64,000 nucleotides of DNA from Pratylenchus scribneri (Eukaryota > Nematoda > Chromadorea > Rhabditida > Pratylenchidae). The position numbers and the translations under genes were made by a program. How positions within the stretch are numbered: the first letter of the stretch is position 1; the number at the start of each line of letters is the position of its first letter. Below are positions 1 to 64,000 of the stretch, piece after piece. The stretch is from assembly GCA_030063045.1 (NCBI GenBank), contig JAQSEB010000150.1, positions 496,001 to 560,000 of the forward strand. Direction: 5' to 3'. Below the pieces are notes generated by a model. The model worked only from the letters and a program-made list of their open reading frames with translations, made no database searches and was not told the origin of the DNA.

Positions 1-866
1 CTTCGTTCACATTTGTTGGGTCCTTAACCCAGAAAAATCGGCATGCGTCGCGATCACTTTCTCGCAATTCAATTTGCAAGAATGCTTGTTTTAAATCGGC
101 GCATATGACAATAGTCATTTGCCTGAATCTCATCAATATTCCTGCTAAATCATTAAGCAGTGATGGACCTGTGTGGAGACATTGGTTCAAGCTGGGCAAA
201 TTTTTTCCAAATTTGTTGTCTTTCATTGAGCCGTCAAAAACAATCCTCACCTTTGTGGTTGTTTTGTCAGCCCTCATGACAACTTGGTGGGCCAAATAAT
301 GAATTCGCCCTTGGGTGTCTTTGTCTTCCACCTCTTCGATGATGCCAGCATCAAGCTGGTCTTGAAATATTTTATTATATTGCTCAAGCAAATCTGGTTT
401 TGCTTTGAGCATTTTCAGAATGCTTCGCAGCCTTCCTCTTGCCAGCTTATAATTAGTTGGCAGCCGATCTGCTTTGTCGTTCCACAGCAGACCAGCCTGG
501 TAGCGGCCATTTTTGAAGGCCAGGTTGGCTTTGAATTCATTCAATATTTTTTCATCTTCGTCCTTTTGGTCATTTAGACCAATCATGCCTGCATTTTCGA
601 GGCTAAAATGGTCTGAGACCATTTTGATCAGTTCTTAATTTTCAGAGCTGATTTCAAGATCATAATTTTCTTGATTTGTTTCAGAATTGTCCGTTTTTTG
701 GGCTTCAATTGTTTTGGAATTTTGTCCGTTTGAGGACTTGTTTCCATTTTTGTTCCGTTTTTGGAGAGCCACAGCAAAAATCTGTTCATCTTCTGAATCA
801 GATTCGTCGGAAGAATCCCATTTGAACTCTTTTGTTTCCGGTTTGCATCCCGAATTGGCTTGCCTT
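1..866 (-). pseudogene. BEL/Pao reverse transcriptase, N-terminal fragment
   Basis: Minus-strand frame continuing from the alternative ORF 1132-635, with a TAA at 637-635, then open to position 1. Near the edge it reads VICADLKQAFLQIEL and SDRDACRFFWV, the motif A region of BEL/Pao reverse transcriptase with its catalytic Asp. Upstream a stretch ending near 250 (KVRIVFDGS) precedes motif A as in other BEL polymerases. The in-frame stop and the upstream frame change mean the polyprotein is not intact here. Motifs C to E, RNase H and integrase would lie left of the window. Confidence 0.8.
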
Positions 867-3326
867 TCAGATGTGGGTCTTTCGGGTCTGCATGCACAAG
901 GGCGTTTTCTTCCAAAATATTCGCAACTGCATAGTCCCTTGAGACCATCTTTTCTTTTTTTCAAAGCATTTGCAATTGCAGCCATAAATAAATGGCCATG
1001 GAATAGGCGAATTGTTTCCTTCATTCGATGAACTCTCATCTTCAGATGAGCTCTCCTCTTCAGCAGATGTATCTGTGAAGTCTTCTCCGAAATGTCCTTC
1101 ATCTGGGGCACGTCGGAAATAACGGCAGCCAACCTCGACGGGAGGGGCCCTTACGATGGGCACTACTGGTGGATTTGGCTCTTCTGATTCCTGCATTCCG
1201 CTGTCATCTGAGTCAGAGCTTTCATCACTGTATTCATATTCTGATTCCGTCCAATCGTAATCTGGATCGACTGGGGCATCATCACTGTCATAGACAGCTA
1301 CTCCGCAGACTTCTGATTCAGATTCTTCCGGTTGGATGGCACAAAGGCAATTAGCCATTCTTCCTTTGCCGGAAATGAAATGTCCCAAAGCACATTGGCT
1401 AAGGAAGAAGCCGCTGGGTAACTCGGAAACTGTTCGAATGTCAAACAGCTGCCATTGATCGATTCCGATCAGTATATCCGGTTTGACCACTTTGCCTCTG
1501 ATTGGCAGTGGATTTTGATACAGTTGTCTCTGTTCTTGCGGATTTATCGGTACAACTCTGATTGAGCTGACCAGATTTGCCATAGCATTAGCTGAAAGGA
1601 TTAGCTTTGTGCCCTCATTGGTCCGAAGACCGAACTGAACTCGATCGGCGAAAACATTTTCCCTTTTCATGCCAAAAGCGGACACTTGAAAGCTTTCTTG
1701 GCATAATGTTTTGAGTTCAAGCGCGGATCTTAACTCATTGGTAATGTAAGACCGGTGGCTTCCGCTATCAAAGAATATTAATGCCTTTTCTTTGAGGCCC
1801 AGTTTTGACGGGTTGAACACTTCCGTCTCCAAGCACATAAGCAATACCTTTTTGCCTGAATTTGGGATTGTGTCATTAACAGCGCACAATTCCTTTTCAT
1901 CATTTTTATCTGGCGTGCCCGTATATTTGGGCTTTCCGCTTTGGGAATTTGCTTCTCCCTTTTTACATAGGGCTCGGTTGTGCTTCCCTTGGCATTTTGC
2001 GCATTTAAGGGATTTAATTGGGCAGCTCGAAGCGAAATGTCCTGCCCGAAGGCATTTGAGACATTTCTTGAGTTCCCGTATTCGGTCAACTCTTTTGTCG
2101 ACCGTATTGTACATTGGGCATTCGCTGCTCCAATGACTGTTGACGCAAAAGGCGCAGGGGCCTTGTGGCTTATTTCCACTTTTGGCATCTTTTTTCTGTG
2201 CCTTTGGCTTCCCTCGCTCTTTTCCTTTTGCCTTTTCGGCATCAAATGCCGGAAATGAGACAGAGCCTTCATTTGAGCTCTTATCCCAAAGATTTGTCTT
2301 CTTTGGTTTTTTATTAGGCTTGCTATGCTGTTCAGCGCTTAAGCCTAATGAAGTTTTGACCACTTCTTCCTTCTTCACGGAATTAGCGAGAACATTTTTG
2401 AACATGGTTGTATTCCAGTGTTCTCCAGCTGTATATTTCATTTCTAGAATTGCACGAAGTATGGGGGCGAACTTGACTTTGCTTTCAAGCAGGGTATACG
2501 TTGGAGCCCCCTCCATATTTTGACCATAATTGCCCAATTGCCTGGTTAGGCGTTCAATCTCATCGCTGAGCTTGACCGTTTCTTGGAAATTCTTGGCTTC
2601 TTTGAGCCCGGCCAATTCCAAATGAAGCTTATCTGTGTGTTCCTTCTTGCCTCCAAATTTTTCTTTCAAAAGTTCCAAAGCTGTGTTATAATTGTCCGGG
2701 TTATCAACCCGTAATCCCTCAATCAATTTCCTTGGTCCATCAGACAAGTGTGTTTTGAGATGGATCAATTTGGTTGTGCCAGCAATGCTTGTATTGGCAT
2801 CGATGGTACTATTGAAAATCTCTAGCCATTCAGGCCAGTTGGCTTTATCACCAGTGAAGATGGGTAATTTCAGCTTTGGTGACTGAAATTCATGGGCTAC
2901 GGCTGTTGCGCCAGTGCCTGTTCCCGCTGCTGGCCCAATCTTTTGTTGCTCCAATTTGAGCTTCAATTGTATATCGGACTCAAGCTTTTTCAAACTGCGA
3001 AGTTTTTCATTCGCAGTTTTCATTTTCTCATCAAATTCCAAGGTCTCATGGACCGTGTTAAAATTCTTTTCCTCTGCTTCCGATTTTGTCTTGTCGGTGA
3101 CCATCTTTCGGAGATAGTCAGCCCAACTGTTTTCTGCCGATCTTATATCATCGAGATATGTGGCTACTAAATTTCTGTCCTCACGGACAACCGAGAGCCT
3201 TGACTCAAACTCGGCAGCATTTCCAGCTGCCGAGCGGCCTGGATTCTCTTTCAGAGTTTGGTCCAAAATAATAGAATCAATGGCTGTTAAAGCCGTCTTG
3301 ATCTTTTTCTCCAATGGCTTTGACAT
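867..3326 (-). CDS. BEL/Pao Gag-protease polyprotein (N-terminal part)
   Basis: 819 codons. Residues 1-140 are charged and likely coiled coil. About 150-300 contain LPIFTGDKANWPEWLEIF, the DUF1759 gag-like signature of BEL elements. About 390-455 hold three Cys/His knuckles, including CLKCLRAGHFASSC and CAKCQGKHNRALC, which should bind RNA. D520-S-G in FFDSGSHRSY is the catalytic triplet of the retropepsin-like DUF1758 protease, followed by ILIGIDQW and FFLSQCALGHFISG typical of the family. The tail after about residue 650 is acidic and serine-rich. The ORF leaves the element's frame near its 3' end: the next frame, open from 1132 to 635, continues towards the reverse transcriptase. Either this is an element with a frame change between Gag and Pol or, more likely, it is an indel in a dead copy. 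Confidence 0.85.
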   Translation of the reverse strand: MSKPLEKKIKTALTAIDSIILDQTLKENPGRSAAGNAAEFESRLSVVREDRNLVATYLDDIRSAENSWADYLRKMVTDKTKSEAEEKNFNTVHETLEFDEKMKTANEKLRSLKKLESDIQLKLKLEQQKIGPAAGTGTGATAVAHEFQSPKLKLPIFTGDKANWPEWLEIFNSTIDANTSIAGTTKLIHLKTHLSDGPRKLIEGLRVDNPDNYNTALELLKEKFGGKKEHTDKLHLELAGLKEAKNFQETVKLSDEIERLTRQLGNYGQNMEGAPTYTLLESKVKFAPILRAILEMKYTAGEHWNTTMFKNVLANSVKKEEVVKTSLGLSAEQHSKPNKKPKKTNLWDKSSNEGSVSFPAFDAEKAKGKERGKPKAQKKDAKSGNKPQGPCAFCVNSHWSSECPMYNTVDKRVDRIRELKKCLKCLRAGHFASSCPIKSLKCAKCQGKHNRALCKKGEANSQSGKPKYTGTPDKNDEKELCAVNDTIPNSGKKVLLMCLETEVFNPSKLGLKEKALIFFDSGSHRSYITNELRSALELKTLCQESFQVSAFGMKRENVFADRVQFGLRTNEGTKLILSANAMANLVSSIRVVPINPQEQRQLYQNPLPIRGKVVKPDILIGIDQWQLFDIRTVSELPSGFFLSQCALGHFISGKGRMANCLCAIQPEESESEVCGVAVYDSDDAPVDPDYDWTESEYEYSDESSDSDDSGMQESEEPNPPVVPIVRAPPVEVGCRYFRRAPDEGHFGEDFTDTSAEEESSSEDESSSNEGNNSPIPWPFIYGCNCKCFEKKKRWSQGTMQLRIFWKKTPLCMQTRKTHI

Positions 3327-3706
3327 TTTTAAGAATTATTTTTCAAATTCTTTTTTTTTTCAATTTATCCAATAAACTTTGAAGTTTATTTCTTTTTTGG
3401 CTTTTCCCCCTTTTTTTGTGTTATAACAATTTAATGTTATAACTTTTTGAAATTTGAAATTTAGGGATGTTTTAATTTCCCTTTATTATTTTAATATTTG
3501 ACTTTTTAGGTCAAATTTGAGTAATTTTAGATTTTTAACCCAATTATCCCTAAATTTCACTTTGCCTCAAATGCAAATCCTCGGGAGGCCAAAAAAGGAG
3601 CAAGCAAGAATGCAGCGGACTGGATGGGCAATGCAAGTTTGAAGACTGCCGGGCAATTTAGCAAGGCAATGCAAGGCAATGAGTGGAAGGAAGGGCAAAT
3701 TAATAG

Positions 3707-3719
3707 TCGGGGCCACCAA
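3707..3719 (-). promoter_or_regulatory. Putative primer-binding site of the BEL element
   Basis: On the minus strand the bases tggtggccccgac start with TGG, complementary to a tRNA CCA end, and lie about 380 bp upstream of the gag start, where a primer-binding site should be. The tRNA was not identified. The adjoining LTR end does not show a clear CA, so the call is tentative. Confidence 0.4.
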
Positions 3720-4260
3720 TATTTGATTTAGGATTCAATTAAATCAAATAATTTTCCTAGTTTTAGGCTTTGAATATTGTTGAATGGTTTTTTAATAACT
3801 TTTATCTTTTCTTAACTATGAAATGACAATATGTGGAGAATGATTGTAAAAGTGGTGAAAATGTATCGAAATTATGTTAGTTATAAAGAGGCAATTTTGG
3901 GCGGGCATTCATCCATCGCCAAACCACAAACGATTTGCAAAAAGGGGCAAGGGGATGTCGCGCCAGTCGGGCATTGCACACACAAAGGGGGGCAGCCAGT
4001 TTGGGGAAGAGGAAGAAGCACACGCACAAGGGAAGAGCATTTGGCGGATGAGGGGGAAGGCACAAACAAAGGGATATCAGCCGGAATTTGGGGCGATTTT
4101 GGGGCAGCAATCAGCGCTTTTGGCGGGGAGGTCGATTTGATTGATGAGAGCTGAATTCTGCAAATTTTGCAGAATTTATTCTTTTATTTTATATTTTTAT
4201 TAATTTTTATTTTTGCCCAATTTAATGGGCAAAAGTTGCGACAATTCGCAACAAAAGACA
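3720..4260 (-). repeat. Probable 5' LTR of the BEL element (ends not resolved)
   Basis: The stretch upstream of the primer-binding-like site is GC-richer (3895-4150) than the surrounding DNA and carries no gene. It includes a hairpin near 4155-4175 (tctgcaaattttgcaga). Its position fits an LTR, but the second LTR is outside the window, so the borders cannot be set by comparison. The overlapping short ORFs on both strands here look fortuitous. Confidence 0.4.
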
Positions 4261-7200
4261 AACATATGCTTAAATTATGCCAACATTTAATTTTGTAAAA
4301 AATTAATATTTATTTGATTTTTCTTAATAAATTATACCACCAAAATTGATCAAAATCCAAATAATTAATTTCATTCCTTCAATGAGGTAAATTATCAATT
4401 TTTACATTATTATCCTTATTTATAATTTAATAGCGGAATTTGTCAAAATTTTAAATCGATTAAATAATTAAAATTTTGAATATATCGAATTTACTTTTAA
4501 TTTTTTTCATTCATAATTTAAAATTCTGTGCTCACAGCTCATATAATTTACGCGCTTTCCTAGGGAAACATAATCGACTCGTATTCGGTAGATTCTGTTC
4601 TATAATTTTTTTTGTAATTTTAATGTTAATTATTTCTGAAATAATTTTTTCATATTTTTTTTTATTAAATTTCATTTGCTTGACTTTAAACTAAATTATT
4701 TAAAATTAATAGAGGAAATATCATTCTGATTTTAGCTTATTTTGTTCGTGTATTATAGTGAAATTATTTTTTAATATTTATTTTTTATTAAAAATATAAA
4801 TTTATTTCATTTAAATTTATTTAATATATAAATTATTATGTTCATTTGCGTCATATTAATATAATGTCATAATTAATTCATTTAATGTATTCCATAGACT
4901 TTCTTTTGGATTCGCAAATATTTGTCCCTTTAATAATTTTCAGTTGCAAGAAAAATCCTATTCTTGAACATAATAATTTTTCAATATTTCTTCAGTACTC
5001 CACCAATATATTCTTGGCCCCAACCAACAATATCAGCTGCATGTTCTCCTCCAATTTTTCATATTTTATAGTAGCGCCATTTCGAATATTGTAAAATTAT
5101 TCAAAATAGTTGAATTTTTTTATGACTTCCTTTTTTTAAATTTTTATAAATCATCAAATAAATTATTGCCATGATGACTAGTTTTTTCCTCAAATTTCTC
5201 TAAATTTATTGAGCAGTCAGTCTAAAGATTTTGTTAAATTAATTACAACTAAAAATCAAAATTTTTTTTATAAAATTATTCTTATTAATTTTTTGCGAAG
5301 GAATATTTTATTCTCCTTCAATGAAATTTTTTTATAAATAATTAATTACCATTTTTCAGAAAATATGAGTTATTAAATTCTTTTTTGTGTCTTTAAAAAA
5401 ATTAAATTTTCTAAATTTTAGATTGTTATATTTAATATATATTATTTCTTTTCCATCCATTCTTATCAGGCAATAAATTTAATAGAAATGAGAAATTATA
5501 AAAATTAAAATATTAATCCTTTAAATTGGCTTTTTAAAAAATTCTATATTATTCCTTGCATTTCTTCACTATTAATAATTTTCGTTTTACAATTTTAATT
5601 TCTTCTAAATCATAGTTTTTTTTTAAAAATAATGTTATATTTTTATTTTAAAAAGTAAAATTTTTTCTTTTATATCTCTCCTTTAACTCTTTTATTTCAA
5701 TCCTAAAATTTGTTTGCTCAATTTCATCATTATTTTGATTATTCAATTTAATATATATTCGGCAAAATTTTTTGTTCATCAAGATATATTATTTTATCGA
5801 GTAAGAAATTATATTTTATTTTAATCGATGAGTTAAATTTGATTTATTTTATAAAAATTTTTTTCTGAAGAATTTAGAAAATAAGATATTTTCATCTTAA
5901 TGAAAAGTTCAAAAATGGCTGGCACATGACTTTTGATGGGCAATATTATGAATTTTTTTTTTTTTCAAATTTTGTAGAAGAAAATGATGATAATTTTTAA
6001 CTTTAAATTTTTTTTTTCGCAATACTTTTTTGAGTAGGCTCTTCTTGCATAAAGCTCAAACAATAATAGGAATTTTTTTTATTTTTACATTTTTTAAAAA
6101 GAATCAATCAAATTATCCTTATTTTTAATAAAATAATATATTTTTGATATTTGAATTAATTATTTTTATAAATTATTTTTAATAATTTTTAAAAGATTAT
6201 TTTTAAAAATCTACTTTATTTTCAGCAATTAGCATATATTTTTATATTTCTGTACAAAAGAATTAAATTTTATATTAAATTAATATTTTTAATTTATTTT
6301 CTGGAATTTATTTCTTTAATAATTTTAATCAAATTATTAATTATTATTTAATTTTTAAAATTTTATTTGATAATTATTCCATTTTTGTGTAAAAATAATA
6401 TGAATTTTTTTTTATTTTTCTAATCTTTTGACTTTATTCATAGGCATGATTATTTTTCAATGTTAATCATTGGCCATTTTAATAAATGCTCCAGATAAAT
6501 TATGTTTGAGTAAAGTGGGCTTAATTAAAAAATGAATAAAAATTGTTGTTTTGCATCTTGTTCCGAAAGTATTAAAACGATTTTTCGATTAAATTTTATA
6601 TTTAATAAAAGACACAATTGCCTCACTTTTCTTGATTTTATATGAGAAATTTTATAATAATAATTTATTTATATGTTTAATTAGTTAACACTTATTAAAA
6701 ATATCATAGAATTTTCGTTAGGATATAAGAATATTATTATAATTCTAAATATTTTATAATTCGTAGAATATTTATTAAATTCAAATATTTAATAATTAAA
6801 ATTTTAACTTATATTTTTTGACTTGAAAAATTTGTTGATAACTCAATTTTTAAAATTAATTTTATTTTATTTGACAGAAATTTTCTTTATACTTAATAAT
6901 TATATAGTTTAAATTATTTAAACATTATTAAATAATATATTTAAAATTTTAAATTAATTTACTCTTAATAATCAATTCTTAATTAATTTTCTATTTATTT
7001 CCATCTTAATAACTTAGAAAGAAAAAAATAAAATAAATAAAATTTTTTTAAATTGAGATTTGTTAAAATTATATAAAAAATAATTGATGATAGATAATTG
7101 AGATAAAATATATTAAAATGTAAAAATATATTTTATCAATTTTAATGAATTAAATAAATTAGATATAATTTTTTTTAAAAATTTGAGATACACGACATTG

Positions 7201-7354
7201 AAAATGAAATTATTTAATTTAACTAAAATTCTCGCTCTGTTACCGTCCTCCAGTGGGGTTAAAGACTCTGTAGGATTCAAGGGGAACAAATTCAGAATAT
7301 TTATTACCTTTAAAATTTAATATTTTTGATATTTTGTTTATATAATATATAATT
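4261..7354. other. AT-rich DNA without recognisable genes
   Basis: About 3.1 kb of strongly AT-rich sequence with long A/T homopolymers. Short ORFs exist but none has a recognisable domain or codon pattern. I see no RNA gene or mobile element signature. Confidence 0.7.
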
Positions 7355-7830
7355 GCTTTCGACATTTGCACAAAAAAAATTAAGGCTCTTTTTCTAGGGA
7401 TTTTTTCGATTTGGGATTTGCACATCCTAGGGGCAACTTTTCAGTGCGCATCCGAGAAAAATACGCGTTTTTTGATAGGGGTTCGGGATTGGGCCGAAAC
7501 CGGTTTAGAAACCGGTTTGCCCAGGTAAAACTTTTTTCCTTGAACCTATATTGAAATAAATGTTTGATGCGACCCGTCTCCTGAGTCAGGGCTATCTTTT
7601 AATATATAGGTTGGGGGGTCTACGGTGGACAGGGAAGGCCAAAAAATTGACGATAGGGGGTCCATTTTTTGAAAATTTTTGAAATTTCCTTATAACTTTT
7701 TTGAGAGTTGAGATAGAAGCGCGCGATAAAAAGCAAAGTTGTAGAGCTCGACGAGGCGAATCCAATGGTGTATTGCGCGTTTTGTAATACTAAACCGGTT
7801 TCGAGATATAAGCTTAAACCAGTTTAAAAT
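7355..7830 (+). repeat. Dispersed repeat, copy 1
   Basis: Shares its first about 120 bp (beginning gctttcgacatttgcac) almost perfectly with 22475 onward. The copies then diverge to perhaps 75-80 percent and re-converge at an end containing gagatataagcttaaacc. Both copies contain the palindromic motif aaaccggttt several times. No coding capacity was seen. It may be a non-autonomous element family. Confidence 0.75.
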
Positions 7831-8041
7831 ATAAAATATTTTGGGATAATGTGTCATTTAAAAATAAAAAATAGCTAGCAAGAAAAACATCGAGATTTTG
7901 TTGCTAGCGCGTTTCGAGTTCTTCAATTGATTTTATTCTTTTATTCCGCCAAAAATTATTTTTAATTTAGAATGGATATTTTAGATTCGATTTAATTAAA
8001 ATTTAATCAAACTTATTCAATTCCAAAAAAAAAATAAAAAA

Positions 8042-8525
8042 ATGTCGGAAAATAATGAGAAGGAAAAAACACCGCCAACAATTGTTGAAGAGGATGGCCG
8101 AAATGGCAATGGCGATGAAAATGCGGAGGATGGCGAGAAGAAGAAGAATGGCACTGAGAAGGAAAAGAAGAAGGAAGATGGAAAAGGGAAGTATGGCGGT
8201 AGAGGAGGTGGAATGAAAAAGGTATTTTTTATTCATTTATTTTTATCAATAATTTTATAGCGAGGAGGAGCCAATCGCGGGCACAATCGCAAAGGTGGAG
8301 GCCGTGATGATCGCGATGACCGTCGTGGCGGAGGCCGTGGTGGTGACAGCAAATGCTATAACTGTATATTTATAATTTTATTTCTCTCTATTTTGATATT
8401 TTACAGGCAATGGGTATGGACATTTTGCGCGCGATTGCCCGAAAAAGAAAGGCAAAGGTGGCGGCAGCGGAGGAAGCGGAAATGGAGGCCAATGCACCTC
8501 AAAAACAATTTATATTAACATGTGA
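8042..8525 (+). CDS. RGG-rich protein with one CCHC zinc knuckle
   Basis: Three exons by splice signals: 8042-8221, 8261-8363, 8407-8525 (402 nt, 133 residues). The first exon is a highly charged Glu/Lys-rich segment, the second is Gly/Arg-rich (RGG-like), and the junction of exons 2 and 3 completes a C-X2-C-X4-H-X4-C knuckle ending GHFARDCPKKK. Such proteins bind single-stranded RNA or DNA in the manner of CNBP or RGG-type splicing and germ-granule proteins. The exact knuckle spacing made by splicing supports the model. It lies 260 bp upstream of the polymerase delta pseudogene on the same strand. I cannot assign an orthologue, and it may itself be a gene fragment. Confidence 0.7.
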
Positions 8526-8782
8526 TAGGTTACATTCATATTTTTTTTAAATTTTTCTATACTTTTATTTAAGCAATGCGAAAAGGAATCCGATCCATCA
8601 TGGGAGGAAGGAATTGAATGGCAAACAATTGTAATTTATTATTATTACATATTTATTCGTTTTTGTTTTCTTTTAATAAATGTTTATGGCTTTTTAATTA
8701 ATGCTTTTTATTTGTTATTTTTGCTTTATATATATTTTTATGTTTTTTATTACACTTTTTAAAATAAAATTTATTATTTCAG

Positions 8783-11202
8783 CCGGTTTGAACGAGGCGT
8801 TCAATGCAAAATTGAGGTAATTGGCTTGGATTATAATTAATTTAACTTCACTTTTAGTTATCAATAAATGTCGCCAATTTGTTGGTGCATGATTCGAGTT
8901 TGCCCGAATGGTCGGTGGTTACTCCACTTCGAACATTGAGTTTTGACATTGAATGCATGGGTCCATTAGGTTTATTTATTAATTATAAAAAAAATATAAA
9001 ATATTTAAAATATATACAGGAACATTCCCTGATGCCAGCCGTGATCCAGTCAGCCAAATAGCCAATATGGTCAAGTTGGAGGGCCAAACGGAAGCATTCG
9101 TCCGAAATTGTTTCACCCTGGGAACATGTGAACCAATCGTCGGTTCGGACATCATTGAATGCATCAATGAGCAGGAATTACTCTCAAAATGGGCCGATTT
9201 TGTGCGACAAATTGATCCGGATATCCTCACTGGATATAATATTCAACATTTCGATTTGCTTTATATCATGGATCGGGCGAAACAATTAAAGGTTTTAAAT
9301 TTTTAAATTAATTATTATTATATTAAAATAAATATTTTAAATTTAAAATGACGAATAATAATAGTTCAATGGTAAATGATTTCTCCTAGACTACTCAAAC
9401 AATATATCCAGTCGATAGTTCTCGACGAGACACATCGTTTGATAATGATTTGGCTTATAAGTTTATCCAATTTTAAATTAGTTTAAAACCAAACAGGATG
9501 GTTTAAACGGTTTAATTTCAAAACCGCAAAATGGTTTAATATCAAAAACCATCAGATGGTTTAATACCAAAAACGTAAGTAAGATGGTTTAGTAGTTTAA
9601 TAACAAAAACAGCAAGATGGTTTAAACACTTTAATACCAAAACCATATAACGGTTTAACACCAAAAATTATAAGATGGTTTAAACGGTTTAATAATATCC
9701 TTAAATGTGATCAAACTATGAAAATTTATATACTAATCAACGCGTCCTGACAAGATATATTAATTTGGTGGGCCCAGACAAACCAATTTAACCATTAAAA
9801 ATTATTCGTCATTTTTATTTTTTTTCGCCATTTTAAATACTATCCAATATCCAAATAATTTTTTAAGATTGAGAACCGTGTCTGCTATTTCAGTAGAATA
9901 AAGGGAAATGTTTGTAAGCAAAGGGATGCCAGCCTCCAATCCAAGCAAATGGGCAACCGGATCAACAAAGTTTGCTCAATGAATGGTCGAATTGTTTTTG
10001 TTGTCTTCAGGTGATTTATTGATTTATATGAATTTAAATTTTGTTTTAAGATTTTACTTCGCGATTACAACTTGAGAAGTTATTCGCTGAACAATGTTAG
10101 CTGTTATTTCCTTGGTGAACAAAAGGAGGATGTTGTCTACAATTTTATACCATAATTACATTACAGGTTTAATTAAAAAAATATTAAAATATATGTTAGG
10201 AAATGTACATTTCCGGAAATAGGAAAATCTCTGTCAAAATTTTTAATTCATAGAAACGAGAATATTCGATTCGGCAGGGTCTATGAAATTTCAATTTCAG
10301 ACCGTTTAAAATCTTAGACAATTGTTAGTAAAACACAAACCGGTTTGGGTTTAAAACTCCTATTCAAATTTTCAGAACAACCTACACCGGTTAAAAATTT
10401 TATTGACCAAATAGAATATAGAATCAAAAGAGCATATGCCTGTACGACATTTAGAAACCGAAATTTCCAAAATTGGTTAGGTTAAGCATTTCGGGAATTG
10501 TTCAATTTCCTAAATTTTCTTTAAATATATTCCATAAATAAGTAATTTTTTATTAAAGAATGGTTCGGCGCGGGATCGTCGTCGATTGGCTCTATATTTC
10601 ATGAACGATGCGTATTTGTAAATTTTACTGTTGGACAAATTAATGTTGGTCATAAATTACATTGAAATGGCTCGGGTCACCGGCGTTCCGCTCAATTTTT
10701 TGATTTCACGCGGCCAACAAGTCAAAATTCTTTCAATGCTTTTGCGAAAGGTTTTGGAATTTTAATTTAAATGATTTAAATTATTTTTAATAGACTCGTC
10801 GCCTCACTTATTTCCTCCCAGTCATTGAAACTGGCGAAGGCGGGGATGAAGTCGGCTATGAAGGTGCCACCGTCATAGAGCCACAAGATTTTTACAATGA
10901 ACCAATTGCCACGTTGGATTTTGCCTCATTTTATCCATCATTTATGATTGCCCATAATTTATGCTATACAACATTGGTCAATCAGAAGAATGTCCCAAAA
11001 AAGTTTAATTTAATTACAATTAATTCATTAATTTATTTTTATTTAGTTTGAAAGAAGGCGAAGATTACATTCGAACGCCCTCCGGTGATTGTTTCGTCAA
11101 AGCAAAACATTCAAAGGGATTGCTGCCGCAGGTTTTGGAGGAATTGTTGACGGCAAGGAAAAAGGCAAAATTCGATTTGAAGAAGGAAACAGACCCACTC
11201 AG
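8783..11202 (+). pseudogene. POLD1: DNA polymerase delta catalytic subunit, truncated pseudogene
   Basis: Exon pieces in the right order match the family B polymerase of delta type. The exonuclease part has FDIEC near 8945 and GYNIQHFDLLY near 9235. A middle piece has [15 protein letters not shown] near 10100 and MARVTGVPL near 10672. Polymerase motif A reads LDFASFYPS near 10916, and the last piece reads [19 protein letters not shown] near 11070. In-frame stops occur at 10153-10155 and 10619-10621. The match ends at a splice-donor-like site at 11202; the exons with the NSxYG and DTDS motifs are missing. A 471-bp MITE sits in one intron. It cannot make an active polymerase. Uncertain is only whether it is a local truncated duplicate or DNA carried in by a mobile element. 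Confidence 0.9.
9345..9815. repeat. MITE-like element in a POLD1 pseudogene intron
   Basis: Begins aaaatgacgaataat (9345-9359) and ends with the exact inverse attattcgtcatttt (9801-9815), a perfect 15-bp terminal inverted repeat. The interior (about 9480-9700) holds degenerate tandem units around gatggtttaaacggtttaat. Related wording (gatcaaactatga, tataccattcaatg) recurs near 12165-12215 and 50880-50950, so it belongs to a dispersed family. No ORF is present. Confidence 0.65.
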
Positions 11203-11600
11203 GTTATTCAATTATGAATGATACTATTTAATTTGTTCAATAAATTAGTGAATTGCCAAATAGAAAATACTTAAAAAAATATTTTATTCAACCCATAAAA
11301 AATCATTTTTTAAATTTAGTCTTTCGTTATTTCTTTTTAGTGTTTATTTTTTTCGCATTTTTATTGTTTGCAATTTGCATACTGTTGGCAATGGTATTCA
11401 TTTTAAATTTAGAAATTGTAAAACATTACGCCAGAGGTTTTTGAGTCGAAAAAATTTTAACAAAAATCAAAAACGACGCTTGAAAAACTTTTTTGATGAA
11501 ATAAAACGCGTATAAAAAAGATAAATGATATTGATTTTGATTAAGTAATTTTAATCTATTGATCCACAACCTTTTAAATTTCATAATTCTTATTTTTTAG

Positions 11601-13328
11601 ATGAATTGGCCAACAATAATTCAAAGTTTGAATAAAATTAATGAAAAGGAACTGCATCTCGGGATTGCTGGCGATTCAAGTAAAATAACACTTAATTAAT
11701 CCACAAATAACTTATTCAATTTTAGATAAATCTTGGCACCAAAAGTACAAGGATTCCGCGTGGATTTATGTTGGAAATCTTCCTTATGTTGAATGAAGGC
11801 GATTTGCTCGCGGTTTTTTCACAGTTTGATTTTAAAAACATACTATTGTATTAATTTTTAATTTAAGTTATGGCGAGATTTTCAATGTGAATTTGGTACG
11901 TGATTGGAAAACAGGCAAATCCAAAGGCTTTGGCTTCCTTTGCTACCAAGATCAGCGGTATATTTTCGGATACTATTTAATTTGCCAATAAGATGAAATG
12001 TTTTAGTGGTTTATCTTAAACCCCCAAACTTTATACTCATTAATCAATAGATCTGCGGCCTGGTCAAGAGTCAAGACGCATCATTTGACTATCTTTTGGC
12101 TTTGGGTTCAATCAATTCTGACTTAATTTTGAACCAAAATGGGTTTAAACCGTTTAATACCCTTTAATTGTTGATCAAACTATGACAATTATATACCATT
12201 CAATGCGACCGTATTGACAAGCTCTATCCTATTGGGTATATGATTTGTGAGTGGTAGGATAAACCATTATAATTATTTTAACGTTTTAAATGTCCTTATT
12301 TAAGTTCAACCGTGTTGGCTGTGGACAATTTCAATGGGATAAAGTTGGTTGATCGTGTCATCCAAGTGGACCATGTCGACCAATACAAGGTTCCTAAATA
12401 CCGGGAAGTTGCGCCAGAAAAAATTCGCAAAATAAAGGAGGAAGGATTCGCACCAGAACCAATAAATATTCCGGCCGAAGATTTGGAGGAGGCGGCCAAA
12501 CGCGAAAAGCGGCAACAAAAGAAGAAGCTGAAGAAAATGGAAGAGAATTTGGTCGAATTGGAGGAGGATGAAGTGAGCAAGGAATTCAGGAAAGCGAGAA
12601 GGGCACTGAAGAAGGAGAAAAAGCAGCTGAAGAAAATGATGAAGAAGCAAAAGCGAGTGCCGACCCCGGAAGAGAAGCGGGGACATGCCGACGATGCGGG
12701 CAGATGGGACGAAGAAGGTTTTGTTATTTAAATTAATCAAAAACATATTTACTATCGAAAACACTTTTACAAACGAAAAGACATTTACAAAAAAAACACA
12801 TTACAATATTCCCGGAATGAAACACAATCTAACCGGAATGAAACACAATCTAACCGGAACAAAACACAAATCTAACCGGAATGAAACACAATCTAACCGG
12901 AACAAAACACAAATCTAACCGGAATGAAACACAATCTAACCGGAACAAAACACAAACCTTTCCGGAAGGAAACACAATCTAACCGGAACAAAACACAAAT
13001 CTAACCGGAATGAAACACAATCTAACCGGAACAAAACACAAATCTAACCGGAATGAAACACAATCTAACCGGAACAAAACACAAATCTAACCGGAATGAA
13101 ACACAATCTAACCGGAACAAAACACAAACCTTTCCGGAATGAAGCACAATCTAACCGGAACAAAACACAAACCTTTCCGGAATGAAGCACAATCTAACCG
13201 GAACAAAACACAAACCTTTCCGGAAATATTTTTTTGTCTTAATTAAATATTTTCTTTTAGTACTGGCAGCAATGGATTCGATGAACTGCGTCGATCAAGC
13301 GGCCAATGATGGAATGCTTCAAGGATGA
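11601..13328 (+). CDS. RBMX2: RBMX2/Ist3-like RRM splicing factor with one frameshift
   Basis: Start ATG follows tattttttag, a trans-splice-like acceptor. Exons: 11601-11679, 11726-11823, 11868-11957, 12305-12717, 13261-13328. The product matches the RRM protein of the RES/U2 snRNP complex: SWHQKYKDSAWIYVGNLPY (RNP2), YGEIFNVNLVRDWKTGKSKG, FGFLCYQDQ (RNP1) and LAVDNFNGIKLVDRVIQVDHV, then a Lys/Glu-rich tail. The frame breaks at about 11791-11794 between RNP2 and the next helix: the A run there is two bases too short compared with the family spacing. This is either a mutation or a homopolymer sequencing error; otherwise the gene reads cleanly to its stop. Intron 3 holds a MITE-like insert, intron 4 a minisatellite. 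Confidence 0.8.
12000..12300. repeat. Dispersed repeat in intron 3 of the RBMX2-like gene
   Basis: Starts near gtggtttatctt and ends near ggataaaccattat, an imperfect inverted pair. The interior carries gggtttaaaccgtttaatac and gatcaaactatgacaatt, also found in the 9.3-9.8 kb MITE and near 46.83 and 50.88 kb. It is probably a related non-autonomous element. Confidence 0.5.
12811..13225 (+). repeat. Minisatellite in intron 4 of the RBMX2-like gene
   Basis: Alternating units ccggaatgaaacacaatcta and ccggaacaaaacacaaatct form a roughly 43-bp higher-order repeat. Some units carry the variant acctttccggaa. It lies between a donor at 12718 and an acceptor ending at 13260, so it should be removed by splicing. 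Confidence 0.9.
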
Positions 13329-13523
13329 CAATGGGGACCCGGGTATAAAATTTGAAGTATAGTATTTTTTTTGGAAATTTTTTTTCTATTTTTGACTAAG
13401 CCAAAGAAAAAAAAACAAATTGCATTTTCGATATATTAAATTTTTGGTTTTTTTTTCAAAAAGATGAGTGTAAAAATTTCAAATCGATTACACACTCATT
13501 ATCTTCATCACATTTTTTCTCAT
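13329..13523. other. Short spacer downstream of the RBMX2-like gene
   Basis: AT-rich spacer between the last exon and the GC-rich minisatellite. It contains an imperfect inverted pair (gatgagtgtaa and ttacacactcattatc) near 13463-13505. The left end of the Helitron could be here, but no clear terminus was found. Confidence 0.4.
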
Positions 13524-13868
13524 GTGGGTCCGGTGCACTTCGGTGCCCATCGGCCCGGGGGTCCGGTGCACTTCGGTGCCCATCGGCCCGGGGGTCCGGT
13601 GCACTTCGGTGCCCATCGGCCCGGGGTCCGGTGCACTTCGGTGCCCATCGGCCCGGGGGTCCGGTGCACTTCGGTGCCCATCGGCCCGGGGGTCCGGTGC
13701 ACTTCGGTGCCCATCGGCCCGGGGGTCCGGTGCACTTCGGTGCCCATCGGCCCGGGGGTCCGGTGCACTTCGGTGCCCATCGGCCCGGGGGTCCGGTGCA
13801 CTTCGGTGTCCATCGGCCCGGGGGTCCGGCGCACTTCGGTGCCCATCGGCCCGGGGGTCCGGTGCACT
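13524..13868 (+). repeat. GC-rich 33-bp minisatellite
   Basis: Ten full units plus a partial of 33 bp built on ggtgcacttcggtgcccatc followed by ggcccggggg. One unit lacks a G near 13624, which shifts the reading frame. The base composition is strikingly GC-rich against the AT-rich surroundings. ORFs on both strands here are produced by the repeat and are not supported as genes. Confidence 0.95.
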
Positions 13869-14189
13869 TCATTGTGCCCATAGACAATGAAATTGCCCTC
13901 GAATTTATTCGTTGTAGGCTCATCTTGCTTACGCCACAGCGTAAGCATTCGTGAGCTGCCCATATACGGCGTGCAATGCTTTGGTCTTGTATCCCGGCTC
14001 TGCCGGCTACGGTTGGATTGGCTTTTTGATTAACTGGCAAGGTGTCCGGTTGTTCGAGAGTCCCGACCCCTGACCAGGTATAGGCTGGATTGGCTTCTGA
14101 TTATTTGATCAATATCATTTATTCGGAAGTCCCGGCCTTTACTAAAAAAAGCATTGTGTGTTAGTGGGACTGCAATTAGTAATTTTTAT

Positions 14190-15110
14190 AAGGATTATGA
14201 TTTTTTGTTGACTCTTAACGGTTAATTGTTGGCTTTATGCTAACTGTATTTGATTTATTGTTGGCTTTATGCTAACTATTTGATTAATTGTTGTCTTTGT
14301 GCTAACTATATGTCGTTAATTGTTAGCTTTATGCTAACTTTATACGGTTCAATGTTGGCTTTATGCTAACTTTATACGGTTCATTGTTGGCTTTATGCTA
14401 ACTTTGTTTGATTAATTGTTGGCTTTATGCTAACTTATACGGTTCAATGTTGGCTTTATGCTAACTTATACGGTTCAATGTTAGCTTTATGCTAAATTTA
14501 TGCAGTTAATTGTTGGCTTTATGCTAACTTTGTGATTCATTGTTGGCTTTGTGCTAACTATATGCCGTTAATTGTTAGCTTTATGCTAACTTTATACGGT
14601 TCAATGTTGGCTTTATGCTAACTTATTTGATTTATTGTTGGCTTTATGCTAACTATTTGATTAATTGTTGGCTTTGTGCTAACTATATGCCGTTAATTGT
14701 TAGCTTTATGCTAACTTTATACGGTTCAATGTTGGCTTTATGCTAACTTTATACGGTTCATTGTTGGCTTTATGCTAACTTTGTTTGATTAATTGTTGGC
14801 TTTATGCTAACTTAAACGGTTCAATGTTGGCTTTATGCTAACTTATACGGTTAAATGTTAGCTTTATGCTAAATTTATGCAGTTAATTGTTGGCTTTATG
14901 CTAACTTTGTGATTCATTGTTGGCTTTATGCTGACTTTATACGGTTTAATGCTGGCTTTATGCTAACTATACAATTCATTGTTGGCGTTAAGCTAACTTT
15001 ATGCGTTTCATTGGTGGCTTTATGCTAACTATTTGATTAATTGTTGGCTTTATGCTAACTTTTTATGGTTCACTGTTGGCTTTATGCTAACTTTATACGG
15101 TTTTATTGGC
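14190..15110 (+). repeat. Minisatellite of about 27-33 bp in the Helitron leader
   Basis: About thirty degenerate units built on attgttggctttatgctaac with variable linkers such as tttatacggttc or tttgatta. A block of several units is itself duplicated (14220-14530 and 14620-14930). No coding potential. Confidence 0.95.
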
Positions 15111-15426
15111 TCTTATCATTATACATTTTGCCATAGGCCATGGCTCAATACTAAATAAGATGCCTATTAGAATTCGATTCATGTTAAACATGATGTTAAT
15201 ATCATTATATTAATGATGGACAATTATTGTCAAAAATATCACTTTCGCCTGAAAGGGATTGTTTGTGAGAGTGAACTGAGCAGGCATAACCAATTGATGC
15301 ATTGTTCTTCATTTCACAATTTTCAATATTGAATAAATGTTTGACTTTTATTGTGTACTTATTGGTTATAATGCCTTTTCTTATTGTTGTTCACATAATT
15401 TTCATAAACTTATTCCTTTTTTTCAG
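15111..15426 (+). promoter_or_regulatory. Helitron ORF1 upstream region with splice acceptor at the ATG
   Basis: The ORF1 start codon (15427) follows tttttttcag directly (15417-15426), so the mRNA 5' end is probably made by cis- or trans-splicing to this acceptor. The in-frame extension upstream (from 15337) lies in intron-like AT-rich sequence and is not supported as coding. Confidence 0.55.
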
Positions 15427-17706
15427 ATGCCACGAAGCATTGAAACAAGAAATAAGCGACGACGAGAGCAAAGCCGAACGGGCTCAACACCTGTTTCAGT
15501 TAGCTCAATACCCAACCGTCCTCTTCAGGACGAAAGTGATACTGAATCGCTTACGGTTACTATGGACCCTTCAAGTCCTACAATCGATCTTGAATCGTTA
15601 GCGATAAAAACGCCTAGACCACGAGTTTTGAGTGCCATCTCTGATGATGCGCCTCCGAAAAAACGAGGACGACCTAAAAAACGTGGTAGAAAGGCGCAAC
15701 CAAAAAATACGGATGGGCGTTCAACGCCTTCAAGCGATTCAGATACTGGAAGTCGCGCGGGAACCCCTATTCCAAATAGTCCTCTTCAGGATAAGGCGGA
15801 AGAAAGGGCAACCGCAAAAACATTGCCTTGGAATTTGTGTAAAAAGGGACGACCGCATTATGCCATTAGTCCCGAAAAGGCAAGTACATCACAAATTACC
15901 TGTGAAACACCAGTGAAAGAGAATTCATTCTCACCACTTCCTTCAATCATATTTGGAAGTGCAACAAATTCGCGCGATACATCGCCGATGAGTATTGCTT
16001 CATCACAAAGAAGCCGTGGACGACCAAAAAGAAATGCAAAGGATGCAGGTCGACCCAAAAATGTCACACATGTTGACACACCAATGAAGCCAAGTTCAAG
16101 TTCATTGGTTTCAAAAAAGGTACCTACGGGTCCTCAAAATCAGCAGCAGGCAACTCCTTATGTTTGGAGAAGGCCAATTCAATTTGCTACTGTGCGTAAT
16201 TTGAACGCAACAATTTGGCGCCGTGCTGATTTGTCATTATATGAGCAAGATAGTACAACCGTTAATGGTGTACTTCAACCACCTCAAGGGCGTCGTTATA
16301 TTGAAATACTCTGGAATGATCCAGGTGCATGGCTGAATGATTCGTTCATTTATGCATATTTATGCTATGTGGCCAAAAGATCGCCTAAACAAGTGGTTGT
16401 AGTGGATCCTCTCTATTCAGATCCAAATAATTTTGATCGTACAAGAGGTCATATGCAAGGACGTACCGTCCTCAACTCATGTTTCAATTATGATCCAAAT
16501 ATCCAAACAGACATCGTCCTCATGCCTCTGTTTTTCCCAGGTCATTGGACATTGCTCATCTTTGATAGAAGCAATGGAACATTCTTTCTGGACTCATTAG
16601 GTTTAAATCGGGACTTTGATTCCCGCTTGAGTCCAAATTATCCGAATTTCAACGCACAAAGAATTCCACATATTCAGCAAAGCTTAACTGAAATAATTCC
16701 TGGATATGATCCGGATGAACGTTATATAACTGTTGTTGATCCACACACATATACCCTTCAACGGGATGGGATCAATTGTGGATTCTTTGTATGCCTATAT
16801 GGCGAACATTATTTGAATTATGGCACATTTCTGAACAGAAATTTAAATATTAACGATGAACGCCATCGAATTTTATGGCATATAAATGAGCTCTATGGCC
16901 GGGATGATGTACCATACTATTATCCATACAATGTCCAATCAACTACTGGACCAGTTCGCACTCTTACATTTGAACAAGAGTTGGAAAAGGCCATTGAAAT
17001 TGTGCCAGAGGTCAACAACGCTCCAGAGCCAATGGAGCTTGAAGACATTGAAATCCGGATTGAAGATCCCGATGAAAGTGCCAAGTTACGTAAATCGGCA
17101 AGAATTCATCAGAAGCAAGTAAAAAAGGCTGCGGAAGCCAAAAAACAAGCCGATGAAGAATCGAAAAAAGCTGTGCCTTACACAAAGAAAGGTTGCAAAC
17201 AGCACGCTGGCATCGGCTGTTTTTCCTGGAAATCAGGTCATTATCCTGAATATTATAATTCGGGAATTCCAGGAGATCGAATCTGCGAACATTGTGCCAA
17301 TAAACTCTATAAAAACCAAACTTATTGTTGGTCATGCACTGAAGGGCGGGTTGAATTGGAACCTTTAAAGGAATATCCCGACCCTTATGACAAGTTGGTT
17401 ATTGACACACATCCAGACTCAAAGTCTTTCATTGCAAATCAAGCGAAATTCAATAGCCTTTTCGCTTTTGCCTCACTTTCAGCAGGTCGTGCTGATGCGC
17501 CTGAGGGTGGTCCAATGCCAGTTCTTTTGAACGGCGAATTCCAACGAAAGATTGGTAGCCTCTATGCAGGCAATGATCAAATACCATCTTTTGATCAACT
17601 TTATATTTTGGATTCTCAGACGGCTAATGATTGTCGAAGGAATAATGAAATCCTAAAAAAATGCCAAAAAAATGTCCAAAATTATTCGAGACACTTGATC
17701 AGTTGA
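15427..17706 (+). CDS. Helitron ORF1: AT-hook plus Ulp1/C48 cysteine protease
   Basis: 759 residues from the ATG after the acceptor. The first about 230 residues are basic, with AT-hook cores (KKRGRPKKRGRK, RSRGRPKRN) that should bind AT-rich DNA. Residues about 280-500 form a C48 (Ulp1/SENP-like) peptidase: H373 in PGHWTLL, D389 in FFLDSLG, Q445 and C451 in LQRDGINCGFFVC, the complete catalytic set. About residues 585-645 carry a Cys/His cluster (GCKQHAGIGC, CEHCANKLY, CWSC), a likely zinc finger. The C-terminal QLYILDSQTANDCRRNNEIL belongs to the start of the usual Helitron Rep protein, so ORF1 and ORF2 are parts of one polyprotein split by a frame change at 17655-17673. Confidence 0.88.
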   Translation: MPRSIETRNKRRREQSRTGSTPVSVSSIPNRPLQDESDTESLTVTMDPSSPTIDLESLAIKTPRPRVLSAISDDAPPKKRGRPKKRGRKAQPKNTDGRSTPSSDSDTGSRAGTPIPNSPLQDKAEERATAKTLPWNLCKKGRPHYAISPEKASTSQITCETPVKENSFSPLPSIIFGSATNSRDTSPMSIASSQRSRGRPKRNAKDAGRPKNVTHVDTPMKPSSSSLVSKKVPTGPQNQQQATPYVWRRPIQFATVRNLNATIWRRADLSLYEQDSTTVNGVLQPPQGRRYIEILWNDPGAWLNDSFIYAYLCYVAKRSPKQVVVVDPLYSDPNNFDRTRGHMQGRTVLNSCFNYDPNIQTDIVLMPLFFPGHWTLLIFDRSNGTFFLDSLGLNRDFDSRLSPNYPNFNAQRIPHIQQSLTEIIPGYDPDERYITVVDPHTYTLQRDGINCGFFVCLYGEHYLNYGTFLNRNLNINDERHRILWHINELYGRDDVPYYYPYNVQSTTGPVRTLTFEQELEKAIEIVPEVNNAPEPMELEDIEIRIEDPDESAKLRKSARIHQKQVKKAAEAKKQADEESKKAVPYTKKGCKQHAGIGCFSWKSGHYPEYYNSGIPGDRICEHCANKLYKNQTYCWSCTEGRVELEPLKEYPDPYDKLVIDTHPDSKSFIANQAKFNSLFAFASLSAGRADAPEGGPMPVLLNGEFQRKIGSLYAGNDQIPSFDQLYILDSQTANDCRRNNEILKKCQKNVQNYSRHLIS
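17655..17673 (+). other. Two slippery heptamers at the ORF1/ORF2 overlap
   Basis: In the ORF1 frame 17655-17661 reads A_AAA_AAA and 17667-17673 reads A_AAA_AAT, both of the X_XXY_YYZ type used for -1 ribosomal frameshifting. A -1 slip at the first one leads straight into the first codon of ORF2. The alternative is a one-base loss in an A8 run (mutation or sequencing error), which would leave a single continuous ORF. Confidence 0.5.
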
Positions 17707-20700
17707 TCAGAGAGCACCATCCAATGGCGCATATTTTACAAAATGCTCATGAATTCTATCAGGAAATGGAGCAAAATAATCCTGACGAATTAAAGAATTT
17801 CAATATTATTTTGATAAATACCAGAGATGCACCAGCAAATGTGCAAGATCCACATCTTCATCCGAGACAAATTAATCTGCCAACTCGGGATGAATCGACT
17901 GTTTTTGCTATTTGGTCATCTTCAACAAATGATCCAGTCCCAATAAATGGTATTTGGATTACAAAGAAGGGAGGACTTACTGAATGTTGGCCTAATCATC
18001 CCATGACTGACTCCCTACTTTACCCACTCCTGTTCATTAACGGAGATTTGGGTTATCGGAAAGATATTCCATATAAAAAGTCAGCCAAAAAGGCCAAGAG
18101 AATTCAAATCAAAAAGAAAACGTCCGATGATGAGGATTCACAATCTGACATATCCATGGATGATGATCAGAGCGAAACATCATCTATCGCAGAAAGCGAT
18201 ACTGATTCACTCGACCTTTATGGTGATGAAGGTTCGAAACGTAAATATCTCTCAATGAGAGCATTTATTCGTTATCAACTTGGAATCCGAAGCCCTATAA
18301 ATGATAAATATCATCATATTTGGAGTGCAGGTGGCGGACTGCTTGATTATGCCGCAAGAATTGATGATCAGGTTTTCCAATTCTTGCGCACTCCTGAAAT
18401 GGATCTTCGAAAAGAATTGCCAAAGGAGATGTTGGATTTCTTGGCAAAACAAGCTGGCCTGGCATCTTCTGATGCTTTAGGTAAAGTTGTGCTTTTCCGT
18501 TCATACATGCCAGGTTTCAGACCATATTTCAAAGAGAAATATACCGATGGTTGCACAATTATCAACCAAATTCGGAAACCTGGCCGGGCAATGTTCTTGC
18601 TCACATTCACTTCGAATCCACGATGGATTGAAATTAAACCCCAAATGTATAAAAATGGTCAGTCCTTAATTGATCGACCAGAGGTTCTTGTAAATCTCTA
18701 TATTGATAAAACACAAGATATATATCGGAAAATAAATGAGAGCAACGCCTTTGGAAAACAACTCGGCTATGTTGAAAGCATGGAGTTCCAAAAAAAAGGC
18801 GGTCCTCATTTTCATCGCATTATTGTTACCGAAATTGAGGCGATTCCGGCAATCATTGACGACTATATTTGGGCTTTTATTCCAAAATTGCCGCATCCTG
18901 ATGATAAATCAGATCAGGCAAACTTCCTCAGAAGATTGCGTGAATTGGTAATCCAATATCAATTACACGATTGCCGAGATGACTTTTGTGGACCAATTAA
19001 AAATGGAAAATGCACTAAAGGATTTCCACATGATTTTAGTAAAGAGACTTTCCTTTATGAGGATCGTCCAGCTAAACACAAAAGGCCAAGCCCAGAAGAT
19101 GGCGGCGAAATAGTAATGGTTAAAAAAGGGGGTGTGACACAAATATACGACAATCGTCATGTCGTTCCCTATTCACCATTCATTCTTTCACATTATGAGA
19201 CGCATCATAATTTGGCCTATTGCTATGGCGAAAGCACCAATATGGCTTATCTGACAAAATACCCATTGAAAAGCGCTGATCAGAGCTGCGTAAAACTTGA
19301 AAATGGTGAGGTGAACATTGATGAACCCGCCAGATTTGCGCGAATGTACTATCGTTCTCCATGCGAAGCATTCTGCCGCATTATTTCTGCGCCATATGTC
19401 CGCATGTCACATGTGGTCATTCGTCTCACCATTCATTTGCCAGATAATCAGCCTATCTATTTCAAAGGCCGTGAAACAGAAGAGGCGCTTGAACGTGTCG
19501 AGGCTGGCGAATTGCCAAAGACAATGCTCACTGAATATTGGGCACAATGGGCATCGAGAGAATCCGTCCAACGAATTGATGGTAGTTGGACATGGACCGA
19601 TGATCCTGAGATCAAAAACATGCGTTATGATCAAATGCCAGAAAAATATTCATATGATAAAAATGCGAAAGTTTGGAAAAAGCGCATTGTCGCTAAAAGG
19701 GCTAACATAAACAAAAAACCTATTATTGGTCGGATTTATCGGCCTCAGCCTAAAAATCAAGAGCTTTTTGCTCTTTATGTGCTCATGCGCCATTTTCCTG
19801 GCGATCCAGATGCCTTGAAAGACATAGACGGCTACATATGTGAGTCATTTGTTGAAGCAGCACGTCTGCACGGTCTCCTTATGGATGATACCGTTTGGGA
19901 ACGAACTCTCAACGAGGCATCCCAACAAGGCATAATTGGAGCACAATTTCGCGATCTATTCGTGCAAATTTTGGTATTTGGTAACCCAAGCAATGCTTTG
20001 GCGCTTTGGGAGAAATTCATTGAATTCATGTTCAGTCATGCGCGCATTCTTGGCGTGCCTAAAAATCACCCAGAAAGATTACGCCGAATCGATCATGCTT
20101 TAGCCGTGATTGAAGCGCAATTGGCAGATTACGGTCTGACCATGGAGAATTTCCAACTACCATTACCAAATGTCTCATTTACAAGAAATGTTGACGAAGC
20201 CATTAAACGATATTTCTTCAGTTCTGATCTATTTGACGACGAGGACGACGTCGATCAAAGCAAGCCGCAAAATTCATTCCAATTGAATGCGGATCAAGAA
20301 GAAGCATTTAAACAAGTTCAAAAAGCGATTAAAGCCTCACCATTCGATGATAAAATTCCACGAACATACTTCGTATATGGTGACGGTGGCACAGGAAAAA
20401 CCGTCCTGTTCAATCATTTCATTAGAAAATTTCGTGAAATGAAAAAGAAAGTAATCGCTTGCGCCTATACAGGCTGTGCTGCCACCCTTCTCTTCGGAGG
20501 AACTACAGTTCATTCTGTATTTAGATTTACACTCGATATTGAAGAGGACTATACGCCATCAATATCAGTCCAAAGCTTTCATGGCCAACGAATTCGAGTG
20601 GCAGACATGATCCTCATCGATGAGGTTTCTATGCTTCCAAAACACATGTTTGAAGCAATTGATCGTGTCTGCAAGCAATTAGCAATAAAACAAATGAAGC

Positions 20701-21707
20701 ATTTACCATTTGGCAGGAAGATTGTCATCATTAGTGGCGATTTTAAACAAAATTTGCCGATTGTCCCGCATTCCATAATGGAGGCGCAAGTCGCAGCTTG
20801 TATTCAATATTCCCCATTGTGGCCATTATTCCGCAAAAATCTGCTTCGCCTGACAATAAATATGCGTCAAGGTCCAGGTGAGCGCGCATTCTCAGAATGG
20901 CTCAACCAATTTGGTTCGGATCCAAATGCGGAAACAGTTGAAATTCCTAAGAAAAATGTGGTCCACACATCAAATAATCTGAATAATTTTGTGCTTGACA
21001 ATGGACAAGCACTAAATAGTCCACAACAGCTCTTGAAGCGGCTCCTTTTGGCTCCACATAATGTCACTGTTGATGGCATTAATAGCCAAATTATTGGAAT
21101 GCTAAAGACCAAGGAAAAGATTTATCTTTCAACAGATGAGTCGCTAATCGAAAGACCATTCGATATTAATGCAGCCGATGACGAGGAAGAAGCATTGAAT
21201 AAATTTAATCCTTCCGGCTTGCCTTTGCATGAATTGAAGCTCAAAGAAGGAGCAATTATAGTCCTCTTGAAAAATCTTGCTGTTGCTCGAGGACTTGTCA
21301 ATGGTACACGAATGGTCGTTAAAAGCTTGCATGATAATATCATCATGGCAGAGGTGATTACCGGTTCCAATGCAGGTACCGGAAAGCAAGTTGTTCTTAA
21401 TAGATGTTGGTGCGATTATGAAGAAATTGGTCGCATAGATGGAATTAAATTCCGTCGTTTTCAATTCCCAGTGCGTCTTGCATTCGCAATGACAATCATG
21501 AAAGCACAAGGCCAATCGGTCAATCAAGTGGGTCTTGATTTGTCTCAAGAAGTATTTGCCCATGGGAATTTATACAGTGCTATGTCTCGTGTAACAAGAG
21601 AGGCAGGCTATCGCATTTATGCACCAAATGCTCCAACTAACCCCAAAACGGGCAACATTTACGTAAAAAATGTTGTTGCTGAAGGATTGGATTTCTTGAA
21701 CGAATAG
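17661..21707 (+). CDS. Helitron RepHel (HUH-type Rep plus Pif1-like helicase)
   Basis: 1348 residues. The Helitron-like N-terminal domain contains HPMTDSLLYPLLFINGDLGY (about 113-132). The Rep domain has the HUH metal motif H383-F-H385 and the two nicking tyrosines Y530 and Y534 in MAYLTKYPLK, so it has the residues for single-strand cleavage and rolling-circle transfer. The helicase has Walker A GDGGTGKT (907-914), Walker B ILIDEVSM with D987 E988, and late motifs VRLAFAMTIMKAQGQS and LYSAMSRVTR near the C terminus, as in Pif1/RecD2-type SF1B helicases. All key residues are present. The first codon coincides with the slip site in ORF1, so the true product is probably a fusion with ORF1. Confidence 0.93.
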   Translation: MPKKCPKLFETLDQLIREHHPMAHILQNAHEFYQEMEQNNPDELKNFNIILINTRDAPANVQDPHLHPRQINLPTRDESTVFAIWSSSTNDPVPINGIWITKKGGLTECWPNHPMTDSLLYPLLFINGDLGYRKDIPYKKSAKKAKRIQIKKKTSDDEDSQSDISMDDDQSETSSIAESDTDSLDLYGDEGSKRKYLSMRAFIRYQLGIRSPINDKYHHIWSAGGGLLDYAARIDDQVFQFLRTPEMDLRKELPKEMLDFLAKQAGLASSDALGKVVLFRSYMPGFRPYFKEKYTDGCTIINQIRKPGRAMFLLTFTSNPRWIEIKPQMYKNGQSLIDRPEVLVNLYIDKTQDIYRKINESNAFGKQLGYVESMEFQKKGGPHFHRIIVTEIEAIPAIIDDYIWAFIPKLPHPDDKSDQANFLRRLRELVIQYQLHDCRDDFCGPIKNGKCTKGFPHDFSKETFLYEDRPAKHKRPSPEDGGEIVMVKKGGVTQIYDNRHVVPYSPFILSHYETHHNLAYCYGESTNMAYLTKYPLKSADQSCVKLENGEVNIDEPARFARMYYRSPCEAFCRIISAPYVRMSHVVIRLTIHLPDNQPIYFKGRETEEALERVEAGELPKTMLTEYWAQWASRESVQRIDGSWTWTDDPEIKNMRYDQMPEKYSYDKNAKVWKKRIVAKRANINKKPIIGRIYRPQPKNQELFALYVLMRHFPGDPDALKDIDGYICESFVEAARLHGLLMDDTVWERTLNEASQQGIIGAQFRDLFVQILVFGNPSNALALWEKFIEFMFSHARILGVPKNHPERLRRIDHALAVIEAQLADYGLTMENFQLPLPNVSFTRNVDEAIKRYFFSSDLFDDEDDVDQSKPQNSFQLNADQEEAFKQVQKAIKASPFDDKIPRTYFVYGDGGTGKTVLFNHFIRKFREMKKKVIACAYTGCAATLLFGGTTVHSVFRFTLDIEEDYTPSISVQSFHGQRIRVADMILIDEVSMLPKHMFEAIDRVCKQLAIKQMKHLPFGRKIVIISGDFKQNLPIVPHSIMEAQVAACIQYSPLWPLFRKNLLRLTINMRQGPGERAFSEWLNQFGSDPNAETVEIPKKNVVHTSNNLNNFVLDNGQALNSPQQLLKRLLLAPHNVTVDGINSQIIGMLKTKEKIYLSTDESLIERPFDINAADDEEEALNKFNPSGLPLHELKLKEGAIIVLLKNLAVARGLVNGTRMVVKSLHDNIIMAEVITGSNAGTGKQVVLNRCWCDYEEIGRIDGIKFRRFQFPVRLAFAMTIMKAQGQSVNQVGLDLSQEVFAHGNLYSAMSRVTREAGYRIYAPNAPTNPKTGNIYVKNVVAEGLDFLNE

Positions 21708-22474
21708 CTGCAATCCTCGCAGTTAAAATCCACAGCAGAATAAAATGCAGTCAAAAATAAAGTTTGATAAATACCCTGTCCCGGTTGGATTGGCCACCCA
21801 TTCCTATGCAAGGATGGTATTACTATACCGGAGCATAGTCGAATGGGCTGAACCGTTGGGTCGGTCAATTTAACCGTTGACTGCATTCGAAAGAATAAAA
21901 TAGGATGGGGGCAGGTCGGTGAAGGCGAGGTCGATGGTTGGATGTGGGTTTAGAAAAAGACCCAGAGGATTGTCCACCAGTCCGCCTTGCGATGCATTGG
22001 ATTTGATTGCCATTGCATCAAACGAAATTATAATGTGATTCCACCGGCCTGTTGGCGTACAAGGTCTCCACACCTCGCAGGCCTCCTCGCGGCCGTACGC
22101 CGGTAACTCTTCGCCTAATAACAGTGGCTGTTGTGAGCCAGGTTGAAGAGGCAAACCCCAATTGAACACAACACTTTTGGGGAGCGGAAGTGGTAAATAA
22201 ACAAGGCGAGCAAAGCGAGTACTACTAAATAATAATGGGCGAGCGGAGCGAGCCTTGCGGAAAAATTTAAGGGTCGAGCGAAGTAGGCCAAAAAGAATGA
22301 AAATTAGATTAACACTACAAATATTTTAACGCAGAATGTCATAATTTTTTTCCGAATTCTACAAATCAACTAGGGGTCCTTAAAGCGCCCCGCGCTTTCA
22401 AAAATAATTTATTACATTTCGCCCAGTCTAAACGCTAAAGCAGTCCCGAAGGGACTGGTTATATATATAAAGAT
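21708..22474 (+). other. Helitron 3' non-coding region with terminal hairpin
   Basis: About 770 bp after the RepHel stop without a supported gene. It contains repeated gcgagcgnagcgagc-like words (22205-22260), the segment ccttaaagcgccccgcgctt near 22379 (found again near 23010), and a perfect hairpin cagtcccgaagggactg at 22441-22457 followed by gttatatatataa. A hairpin just before the end is characteristic of Helitrons, but the usual CTRR was not found. Confidence 0.5.
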
Positions 22475-22956
22475 GCTTTCGACATTTGCACAAAAAAAAT
22501 TAAGGCTCTTTTTCTAGGGATTTTTTCGATTTGGGATTTGCACATCCTAGGGGCAACTTTTTAGTGCGCATCCGAGAAAAATACGCGTTTTTTGATTTGG
22601 GTCCCGGGTCGAGCAGAAACCGGTTTAAAAACCGGTTTGTCCAGGTAAAATTTTTTAACAAGGACCTAAATCAAAAATCGGCTCGGTGAAGGCACACCCC
22701 CAGAGTGTGAGCTTCATTTTGATATATGGGTCGGTGGGTCTCCGATGGCCAGGGGAGGCTGGAAAAATGGCAACGTGTGGCCAAGTCGGGTGCGCGAGTC
22801 AGAAATTCTTGAATAACTTTTTTGCGAATTGAGATAGAGGTGCGCGATAAAAAGCAAAGTGGTATAGCTCGACGAGTCGGATCAAATGGTATATTGCGCG
22901 AGTTTAAAAACCAAAACGGTTTGGAGATATAAGCTTAAACCGGTTTAAAAATTGAA
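22475..22956 (+). repeat. Dispersed repeat, copy 2
   Basis: Second copy of the 7355-7830 repeat in the same orientation, starting gctttcgacatttgcac. It abuts the Helitron 3' hairpin region. It contains agaaaccggtttaaaaacc and ends near aagcttaaaccggtttaaaa. No coding capacity. Confidence 0.75.
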
Positions 22957-23057
22957 AAATACGAGGCGAGCGAAGCGAGCCGTCTAAAACTTGAATAAAA
23001 AACCTACTGGGGTACCTTAAAGCGCCCCGCGCTTTTTCCGATACGGAAGCATGCTTT

Positions 23058-23086
23058 AAACCAGTGGGGCTCTGCCCCACTGGTTT
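23058..23086. other. Perfect 13-bp hairpin followed by T-run
   Basis: aaaccagtggggc, loop tct, gccccactggttt, then tttat. It is preceded by ccttaaagcgccccgcgctt near 23010, the same segment seen upstream of the 22441 hairpin. This suggests a second terminus of the same Helitron family. It looks like a bacterial terminator, but the context is eukaryotic. Confidence 0.55.
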
Positions 23087-24349
23087 TTATAATTAAAATT
23101 CTTTTTTTATAGACTTTGATTATATTTATATTTTTCTCAATAATTTTTTCTCTTATCTTAAGCAATATTATTGCTATAATTTTTACATTTTTAAAGAATT
23201 AATTTAAATAATTTTATTTATTTCTCCTTTCTGAATTGATTTATAATTTAACTTTTTTTTATTTATGCAATTTATTATGGAAATTATATTCTCTTATGAT
23301 AAAATAGATATAATTGAAATAAAATATTGATGTAGATATAAAAATGCAAATTAAATTTATATATTTGTTAAAATTTACATAATTTTATTTGTATGAAGTA
23401 AGAATTTCTGACGACAATGAGTCTTTTTTGACCAATATTTTCATACTTTTGTTAGATTATAATATATTAAATTTTTTTCCATTATTTTTATAAAAATATT
23501 ATATTAAAATTATCGGAATTTTTCATTTTTTTATTTAATATTGTAAATAAATAATTATAATTAAATATTTTTTAAAGTTTAATTATCTATTATTTTAAAA
23601 ATATCTGAATTAAAATTTATTATTATCATTATTTTATTGTTGAACAATTAAATTTGATAAAATAATGTAATCACTAATCAATCATTTATTTTTTAATAAA
23701 TTTTTTTGAAAAATTTTTTGATATGATATTTAAGAAAAATATTCATAATCAGCATCAAATTCTTTTATTGCGCCCAAGGGCAGACGCTGTTAAAATTGTT
23801 TTTTGAATAATTTTAACAATCTGAAAAATTATAAAATTATTATAGTGTTAAATTGATTATAAAATTTATGATCATTATATTTTTTATTCAAAAATTTTTT
23901 ATTAATTTTAATTTAAAAAAACTCTCATAATTTCCAACATATTTCCTTTATTATTATCATTTTAAAAATGGATTTCAATTTTAAATCACCATTTAATGAA
24001 TTCTTCTTGTTCCTGCTCGTTCAAAATAAGATTTTTATTTTTTTTTCAAAATATTTTATAAAGAATTATATTTTTCTTCTATTATTATTGGATTAATTTT
24101 ACATCTATATATAATATAAATTTATTTCACAAATTATTTGCATGAGAAATATGATATAAGAAGCTTCTTTTATTTCCAAAATATTAAAATTTTTATTTAA
24201 ATTTATAACTGGTTTTTATTTTTTATTTTAATTAATTTTAAAATTATTTTATTTAGTTAATATTTAAATTTATTTATTATACCTTTTTTTTATTTACTAT
24301 TTAATATTTATAATTCATTATTTTTTTAAGCAAAGTTAAAAAATTATTT

Positions 24350-24900
24350 TTATTTAGATTGAAGCAATTTAACGTTACTGAAATATTATAGGCTATTCTG
24401 CACTAATAAAATTTTTTATTCGCATAGAATTATACTCAGAAATAAGAATTTATAATTAAATTTAAATTATTTTTATTTATATATTTTTTAATTTAAATAT
24501 ATTCCTATTGTTTTTTTTAAAAATTATTTTTTAATTTAATTCGGTTAATATTGAATTTTTTATTTTTAATATTTATACAATATAAAATAGTTTTTAATAT
24601 CTTATCGGAAGCTAATTTCTCGGCTAAAAGCGCAGAAATTGCGCTATCGATACAGCCGGCGGTTATAGAATTGTTGGACATTATTAAATTTTTATGGAAT
24701 TTTTGATATCGGAGGAGGAGGGGATGGTTTATTTTTTCATTTCAATTTATTTAATATGTATTTAATTCATGTAATATAATTAATTTACTTTTTTCAAATA
24801 ATTTCTTCATACACTCTCAAATTTTTTAAATAATTCAAAAAAAAAAGAATTATATAACTCGATTAATGAGCTATTTATTTTATTTAAAGATATATAATTT
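24350..24900 (+). repeat. Direct duplication, copy A
   Basis: Starts tttatttagattgaagcaat and ends gattaatgagctatttattt. It matches 25587-25985 along its length but has about 130 extra bp after cttatcgg (24601-24608), including a GC-richer island with an open frame (about 24610-24690). Confidence 0.7.
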
Positions 24901-25586
24901 TCCAATAATCTAGTTGTTGAATTATCACGGACAGATCATTGTCATAAGGAATAATAAAAATTCATTAAATTTTTTTTTTAAAAATGATTATTATTCCATT
25001 CATTATTGTATATTTATTTATTAAAATTAAATTATTTTATTTAATCATAAGCATAAAACACTTTACTTTTTGCTTTCAATTATTTCCACATCCATATCAA
25101 TAAAACTATAAGTTTCTTTATTTATTTTACCACACTTCCAACAATTTCAAAATATTTTATCTCATTAATTCTTTTCACCCCATTTTATTAATTCACAATA
25201 TTATAAAATTCAACTTTTTAAGAACATCATTTTATACATTCATCAATTAATAAACTAAAATTAATTATTGATTAGAAATTTAATCAATCATTTAATCATT
25301 TTCATTTATAAAATATTCAAATTTTCTTCATTTGGAGAACATCTACTTTCATATACATCCATGGAATGCCAATATTAAAGCAATATTGTCATTCAAAATA
25401 CTTTTTTGAAAAAAAAAAAACTAAGGAATTATTTAACAAGTTTGCCAAAGGACTGGGCTTGAATTAAGAAAAATTTAATGGAAATGTTAGAAAAATTCTA
25501 ATATGGAAGAGTTTTCTTATTGGATTAAATTATAATATCCATTTTGTAATTATTTTCTTAAATTATATTTTTATTTTTTGAAAATT

Positions 25587-25985
25587 TTATTTAGATTGAA
25601 GCAATTTAACGTTTCTGAAATATTATAAGCAATTCCGCAATAATAATATATTTTATAAGCATATAATTATACTCAGAAATATGAATTATAATTCAATTAA
25701 TTATTTATATATTTTTTAATTTAAATATATTCATATTTTTTTAATTATTTTTTTAATTTAATTCGGTTAATAATATTCAATATAATAAAGCTTTTAATAT
25801 CTTATCGGATTATTTATAAATAATCTCATTTGAATTTATTTATATAATTTTAATTCATGTAATAAAATTAATTTACTTTTTTCAAATAATTTCTACCTAC
25901 CCACTCAAATTTTTGAATTAATTCAAAAAAAAATTATATTATTCGATTAATGAGCTATTTATTTTATTTAATGATATATATAACT
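25587..25985 (+). repeat. Direct duplication, copy B
   Basis: Shorter partner of 24350-24900, with the shared blocks gattgaagcaatttaacgtt, aattatactcagaaata and gattaatgagctatttattt in the same order. It lacks the GC-richer island of copy A. Confidence 0.7.
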
Positions 25986-26800
25986 TAAAAACTGGTCGAA
26001 TTGTAGAATTTTTTAGCAAAATATTAAATATATTCGATTATTTAGAGAATATAATAATTTTTCAAATTATCTTAATGTGTTCAAAATTAATTTTAAGCTT
26101 TCTATTTTTAATTAAATTTTATTTTTGTTTTTAAATTTCATTTAATAAATAAAATTTTATTTTCTATAAAAATAAATTTAAAAAATATTTATTTTGAAAA
26201 GGCGACTTTTAATTAAATGAATTTCGATAATTGGAAGCAACTTATCTTTTAAATTAAGGATATTTGTTTCATTTATCTCTTTTTATTTGATTTTAAGAAA
26301 TGAATTTCTTTTCAATACAGTTATTAAATGTTATTTTTTTAATCTCTAAAATTCATTTTAGAAATTTATTGATTATTTACAGACGTAATTTACTTTTATT
26401 TTATTTAAATAATTAATAATAGAAATTAATAATTTTAAATCTTTCATTTTTTAATATAATTTTTATGTAATTCAACTAAAAATTTGTTGTAAGATGAATT
26501 TCATTAATAAAATATAATTGATTTTAGAAATTCAAAATTTTTAGTATGCTCTTTAATTTTTCGAAATGTTTTTTTAAATAAATATGAAATTTATGTAAAT
26601 AAAAAATTTTCATTAACTATATTTATTAAACATCATCTAAAATTTTAATTATGAATTAAATTAATTTTTATCTTTTTTTTGTATAATTATTATAAATCGA
26701 AATTTGCTAGGATCGTTGATTTTTAAAAGTTATATTCATTTATTAATATTTTTTAAATAATCAATTTTTTATTCATACTTAATATTTTTTTAAATTTTTT

Positions 26801-26806
26801 CAATTC
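26801..26806 (+). repeat. Target-site duplication, left
   Basis: caattc directly before the left inverted terminus, identical and in direct orientation to 52691-52696. Six bases is the expected length for Polinton integrase. Confidence 0.88.
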
Positions 26807-26853
26807 ACTACATATCCCAATGACTTTTAAATAATTTTCATACGGTAGCACCC
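26807..26853 (+). repeat. Polinton left terminal inverted repeat
   Basis: 47 bp starting actacatatcccaatgactt and ending catacggtagcaccc. It matches the reverse complement of 52644-52690 at 43 of 47 positions, the outer 23 bp perfectly. Similarity stops inward of this block. Confidence 0.92.
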
Positions 26854-27238
26854 AAGCGGAAGGGTAAGGGGTAGGTATTTAAAATTAATTTTGGCGCTTG
26901 GATATAATGTCACTTTTGGATAAAAAGTCATATAAAATTGGAACGCTTCCAAAAATAAATGGAGCAATATATAACCCTTGCGTATGAATATAGTGGCCTG
27001 TCCATCTGTTTTAAGGATAAATTATCACGACTTGGAACAATTCCAAAAATGAATGATAGAATGTACGGGACAGACAATGTGAGTTGGATACAAAGTCTTG
27101 GCATTCTGTTTTCCCGTAATTTAATTAATTTGAAAAATTAAATGTTTGGAAAAATAATTTGTTTGGTAAAATCAATTTATTCCTTTAAATTTGACGTTCC
27201 TTTGAATGTTCTTCAACCAATATTTAACAACCGGAACA
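26854..27238 (+). other. Left subterminal region of the Polinton
   Basis: No supported gene. Two similar words, ttggaacgcttccaaaaata (about 26938) and ttggaacaattccaaaaatg (about 27031), are about 93 bp apart and each begins with a small palindrome. They may be binding sites or a degenerate repeat. A 60-codon ORF across the second one has no recognisable feature. Confidence 0.5.
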
Positions 27239-27701
27239 ATGAGAATTCGTTATTATCATCCAGGCCATATGCCAAATGCAATTCGTCAAAGTAAATTTCT
27301 TTTCAAAAAATGGCACTTTATTTAAATTTTAGTGATGAACATTCACGAATATTGTATGCTCCACAAATATTATTTCAAGAAGGATGAGTCCGAGCCGTAC
27401 ATTCTTTGCATATACCGCTTTCAAGGAATTCCCGCAAACAATAATCGAAACCATTTGGTGGGCCATGTTGTTGAGGAACAATGGATGAGCAAAGATTGCA
27501 CTTCATCGGAGATGCTTCAAGGTTTTGGAATTCTTTTTATCACAACAAAAATTTTTATCATTAGAAGCAGGTCTGATTGACTCGGAATTTTCCAATGTGG
27601 TCTTCATTTGGTTCAAGGATTATTTGCCGCATGTCCCCTGGCGCCGCGTAAATGTGAACCTTCTTGATGAACAATCGGATGAAGAAATAACAATTGAATG
27701 A
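27239..27701 (+). CDS. Uncharacterised 125-residue Polinton cargo protein
   Basis: Three exons (27239-27290, 27333-27521, 27565-27701; 378 nt) with GT-AG introns of 42 and 43 nt; the frame is continuous only after splicing. The start codon is completed in a Tyr/His/Arg-rich N terminus and the end is acidic (DEQSDEEITIE). The middle has a few His and Cys residues, and FIWFKDYLPHVPWRRV is a hydrophobic-aromatic stretch. I recognise no domain. It is the leftmost gene of the element, oriented inward, followed on the opposite strand by the F-box/RING gene. Confidence 0.6.
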
Positions 27702-27865
27702 ATTGGATAATTCACTTTGCATGCAATTATTCACAATATCAATTACTTTTGAATAAAAACTGGAGAAAGAACATAGTCGCCTAGGGGTTTCGTCCTTGAT
27801 TTAAGCATTTAGGTAAGGGTTCAATTCTTTTTCGGATAAATTAATTTTTTTCTTCAACAATTTTA

Positions 27866-28822
27866 TCAATGTTGGTCCCATAGGGGTGAACAAACTGTAC
27901 AAAGATTAAAATCATTATAACAATCTTCATGCATAGTGTGAATTCCCCAAAAACATTTTCTGAATGCATTTGGACCTTTGCCTTTCCAATTTGAATTTGT
28001 AGAACGTGTTGGGTGATAATGAGCATTTCGTTGGCAATTCCAAAATTGGCAAGGTCTATAGCCCGAATTCATGCATAGAACACATAAAATGTCTTCTTCT
28101 TCTTCCGGATTTTCCCAATACCAATTCAAATCGCAAAGCAGAGAATAACGATGTCTCGTTCTGCTAAATTCTTGATCAAATCGGCCATTCCTCAATTCTC
28201 TCAATTTTTGACCGATTTCCATCACTTTTTGTCGTCGCCTTTGTCTATAATCAAGCCAATATTTTCGAATCCAAGAGCCAAGCGAATAGGAAGATAAAAT
28301 TGCTTGTGATCGACCCTCTTCCATTACGCCATCCTCATCTACTATTTTTAGGTGATATGGTATAAAGCTGGCAATTTCTGCTAACAATTCGACCGGTAAT
28401 TTGCGAACGATAATTGCATTTTCAATTCTCAAATTTAACAAACTTTATTCAATTCAAAAAATTGCACAATATGCATCTCACTTTTCTTGATTCTTCTTTT
28501 CTCGTCGCATTTTGATCTCATATTCCGAAAAATCCGGATAATTTGCATCACTGAATTTGAAGAGCAACTCAGCCATATCCATATTCATAAGCACACATTT
28601 TCGGCAAAACGATTGCTTGAAAATGAGCCGATCATTGTCCTGAGTTAACTTTGAACGAAAAATTTCAAAACGTTCATTGCCCATCTTGTAATTCTCGTCG
28701 CGGCACTCTTCACAGAAATGCAAACTCGCTGGCCACTTAGGTCGAGCTAATGGAAATTTATAATCCGATTGATGAAAGAATTAAATAAAACCTATTTTCC
28801 AAAATGTTTTCTCCCGATTCAT
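27866..28822 (-). CDS. F-box plus RING-H2-like protein with N-terminal zinc site
   Basis: Three exons on the minus strand: 28822-28792, 28746-28482 and 28442-27866, joined by introns of 45 and 39 nt (the second with a strong GTGAGA donor). The N-terminal part has FCEECRDENY and FCRKCVLMN, a paired CxxC zinc site. The third exon opens with RKLPVELLAEIASFIP, a typical F-box. The last about 75 residues have CVLC, CQFWNC, HTMHEDC and CTVC, spaced like a RING-H2 finger with an insert. F-box proteins recruit substrates to Skp1-Cullin ligases and RING fingers bind E2 enzymes; having both in one chain is unusual. Inferred role: redirecting host ubiquitination. The annotation depends on the splices; the F-box/RING exon itself has no ATG near its start. 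Confidence 0.65.
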
Positions 28823-29061
28823 GACATTTGAGAGTCGAGATCGCTCAAATTTGTTGACCAATTCGTCGACTTCACCATTGCTTTCACCTTCGGTTTTGGA
28901 CATTTCGGTTTCTTCTCCATCGGTTTGGGTTGCAACTGCTGAGTTTTGCATTCACATTTGAATTTTGGTTTAATAAATCTACCACGAGAGCTTTTAGCAT
29001 TTTTGGGTTTAATTTCATTATCGGCACTTCGTTTCACACCTTGTTCTTTTTTTGTAGCCAT
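28819..29061 (-). CDS. Small basic protein, 80 residues
   Basis: Single ORF rich in Lys and Pro (RGRFIKPKFKCECK, KPKCPKPKVKAM), likely nucleic-acid binding or a nuclear signal. Its stop overlaps the ATG of the F-box/RING gene as ATGA (28822-28819), so the two may sit on one transcript, or this ORF may be an upstream or alternative 5' exon of that gene. It faces the PAZ gene across a 263-bp shared upstream region. No known family recognised. Confidence 0.5.
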   Translation of the reverse strand: MATKKEQGVKRSADNEIKPKNAKSSRGRFIKPKFKCECKTQQLQPKPMEKKPKCPKPKVKAMVKSTNWSTNLSDLDSQMS

Positions 29062-29324
29062 TATTGAATCAAGAGCACAAATTGGACAATTATTTGGAAT
29101 TTTGTCAAATTACGAAATTTTTATTTTCAAAATGAATGAATGAAAAAGGATGAGAATTGACATGAAAGAGGATGAGGACGCTTGACTCATCCACTCGATC
29201 GATATTACGCAATACCCCGCCCATTCCCCTCCCTCATTTCCCTCGCTGACCCTTATTTTCTTTCTCTGACCTACATTTTCTCTTTTGACCCACATTTTCC
29301 CTTTTTGACCCACATTCTTTAGAA
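29062..29324. promoter_or_regulatory. Divergent upstream region between the basic protein and PAZ genes
   Basis: 263 bp between two diverging genes. It contains pyrimidine-rich tandem words (tttgacccacatttt, three copies at about 29262-29318) and ends in attctttag just before the PAZ ATG, a likely trans-splice acceptor. The ORF on the opposite strand here results from the repeat. Confidence 0.45.
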
Positions 29325-29873
29325 ATGACCTCCAAAACTCCTCTCTTAAAAGTTTTATCAAAATTGTTGGACTGCAACGAATCAGCCCTTCAAGAGAGAC
29401 TCAACCATCCTCTAAATATTCAAAAGGTTAATGACTTCCTGCAGGGCAAGGAATTGCAGACATGTTATATGGATAACCTTGGAGAATATAGGGAAATTAA
29501 TGGATCAAGGTGCAGAATTGGGACAAAATCCTCTCGTGAACAACATGCATATGAGGGATATTTGGGCATCACTGTTGAAGTGAATTGAAAAATAATTATT
29601 TTATTTTAATATATTTTTCAGCACCATTTTTATATCCGACGTCGTATCCGTCTTCAATATCCCAGAATGCGTTGTCTAATGGAAATGACCCAAAGCGGTC
29701 ACAACAAATATTATCCCCTCGGTTTGACCAATTCATTTGAAATAAATTATTTTCCATATTTAGAATTAATTATGCTCGTCAATAAAAAGGAAGAAGTGAA
29801 AGAATTCGATGATAATAAAGAAAACCATTTTTTCCCTTGGACTCATTTAACAATTAAAACACCAGTTCATTAA
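29325..29873 (+). CDS. Stand-alone PAZ-domain (Argonaute-like) protein
   Basis: Two exons, 29325-29579 and 29622-29873, give 168 residues. The first about 45 residues resemble the linker before PAZ in Argonautes, ending in FLQGKEL. The rest follows the PAZ pattern: CYMDNLGEYREI as the early strands, then GITVE at the end of exon 1, HHF at the start of exon 2, RIRLQYPRMRCL, and KYYPLGL. These correspond to the family's V-x-x-x-F ... L-x-YP-x-L-P-C-L ... Y-x-P-x-E motifs that line the pocket for a small-RNA 3' end. No PIWI, MID or Dicer domain is present in the gene or elsewhere in the element. It sits directly upstream of the packaging ATPase, 21 bp apart, so it is likely co-expressed with the core. 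The fold assignment is by eye. If right, the protein could bind host small RNAs without slicing; this role is inference. Confidence 0.72.
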
Positions 29874-29894
29874 GATTTTTTCTATTTTTTTAAT

Positions 29895-30584
29895 ATGGAA
29901 TATTCTAAATTTGATGCCAACGAAATAAAATTTCCAATTCCATCTGGAATAATTGTGAGTGGTCCATCATCTTCAGGTAAAACCGAACTTGTGCTCAGAC
30001 TACTCGAAAATGCTGAAAATATGTTCGAGCCAAAACCAAAAGCCATTCTCTGGGCCTATGGTGAATTCACGGAAAAAATTGGTCAATTACAGAGGAAAGG
30101 GTATCATGTCTATCAAGGGGTGCCTTCAGAAGAAACTGTTGCCAATATGCCCAAACCATTTATTTTTGTTTTGGATGATTTAATTCAAGATATAGACCCG
30201 AAACGATTAGCAAATATTTTCACCAGGAATAGTCATCATCAAAATTTCACTCCTATTTTCATAACTCAAAGCCTCTTTGACAAGGCGATGCGGGTGCCTA
30301 GGGCAAATTCTCATTTCATTTTCCTATTACGTTGTCCTAATGATCAGCAGAGTTTGAGGAGCCTAGCCAGTCAATTATTTCCAAGGGAGAACGAATATTT
30401 CTACAGTGCATATAAACAAGCCTGTGAACGAAAATTTGGCTACATATTAATTTCCCTTCACCCCTCAATTAGCAACAAATTGAGATTAAGGTAGACAAAT
30501 TGAATTGAATTTAATTTAGAAAGTTTTAGAACCAATATATTCCCTGGTGAGGAACAAATTGTTTATTTACCAAAAAATGGTTAA
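29895..30584 (+). CDS. Polinton packaging ATPase (A32/FtsK-HerA type)
   Basis: Exon 1 29895-30490 and exon 2 30524-30584 encode 218 residues. Walker A is GPSSSGKT in GIIVSGPSSSGKTELVLRLL (residues 18-37) and Walker B is FIFVLDDL (about 90-97). IFITQSLFDKAMRVPRANSH matches the sensor region of viral genome-packaging ATPases of the double jelly-roll lineage. Exon 2 supplies NIFPGEEQIVYLPK, a C-terminal stretch usual in Polinton ATPases. Expected role: pumping DNA into capsids. Its stop overlaps the next start (30577). Confidence 0.92.
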
Positions 30585-30957
30585 AAAGGAACGACAACCT
30601 ATTGGAAAATTACCACTTAAGCATTATGGATTTTTGAAAAGAATGGCTCGAACAAAATCGGATAGGAAACGACAAAAATTAATAAAATCGGCAACCAAAG
30701 ATCAATTATTGGCATTGATTGAAATATCCACAAATTTATTGTCCGATTTCAGACTAACAAATAGGCAAAAGCGGAAACTTCTACCGTATGCCCCACTGGT
30801 GAGGAAATTTTCCCGCATTCGGAGTGAAGGTTCAGCAAGAAAATTTCTTGAACAAAGGGGGAGTGGTCTTCCCTTCGCTGCTCTTTTGACTCCAGTATTA
30901 ATTGAAGCGGCATCTCATTTAATTTCAAAAATTACTAGAAATGGCAGCAGCACTTAA
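30577..30957 (+). CDS. Conserved small basic Polinton protein
   Basis: 126 residues from the ATG inside the ATPase stop region. Lys/Arg-rich N terminus, then LLALIEISTNLLSDFRLTNR, KRKLLPYAPLVRKF and a C-terminal Gly-Leu-Pro-Phe with a hydrophobic helix (FAALLTPVLIEAASHLI). A protein of this build occurs in many Polintons next to the structural genes; I take it as a DNA-binding or core-type virion protein, function not established. Overlaps the following ORF by 17 bp. Confidence 0.7.
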   Translation: MVKKERQPIGKLPLKHYGFLKRMARTKSDRKRQKLIKSATKDQLLALIEISTNLLSDFRLTNRQKRKLLPYAPLVRKFSRIRSEGSARKFLEQRGSGLPFAALLTPVLIEAASHLISKITRNGSST

Positions 30958-31858
30958 ATATATTCTGGTACCAGAACCAAATTTTAAATCCCTTTTGACT
31001 GAAACAACAAAAACAACAATGCCTCAAACCGGGAAAGGAATAAGCGATGACTTGGAAGAAAAGACCCTATTTGAATTTGTCAAAAAGAAACTTAGCCAAG
31101 CGAAAAAAGGAAAGAAGAAGAATGCAAGCACAAAGAACGTATTATTTAATCAGAGACTCAGAAGTTATCTCAAAGCCCGTAAGGCCTTGCTTAATCGCCC
31201 TATGAAAGTCCAACTTGATTCTATTGGGAAAGAATTAATTTCTAAAGGAGGAGAAAAAGCAATATTGGATGAAAATGGAGAATTGGAACCTATTCAGAGA
31301 CAACCTTCAGTGAGAACGCCAAGAGAATCGGTTGATGTTTATAGAACAGCCGGCTCCACTGCTGATTGGTCGGGTGCAGATGATACAGTATTTGACCACA
31401 CCCCTACAACAACTCAACAATTAGAAACACCAATTATAAAAACTAGAAGGCAACAGAGATTAGAGAAATCAGAAGGAGAGAAAAAAGAAAAGCAGCAGAG
31501 ACTAAACGCATTGTCAAAATTAATAGCAAGTAACCCTTCGAAATTTGGTGTCCTTAGAGATGAAGAGGGCAAATATGCTATAATGAACCCTCAAACTAAA
31601 AGACCAGTCTTTAATTCTTCTATTGTGGTTGCCCTTAATCGTTTGATTAATCCCACCCCCGATTTGGCCTCTCCTCCTGGAATGATTTATTTGAGGAGAA
31701 AAATATTGGAAGACCCGGAAGCTAGTCAATTAATTCACCAAAGCTCTAAACAATCAGGAAAAGGATGGTTAAGACAAAGAAAGCACAAAAAGGTACGCGG
31801 AAAGAAACACAGATTTCAACCAATGAGGTGGAAGAAAATACAAAAACGAAGAAAATAA
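30941..31858 (+). CDS. Conserved Polinton protein starting with a VPEP motif
   Basis: 305 residues. The opening LKYILVPEPNFKSLL resembles the start of an uncharacterised protein family common in Polintons. A basic middle (KKLSQAKKGKKKN), a low-complexity Thr/Arg-rich linker and a C-terminal domain with RPVFNSSIVVALNRLI and PPGMIYLRRKIL follow, then a strongly basic tail. Likely a structural or DNA-associated protein. The last 94 bp overlap the integrase start in another frame. Confidence 0.65.
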   Translation: MAAALKYILVPEPNFKSLLTETTKTTMPQTGKGISDDLEEKTLFEFVKKKLSQAKKGKKKNASTKNVLFNQRLRSYLKARKALLNRPMKVQLDSIGKELISKGGEKAILDENGELEPIQRQPSVRTPRESVDVYRTAGSTADWSGADDTVFDHTPTTTQQLETPIIKTRRQQRLEKSEGEKKEKQQRLNALSKLIASNPSKFGVLRDEEGKYAIMNPQTKRPVFNSSIVVALNRLINPTPDLASPPGMIYLRRKILEDPEASQLIHQSSKQSGKGWLRQRKHKKVRGKKHRFQPMRWKKIQKRRK

Positions 31859-32999
31859 ATACAATATATACGGATCCTAATAATCCCGGTGGTTTCAGTG
31901 GATTTGTCAATTTGTATAGGGAAGTTAAAAGAAAATATCCAGAGATTACGAAAAAAGATGTACTCCATTTTCTTGAAGGAAATCGGACTTATACTCTATT
32001 CAGGGGAAGAAGGCGTAATTTTAAAACATCAAAGACAATTCCGATGGGTTTTATGACAAGTAGAATCTAAAGATCTTGTTCCAAATTTTTGTTTTAGATT
32101 TACAGGTGGATTTGGCCGATTTTCAGAGTTTAGCGGAAGAAAATGAAGGTTATCGATTTTGTTTGTTGGGTGTCGATGTCCTAAGTCGTCGGGTGTTCGC
32201 TGTCCCGATAAAATCCAAATCCACAAAAGATATGCTGGAAGGATTTGAGGAGCTTTTTAAACAAATGCCACATCTTCCATCTGAAATTTACTCTGACCGT
32301 GGATTAGAATTCGAAAGTGGGGAAATGAAGAAATATTTCAAAGATAAAGGGATTGAAAAATTTTCTGCACGTAGTAGCTATGTAAAAGCAGCTGTAGCTG
32401 AACGATTTATTCGTAGTTTAAAATTGAGACTTTATCGATGGATTTCTGAGAAAAATTCCTTAAAATGGTCCAAAGTTTTGCCAGAAATTGTAAATGCAAT
32501 GAACAATACAGTCAATGCAGCAACAGGGATGACCCCGAACCAAGTGAATCCGAAAAATGCCAGCATTCTTTGGGACAAACTTTATAGGGAATATCTTTAT
32601 CCAGAAAAGAAGAGAAAGACGACAAAATTCAAACCAGATGATGCTGTTCGTTTGGTAAAAAAGAAACAAACATTCGAAAAAGGATATTTGGCTAATTATT
32701 CAGGTTTGTTAATTAGTCATACATGCATATACCCATTTACAGATGAAATATATAAAATAAAAGAGGCGAGGAAATCAAACCCAGTGGACTATTATAAATT
32801 AGAGAATTATAAAGGGGAGACACTGAAGGGAAGAGCATATGCACCAGAGCTGGTTAAGACGCGACTGGATGCAGACACAACCTATAGAATAGAGAGTATA
32901 TTACAAGAGAGGAAAAGAAATGGTGTAAAAGAATTACTGGTGAAATTTTTCGGTTATCCCGAATCATATTGGATTAAACAATCAGATGTTGTTAATTAA
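31765..32999 (+). CDS. Polinton integrase (DDE, with chromodomain)
   Basis: Exons 31765-32059 and 32098-32999, 398 residues. The N-terminal part has IYTDPNNPGGFSGFVNLYRE and KYPEITKKDVLHFL, typical of Polinton integrases. The catalytic D-D-E set is the Asp in VDLADF just after the intron, the Asp of YSDRGLEFESG, and the Glu of VAERFIRSLK. The C terminus (TYRIESILQERKRNGVKELL, then VKFFGYPESYW) is a chromodomain, which may guide insertion into marked chromatin. The 6-bp duplication around the element fits its activity. Confidence 0.93.
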
Positions 33000-33096
33000 T
33001 TTGAATAAATCATTCTTTTTAAAAATTAATTTCTATTATCAATGTTTATTTCATTTTAATATTTAATTTATTCTGAATGAATAAATTCAATTTCAG

Positions 33097-34287
33097 ATGA
33101 GTAATTCATTTTATGTGATTGTTCCAAGCACTGGAACGGATAATCAAACGAATAAATTTCGAGTACAATTGCCTAGGAAATTGATATTAGATGGACCTGG
33201 ATGGACTGTGGGATTAGCTGGAATAATTTACCCAAATAGTTGGGCATCAATTGGAGCCCATGAAGACCAATTCCTTGCTATTCAATTAAAAAGCGGTGAA
33301 ATCAGACATTATAAAATTCCTAAGGGGAGCTATACTTCGGCTAAACATCTTGAGCAGAGCCTTTATCATGGGATTATCCGAGATATGGAAAGACGAATTC
33401 AAGAATCAAAAACTCATGACACGAGGACCAATAGAGCTAAAAGAAAAGTGAATGACGATGGAGAGGCACCCCTTCTTCCAGCCTCGTATAGACCACCAAC
33501 AAATACGGCTAAACAAACTACCCAAAATTTACCGCAAAATCAACAACAAATTTCCCAGTCTTCCTTAACAGAAAATCAATCACCGGAAAAAGGAATGGCG
33601 GAATATCAGAAAGAATTAGAATATTTAGAGGAACGTGATGGCTGGGCTTATGCACTAGCTTTAGAAATTTATTTACAACGGTTTAGAGCTATTTTAACCA
33701 TAGAAAGCCCAAATTTGAATGAACATATTGGAAAAAATTTTTCAATTTTCAAACAATATTATGACCAAATTGAGAAAGGTGCATTACATCCCCATATTAT
33801 GACAAAGGAAACTGAGGAGAATTTATTAGCCTACGCAAGAGCAATTCGCTTTGTTTACAATGAACACATTAGTCGATTTGAATTTGTTTGTACGGATGAT
33901 CGAATATCACATGTCAGATTGACCCCACAAATTGCCTATGCTCTAGGATTTGAGGAAAATATTAAAATAAAAAATGGAAATGTAGCCCGTTACGCACCAG
34001 ATATTCGAGGGGCAATGTCACAATTATGTGTCTTTATGAATCATGGAGTAATGGAATCAATCATCTTTGGCAATTCTTTTTCCAATCTACTTCAATTGGT
34101 GGCTGTTGAAGGAGAAAGTGGCGCTACAATTCAAAAACTCTTCACAAATCCACTTATGCATCGAGTGGTGGCACGAGAGATAGATAGTATGGATTTCGAA
34201 ATACGCTCAATAGACGGAAGACTTGTTAAATTCGATTATGGACAAATCACCCTGACACTTCTATTTAAAAAAGCAATCTATTTCTGA
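33097..34287 (+). CDS. Polinton minor capsid (penton-like) protein
   Basis: 396 residues, ATG directly after aatttcag (trans-splice-like acceptor). The N-terminal FYVIVPSTGTDNQTNKFRVQ, then WTVGLAGIIYPNSWASI, is the usual opening of the Polinton penton protein, which has a single jelly-roll. A Pro/Gln-rich insert lies near residues 125-170. A C-terminal region with RLTPQIAYALGFEENI is also typical of the family. Expected place: capsid vertices. Followed 24 bp later by the pVI-like gene. Confidence 0.85.
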   Translation: MSNSFYVIVPSTGTDNQTNKFRVQLPRKLILDGPGWTVGLAGIIYPNSWASIGAHEDQFLAIQLKSGEIRHYKIPKGSYTSAKHLEQSLYHGIIRDMERRIQESKTHDTRTNRAKRKVNDDGEAPLLPASYRPPTNTAKQTTQNLPQNQQQISQSSLTENQSPEKGMAEYQKELEYLEERDGWAYALALEIYLQRFRAILTIESPNLNEHIGKNFSIFKQYYDQIEKGALHPHIMTKETEENLLAYARAIRFVYNEHISRFEFVCTDDRISHVRLTPQIAYALGFEENIKIKNGNVARYAPDIRGAMSQLCVFMNHGVMESIIFGNSFSNLLQLVAVEGESGATIQKLFTNPLMHRVVAREIDSMDFEIRSIDGRLVKFDYGQITLTLLFKKAIYF

Positions 34288-34311
34288 GTTCATTTAGATT
34301 ATTTTAAAAAT

Positions 34312-34884
34312 ATGGTTAGACAAATATTTGACGGGAGTAATCTCCGCTTAAGTCAGCAATTTTCTCAAGATGGAGGTGGATTTATTGGGCGTTTTGATCA
34401 TGCCAGTCCCTATCAGAGAGGTTATGGCCATTTCTCAGCTTTGACAAGACAACGAGGGGCTGGGGTTGGTTCAGTTTTACGAAATGTTTGGCGTTATTTG
34501 AGGCCATTGGTCTCCAAAGTCCAACCCATAACCACAAATATTGGAAAGGCTGTAGGACAGGAAGCACTATCGACTACAGCTAGAGTATTAGGTTTTATTT
34601 AAATAAATTATTAATTAAAATTAATAATAAAAATAGATGACGTAGTGAAAGGGACGGATTTGAAAACGTCGGTGACTAATCAAAGCAAGGAGGGGATTCG
34701 TAAATTGGCGAATAGGGCGGCACAAAAATTACAATCAGGGGGCGGGAAGAGGCGGGGCCGAAAGTATAAAAGCAAGGGGAACAAACGAGGCCGCGTCATT
34801 TTAAAACCAGAGTTAATTGGACAGTCAGTTCCAGGAAGAGCTTTATTAAAAAAGAGAAGAGCAGATAATCTAGGATATTATTAA
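34312..34884 (+). CDS. pVI-like minor virion protein
   Basis: Exons 34312-34591 and 34637-34884, 175 residues. A Gly-rich N terminus (GAGVGSVLRNVWRYLRPLV) leads to an amphipathic helix and KAVGQEALSTTARVL. Exon 2 continues with SKEGIRKLANRAAQKLQSGG and a basic tail (KRRGRKYKSKG). The arrangement matches the small protein found beside capsid genes in Polintons that is compared with adenovirus pVI (internal cementing, membrane-active). The comparison is by pattern, not search. Confidence 0.7.
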
Positions 34885-34887
34885 AAA

Positions 34888-36483
34888 ATGTTGTACAAAA
34901 AGGTGGATGGAGCCAGCCCTAATTCAATTTCAGCGGCATTGGACTTATTCTCTACCCCTCCAACGAATTGTGCGGTTAGTAACAGTATGTATCGGCTTTA
35001 TCACCCATTAAATCCCATAAAGTTAGTAATTTTATATAATTAAATATAATTTTTCCTTATTTTAGTTCCATTCCTTTCCTATTTAAAATACATCCATTGA
35101 CTTCGATGATTGATCTTTCTAATATATATGTTATTACTGAAATGCAGTTAAAAAAGGTTAATAATGACGGTGAATTGGAAGATTTAGCTGCCGGCGAAAT
35201 CGTAGCCCCTATCCAAATGCCCGGTGGCACTTTTATAAGAAATTTAAAAATTATGCTTAATCAGAGGGAGATTTACGATTCTAATCAATTATATAGCTAT
35301 AAAGTGTATTTGGATACGGAGTTTAGTTACCCAACAACAGTAAAGGATGCCTATCTTTCGGCTTCAGGTTATCACAGAGAAAAAGAAAATCCAAATAGAG
35401 TCGCCGATGACGGTTATATTGCCCGTAAAAATGCATTCGCTAGCAGTAAGACAGTACAATTCATCCATAAATTGAGTGCTGATATCCTAAATCAAGATCT
35501 CTATTTGTAAGTTTTTTCATAAGAAATCGATAAAAATCATTATCAGAATCACAAATACGGAAATGGATATCGAAATTACCCCCCAAAATGATGACTTTAT
35601 GATTATTCAATCGTTGGTCGCCCCTGCAGCGGCAGTTGTTCAACAGCCAGCTGCTGGTGCAAATCCACCTGCAGCTCCGGCTGTTGCTGCAGTGCTACCA
35701 AAATACAAATTAGTTATTAATAATATTGCCCTACAAGTCAAAACGGTAATTTCTTTGCGATTGATAAGACTGATAGGAAATTTAGATTGATTTGATGGAT
35801 GGACTCTCTCTGGAGTTAAATACAAAATTAAACTCAGAGCCTGCACGTTATGGAATAAGGAAAACTTCGATAATCACATCTTTTATTAGTGCGGGCCGTC
35901 GTGACTTTATTTCCACTCTATTCTCTGATGAGGTCCCAAGACGTATTATGATTGGTTTAGTGGCAAACAAGAGTGTTATGGGTGATAAGCATACATCGCC
36001 ATTCTTTTTTGATAATTTTTCTGTACGAGAAATTGAATTGATGGCTAATGGACGAGTCTATCCACAGACCCCATATAATTTAGACTATCCAAATAGCCTT
36101 TTTATAAGAGCTTATCACGATTCACAAACAAACTTAGGATTTGCCGGAACGAATGAAAGTAATGGAATAACATATAAAATGTTCAAATCAGGCTGGAATG
36201 TTTACTGTTTTAATTTGACAAAGTACTCAATTAAATTCCCTTTAAATTCAATCGATATTTTTAGCGCACAAGAGGAGACGCCAGGCTTTGAGCTGGTTAG
36301 AGATGGATGCACCATGATAACCATTAGGTTCTCTGCCGATGTACCACCCGGAGGGATCCAATTGGTTGCCTATGCTGAGTCAGATGGTCAGTTTAGTTTC
36401 GAAATACTGTACACTAGTCATTCTTTTAAGGTCTTATTATGGTTGACCGGAATAGAACAATAACAAGTGATTTAACTGTATGA
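34888..36483 (+). CDS. Polinton major capsid protein (double jelly-roll)
   Basis: Five exons: 34888-35021, 35066-35506, 35547-35745, 35786-36386, 36431-36483 (1428 nt, 475 residues). The N terminus has LDLFSTPPTNCAV. Exon 2 has DLSNIYVITEMQLKK and TFIRNLKIMLNQREIYDSN. Exon 4 has FISAGRRDFISTLFSDEVPR, then IMIGLV, and VYPQTPYNLDYPN. The last intron is needed to reach the usual C-terminal pattern ending VDRNRTITSDLTV. These are the signatures of the Polinton major capsid. An Ala/Pro-rich loop (about 35625-35695) is probably surface-exposed. All introns are 40-45 nt. The stop overlaps the next ATG. Confidence 0.9.
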
Positions 36484-36674
36484 TGGAGACTCAAGAAAAA
36501 CAATTCCAATTCCAAACCCCAATTGCTTGTGATTTCCCTCAAATTTTGGATAAATCCCCGATAAATTTAATTTTTTGTATACTATATTTTCTTTTTGCCC
36601 TTTTTATTACCGGTTCAGCCCTTTATTTTTATTGGTATGGGAGGAATGGACAACAAAACAATAGGTTATTATAA
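36480..36674 (+). CDS. Small one-TM protein
   Basis: 64 residues with one membrane helix (LIFCILYFLFALFITGSALY) about residues 30-49 and a short polar tail. The ATG overlaps the capsid stop (ATGA). A donor at 36664-36665 and an acceptor ending at 36705 (intron of about 41 nt) would give an alternative, slightly longer tail. Small membrane proteins near capsid genes are common in Polinton relatives; function unknown. Confidence 0.65.
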   Translation: MMETQEKQFQFQTPIACDFPQILDKSPINLIFCILYFLFALFITGSALYFYWYGRNGQQNNRLL

Positions 36675-36705
36675 TGAATTTTCATTATACTTTCTCTCGA
36701 TATAG

Positions 36706-37168
36706 ATCGCCTGTTGAGCTCAAGCCCAAAGACCAATCGCTTTTATGAGGGAACATATCCTTCTGATAGGATTCCAAATTGCAGAGATTTCCCCTGCGGG
36801 ATGGTCATTAATCATGTCAGATTTTTATCATTAAAAAACAAACAAATAGTTGGATTTAGGATAGCTCGAATGGGAAGGGAACTCATTGGTCAGCCCTTTG
36901 GGTGCAAAGAAAGAATAAAGCATTCTGGTTCGATTCATTTGGTCGACCTCCACCTCTGAATATTAGCCAAATTTTGAAGAATAGATTTGAAAATATCGAA
37001 TATAACCCCCATAAATTTCAAAATTTGTTAGAGGATAATTGTGGCCATTACGCTATTACTTTCCTTCATTTTATGAGCTTAGGCTCCCTATTCCCCGAAA
37101 TTATTAAATTTTTTAAAAAATTAAATGATCCTGATAATTTTGTATTTAATTATGTAAATAATTTCTAA
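36706..37168 (+). CDS. Adenovirus-type cysteine protease (Polinton PRO)
   Basis: Exon parts 36706-36815 and 36860-37168, the intron (36816-36859) setting the frame. Motifs: FYEGTYPSDRIPNC before the junction; after it a catalytic His in GTHWSALWV, then FWFDSFGRPPP, and the nucleophile in EDNCGHYAI. This His ... Cys layout is that of the adenovirus maturation protease (C5) family used by Polintons to process capsid proteins. The 5' end is unresolved: the frame is open upstream only to a TGA just before 36680, and no in-frame ATG is visible, so the first exon may be upstream or initiation unusual. Confidence 0.8.
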
Positions 37169-37182
37169 TAAATTGCAGATAA

Positions 37183-38077
37183 ATGTTTTTCTTCATTTAC
37201 TTTTTTCTTTGCTTTTCTGATGCTCTGGAAATAAATTTGGTGTCGGAAAATCTGGATTCAATAAAATTGGATGAAAAGATCTTCAAATATGAATCTAGAG
37301 ATGGTTTCGGCTATTCAAAGGATAAAGTAATTTTTTCGATTTTGAAAATGAATTATTTAATTTCTCCAGATTTGTCTCCTTCATAAACACAATAATTTCT
37401 TCGGTTTTCAACTTTTCAATATTTGGACAATGGAATTAACAACACAATTCCCTTTAAATATTCGCAAAAACGACAATGTACCGATGGCTTGCTTTCATTT
37501 TAATGAATTCACATTCATTTTCATCAAAAATAAATTTAATTATACAACAATTGTACGAGGAATGCAGCAAAAAACCATCAAAGGACTTGAATATGATTTT
37601 CTTTCATTCGACAATATTCATGAACGGCTCTTCGCTATCAAAAATGGAAAAATTTGGGAAATTGATCTCATTTCTATAAACAACCTCTTTTCCTATCCAG
37701 GAATATTGAATAGTGCAAATATTCAATTAAAATTTATTCAAAACATCAATGTAACCTCAAAAGTTTCTATCATGAATGATCATCTTTTCATTTTTAATCC
37801 AAATAATATATCAATTTTTCTTATTTACTCAAAATGTAACCCTCAAATCATAAAACTACCTACCCTCAAACCTTTTAATCTTTTCTTAGCCCCATCAAAA
37901 TCAATAATTGAATCCCCCACTTTTCCATTTCATTGGATAATAATCGCCTTCTTTCTTAATATTCCAGCCTTTCTACTTTCCTACCATCTTTATAATAAAT
38001 ATCGAAATTATCTCCCTGTTCTCCAAACAATTCCTCTAAATATAAACCGTCGAACTGAAATTTTCACTTCAGTTTAA
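37183..38077 (+). CDS. Type I membrane protein with propeller-like ectodomain
   Basis: Exons 37183-37326 and 37370-38077, 283 residues. N-terminal signal peptide (MFFFIYFFLCFSDALE). The ectodomain has N-glycosylation sequons (NYT, NVT, NIS) and FLSFDNIHERLFAIKNGKIW, which resembles a blade of a YWTD-type beta-propeller. A membrane helix (WIIIAFFLNIPAFLLSY) precedes a short tail. Placed at the end of the structural block, directly after the protease, it may be a virion surface protein, but no fusion or receptor domain was recognised. The function is unassigned. Confidence 0.65.
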
Positions 38078-38124
38078 TATGAACAAATTTATCTAATAAA
38101 ATATTTGAAATGATAAAAGTGAAT
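38078..38124. terminator. Shared 3' end between convergent genes
   Basis: Only 47 bp separate the stops of the membrane protein (+) and the DNA polymerase (-). The segment contains aataaaatatttg, a possible poly(A) signal for the plus strand. Transcripts from the two strands may overlap. Confidence 0.45.
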
Positions 38125-41100
38125 TTAAAGATGGAATATTTTCTTTAGGATATCCTTATATTCTGAATTCATATGGAGGAGATAATTCAATGGATTGGAA
38201 GGGTGGTATCGATTGGTTAGAGTTTCAGAAAGGTCATCTCTTCTTTTGCTGTGATAATAGGATTGAGCATAATATTCATCATTCCTTGGGTCTTTCAAAT
38301 CGCCGCTGTATCCATAGGGCACAATTTGACCATGTGAGAGCAAAATTCCTTTCATCAAATTGATGACAAACTTTTTCTTTGAATGGACAGTGTGGATATC
38401 CCCGGGGATGGAAATCCTGAAATGGCGAGTGTCCAATTCCATTGGTTCATCTTCAATTCCTTCCATTTTTCTCAAAACTCTTCTTTTCAATTCTTCATGA
38501 TTAAAAATTTGCGAATTGCCTATGTCCAGAGTGACCCCTAAATTAAACAAATTCAAAGAGAAATAAAGGTCAAAAATTACCTTTCAATTTTTGGTCGTAC
38601 CAAATATTGCCTTCTTTATTTCTCATTTTCACCGTATAAACTTTCGCACCGCCACTAATAATTTCGAGTATTTCATCATTTGGGTAGACCTATAATAATC
38701 TTTCTTAGAATAAAAAAACTAAAAAAATACATCGCTGAGTTCGCCCAAATGCATTCCTCCTTGAATTGGGTCCCCAAAAATATCGGAATATTCATATGCA
38801 ATAGAATCCTAAAAATTTTTATTAAATAATTACGATTTTAAGCCCACTGTGTCCATATAGATAATTCGAACGTCTTTTCTTTTCAATAATTTTTGCAAAG
38901 CTTTGAGGAGTTGAACACGTCCACAAGCTGTAGTCCAGGCTGCTATTATTATATTTGATGAGGGATTTTCCATGATGAATTCATCTTTTGTTCGAAAGAC
39001 AAGCATTGTTGTAAAATCATCGATTTGATCAATTAGAGAAAATTCAATTTTGGGGTCATTCAAATATTGGGCCAATTGTGCATCAGTATTTACAAGGACG
39101 GTTTTAGAAAGTTGATTTCTCAATGCAAATCGACCCCACAGACCTATAATGAATAATTTATCATTTAATTACTCGTAAACTTACAATTCAACATCAATTT
39201 GGCAATGAATTTTAGTCCAGGATTAAAACTGATATCTTTGGGTTTGATATCTAATCCGAACTCATCATTGGCCTTTTTGCAATATTCCCGCATTGCTTTG
39301 ATCTGAGCCGCCCCTTCCAAATTTTTGATTTCAGCAGGCCATCCCGAACTAATGTATTTCAAACGGAGGAATTTCCTGACATATCCCTTGAACAATGCAT
39401 CATCCATATCCTCATTTTCCCAGCAATAGGCTCTGAATATTTTGGTGACCCGATAACCAGCCTCTAATGCTTCAGATAATTCCAATGATGTCATTGTTGC
39501 TTCCCACCCTCGTTCTTTGTCATCAAAATGGGTGCAAAAGTAATCAGGATCATATTTGCCTTGTTTGAATTTTTGAGCACATTTTCTAAAATTTTAAATT
39601 TAAATTTATAAATAAAAAATTGATATTACTTGCACAAACTGAACAGCAATCTATTGTCGCTGAAACGATGCGGTACAACTGGAATGTCGATATGTCTCGG
39701 CGGGACAAGAAAAACTTTTGAGATGCTTCTTGCCAAACAATTGTGGTCATCATCAATAATTTGGTATAGATCATCTGATTTCGTAAAATTCACTTCTTTA
39801 TTCACAATTGTGCACTTTGGATGATTTACAGGATAGGATTGGAAAAAATTTCTAAATAACGAATCAATTTAAATAAAAAATTGAATACTTACTGGCTCGG
39901 ATAAAGGCTGACAAAATCATACATTTTAACCTTTCTCTTGGAAATTTCTTTTATCCATTGTTCTGCTGTTTTGTCATAAACCGTCACATTCAAATCGGCT
40001 GGATTCCCATTCAAATTCATTGGAATTTCATTTTGTTCAGCCGAAGCTGTCAACCATTCAGGCCCAGTTCTTCCCCTAGAAATAATTATTTTAAAAATTC
40101 ATAATAATGAAAACCCGAAGAAGGCGTCTCGAATATTCAATGGGCCAGTATCGCAACAATTGTCCATGAATGCCTTAAATTCGGGATCCTTTTCGTAGAG
40201 TTCATCGATGCTAAAAATACATTTTAGGGTTAAACTGGATCATTTACTCACTCATGTTCCCAAAATACTTTCAAAGTCATTTCCTCCATAATGGCCTCGC
40301 ATTTTTCGACATTCTGCTGACGAATATCACCCACTCTTCTACCGGATAACACATCATCATCTTCCAATTTCTCATAGCATTTCGGGCACGCATGCCAGTG
40401 ACATCCAAAGATTTCAATCGCTAAAGGTCCATCATAGCCCGGTCTATTCTCCACATATCCATCGAGTAAATACTTAGAATAAAATAAATAAATTTTTAAG
40501 TTAATTTTACTTGTCTGTATCGTTTCTCTCCGCCATTATCCACATGTTGGATATCCCATCCTTTGGCTTCCGCCAACCATTTTAAAAATCTTCTGGCCTT
40601 AGTCGATTGTTGTCCCATCCGTTCATAACCCAAATGCGGGACCAGTGCCAAATATTTCTCTGGTAAATTCGTTCGGAAATACTGAAAATGAATTAATTTA
40701 GATAATAAGAAAAACACAAACTCTCATGCAAGCCGCACTAATGGTCACTGAATCGAGGATATTCATTCCAGTGACATCTCGAAAAATTTCGATCATCTTT
40801 ACGAGGCCATGGGTCAGAATTTTCACATCTTAATGAATATTTTTAAAGAAATTTTTTCAAAGAAACCTGCACTGCAATATTCGGCTAATTTTTGGCATAA
40901 ATTGAATTCAGTATAATAATTTTTTTCGTACCATTCATCGAATATTTGCCTTGCTTTCTTTAATAGACCATCGGCGTTGTAATGAATTTTGTCCGGTAGA
41001 TGTGGAAGAGTGATACCATAATTGCATGCCTGAACAATATTTAGATATACTTTAATTTAATTTACCTTATTAAACCCGTACGGAAACCATAGTTTTCCCT

Positions 41101-41785
41101 CTAATCTTCAATATTCAGTTGAAAAGTTTCAACAAAATTGGCCAATTTGAGTGGAATAAGATTGTAAGTGTCTCGGAATATTGTCGGATTTATCACACCT
41201 TTTTTGCGAAGAGACATTTGGTATAATTTGTTCCCTTGCCGAGTCAAACTTAATTAATTTAAAATATTTGAAATAAAACTGGAATGCATACTTTGGAATT
41301 AATCCGGAATTTCTTATAATGTCTCCCAAATTTCACCGATTCCTTTTTCCAATTGTCCAATTGTTGCTTCAAAGATACTTTTCAAGACTTCATCTGGGTA
41401 GAGTCCATCCGGATATTCCACATTCAAGATGAGAAATTCGGCCATGAATCGATATCCTTTAATAATTAATTTGATTTTCTTATTATAGAAAAAATAACCT
41501 TTAAAACGTTGACTTGTCGCTTGAGCTGCACTTATGCACCGAAAACCCTCGCCGTCAAAATTCTTTTCGTTAAGAACACGATTCATCGGATTTTCCTTGA
41601 CTTTTTGTGGACTTTTCCCTTGACCGGCACCTTCTTGAATTAATTCTCTTGCTTCCTATAAATTTTTATTTAAATTTTTCTTAAATTTTCTGAATTACAT
41701 CTTCTTCTGGTTCCCAAACTTCCATTTCTTCCAAATCCATTCTATCAAGAACGGGCATTTCATCAAAAATGTTTTGTTGATTCAT
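38125..41785 (-). CDS. Protein-primed DNA polymerase B of the Polinton
   Basis: About a dozen exons on the minus strand, start ATG at 41785-41783. In order: an N-terminal region of the Polinton polymerase type (GLIP, then LYQMSLRKKGV and LWFPYGFNKACNYG); SVTISAACM and NGGEKRYRQ; GPLAIEIFGCHWHACPKCY near 40390; motif A MYDFVSLYPS near 39915; VFLVPPRHIDIP near 39700; motif B (KLMLNC and LWGRF, split by an intron near 39150); motif C near 38855, where an intron separates the codons of MDT from those of DS; then KGVTLD. All three palm motifs are kept. Two frame breaks, each one base short in a small homopolymer (41331-41333 and 41103-41104), lie in the N-terminal part. The copy is therefore dead or mis-sequenced there. 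It should replicate the element using a terminal protein. Confidence 0.9.
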
Positions 41786-42376
41786 TTTGTCTTTGTTTGA
41801 ATTTGTTTTATAAATCAAAAAGAATGAATTTTCTTAAAATGAACAAAATTAAATCGGAAAAGAGGTTAAATTACGAAATTTAAAATAAAAGTGATTAAAT
41901 TTTTGTTTCAAAATATTTTCCCTTTCCTGTCAACACTCTTGGATCGGCTAGGTAATTAATCAAAGCACAAAAATTTATGTTCGAAAAAAACAACATTTCC
42001 GTCCCGTCTCGGATGAGGGAGGTAAAGCGAGGTGAAGCGAGGTAATTAGTCAAGGTGCGAAAAATTGCGCTAAGATCATATCTTGTCTACGTAAAAAAAA
42101 ACTTACTCAATGAGGGAAATAATTCTTTTTTGTTTTTCTGGCCAAGACAAAGTGGCGAAAAAATGGAATTGGTATATTGTAATATGGGAGATCTTCTTAT
42201 CATTCGTCCTTGGAAATCATATTTAATTTCGACCTGTTTTTCTGGACATTTTATTTATTACTCTTTAAAATAATATTTTCATTCAAACTTTTATTTTTTA
42301 ATGTGATTTAATTTCTTTTTGATTTTATAGAATCCTACGAATCTTACAAAAAATCCTATAAATCTTTCCCAAAACA
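41786..42376. promoter_or_regulatory. Divergent upstream region of polymerase and 423-residue protein
   Basis: About 590 bp between diverging genes. A GC-richer patch (41930-42080) holds repeated words: ggctaggtaattaatcaaag and cgaggtaattagtcaaggtg, plus two gaggtraagcg words. They are candidates for a regulatory site. A 72-codon ORF (42055-42273) has no recognisable feature. Confidence 0.45.
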
Positions 42377-43950
42377 ATGTCAATGTGGGCGAAGCCATAT
42401 CACCAATTCTCTCGCGTCTACATGGCCAGATCCATGTTTAATGGAATGAAGGAATTTAATTCCTGCATGGAAATTATCGTAGTGGTGAGCTCAATTACAA
42501 TAATTTGAATTTTTATTTTAAAAACAGAATGAGGAAGAGAGTCGCCGGCTCATCTTCTCCGTCGATCGAATTGCTGATCCATCTCCCCGAGCAATAATTA
42601 CGGATTGGATCTGCGATGCCCTCTACAATTTCAAGTTTCCATGCATGGTTTCATGGCGTCCATCCTATCTCTACACCAACCACAACATCAAATGCGACAA
42701 TTCCAAAGTGATTGGCGACGAAAAATGGCTGCTCAAGGATGGTTACAAGGATGAGATTTGGCCATATTTGCGAGATGGGAGAGTGCTGTGCGGGGCTGGT
42801 TGGTCAGAATGGATCCAATTCACTAAATTGGGTGAAGCAATCACCTACTTGGATGGGAGAGGACAAGCCTCGGATTTGGGCTATGGATTGGAATTTTTGA
42901 TTTGGGTAATTCGGGGAAAATCTAGGGATTTAAATCAATATTTAGAGCCCAAATCACATTGGTCGTGGGTGCATCGTCCTCAAACCGCCCAAAAAATCTT
43001 TGGTGGAGTTCCTGATCCAATCGTTCATGGGCTTTTCGCTGGATGCTGTCTCCATCAAAATCCGAGATGTGTCCTGGCAAGGCAAATCAAAGATCGGAGT
43101 GATACACCAAACCCCTGGAAATGTTCTTACAAAAGAACAATTCTTCGCCCGAATTCAAAACGAAACCACTCCGTTCAATGTACAAGACCAAGGTGAGTTT
43201 GAAAAAATTGAATTAAAAAAGAAAAAAAGTAATTCCAGTTGATGCACCGGCAATTGGCCCAAGAACTCCTCTACGAATGCGGGAGAGACTCACCTGCGAA
43301 CACTGCAAAGGTAATCCAATTAATCTATGAATTTTTGATAATGTTCAATTATAGGATTCCACCGTTCTGGTGATTGCCTCAAGACCCCACCCAAATCCAG
43401 TCCACCAAAGGGTAAGGAAATTTTTGAAATTTAATTATTTTCTTATTTTAGGAATTCTCAAAATGGCCACTCCATCGCCTGGCACTTTTCGAAAGGCGAG
43501 TGAAATGTTCCCAAAGCGAGGTCCAAATTAATATTTAAATCCCATTTGAAATAATAATTTTTAGGCCGCAGAGGATCGAATTCATCAGAACCAACTCCAG
43601 TCAAGCGCAAACGTGTTGTGACTTATCTGAAGAAGAGTGCCCCAAAAGCTTCGGAAGATGGTGCATCAACCAGTCAAGTGATCCCTCCTCGCAAGAAGAG
43701 AGGTAAAAGATTAACTCAAATATTTTTAGTAATTTTTAACTATTTAGGACGTCCAGCAAAGCAGAAGGCGAAAGAACAATTGGCAAAAGTGGTCAAATAT
43801 GAGAAGGAAGAGGATGAGAACGATGGCGAGATTTTGAGCGAAGGAGAAGAAGAGGAGGGCGAAGAAACATCATTCATAGTGCAAGATGAGGAGGAGGAAA
43901 TGAGCTGGCCATCGATGGAGGAATCGGACGAAGAAGAAGATGAAGAATGA
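42377..43950 (+). CDS. Zinc-knuckle/AT-hook protein, 423 residues
   Basis: Eight exons: 42377-42484, 42528-42905, 42946-43192, 43239-43310, 43355-43411, 43452-43520, 43565-43702, 43748-43950 (1272 nt). The first about 245 residues form a globular domain I do not recognise (LIFSVDRIADPSPRAIITDW; KWLLKDGYKDEIWPYLRDG; SLDAVSIKIRDVSWQGKSKI). Then comes a C-X2-C-X3-H-X4-C zinc knuckle (CEHC ... HRSGDC), a basic linker, an AT-hook core (KKRGRP, itself split by an intron) and an acidic tail of Glu/Asp. This build suggests a nucleic-acid-binding accessory or replication protein, possibly a single-strand binding or Gag-derived protein. It is divergently placed from the polymerase. Confidence 0.7.
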
Positions 43951-44328
43951 ATGAATGAATAATGAGAAAAGAGATTTGGATGAATTAATCAATGAAAGAA
44001 TTACTTAATCTAATTGTGAATTAGCAGATTAAGTTAGAATAAAATGTTGAATAAAAAATAAAGAATTTAATTTGATCTAATTTTATTACATTGTAGCTAA
44101 TATTCTTTAGCATTTTATTTCTTATTTATTTTCCCCTTCCTTTTGAGAGTACAAATTCCATGAATCATGGGGAAAAGCGGGAAGGAAGGAAGGGGAGGGG
44201 AGAAGGAGTGGGTGTTGAAAAGCTATTATCGCCTATCGGATAAATCAATATTCTCGGCCAAGTAAGGGAATATGGAAAATGGAATTCATTCAATCCACAA
44301 TTCAAATTCTTTGGATAAAAAAAAAAAA
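43951..44328. other. Intergenic region, AT-rich with a purine-rich patch
   Basis: No gene. Contains aataaaaaataaag (possible poly(A) signal for the upstream gene) and a G-rich stretch at 44168-44215 (gaaggaaggaaggggagggg). It ends in an A13 run just before the next ATG, with no obvious acceptor. Confidence 0.5.
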
Positions 44329-45518
44329 ATGTTTTTCTTCATCCTCCTCCTCCCAATCACAATGGCATATAGAATGGAAATGAGGGCAATTGACAAAACC
44401 GGTTGTTTTACACCTATTCAACCCATAATATGTATGGATAAACCAATTGGCAATTTTGTTCTTGAATGCCAGGTTAATTAAAATTAAATTCGTCAAAATA
44501 TTTTTATAGGATTCGAGCAAATCAATGGTTTGTCCCGAATGCCCAAAGCCAACCACCAAGGAATGCCCAATCTGTCCAATATTTCCACCAACAACGTGCC
44601 AAATTCCGTCAGAACCAATCATCAAGGAATGTCCAATCTGTCCAACAATTCCACCAACAACGTGCCCAATTCCATCAGAACCAATCATCAATGAATGCCC
44701 AATCTGTCCAACAATTCCACCAACAACGTGCCCAATTCCGTCTGATCCAATCATCAAGGAATGCCCAATCTGTCCAACAATTCCAACAACAATGTGCCCA
44801 ATTCCATCTGAACCAATCATCAAGGAATGCCCAAAATGTCCAACAATTCCAACAACAACAATTGAATGCCCAAAATGTGAAATAATTGGACCAACAATGA
44901 TGGATTGTCCAATTCCGACACAACCCTTCACCATCGAATCATTGGTTATGGTAATTTTCAGAATTAAATTGAAATTAATAATGATATATATCTTCAAGAT
45001 TTGGGCTGGAACCATCATTGTTGTTGTGTTCTTTTCCATCATCGGAACAATTGCAATTCAAGTGAAAATTAGATGATTAATTATTAAAAATATTAAATTT
45101 TATCAGAGAATTATTGAACGACGGAGGTCGAGAAGGAGGCCAACATTTCAAATGAGGCAAATGTCAGGGAGGAGGAGGAGGATGCAACCACAACCACCAA
45201 GCAGACCACCACCACCAAAGCTTCCACCGATTCCCGAAGTAAGAAATTTGCATTTTTAAATTAATTTTCAAAAAAATTTAGCATGTCTGTGGGCCAGACT
45301 GTGCTTCTTTCTCAAGTGAGGATGCGGCTGAACAACTACAACAAAATGGAGTGGGCCAACAACAACAACAAAATGGTGAGTGCCAAAAACAGCAAATCGA
45401 CGGCCAACAACAAGAATACAATGAAGAAGGCGAATTACCACAGCAACAGGAGGAAGGAGAAGAAGATGAAGAACGTGAAATCTTTTATAGTATTTTGTTG
45501 ACTGATGAAGAAAATTAA
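44329..45518 (+). CDS. Type I membrane protein with Cys-Pro repeat ectodomain
   Basis: Five exons: 44329-44472, 44510-44950, 44999-45061, 45107-45238, 45282-45518 (1017 nt, 338 residues; all introns phase 0). N-terminal signal peptide MFFFILLLPITMAYR. The ectodomain holds four to five copies of a 22-residue unit built on ECPICPTIPPTTCPIPSEPI, giving regularly spaced CPxCP pairs, so probably a rigid, disulfide-linked stalk. A membrane helix (IIVVVFFSIIGTIAI) follows. The cytoplasmic tail is very basic (RIIERRRSRRRP), then proline-rich (RPPPPKLPPIP), then Gln-rich and acidic. The proline motif could recruit SH3 or WW proteins; the CPxCP units could bind metal. No homologue recognised. A role as surface or attachment protein is inference. 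Confidence 0.75.
44550..44860 (+). repeat. 66-bp coding repeat of the CPxCP protein
   Basis: Tandem units of 66 bp (22 codons) containing gaatgcccaatctgtccaac, nearly identical in nucleotide sequence including silent positions, so recently expanded or homogenised. The apparent ORFs in other frames here are shadows. Confidence 0.85.
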
Positions 45519-45902
45519 TTTTTTTATTTATTTAATTAATTTTATATTTTATTTAATATATTTTCACATTTCCATTTAATTGAATAAATAATTTTAATAA
45601 TTTTATTATTTTCACTTTCTCACTTTTAGCATGTTCATTTAATGGGGTATTCTTGTTTTCTTCGAGATTAAATCTGAATAATTAAACAGTGGAATTTTAT
45701 TGTTGTTCTTTTTTCAAATTTTAAGGATATAGCATATTTTGTCGGAGATCTCAATCTAATAATGAAAGTGTTTTTATAAATAGATCCTTTTTCACTAATT
45801 TATTCATTTTTCCCATTCTCCACAAAAAGCCGTTACTGGCTTTTTTCAATATTTTTTCAAAAATTTATTATTTTTATATTTTCAGATTAATTAATTTTTA
45901 TT
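45519..45902. other. Intergenic region, AT-rich
   Basis: No gene seen. The first 80 bp contain aataaataattttaataa (possible poly(A) signal for the upstream gene). Confidence 0.5.
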
Positions 45903-46436
45903 ATGAGCGAGAGAATAATAATAGCAGCTATTAATGCTATCGTCCGTATTGCCGAATTTGTTATAATGGCAACAGCAAGTGATTCATTTTATTTGTTTTT
46001 AATTTAATTATTTATAATTTATTAAGGATTCCAAAATGGAGGTGGAGGAGGAGGCGGTGGTGGTGCGGGCGGTGGACCAGGCGGTGGTGGCGGCGGAAAT
46101 GGTGGCGGAGGAGGTGGAGGCCCAAATGGGCGAGGTGGTGGCGGCGGCGATGATGGAGATGGGAGAGGTGATTTTTTTTGAATAAATTAATTAAATTTTT
46201 ATTAATAATTTAAAGGTGATGATGCTCCACCGGCACGCCGCCCGTTTTTTGGGAACGCAGCATTCGCTGGCCGAGCAATGTCACCATTCGGCAACAACGG
46301 ATTTCAGGACCGTGAACGAGACCGCCCCCGGTCCCCTTGGAACCCCCCAAATGATGACGGCTGGGGCCGGGGGTGGGTAGACGAGAACGGTCATGGAGAG
46401 GACATGCCCATCCAACAGAGCGATAATGAAGAATAG
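45903..46436 (+). CDS. Glycine-rich protein, 145 residues
   Basis: Exons 45903-45978, 46027-46167 and 46216-46436 (438 nt). A short hydrophobic N-terminal segment (RIIIAAINAIVRIAEFVIMA) could be a signal anchor or helix. Residues about 27-75 are almost pure Gly with a few Asn/Pro/Asp. The end has Arg/Asp-rich RDRERDRP-like charge and Trp motifs (DDGWGRGW). Such composition occurs in RNA-binding and in secreted proteins; no assignment. The splices are supported by frame and GT-AG sites. Confidence 0.55.
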
Positions 46437-46879
46437 GAAAGAATTTGGAAGAAATTGGTGGAAGAAATAGGAAATAAAAATTTTTTAAATATTTAATATA
46501 TTCATAATTATATTTTGAAGAAATTTAAATTTTAGATTTTATTATTGTAAATTTTTGAATTTAATTATATAAATTTTTATTGGGAAAAAATATATTTTTA
46601 TTTATGAATTTTATTTATTATTTTATTGGTGTATTTATATTTTTAATTGAATTTTTAAGTATTATATAATTTTAGTTGAGAATATTTATATATTTTTAGT
46701 AGAATTTTTATATATTATTTTATTAATTTTAAGTTGATAATATTTGTATAATTATAGTAATAATTTCAAAAATATTTAAATAAATTATTTTTATTACAGT
46801 ATTTTTATATAATTTGTTGAAATGAATATGGTTTAAACCGTTTAATACCCTTTAATTTAGACTAATTTTAATAAATAAT
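46437..46879. other. Intergenic AT-rich region
   Basis: No gene seen. Near 46828-46855 the words tatggtttaaaccgtttaat and accctttaa match the MITE-like family at 9.3-9.8 and 12.0-12.3 kb. Confidence 0.5.
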
Positions 46880-47216
46880 TTATATACACTTAATGATATA
46901 AATCATTCCAACAATATTCCTCTCCAAAAATGACACCAAAAACATGATGCGTGTAACCCTCCCTTGCAAATTCTTCCCTTCCTTCACCATTTCCAGCCTA
47001 TACCCTTCCTCGCTTTGATCAGAAATAACTCGAATCTAAAAATTAAGAATAATAGAAATATAACAAATATAATCAGAAAATAATATGATATTTATATTAC
47101 TCCCTTCTTCACCATAAAAGAAATCAATCGACATTTCTCCTTTAAATGTTGCGATTTTGCGCTTGTCAATGTCCACAAGAATGCATCCAACTTTGCTTTA
47201 TATCGTTCATAGAATC
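46880..47216 (-). CDS. Partial coding exons of unknown function
   Basis: Two minus-strand exon-like pieces, 47216-47101 and 47035-46880, share a frame across a 65-nt GT-AG intron and end at TAA (46882-46880). They read FYERYKAKLDAFLWTLTSA and, after the intron, VISDQSEEGYRLEMVKEGKN. Codon use and charge pattern look coding, but the upstream exon and start were not found in 47.22-48.3 kb. It could be a remnant or a gene with a distant first exon. Confidence 0.4.
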
Positions 47217-48320
47217 CTTTAAATTCAATGAAATTAGGTATATTTAATTGATTAGTTTCGTATTTAAACAGTTACCCGGTTAACTAATTTTCGAAATCAC
47301 AGCTTTTAAGAAAACGGGGAAATTTCAGAATAGAATAAATCGATTCATCATGGTCGGTTTAATATTTGAATTTCATTTTAGACATAATATGATAGAGAAA
47401 AAATTCTTAGACAAGAAACAATTTGGTTTAACCAAGGTTCATTTTTTCAAAAATATTTTAAATTAATTTCAAATTTAGTTCCACATTTAATTAGATAGTG
47501 AGCTATGTAATTTTGGAATTATTTAATTAAATATTGAACTGTAATTTTTGAATTTTCAGCTATTGAAAAATAAAGACTTGAAAATATGTTCATTCATTTC
47601 AGTATTGCCGATTTAACGTATAAAATTTCACATAAATTATGACCAAATCAGAAATTCGTAGACTAAAAAAATCCTTTGGATTTAAGAAGATTTAAATTTC
47701 AAAATATTGTTTATACTAATAATTTAATAGATAAATCGATCAAGTCTTTATGAACCCTATAATTTCATTATTTATAGATAATTACGGAAATTGGTTCATC
47801 TGGAATTAGTTTGATAGTGATCTAAAAATTTTGAAATTCCAAATATCTACGAAAACATAGAATTTAAGAATAGGTTCAACCGATGTGGCCTGAGCGATTT
47901 AGAATAGAAAATTTCAAATTTAGAGATAAGAAATAAGATCTAATACAAAAAAATTGCATCGACAGAAAACGGTTTCGATTAACAAGGGACCATTCTTTCA
48001 AAATAGGCTTAAAGAATTTGAAATAAGAATTTATAGAATAAATTGACCATGACAATAGAATGAACACATTTTCAAATCGTTATCAAGCCTGGAAACTAAG
48101 TAACCTAAATACTAATTAAAGAATTTCTAAATTATGACTAGAAGTATTGTTTGATCGATTTAGTTATAGATAAATTCTTGTTTGAAATTTATATAAAATA
48201 AATTAATTTTAATATTTAATTAATCATGAAATAATTATCAAAAAATCCATTCGATTATGTTCCATAATTACTTAAATTTTACAAGAAACCTATACATCCT
48301 AAAACATCAGTCCACAGAAT
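47217..48320. other. No recognisable feature
   Basis: About 1.1 kb of less extremely AT-rich sequence. It has no ORF with recognisable content, no splice-consistent exon chain and no repeat that I can see. Confidence 0.5.
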
Positions 48321-48326
48321 TGAGCG

Positions 48327-48480
48327 GAGAGGAATAGAGCAGAGCTATTGCCCACTCTCTAGGTAGCCTGCCGTTGGAGTGACATTCCCCTTACATTGAG
48401 AGAAAGAGGAATGGCGACCTGCTCAACGGCGGTCTGCCTAGAGAGCGACCAGCTCAAGGGCGGTCTGCTCTATTCCTCTT
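48327..48480. repeat. GC-rich fold-back (hairpin-forming) sequence
   Basis: Left arm starts gagaggaatagagcag and ends ctgccgttg (48376). The right arm starts caacggcggtctgcctagag (48424) and ends ctgctctattcctctt. The arms pair over two long blocks, with a roughly 47-nt loop. The right arm also has an internal direct repeat (gcgaccagctcaagggcggt near tgctcaacggcggt). It could be a small fold-back transposon or an RNA hairpin precursor. Confidence 0.6.
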
Positions 48481-48872
48481 TCCCCGCAACTTGCGAGGAA
48501 GCTATATGGAAGTGAAATGTGGAGAATAAATAGAAAAGGCTTGGGAAAATATTTTATGAGAAGGAGTCGCTTTGTTCATAGCATTTCTTCTTTCATTTCT
48601 TTTACATTCTCTCATTCTGTCTCCCTATTCTATTTTCTCTCATTTCTAAAGAAATATAAAATTAATAAATTGGCGTCGTTTTTCATTGACTTAATATAAG
48701 AATAGAAGAACTTCTAATAAATTGGTGTCCTCGTTCTCTTCATTGATACAATAAAATAATAAATATAAGGAAACTTTTACTATTTTAATTTACCTATATT
48801 ATTTTAAAACTTTTATTCTAATATTTGCTAATCTTATCTAAATAATTAAAATTAAGATTATTCAAATTAAAT

Positions 48873-49900
48873 ATGCCAAAAAGGCCTTGTTTCTTTTATA
48901 GAAAGGGACGTTGTGGAGAATGTGCTAATTGTATATTGTTTATTCACGAATCAGCGGAGGCAAAAATTTTAGAAAAAATAGCAAATTGCAAAACGAGACA
49001 TTGTTTACAAGAAGTTATTCAATTGGAGGAAAATATATTCAAAAAAGGTTACGGCATTGGCAAAGGCGTTATTGATCAAATAATTAAAGGTTAATTTTTT
49101 ACTAAAAATCTCATTGCAAAAATGAATATTTTCATAAAAAAAAAGTCTATTTTGATTAGACTAATTTTTAAATGTCATATTTTATATATTCGATTGCCAA
49201 TATTTGATTTTGCCATTGATGATATTTGTAAATTTAGGACCTATTAAATTTCAATGTGTTGAATGTGGGATCATTTTTAATTTTTATGGTGTTACTTGGA
49301 AAGGATTTGAAATGGAAATTCATCCTGAATTAGGTGTGGCAGCTACATACCTGGAAGAAGATAACATTGTAAGTTTAATTATTTTTGACATTTTGATGTG
49401 CTTTATCGGGAGCATCCCTATTGGTGGAGACAATGTGGGCTGATAAATTTATAAATTGTTAAAATGAAGCATTTCCAATTAATTTTTTATCAGATTAAAG
49501 AGCTTAAAAAGATCTATCGAGTGATGTAGAATTCATAAAATTGGTTTATATAGCCAAATGTACAAAAAAATGAAGCAAAATAGTATAACAGTTATTCTCG
49601 AATTTATTTTAGGAAATACTAAATCAATTATTTTATACATCATTAGATATCCAAGACATTGCTCTTCAAAGTGATATTAAATTAGTTGAATTCTATTTTG
49701 CATCAAAGTTTTTCACGCCCAATTGGCCTGCGTCAAATTTGGGTGTTCCCTATGTTCTATCTGATTTTGATTTGAAGCTTATTTTGATTTCCTTCTATTT
49801 TAGTTATCTTAAAGTCTTGAACTATGATCCAATCAATTCATTGGCATCTATTTTATTTATTTTTTCGATTTATATAATTCAACATTTGTCGAAATTATGA
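48873..49900 (+). CDS. Cys-rich small protein of unknown function
   Basis: Exons 48873-49088 or so and 49234-49368 or so are joined by a GT-AG intron; a third piece, 49613-49900, is in frame after a strong donor (GTAAGT) and may belong. The start has CFFYRKGRCGECANCILFIH, a C-X7-C-X5-C-X4-H arrangement near the CCCH zinc-finger type. Exon 2 has a further CxxC (FQCVECGIIF). The third piece is hydrophobic. I do not recognise the family. It lies just upstream of the Prp19-like gene and could even be its diverged 5' part, but there is a stop between them. Confidence 0.45.
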
Positions 49901-49983
49901 TGAATTGAATTTCGAATTTTTAATCATTATAAAGTAGGATAGGGGCTAGGATTCGCTTAAAATTAGGGCTAAGTTTAAAAGAA

Positions 49984-52389
49984 ATGTTAATAATACCTAT
50001 GAGTAAAGATTTAAGCATTATTCTTGCAAATTCATCTGGTAATAAACAATTTCTGGTCATTGGAAATCAAAATAGGTTAGTCGAAATCAAAATTGGTTGT
50101 AAAACTCAAATCTATTACAATTCTGATATTAAGCCTCAATCGATGCTTACGGATTATTTTGAAATGAAACTCTTTGAAGTTGAGAAAAATATTACCAATC
50201 CGCCGTTAAAAAAAAGAAGATTCCGAAAACGTGGAAATCCTTCATCAAATGAATGGAAGAAAAAATTAGAGGAAATGAATAATTTTAATCAAGCACAACT
50301 GGATTTAGTTATCACACAGTTTAAAGAAAAATCCGAACAACTTGTTAAAGCAAGGCACCTTCGTGGAAAAAAATTGCCTGCAACATTAGCAAAAATTAAT
50401 GATTTTGCCGAATATGTGGAGCTAAAAAAAATTGAACATCATAATGGTGGCATAACTGCAATGGATATGCAGGTCTGAAATAAATTTAGGAAATATCAAA
50501 AGAGACCGGCACCGGACCGAATTTTTGACAGATCCGGTCATTTTTGCCAGAATCCGGAATCCGGAGAAAAAATTTTATAACTGGATCCGGTCCGGAATCC
50601 GGCAAATTTTATGAGATTTTAAAAAATTCGGCCAAATCCGGAGCTTTTTTGCTTGATCCGGCCTAAATTTATCCAATCCGAAATCCGGTCCGGAATCCCG
50701 CAGATGACATTTTTCCGATCTCTAATATAAAAGTTGAAAAAATTTTATCGGTTCAGATGTTTATCTCATCTTATTCAATCAATAAATCTGATGAAAAGAA
50801 ATCTTTTAAAAATAATAATTTTTTAAAATTTATCTAAGATTAATTATTAAATTTTAAATAAACAGAATATTAATAACGTTGACAAATTATATACTATTCA
50901 ATGTGTCATGAACAGTTCTATCTATTGTATTTATGAGGCAAAAATAAATCATTAAACCATTATAATTTTTCATATTATGGATTGTTTTTTTAAATATTAT
51001 TTGATAAATTAATGTCTACCTTAAGGGAGACCTGATATTGACTTGTGGTTTGGATTTGGCCAGCATTTTATATGATATTGGAGAAGATAAAGTGGAAAAT
51101 TCCTATATGTGGCATCAAACAAGAATTAATTGTTGCATTTTTGATAATGGTCGAATAATAACTGGAGGAGACAAAATTAATATGGATATTTTTGGTGAAA
51201 TTTATAGCATTGGTGTGCATAAAAAAGAAATTTTGGATATCTCGTTACATCCAACAAAATTCCATGTTTTGACAACTGCTAACGATGGTTTCTGGTCTTT
51301 AATAGACCTAGACTATTGTAGAACTTTGACAAAGGTTTTATTATATGATAATGTTGAATTGAATGATCTAAAGCTCATATAAGAGAAATTAGAGAACTTG
51401 AATAAAAATATGAAAAAAAATATTTCTTAGAAGAATTGCTTTAATTCAATATATTTGATTTGAAAAAATGGAAATTTTGATTTATAAAAAATCAGAAAAC
51501 AGTTTTTTTTGAATCTACAATATTGTATCATTTAGTAAATCTCATCGAGACTGATCAAATATTGTATAAAATGCCTTTTTGATTCAAAATATAATAGTTC
51601 AATACCAAAAAATTTGAAATATGGTTTATTTAATTCACTTAATTTTTGTTTAAACAGTAATGATATTTCGGAGATTGAGATTTTGTGGATCACCAATTCG
51701 TATAAATCTAAAAAAATATTTTTCTATTAGAATTTTTTCGATATCTATATTCAACTCATCAAATTCTCTAAATTAATTATTAAATATAGATCATTCAATT
51801 GTTTAAGTAAAATATGAAATATAATTTTTCGACTAGGTAAAATATCCATCAAATGAAACTTTAAATGTGTGTAAATTCCACCCTGATGGAAAAATATTCG
51901 GGACTGGTGGACAGGGAGAAGTTGTGAAAATGTGGTCAATTAATGATTTGAAATGTGCTGCTGCTAGTTTAATTGGACACAAAGTTTAACTAAAATAAAA
52001 TAACTATAAAATAATTGTATTAGGATTCTATTGTTTCAATGGCTTATTCGGAAAATGGATATTATATGGCAACAGGATCAAAGGATGGAGAAATTATTAT
52101 CTGGGACCTCAGAACACAATCCAATATTGAATCAATTGAAATCGACCAATCAATGTGTTTATCATTCGACAATTCTGGAAAATATTTAGCTATTGGTTCC
52201 TCAGCCATTGAATTGTATGAAACAAAACATTGGAAAAAAATTGGCCATCTTTCCGAACACACTGACATCATCACTCAAATTAAATTTGGGCCTGACGCTA
52301 AATTTATCGTTAGTACTAGTTTAGACAGCACAATTCGTTTATTCGGACTGAAAAGAAATGAAGAAGAAGAAATTGTGACAATCGATTGA
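49984..52389 (+). CDS. PRP19-like: Prp19-like WD40 protein lacking the U-box
   Basis: Four exons, all phase 0: 49984-50472, 51026-51334, 51837-51983, 52024-52389 (1311 nt, 436 residues). The N-terminal part has a nuclear-signal-like KKRRFRKRG and a charged helix, then RHLRGKKLPATL, which lines up with the basic segment of Prp19 before the propeller. WD40 repeats follow: GDLILTCGLDLASILYD, then CKFHPDGKIFGTGGQGEV, MAYSENGYYMATGSKDGEII, IWDLRTQ, YLAIGSSAIELYETKHWKK and STSLDSTIRLFGLKR. These match the Prp19 order. The catalytic N-terminal U-box (about 70 residues) is missing and replaced by unrelated sequence, so it should not act as an E3 ligase but could still bind partners. The ORF is open, suggesting maintenance. 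It ends 254 bp before the right terminus. Confidence 0.8.
50498..50728. repeat. hAT-like MITE in the first intron of the Prp19-like gene
   Basis: About 230 bp full of atccgg/ccggat words, with imperfect inverted ends (agagaccgg at about 50501; ccgatctct at about 50717-50725). It is flanked by similar 8-mers (atatcaaa, atataaaa). It has the style of a hAT-type non-autonomous element. No ORF. Confidence 0.45.
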
Positions 52390-52577
52390 AATCTTTTCTT
52401 TTCAATTTATAATCATTTTTCAATTTAATAAAAATGAAAAATATCAATATAAATCAAATAACAATTGTTTATTTTAATTAATTATATCGTTTTTAAAAAA
52501 TTAGGCCAAAAAATTAATTTTACTTATTATTATTATTATTTAATGGAATTCCTGTCGAAAGGGGGGGGGGGGATGGG

Positions 52578-52665
52578 GCTACCGTATGAAAATTCTAATT
52601 GTTGGGGAGGGAGCTACCGTATGAAAATTCTAATTGCAGGGGAGGGTGCTACCGTATAACAATTA
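52578..52665 (+). repeat. 35-bp tandem repeat at the right Polinton end
   Basis: Three units with period 35 starting at 52578, 52613 and 52648, built on gctaccgtatgaaaattcta. The outermost unit overlaps the right inverted terminus. The left end has only one copy. A G12 run lies just inward (52561-52572). Confidence 0.85.
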
Positions 52666-52690
52666 CGTAAAAGTCATTGGGATATGTAGT
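52644..52690 (-). repeat. Polinton right terminal inverted repeat
   Basis: 47 bp starting gggtgctaccgtat and ending gtcattgggatatgtagt, the inverse of 26807-26853 (43 of 47). Confidence 0.92.
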
Positions 52691-52696
52691 CAATTC
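52691..52696 (+). repeat. Target-site duplication, right
   Basis: caattc directly after the right terminus, same as 26801-26806. Confidence 0.88.
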
Positions 52697-55600
52697 AAAT
52701 GGCTATTTTTAAAATTAATTGTGGATCAACTCCACAAAATTCTTGAACCATAAATTTTTTTAATTTTTTAAATTATTCTGAATTTAATTATTTCTTAATA
52801 ACATTAACTGGCCAGCCTAGCCCAAATCACCACCATTCAGTATTTCTATATCATTTTTAAAATTTTATTGATGAATAATTTTTTTTTAAAATTATCATTT
52901 TCTTATTTAATTTCACTTTCAATATTTATTTTTTATGATAGATATACTACTTCATAATAATAATAATTAAATTCTGAAAAATTTAATATTTTTTCTGTCG
53001 AGAAATTTCGAAATCCTACGAAATTCATAATTTAATTTTACAATAATAATTTCTTTCTTTTATATTTTAAATCGCAAATCATTCTAAATATATCAGAAGA
53101 ATATTTTTTTTCTATTATATTTTTAAAATTTAGTTTAAAATAATTTACTTTTCTATTATTTAATAATTTAATTATTTAAAATTTGTAATTGTTCTATATA
53201 ATTTTATAATGATAATATAGAAGGGATATATTTATTTAGAAACAAATTTCCGAAATTTATTTAATAGTTAAATAAAATTTTGATTTTCTGTTATTATTTA
53301 AATAACTATTATATAATTGAGTATAAAATAATTCACTTTAACTATTAACATTTTATTTTCATCGTTGTTTTATATCTGGAGTTTAATTTTATCGATAAAA
53401 TATTTAAAAAATTGATAAAATATTATTTGAAAGATAATGGTTATTATTTGTTAATTCTAAATAGTATAAAAGAAAAACGAAATATCCATCAATCAATCAT
53501 AGACATTCAATATTTTTCTTTTTAAGGAACATTTGAAGATTTGGCTTTCCTCTATAATATCCACACATGAATTGCTTCATGCGCTATTATTTCGAAAGGC
53601 GAAGGCCATTCTCAATTTTGTAGTACAACCTTATGTTTTAATATATATTTAGTTAAATTTTTGAATATTTTCAAAAAAAGACTTACCTGTTTCTTTTTCC
53701 TTCATATTTATTCTGTTAAATTATATTATTTATCCTGAAATTTTCTACTTAATATGTCGAAAATGTTAATAAATTCCAATTATAATTTCTACATTTAAAT
53801 TTACTTTTGATTCGTAATATTCATAGCTGTTTATAGAATTTATAAAATTCGTATATTTTTGTAAAGTTAAAATATTAATATCTATTTTTATCACATAACA
53901 AATTAATTAAATATTCATTTTTTTATTTATTTCGAAAGATAATTTATAAAATTAATTTTTCTTTAGCTAAAATTTTAATTGATATTTTGTATTCTTTTTT
54001 TTCATTCTTTATTTTTTCTTCATAATTTTAATATTATTCTTTAAATTTAATAATGCTGGAACCAAAAATAATCGTTCAGCTACATAAATGTTGCAATTTT
54101 GGATAGTTATTTCCATGATCAGAAATTGATATTTAATTTTATTAATGCAATTTCTAAATAAAAATATATATATACTTATAATTAATATCAATTTTATTTC
54201 ATCGATTTTTGATCAAATATAATAATTTTTATTAACAATTTTTAAAAATGTAATATCGATAATTTTTATATATGATTTTTAGTTCGTCTAGATTAAGGTA
54301 TATTTATATATACCTATTATATATAAATCTTAATATAATTACTATTAAAAAATTTATTTTAAAATTTAACTTTGATTTCGGACGAAATTAATTTCTTTTT
54401 AGATACTCTCTCTTAATTATTTAGAGTATTTCCAAATATTTTCAAAAAAATTTTTTTTAAATTAATTATAATTTTTACTACTTATTTTTTTAAATAAATT
54501 ATTTATTATTTGTATTAAATTTTTTTAAATGAAAAATTGAGACAAATTTTTAGTTACAGTTAAATAATTTATTATAATATTTTTGGATCTTTAAAAAGCT
54601 TTCAAATTGTTATAAATTTTAGTTTAATCGAGATATCCATTTTTAAGCTAATAATAGAATTTTTAAATATGAATCTTTTTTCCTTATTATTTTATTTATC
54701 TTTTTATGCTTTTTAATTTATTATTATTTTTCATTATTTTTCTCATATGGTCGTAGAAATAACCTTGTTGATAATTAATTTAGTATTAAAAAATTAAAAT
54801 TTTAAGCATTTTATAAAAACCTTTAAAATATGATAAATCATTTAAAAATGATATTGCATCCTGAATCCTCTCTTTAAAGCATTGACTCATTTTTTCCTAA
54901 ATATTATATAATTTTTTTTTATTTACTCCTTTATAAAATTTATAATATACAACTATGCTAAATTTTTAAATTATTTTAAATTAGATTTTCATTTGTATTT
55001 TATTTCTATTCTAATAATAAATTAAATTTAATTTTGTTTAATTTATTTAATCATAATTTTAAAAGATAAAATATGATTTTAAATTTTCATTTATAAATTT
55101 TATTTCTAACTGATTATTTAGCCTCCTTGGGATTATCCATTCAGAGTAAACATTGCTTGATTCGGACTTCTTGTCGTTTTAAAAGGATTTAATCATTCGC
55201 TTTTTTTTCTAACAAGCAATTTGTATAACGCTCAAAAATAAAGTTGGAAATAAATTTCTTTCATCTTTATTGCTTTTAATGTTATGTTATTTATTTAAAT
55301 ACTTATTTTTTATTTTTCTCTTTTTCAAACATTTCTTTCTTATTTGATAGAATTTATTTTATCTAGAAATTTGATTATTGAAATTAAATTAATTTTTATG
55401 TCTAACATAAGGATTTTTATACTTGTGAATTAAATGAAAATTTGGTAAATAATACCGTTAGCTGATATGTATAATTTTTTCTCATAATTAATTCATATAA
55501 AAACAAAACTATAATGACAATTAATTGATTATAAATTTAATTTTGAATTTCATGAATATTTGCTACTTATAAACATAGAATCCGTAATCTATTTTCGAAA

Positions 55601-58600
55601 ATTATATCCAATGAATTTTATATTAAAATAAATTTTAATTAATATTTTCACACAAAACTAAAAACTATATTTAATTGGTTATAAATTTTATATTTTTAAG
55701 TGCATCAGAAAGATATTATTTATTATGACTATAAGTTTATTTTTCAATCTCATAAATAATGATTAACATAAATAAATTCATTTTAAATTCTATCTTTCAA
55801 AATTTTAATATTTAATTTAAACTAGCACAAATTTCGGTATCACTATATTTTTACTAATTTTATATTTATTTGAATTAATCTATCTTTTTTGTCAAGAAAA
55901 TTTAAATAAAATTATATTTTATTTTTTAACAATTATTTTTTAAATTAATATATAATATTTAAAATTCAGAAAGAATGATTACTTAAAATCTTTATTTATT
56001 TTTAGTCAAAAATTTTTAATATCTTTGGAAAATTTTTAAATACAATTTTGCTGTGTGCAAAAATTTATATGGAGTCGCATCTTGGCATCCACTTCAACAA
56101 GACATTAATTCGGCATCTTTTCTATAATTTTCTTTGGATTTATTCCAAATTTTTAGATGAAATATTTCATATAAGATTTTTTCAATTACATTAAAATTTA
56201 AATTATTTGAAAATTTTTTTAAGTTGGCTTATCTAATTGTATTTTTTGTAATTGGAATTTTGTTCTAATTTTATTTAATAATTTTATATTTAATTACATA
56301 TTTTTGTTTTTTACACAAATTTTATCTTGAGCTTCTTCGGCTATTTAAATAATATTTTATTATTTTTATATATATATATTAGAATTTATCAATCTACTTT
56401 AAAAATTCTTGCTCTCAGCCCTTATCAAATTATTTTTAAAATATTATTTTAAAATAAATTTAGACTTTCATAAAAAACTGTTGAGAATTGCGCCTTCATT
56501 TGGTTTAAATAATTCATATAGCTTTTTTTATTTTTTAAAGATTTCATTTTATTTATTAAATTATTTTTTGATTCACTTCATAAAATAATTTTAATTAATA
56601 ATTTTATAATGGATGTATCAATATAGTTGATAATTTATTATAAAATATTTCTAGAAAAAATTGAATTAAATTTTTATTTGGGAAATTTTCATCAAAAATC
56701 CATATTTTATAATGATATTATATTTTTATAGTTTAAATAAATTTTCTTTATATAAAAAAATCCATGCAAATGGAGTAAAATTATATTTTATTTGTTGTTA
56801 TATTATAACAAATTCTAAATTTTATTTCCAACTTTAATTTGTTATTTAATATATTTTCCTTTGTATATTTTTATTTCCATTTGGATGTGAATTTTATTGG
56901 GCAATAGATAAAATGATATTGTCTGAAAAATCATGAAAATTTGGGTATTTAACCATTTATTAGCAATAATAATAATATCCAAATTTTGTTTTCACCAAAT
57001 TTAATGCCAAATATCGTCCTACCATTTAAATAAAAATTTATTTTATAATTTTTTTCAAACTGAGCTTTTTGAATTCAAAATAGGTATTTCAATATCCATT
57101 ATTGTTATGTATTTCTTATTTATTTTCATTGTATTTTAACATTTAAAATTTTATTATATATGTAGAAAATAAATAAAATAAATTTTAAAAAACTAAAGCA
57201 ACCTAGGCCTGCGATTTTGGGCTCTCGAATTGAGATGAAGCCGGAGTGCCAGATATTAATCTTTCATGATAAATAAGATTGCTCTTATTAAAATAATATA
57301 TATTCAATTTATTTAATTTTTCTCAGCATATTTTAAATTTTGTATTATTATCTTATATATCAATTTTTAAAATTTTTTATTCTTGTGACATTTTGTTTAA
57401 TTTCATATAGCTATTTATTTCATTTCTTATTAAATGAATGAATCCGATACCTTAAATTTCTTAATAATTTATCTCAAAAGTATTTTTTAAATTTTTAAAA
57501 TCACAAAATTTCTATAATATTTGATTATTTATTGGAGGAATATATATTTAATTAATTTCCTGTATATTTATTATTTCTTTAATTCTATTTACATTATATC
57601 TAATTTTTTATTATTATTTTTGAAATCCCATTTTATAAATTATATTTTATTTTGTTTTAATCATTTTGCTTTATTTTTTAAATTATTTGTTTATACATTA
57701 TCGTCATTACTATACAATGTTGTTCGAAATCCTCTTTGCCCAAATGGTGTAAAATTATAATTAAGATACAATTTTAATAATTATCATCGAAAAGATGTTA
57801 AACTATTTTATTAAGTTAAAGTGGAGCCCTTTATACATATATAGCTAATATAAAAAGTCGAAGCCATTCATTTTCATACAGCATTCGTGAATCATTTATG
57901 CTAATGGAATTTATTTTTATTATACTATATTTATTCATTTGAAATTTAACCTATGTATAAAGTTATCAACATTATATATTGATGCGTTTAATATATTATA
58001 ATCAATTTTATAAATTATATATACGTATCTATTTATTGTTCTGAATTATATTTTAAAAATTTTCGAAAAGTTACTTTTTTCTATCAATTTAATCTAATTT
58101 GCTTTGTTAATATTTATTGAAAAAAAAACAACTTCGTATTCTTGTTTTGAACATGAACCTTTTTTCTCTTAATTTAAATTGCATAAAACATTGGTTATGT
58201 AATTATTTAAAAATATAATTTAATTTTATAATAGAGTAAAAAATTAAGATTTATTAATAAATATTTAAATGGAAAGTCTTTTTTTCAATATTGTTTACAA
58301 TTATAAAAGATTATTATAATATTTTTATTTTTTTATAATTTTATTTAACTTTATTATTTTTTTAATTATTTAAATAAAAATTATTTCAATTTTTCTAGAT
58401 TTTTTAGTCAAATTATTCTTTTTCTAATAAAAATTAGATTGAGTATTTTTTAATTTATTTTTCAAAAAATAAATAATAATAATAAAAAAAATTTATAAAA
58501 TCTTTTTATCTCATTTTAATTTTTCGGAATGCAAATTTTCCAATGTTTCCAATTTGCTGCACAAGAATTCTCTCAAATACATTCAAGCTATTTGGAATAT

Positions 58601-60077
58601 TTCTTTATGAAAATTTCTTCAATTATTGGTGGATTTGATTTTATTTCTTTCCATTTGAAATATTTTAATAAATAGAACAAAAGAAAATAAATTTTTAAAT
58701 ATAAGTTTTATTTTTTTATGTATTTAGTTCATATTTACGTATTTATTTTTTTGATAATTTTTTTTTCTTAATTATTCTTTAAATGAAAAAATAAAATTAT
58801 ATTCACTTTCTAAGATTTCTCGTTGAAATATTTTGTAGGTTTTCGAGTTTCGAAAATATTGTCAAGTTACATGATGTCATGGAAGAATTTTGGATGATTG
58901 AAAAATTAATATTTTTGTTTATTTTTAACAATTTAACAAATTTTCCATTTAATTATTTGCATTATATAAGATATTTATAGCTTGATTTTTCTTAACTATT
59001 CGCAATAATATTTTAAAAGAAATTATTTTATTCTATTTATTTTATTAATATATATGAAAATATTTATTTTTTTTTCCTTATTTCCTATTATTAATGATTT
59101 AAAATTTGAATGTTGCGAATTTTTATCAATCTTCGGTCATATGTTTCATAACATATATAAAATGGCGAATATATTCAACAATTCGATATTGCATATTGAT
59201 TTCATCAAATTTTTTGTATCTTAAATTAAAATTTTATATTGCTGAATATATACTGTAATTATTTTTATATCAAATTTTTATTTTCTACTTTAACATTGTA
59301 TATAATTTTTATTCGTTTTTATTCTGGATTAAAAATATTTTTAATTGAAGTAAAATATTTCTTAATTTAAAAAATATTTCTTCTCGTTGAAAGAATTTTT
59401 ACTTTTATATAAAAGATTTTCTTCATTAATAGCTAATTTTTAATAACACTCTTTATTAAAATAAACTTAAAAATTTCGCTAAAATACAAGAATACTTTTG
59501 ATACTATGCATGGTAGAATATTATTTTATTTTATTTTATCATTGGGATTTGCACAATCATCCATAGGGTTCTCCCTTAACTGATTCATTTAAAAATAAGA
59601 TATTTATTTTAAAATAAATTTTTATTCCTATTTAGGAAATTTTTAAAATCCTAATTTTGAGTATAAAAAATTCATAAAATTTTAAATAATAATATAAAAT
59701 TGCTTTTATTTTAACAATTAACTCTTGTTTATATTGATGTATAGTTAAAGAATAAACTAAATAGCCAGAATTTTGTTTTTCTGTTAATTTTTCTGTGGTT
59801 ACTTCCTTAAATTGATTTTGAATATCATAATATTAATATATGGTTCTCTATTTTATATTTGAAATTCAATTTATATTTTTCAAAATTTTCATTAAAATTT
59901 TATAGTATGGATATAAAGATTTATTTTTTTATAATAAGTGATTAATTACTCAAAATATTTTTTATTCGAATAAATAAATCTTTATTTAAAATTAATTAAA
60001 TGAAGTATTTTATTATGTTTTCTATTCATATTTTTACTTCTACATTTATTTTTATTTTTCTTAAAATTTTTTTTTAG

Positions 60078-60119
60078 CATTATCGGCCGGAGGAGGGTCA
60101 TTTGGTGGAACGTTGGCCG
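60078..60119 (+). other. Exon-like GC island
   Basis: Bounded by tttttttttag and a donor-like gtgggt; 42 nt, open in one frame as a Gly-rich stretch (LSAGGGSFGGTLA). Isolated in AT-rich DNA. No linked exon proven. Confidence 0.25.
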
Positions 60120-61686
60120 GTGGGTGTCCATTCGGGCTGGTCAATTTTCTTTATTTTAAAAGATATATTTTAAAGATTTTTGTAATTACTTATTTTATTT
60201 AATATTTTATTGAGAATAAACAATGAACATACGTTTAACAATCATTGATTTAACTAGAAAAAAAATTAAAATTAAAATATATTTTCACAATTAATTTTTT
60301 AATTTCAAGATTAAAAATATAAAATTTAATTTTATATGATACTTGAAATTTCTTTTATTTTAAAAAACTTCAACTTAAAATTATTTCTATTATATATAGG
60401 AATTATTATTTTTCATTTTTAATTATATTATTGTTTTTTATTTAGTGAACTCAAATTTTATTTCTAAATACATAATATAAAAGCATTTTTTTATAAATAG
60501 GAAATTTGCTGGTTAATTTTAATTTTTCAAAAGAAATTGTTTTTAAAAAATTATAGACGATGTTATATATTATTTAATATTAACTTTTTTAAGTCATGCA
60601 TTCTTAATTCCTATTCTTTTCGATTTGGCTCTTTGAATTGATATCATATTGTTTCTAATTTCTATCGATTTATTTATTTTTTTTAAATTTCAAATTCATA
60701 TTTTTTTTATGGAAATTCACTAGTAGACAATTTTTTTTATAAAATTCGTAATTTAAAATTTTTTTAATTATTTTAATATCAGAATTTTAGTTATTTTACT
60801 TATTTCTAATTTTAATATATATTTTATAGAGTCGAAATAAATTGAGTAATGGGTAACCATAGGGTCAAGCGATGGTATTTCACGAATTCGAAAATCAATT
60901 TCATCTGGTTGCATATTTTTTAGTATGGAATATACATACTTTATTTTTAATTTTTTTATATTAATTTTGTTTGTATTATTATTTGACTAATACAATCATT
61001 TGATTATACATCTAAGATGAAAAACAAGAAATGAACTGATATAACAATAATATTTTACATAATCGAAATGTAAAAATTTTATTTTCATTATTAAAAAATA
61101 ATTTATTTTACTTCAACTATAATTCTTATCAAATTATTTTTTTAAATATTTTATAATTTTATACTACTCTTTTTCTGTTTTAATTTATCAATAAATAATT
61201 AATAAATTTCAATTTATTTAAGTAATTAATTATGTTGAAAAGGAAAATTTTCATAAATATATGTAAAATGGTTTTTTTGTCATTTTATATCTTTCTTATA
61301 AATATATTTTTTTATTTGATTAATTTTTTTATTTTTAAAGCATATTGATTTTTATTTTTCTAATATCATTCATTGTATTTTTAATTTCTTTTATTTCTAT
61401 TTTTTTCTTTTTCTTTTATTTTATCAAATTTTTTTAATTCTTAATTATTATACATTTATTAATTTGCAAGCATGGGATTTTAAAAGAAGTCATATGATAA
61501 TTTGTCAAAATTTTAATTTTACCTTCTCTCGTTATATTTCTTGAATTTGACATTCATCTGCGTAAGCAAATTTACTCAAATAAATTAATATCTGTTTAAT
61601 ATATTTATTTTAAAACCAATATATTTATTTTTATGTTTTTAAGCATTGTTTTTTGGATTATTTTATGCTGCCTATTCTTTCTCCAG

Positions 61687-61726
61687 GCGTACACGTTCGG
61701 CGATCTAGCGACAATGCTCAATAAAG
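61687..61726 (+). other. Exon-like GC island
   Basis: 40 nt between a strong acceptor (tctttctccag) and a donor (gttaat), open as AYTFGDLATMLNK. The quality of both signals is noteworthy, but no neighbouring exon could be tied to it. Confidence 0.3.
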
Positions 61727-64000
61727 GTTAATTATGTATATATTGATTTCATTTAAAATTTAATTTGAAATAGAATATTTGAATAACTTTCCTATAAATT
61801 ATTTCTTATTTTTCATCTATTGCATAAACTATAATATTATTAATCCAATTTCATATCAATTAATTTTTTAAAATTTTCTTGATCTAGAAATTCGGTTAAG
61901 ATTCTTAATTAAATAAAAAATTTAATTATCTTTTTGATCTATTTTATTAATTTTTAATAGATTTTAAGCAATTTATTTTATGTTATCTGGGAGTTACTAA
62001 TTTGAGATTCCTTCTTGATATTTTTTTCATGAACCATTCCACTTTAATATGAATATTGACAAATAAATAATTTCAAATTTGAATATTTTCATATAAATTA
62101 TTTCGGTATTATGCTACGCTTTCCTTGTTTTATTATAATTTTAATTCGCTATAATAATTTGACAATTTCAGAAGAATAGAATAAAAGGTTTGATGGTAAG
62201 GTTTTGATTTTTTCTTTATTCTTTTATTAAAATTTTCAAATTCGTAATCAATTATTTTTATTTCATATTGCATTTTGGTTATTTGGAAATTAATAATTTT
62301 TCTGCTTTTTATTTATAAAAAAATTACATTTTTAATATACTTTCATTGCATTAGTTATTTAAATTATTTAATTTTAGATTTTTAATCTAAAATTTTACTG
62401 AATTAAATTTAGCAAATTTTCATTTATTATCTGATTAAAATTAAAATTTACTTAGGTAGAAATAGCTTGATCCTGTAATTCTAAAAATCATTTTTTCTAT
62501 TTATACTGTGGTAAAATGAATTTGTACTTTGGAAAATTTTAAATAATTTGGCAAAATTCTGTAGATTCGTTTTCTTTTTATTATTCATTGAATAAAGGAA
62601 ATAATATATAAATTTAATTTTTTTAATTAATGATAATAGTCAAAGATTTTATATTTTTTTTGTTAAGATAATTTTTGCACGAACAAATTTAAATAAGCAA
62701 AATTATTATTTTCTTTAATTATTTAGATGTTATAATATTTTTTGAATTAAATATCTAATCTCCTTATTTTTATTAATTAGATTCTTCTTTTATTTATTAA
62801 TTTAAAGATATTCTAATTTGAGCCAAGTTAGAATTTGTATCTGTCCAGACAATTTAAACTTCTTCTTTGATTTGAAGATTAATTATTAATATTAGAATAA
62901 TGTAATTATTAACCATTTTTTCTAGTTTTTATTCAATTTCTCTGTTTTAAAAATATATTCAAATTAAATTTTCTAGAAGTATTATATTTATCAGGCTATT
63001 TGTTAAATTAATTATAAATTTTAATAGTGGTAAGTCTATAAGAATTTAATAAATATTTCTAATAGCAATTATTAGTATTATAACTATTCTTTCAAAAAAA
63101 TTCTTATTAAGAGCTATAAATTTTGTTATAAATTGGTAGTCATTATCATCCCATAATGACGTTTTCATAACATTTATATATATGTATATATATAAATAAA
63201 TAATTTATTTCTTTTATTTGTTTAATTTTTATTTTTCGTTATAATTAAAATAACCCATTTGTGCATTCAATATTTGATTTTGCCATAATTAATATCGAAA
63301 TTTCCCTGAAAACATCAATAATTTAAATTTAAAATAAAATAATAATAGCTGTTAAATTATAAATTATTTTACATATAAAAATTAATGTGTATTAAGAAGC
63401 ACTTTAGATATATTTTTAGCATGAATAAATATTATACATCTTCGCTGATTATTAATCCGGCAATATTAATTTTTGATAGTATACTCTATTTTAAATTTAT
63501 TTTGTACATTTCCCTTTTTTTCTTTTATATTATTTTTTAATTTTTTTATATTTATTTTCATTTGTATTATATATTTTTTAATTTTTAAAAATAAGTAATC
63601 GAATTAGTATTATAGCTTTTACTTTATAATTTCTTTTTTATTCTTTAATTTTAACTTACAAAATTTCAATTTTTTGGTAGCATAAATTTTACTTTGTAGT
63701 ATATAAATTTTTGCTTAAACTCTTACTTATTAAATATTGTAAGTTGAAATTGAATAATATTAATTATTTCTCAAAATTAATTTAATATGATATTATCGAA
63801 GATAATGAAATTTGAGAATATTTTATTCTTTTTCCATATACGTGGTCTTTGAATTTGAAGTCCATTCATTAATATCAACTTTATACTTTGCATAATTGTC
63901 GAAAATTTTTTAAATTATACTTTAACACTATATACAATTTATAAATTTTAAACAAAAAAAAGAGTATTTAAATAATTACTACTGCATTTTCTGATTTTTC

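Follow-up and report, generated by a model that had tools for sequence, protein, structure and literature searches.

A PAZ-only gene on Polintons of the nematode Pratylenchus scribneri: likely capture from an Argonaute and a predicted role against RNA silencing

The window analysed here, a stretch of 64,000 nucleotides of Pratylenchus scribneri DNA (C150:496001-560000), contains a Polinton, and profile comparison confirms that the product of one of its genes is a PAZ-only protein. We lean slightly towards the reading that the Polinton PAZ, likely the result of one capture from a WAGO-type Argonaute and now present in several Polinton families, withholds guides from the host Argonautes. Suppression of silencing by this gene is a prediction. 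The genome searched for homologues comprises 227 Mb in 276 contigs.

The PAZ gene and its host element

Frame analysis gives a 168-aa product encoded by two exons on the forward strand, with its ATG at 29325 and its stop at 29873 (Table 1). The sequence-only reading had given the coordinates and the two-exon, 168-residue gene exactly; the splice is predicted. Exon 2 encodes the helix and strands of the PAZ domain, including the columns of the 3'-end pocket, and then a C-terminal tail. The claim that the gene lacks PIWI and Dicer domains agrees with the Pfam search, in which the 168-aa gene showed no PIWI domain and neither the helicase nor the RNase III domains of Dicer. The packaging ATPase beside which the gene had been placed corresponds to an ATPase candidate that is the next open reading frame downstream.

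Table 1. Features of the window Polinton and other coordinates referred to in the text (window positions unless a contig is named)
Feature	Position	Strand	Remarks
Polinton, 25,884 bp	26807..52690		between terminal inverted repeats
PAZ gene, exon 1	29325..29579	+	85 codons; open frame and predicted donor
PAZ gene, predicted intron	29580..29621	+	42 nt, GT..AG; frame analysis
PAZ gene, exon 2	29622..29873	+	83 codons and stop
Packaging-ATPase candidate	29874..30494	+	Walker A by eye; Pfam AAA_16 E 0.001, weak, under cut-off
Integrase	31750..32999	+	overlapping frames 31750-32070 and 32064-32999
Major-capsid candidate	34885..36463	+	three frames; capsid name from position alone
Cysteine protease	36678..37168	+	Peptidase_C48 23.4 bits, over 20.7 cut-off
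PolB-like region	38125..41655	-	split among frames; DNA_pol_B_2 E 0.011, weak, under cut-off
Helitron-like helicase gene	15337-21704	+	Helitron_like_N, PIF1; outside the Polinton
Other PAZ-like places in large frames	C234:111122, C223:247484, C30:10068, C110:695537, C46:1066824, C46:1606864

The PAZ domain proposed from the letters alone was found by Pfam in the window protein itself only below threshold (E 0.018, 15.4 bits against a cut-off of 28.8); therefore, its relatives were used for the assignment, and there the proposal stood. The window protein matched a profile of 55 relatives with a probability of 99.3% (E 4e-20, 120 columns), and a neighbouring open reading frame used as a control reached 0.1%. 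The Pfam PAZ cut-off was passed by seven of 10 relatives scanned, the best of which scored 41.7 bits. When the window protein was combined with 13 relatives in one profile, 27 PDB sequences matched (best E 8.5e-12), and the profile of 55 relatives matched 28 (best E 2.7e-15); all of them are Argonautes. Structure prediction for a relative also gave a PAZ fold. A chance or mis-called motif is ruled out by the profile score, the control and the linkage to ATPases described below.

The element is a Polinton, as the sequence-only reading had it, and its ends, target duplication, integrase, protease and gene order all agree; it is perhaps short of fully intact. The termini form a 47-nt inverted repeat (91% alike) and are flanked by a 6-bp target duplication, CAATTC, at 26801-26806 and 52691-52696. 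Between 29.9 and 37.2 kb the gene order is that of a block on another contig (L063), with an ATPase candidate, a small open reading frame, an integrase, further open reading frames, a capsid candidate and a protease. The ATPase candidates of the two are 41% identical and the proteases 36%. The window integrase falls just below the rve cut-off of 32.6 bits (29.9 bits, E 6.7e-7), and that of L063, 39-42% identical to it, lies above (41.8 bits). The capsid candidate has no Pfam match; its counterpart at the equivalent place in L063 is a 481-aa protein, with an identity of 28-39%. A PolB match over the cut-off occurs in another copy, L067. Outside the Polinton, the window also holds a Helitron-like helicase gene preceded by the open reading frame of an Ulp1-type protease.

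Copies, linkage to Polinton ATPases and selection

The genome has at least 155 matches to the window protein and at least 149 to Pfam PAZ, and the 168 aa are identical at three places, the window included. The gene is thus found in many copies, where the sequence-only reading had allowed that it might be absent from every other one. With the ATPase candidate as the anchor for locating Polinton copies, all nine ATPase copies of 95-100% identity have a PAZ gene 542-556 bp upstream. Among the matches listed, a PAZ lies within 17 kb of 143 of 193 ATPase places, compared with at most 3.9% for random points; these and the following ATPase and PAZ counts are of copies, not of independent events. The majority of the remaining Polinton ATPases located in this way also have a homologue beside them, a wider spread than had been supposed.

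The PAZ gene is about 550 bp upstream of the ATPase in class A (9/9) and about 1 kb upstream in class B (17/17). Among the matches listed, class C ATPases have a PAZ in 72 of 84 cases at a median of 10 kb downstream, a tally that includes at least one place (C110:292811) whose PAZ belongs to an adjacent element of class A; three others with odd offsets (C180:4399, C19:870440 and C72:488316) may likewise have a neighbour's PAZ. A PAZ is near 11/30 D1, 22/27 D2, 5/10 D3 and 4/4 class E ATPases and near 3/12 outside the named classes, again among the matches listed. The PAZ closest to the D2 copy at C19:2618781 is in a stretch with PIWI exons and is probably part of a host Argonaute, and a second PAZ place sits at the usual offset. 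No PAZ was found nearby for 19 of 30 D1 and nine of 12 class-less copies among the matches listed, figures that are upper bounds. With no PAZ detected near so many copies, the gene is dispensable to the element.

The PAZ gene of L063 is located 0.45 kb past the protease. The D1 copy L067 (C36:412000-415500) has no PAZ open reading frame between its protease and its PolB frame, and the PAZ that follows the protease in its close relatives is absent. Interrupted frames occur in several PAZ copies.

Proximity to PIWI was defined as within 12 kb, using 71 of 105 PIWI matches. In an earlier set of 189 PAZ places, 111 had only an ATPase nearby, 27 only PIWI exons, two had both and 49 neither; some of these 49 acquired an ATPase neighbour upon a second ATPase search. 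Accordingly, 111 of the 113 ATPase-linked places have none of the PIWI matches used within 12 kb. The gene recurs at typical element places with none of the PIWI matches used nearby, and its reading as the remnant of an Argonaute or Dicer gene is therefore rejected. A recent one-off capture is also rejected, with distant families sharing the PAZ gene. On C139 (561641-584779) and C203 (163243-191841), Polinton copies lie between PIWI exons of the same contig; they look as if they had been inserted into Argonaute genes, and chance is a possible explanation as well.

Several further observations concern the variety of these loci. A further family (L064 and L065, C118:1800-4000 and 17500-19500) consists of two stretches in inverted orientation, about 15 kb apart and 99.5% alike over 1,708 nt, each with a spliced PAZ gene; its relatives on C28, C42 and C93 are about 0.9 kb from an ATPase. 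Frames of 2338-3606 aa with a short PAZ-like stretch occur at L066 (C46:518000-519500; Pfam PAZ 31.2 bits, over the cut-off, 45 residues) and at six further places (Table 1), and perhaps represent another repeat family with a piece of PAZ. Four class C proteins (L047, L048, L049 and L050) have long acidic tails with CxxC pairs, the length of which varies by copy.

The PAZ gene is under purifying selection. Compared with six class A copies, the pN/pS of the window gene is 0.04-0.28 in exon 1 and 0-0.18 in exon 2. For class C copies compared pairwise, dN/dS is 0.09-0.46 in 10 of the 11 comparisons; the remaining pair has no value, and dS exceeds 2 in four pairs, which are saturated. Aligned with the window, each of the six other class A copies shows a single gap column in exon 2, and the copy on C159 has an extra gap column in exon 1. 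In two of the six, with frames inspected, the gap column is beyond the PAZ domain; therefore, the C-terminal tail is not common to the copies and the PAZ part is.

The 3'-end pocket and the origin of the domain

The pocket was taken to consist of the columns of AGO2 H271, Y311, R315, H316, Y338 and L339, positions that fit PDB entries named R315V/H316A among the profile matches. In the 55 relatives these six columns have a mean entropy of 0.76, compared with 1.81 across the domain, and only 138 of 100,000 random column sets were as low. All 55 relatives have H in the H316 column and Y or F in the Y338 and L339 columns, and 54 have R or K in the R315 column; the columns at AGO2 R277-Y279 are poorly conserved. 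The conserved columns suggest that the PAZ family may bind 3' ends. In the window gene, the H316, Y311 and E342 columns hold R, H and G, respectively; R315-H316 reads K-Y in the class B gene L045. The pocket thus appears to be a feature of the family, and RNA binding by the window's own copy is less sure.

A protein search returned 66 proteins, 55 of which make up the profile of relatives used above, with named relatives in Meloidogyne hapla, M. enterolobii, M. incognita, Globodera rostochiensis, G. pallida and Aphelenchoides avenae. A second search returned 28, of which five were new, and no further named taxon. Meloidogyne and Aphelenchoides are presumably members of clade IV. Among viruses, none of 67 pattern matches in IMG/VR contigs was confirmed, and a library of viral models produced no hit with an E of 0.001 or better.

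A tree built on 84 columns places 27 stand-alone PAZ rows in a single clade (98/98), apart from 10 Argonaute rows, and this clade groups with six WAGO- or CSR-type rows at 96/90. The 27 rows include 13 database proteins and two genome rows with no listed ATPase nearby; a Polinton location is established for the other 12. When four long rows were left out, a stand-alone clade of 24 rows had a support of 99/98. Restriction of the tree to the 12 rows adjacent to a Polinton ATPase gave a clade at 90/85, which grouped with the WAGO rows at 95/96. Long branches were flagged in all three trees, and the labels WAGO, CSR and ALG were assigned from the appearance of the sequences. PIWI exons lie within 12 kb on the same contig for eight of nine host rows; the ninth (L006) has no listed PIWI and, by eye, an Argonaute-like stretch upstream. 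The window gene pairs with the class B gene (98/91), which matches the pairing of their ATPases.

The simplest reading of these trees is that a single capture from a WAGO-like Argonaute is likely. The topology suggests that one old capture was followed by moves to different places in different families. Several independent captures are not favoured, though the strict tree of 12 rows supports a single clade only at 90/85. The position of the window intron differs from the breaks in ALG-like and CSR-like PAZ exons; therefore, it is uninformative as a trace of the source gene.

Predicted role and comparison with known systems

Without MID and PIWI, a PAZ domain would neither load a guide fully nor cut, and what would remain is a reader of 3' ends. 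A captured WAGO-type PAZ may grip or cap small RNAs at their 3' ends; the Argonautes with which the host silences the element would then lack guides, and the element would be protected. The sequence-only reading had named piRNAs among the small RNAs sequestered. This part is unlikely: a table in PMC4323106 lists PRG-1/PIWI as absent in clades I-IV, with none outside clade V, and PMC5934874 states that PRG-1 was not found in plant-parasitic nematodes. According to the same sources, the clade IV nematode G. pallida has 22-26-nt 5'-triphosphate RNAs mainly antisense to transposons (PMC4323106), and M. incognita has 36 Argonautes, many of WAGO and CSR-1 type (PMC5934874). The ligand would rather be an RdRP-made siRNA (22G-like). 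The more specific scenario, in which a clade IV Polinton lineage captured a WAGO PAZ once and kept it by selection as a 3'-end sponge against the RdRP-made RNAs that replace piRNAs, has a little less than an even chance of being correct. The pocket changes of the window gene, its Pfam score below the cut-off, the copies without PAZ and the interrupted frames all count against a decoy.

The same domain might instead serve the life cycle of the element. PAZ domains recognise 3' ends, and single strands are exposed when replication is protein-primed. During replication, packaging or export the protein may bind single-stranded 3' termini, of either DNA or RNA of the element, and have no anti-silencing role; its linkage to the ATPase, the protease and the PolB region in different families is consistent with this. 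However, the D1 copies with no PAZ nearby (19/30 of the matches listed) and L067, which retains its protease and a PolB-like frame without a PAZ, do not fit such a role, and the nearest tree relatives are PAZ domains of WAGO-type Argonautes. We regard this explanation as unlikely.

Decidedly improbable is a variant in which PAZ hides the 3' ends of element transcripts from RdRP, secondary siRNAs are not made and suppression acts at amplification. The known ligands of PAZ are short single strands and overhangs, a point against this variant. The evidence of fold and pocket applies to this variant as it does to the decoy, and PMC4323106 reports RdRP-made RNAs as the anti-transposon arm in clade IV. 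A competitor at the protein level, in which the PAZ fold occupies partners of Argonaute or Dicer and the pocket survives as a vestige, most of all in the family of the window gene, would account for the pocket changes in the window gene and L045; with the pocket columns among the best conserved in the 55 relatives, it is very improbable. The existence of interrupted copies and of elements without PAZ could suggest a functionless host Argonaute fragment swept along as a passenger, but one ancestry across diverged families, many open frames, low pN/pS and the conserved pocket make this hardly credible.

The literature searched describes no such Polinton gene, in line with what had been supposed from the sequence. 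In their accessible text, two studies of transposons in plant-parasitic nematodes (PMC8288018 and PMC11118728) contain the word "Maverick" and not "PAZ", PMC11071308 does not contain "PAZ", PMC6361761 mentions PAZ in Argonautes only, and PMC4901422 uses it once, for alignment trimming. Nematodes outside clade V are reportedly without piRNAs. With a PAZ-only gene beside most Polinton ATPases in one genome, it can be asked directly whether a transposon counters siRNA-type silencing with a decoy derived from Argonaute. If the decoy is real, a captured 3'-end reader would be an added mechanism among silencing suppressors, and a mobile element would have turned a defence domain against its host. 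Public databases list such genes under the name "PAZ domain-containing protein", and they risk being counted as host RNAi genes.

The window element resembles the nematode Polinton/Maverick in its ends, target duplication, integrase, protease and gene order, and differs in having a PAZ gene, which to our knowledge is absent from known Polinton gene sets. The stand-alone PAZ is about 24% identical to that of AGO-clade Argonautes (human AGO1 and AGO2; PDB 1SI2/1SI3, 8THQ), from which it differs by being borne on a transposon and by the absence of the N, MID and PIWI domains. The worm-specific Argonautes of the same genome (WAGO and CSR-1 type) are the nearest rows in the tree, but eight of the nine host rows used have PIWI exons nearby and the Polinton PAZ genes do not. 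Viral suppressors of RNA silencing such as tombusvirus p19, which binds small RNA, are alike in the predicted outcome, in that small RNAs would be withheld from Argonaute. Their folds are unrelated, whereas the Polinton PAZ would be a fragment taken over from the silencing machinery itself, one that recognises 3' ends.
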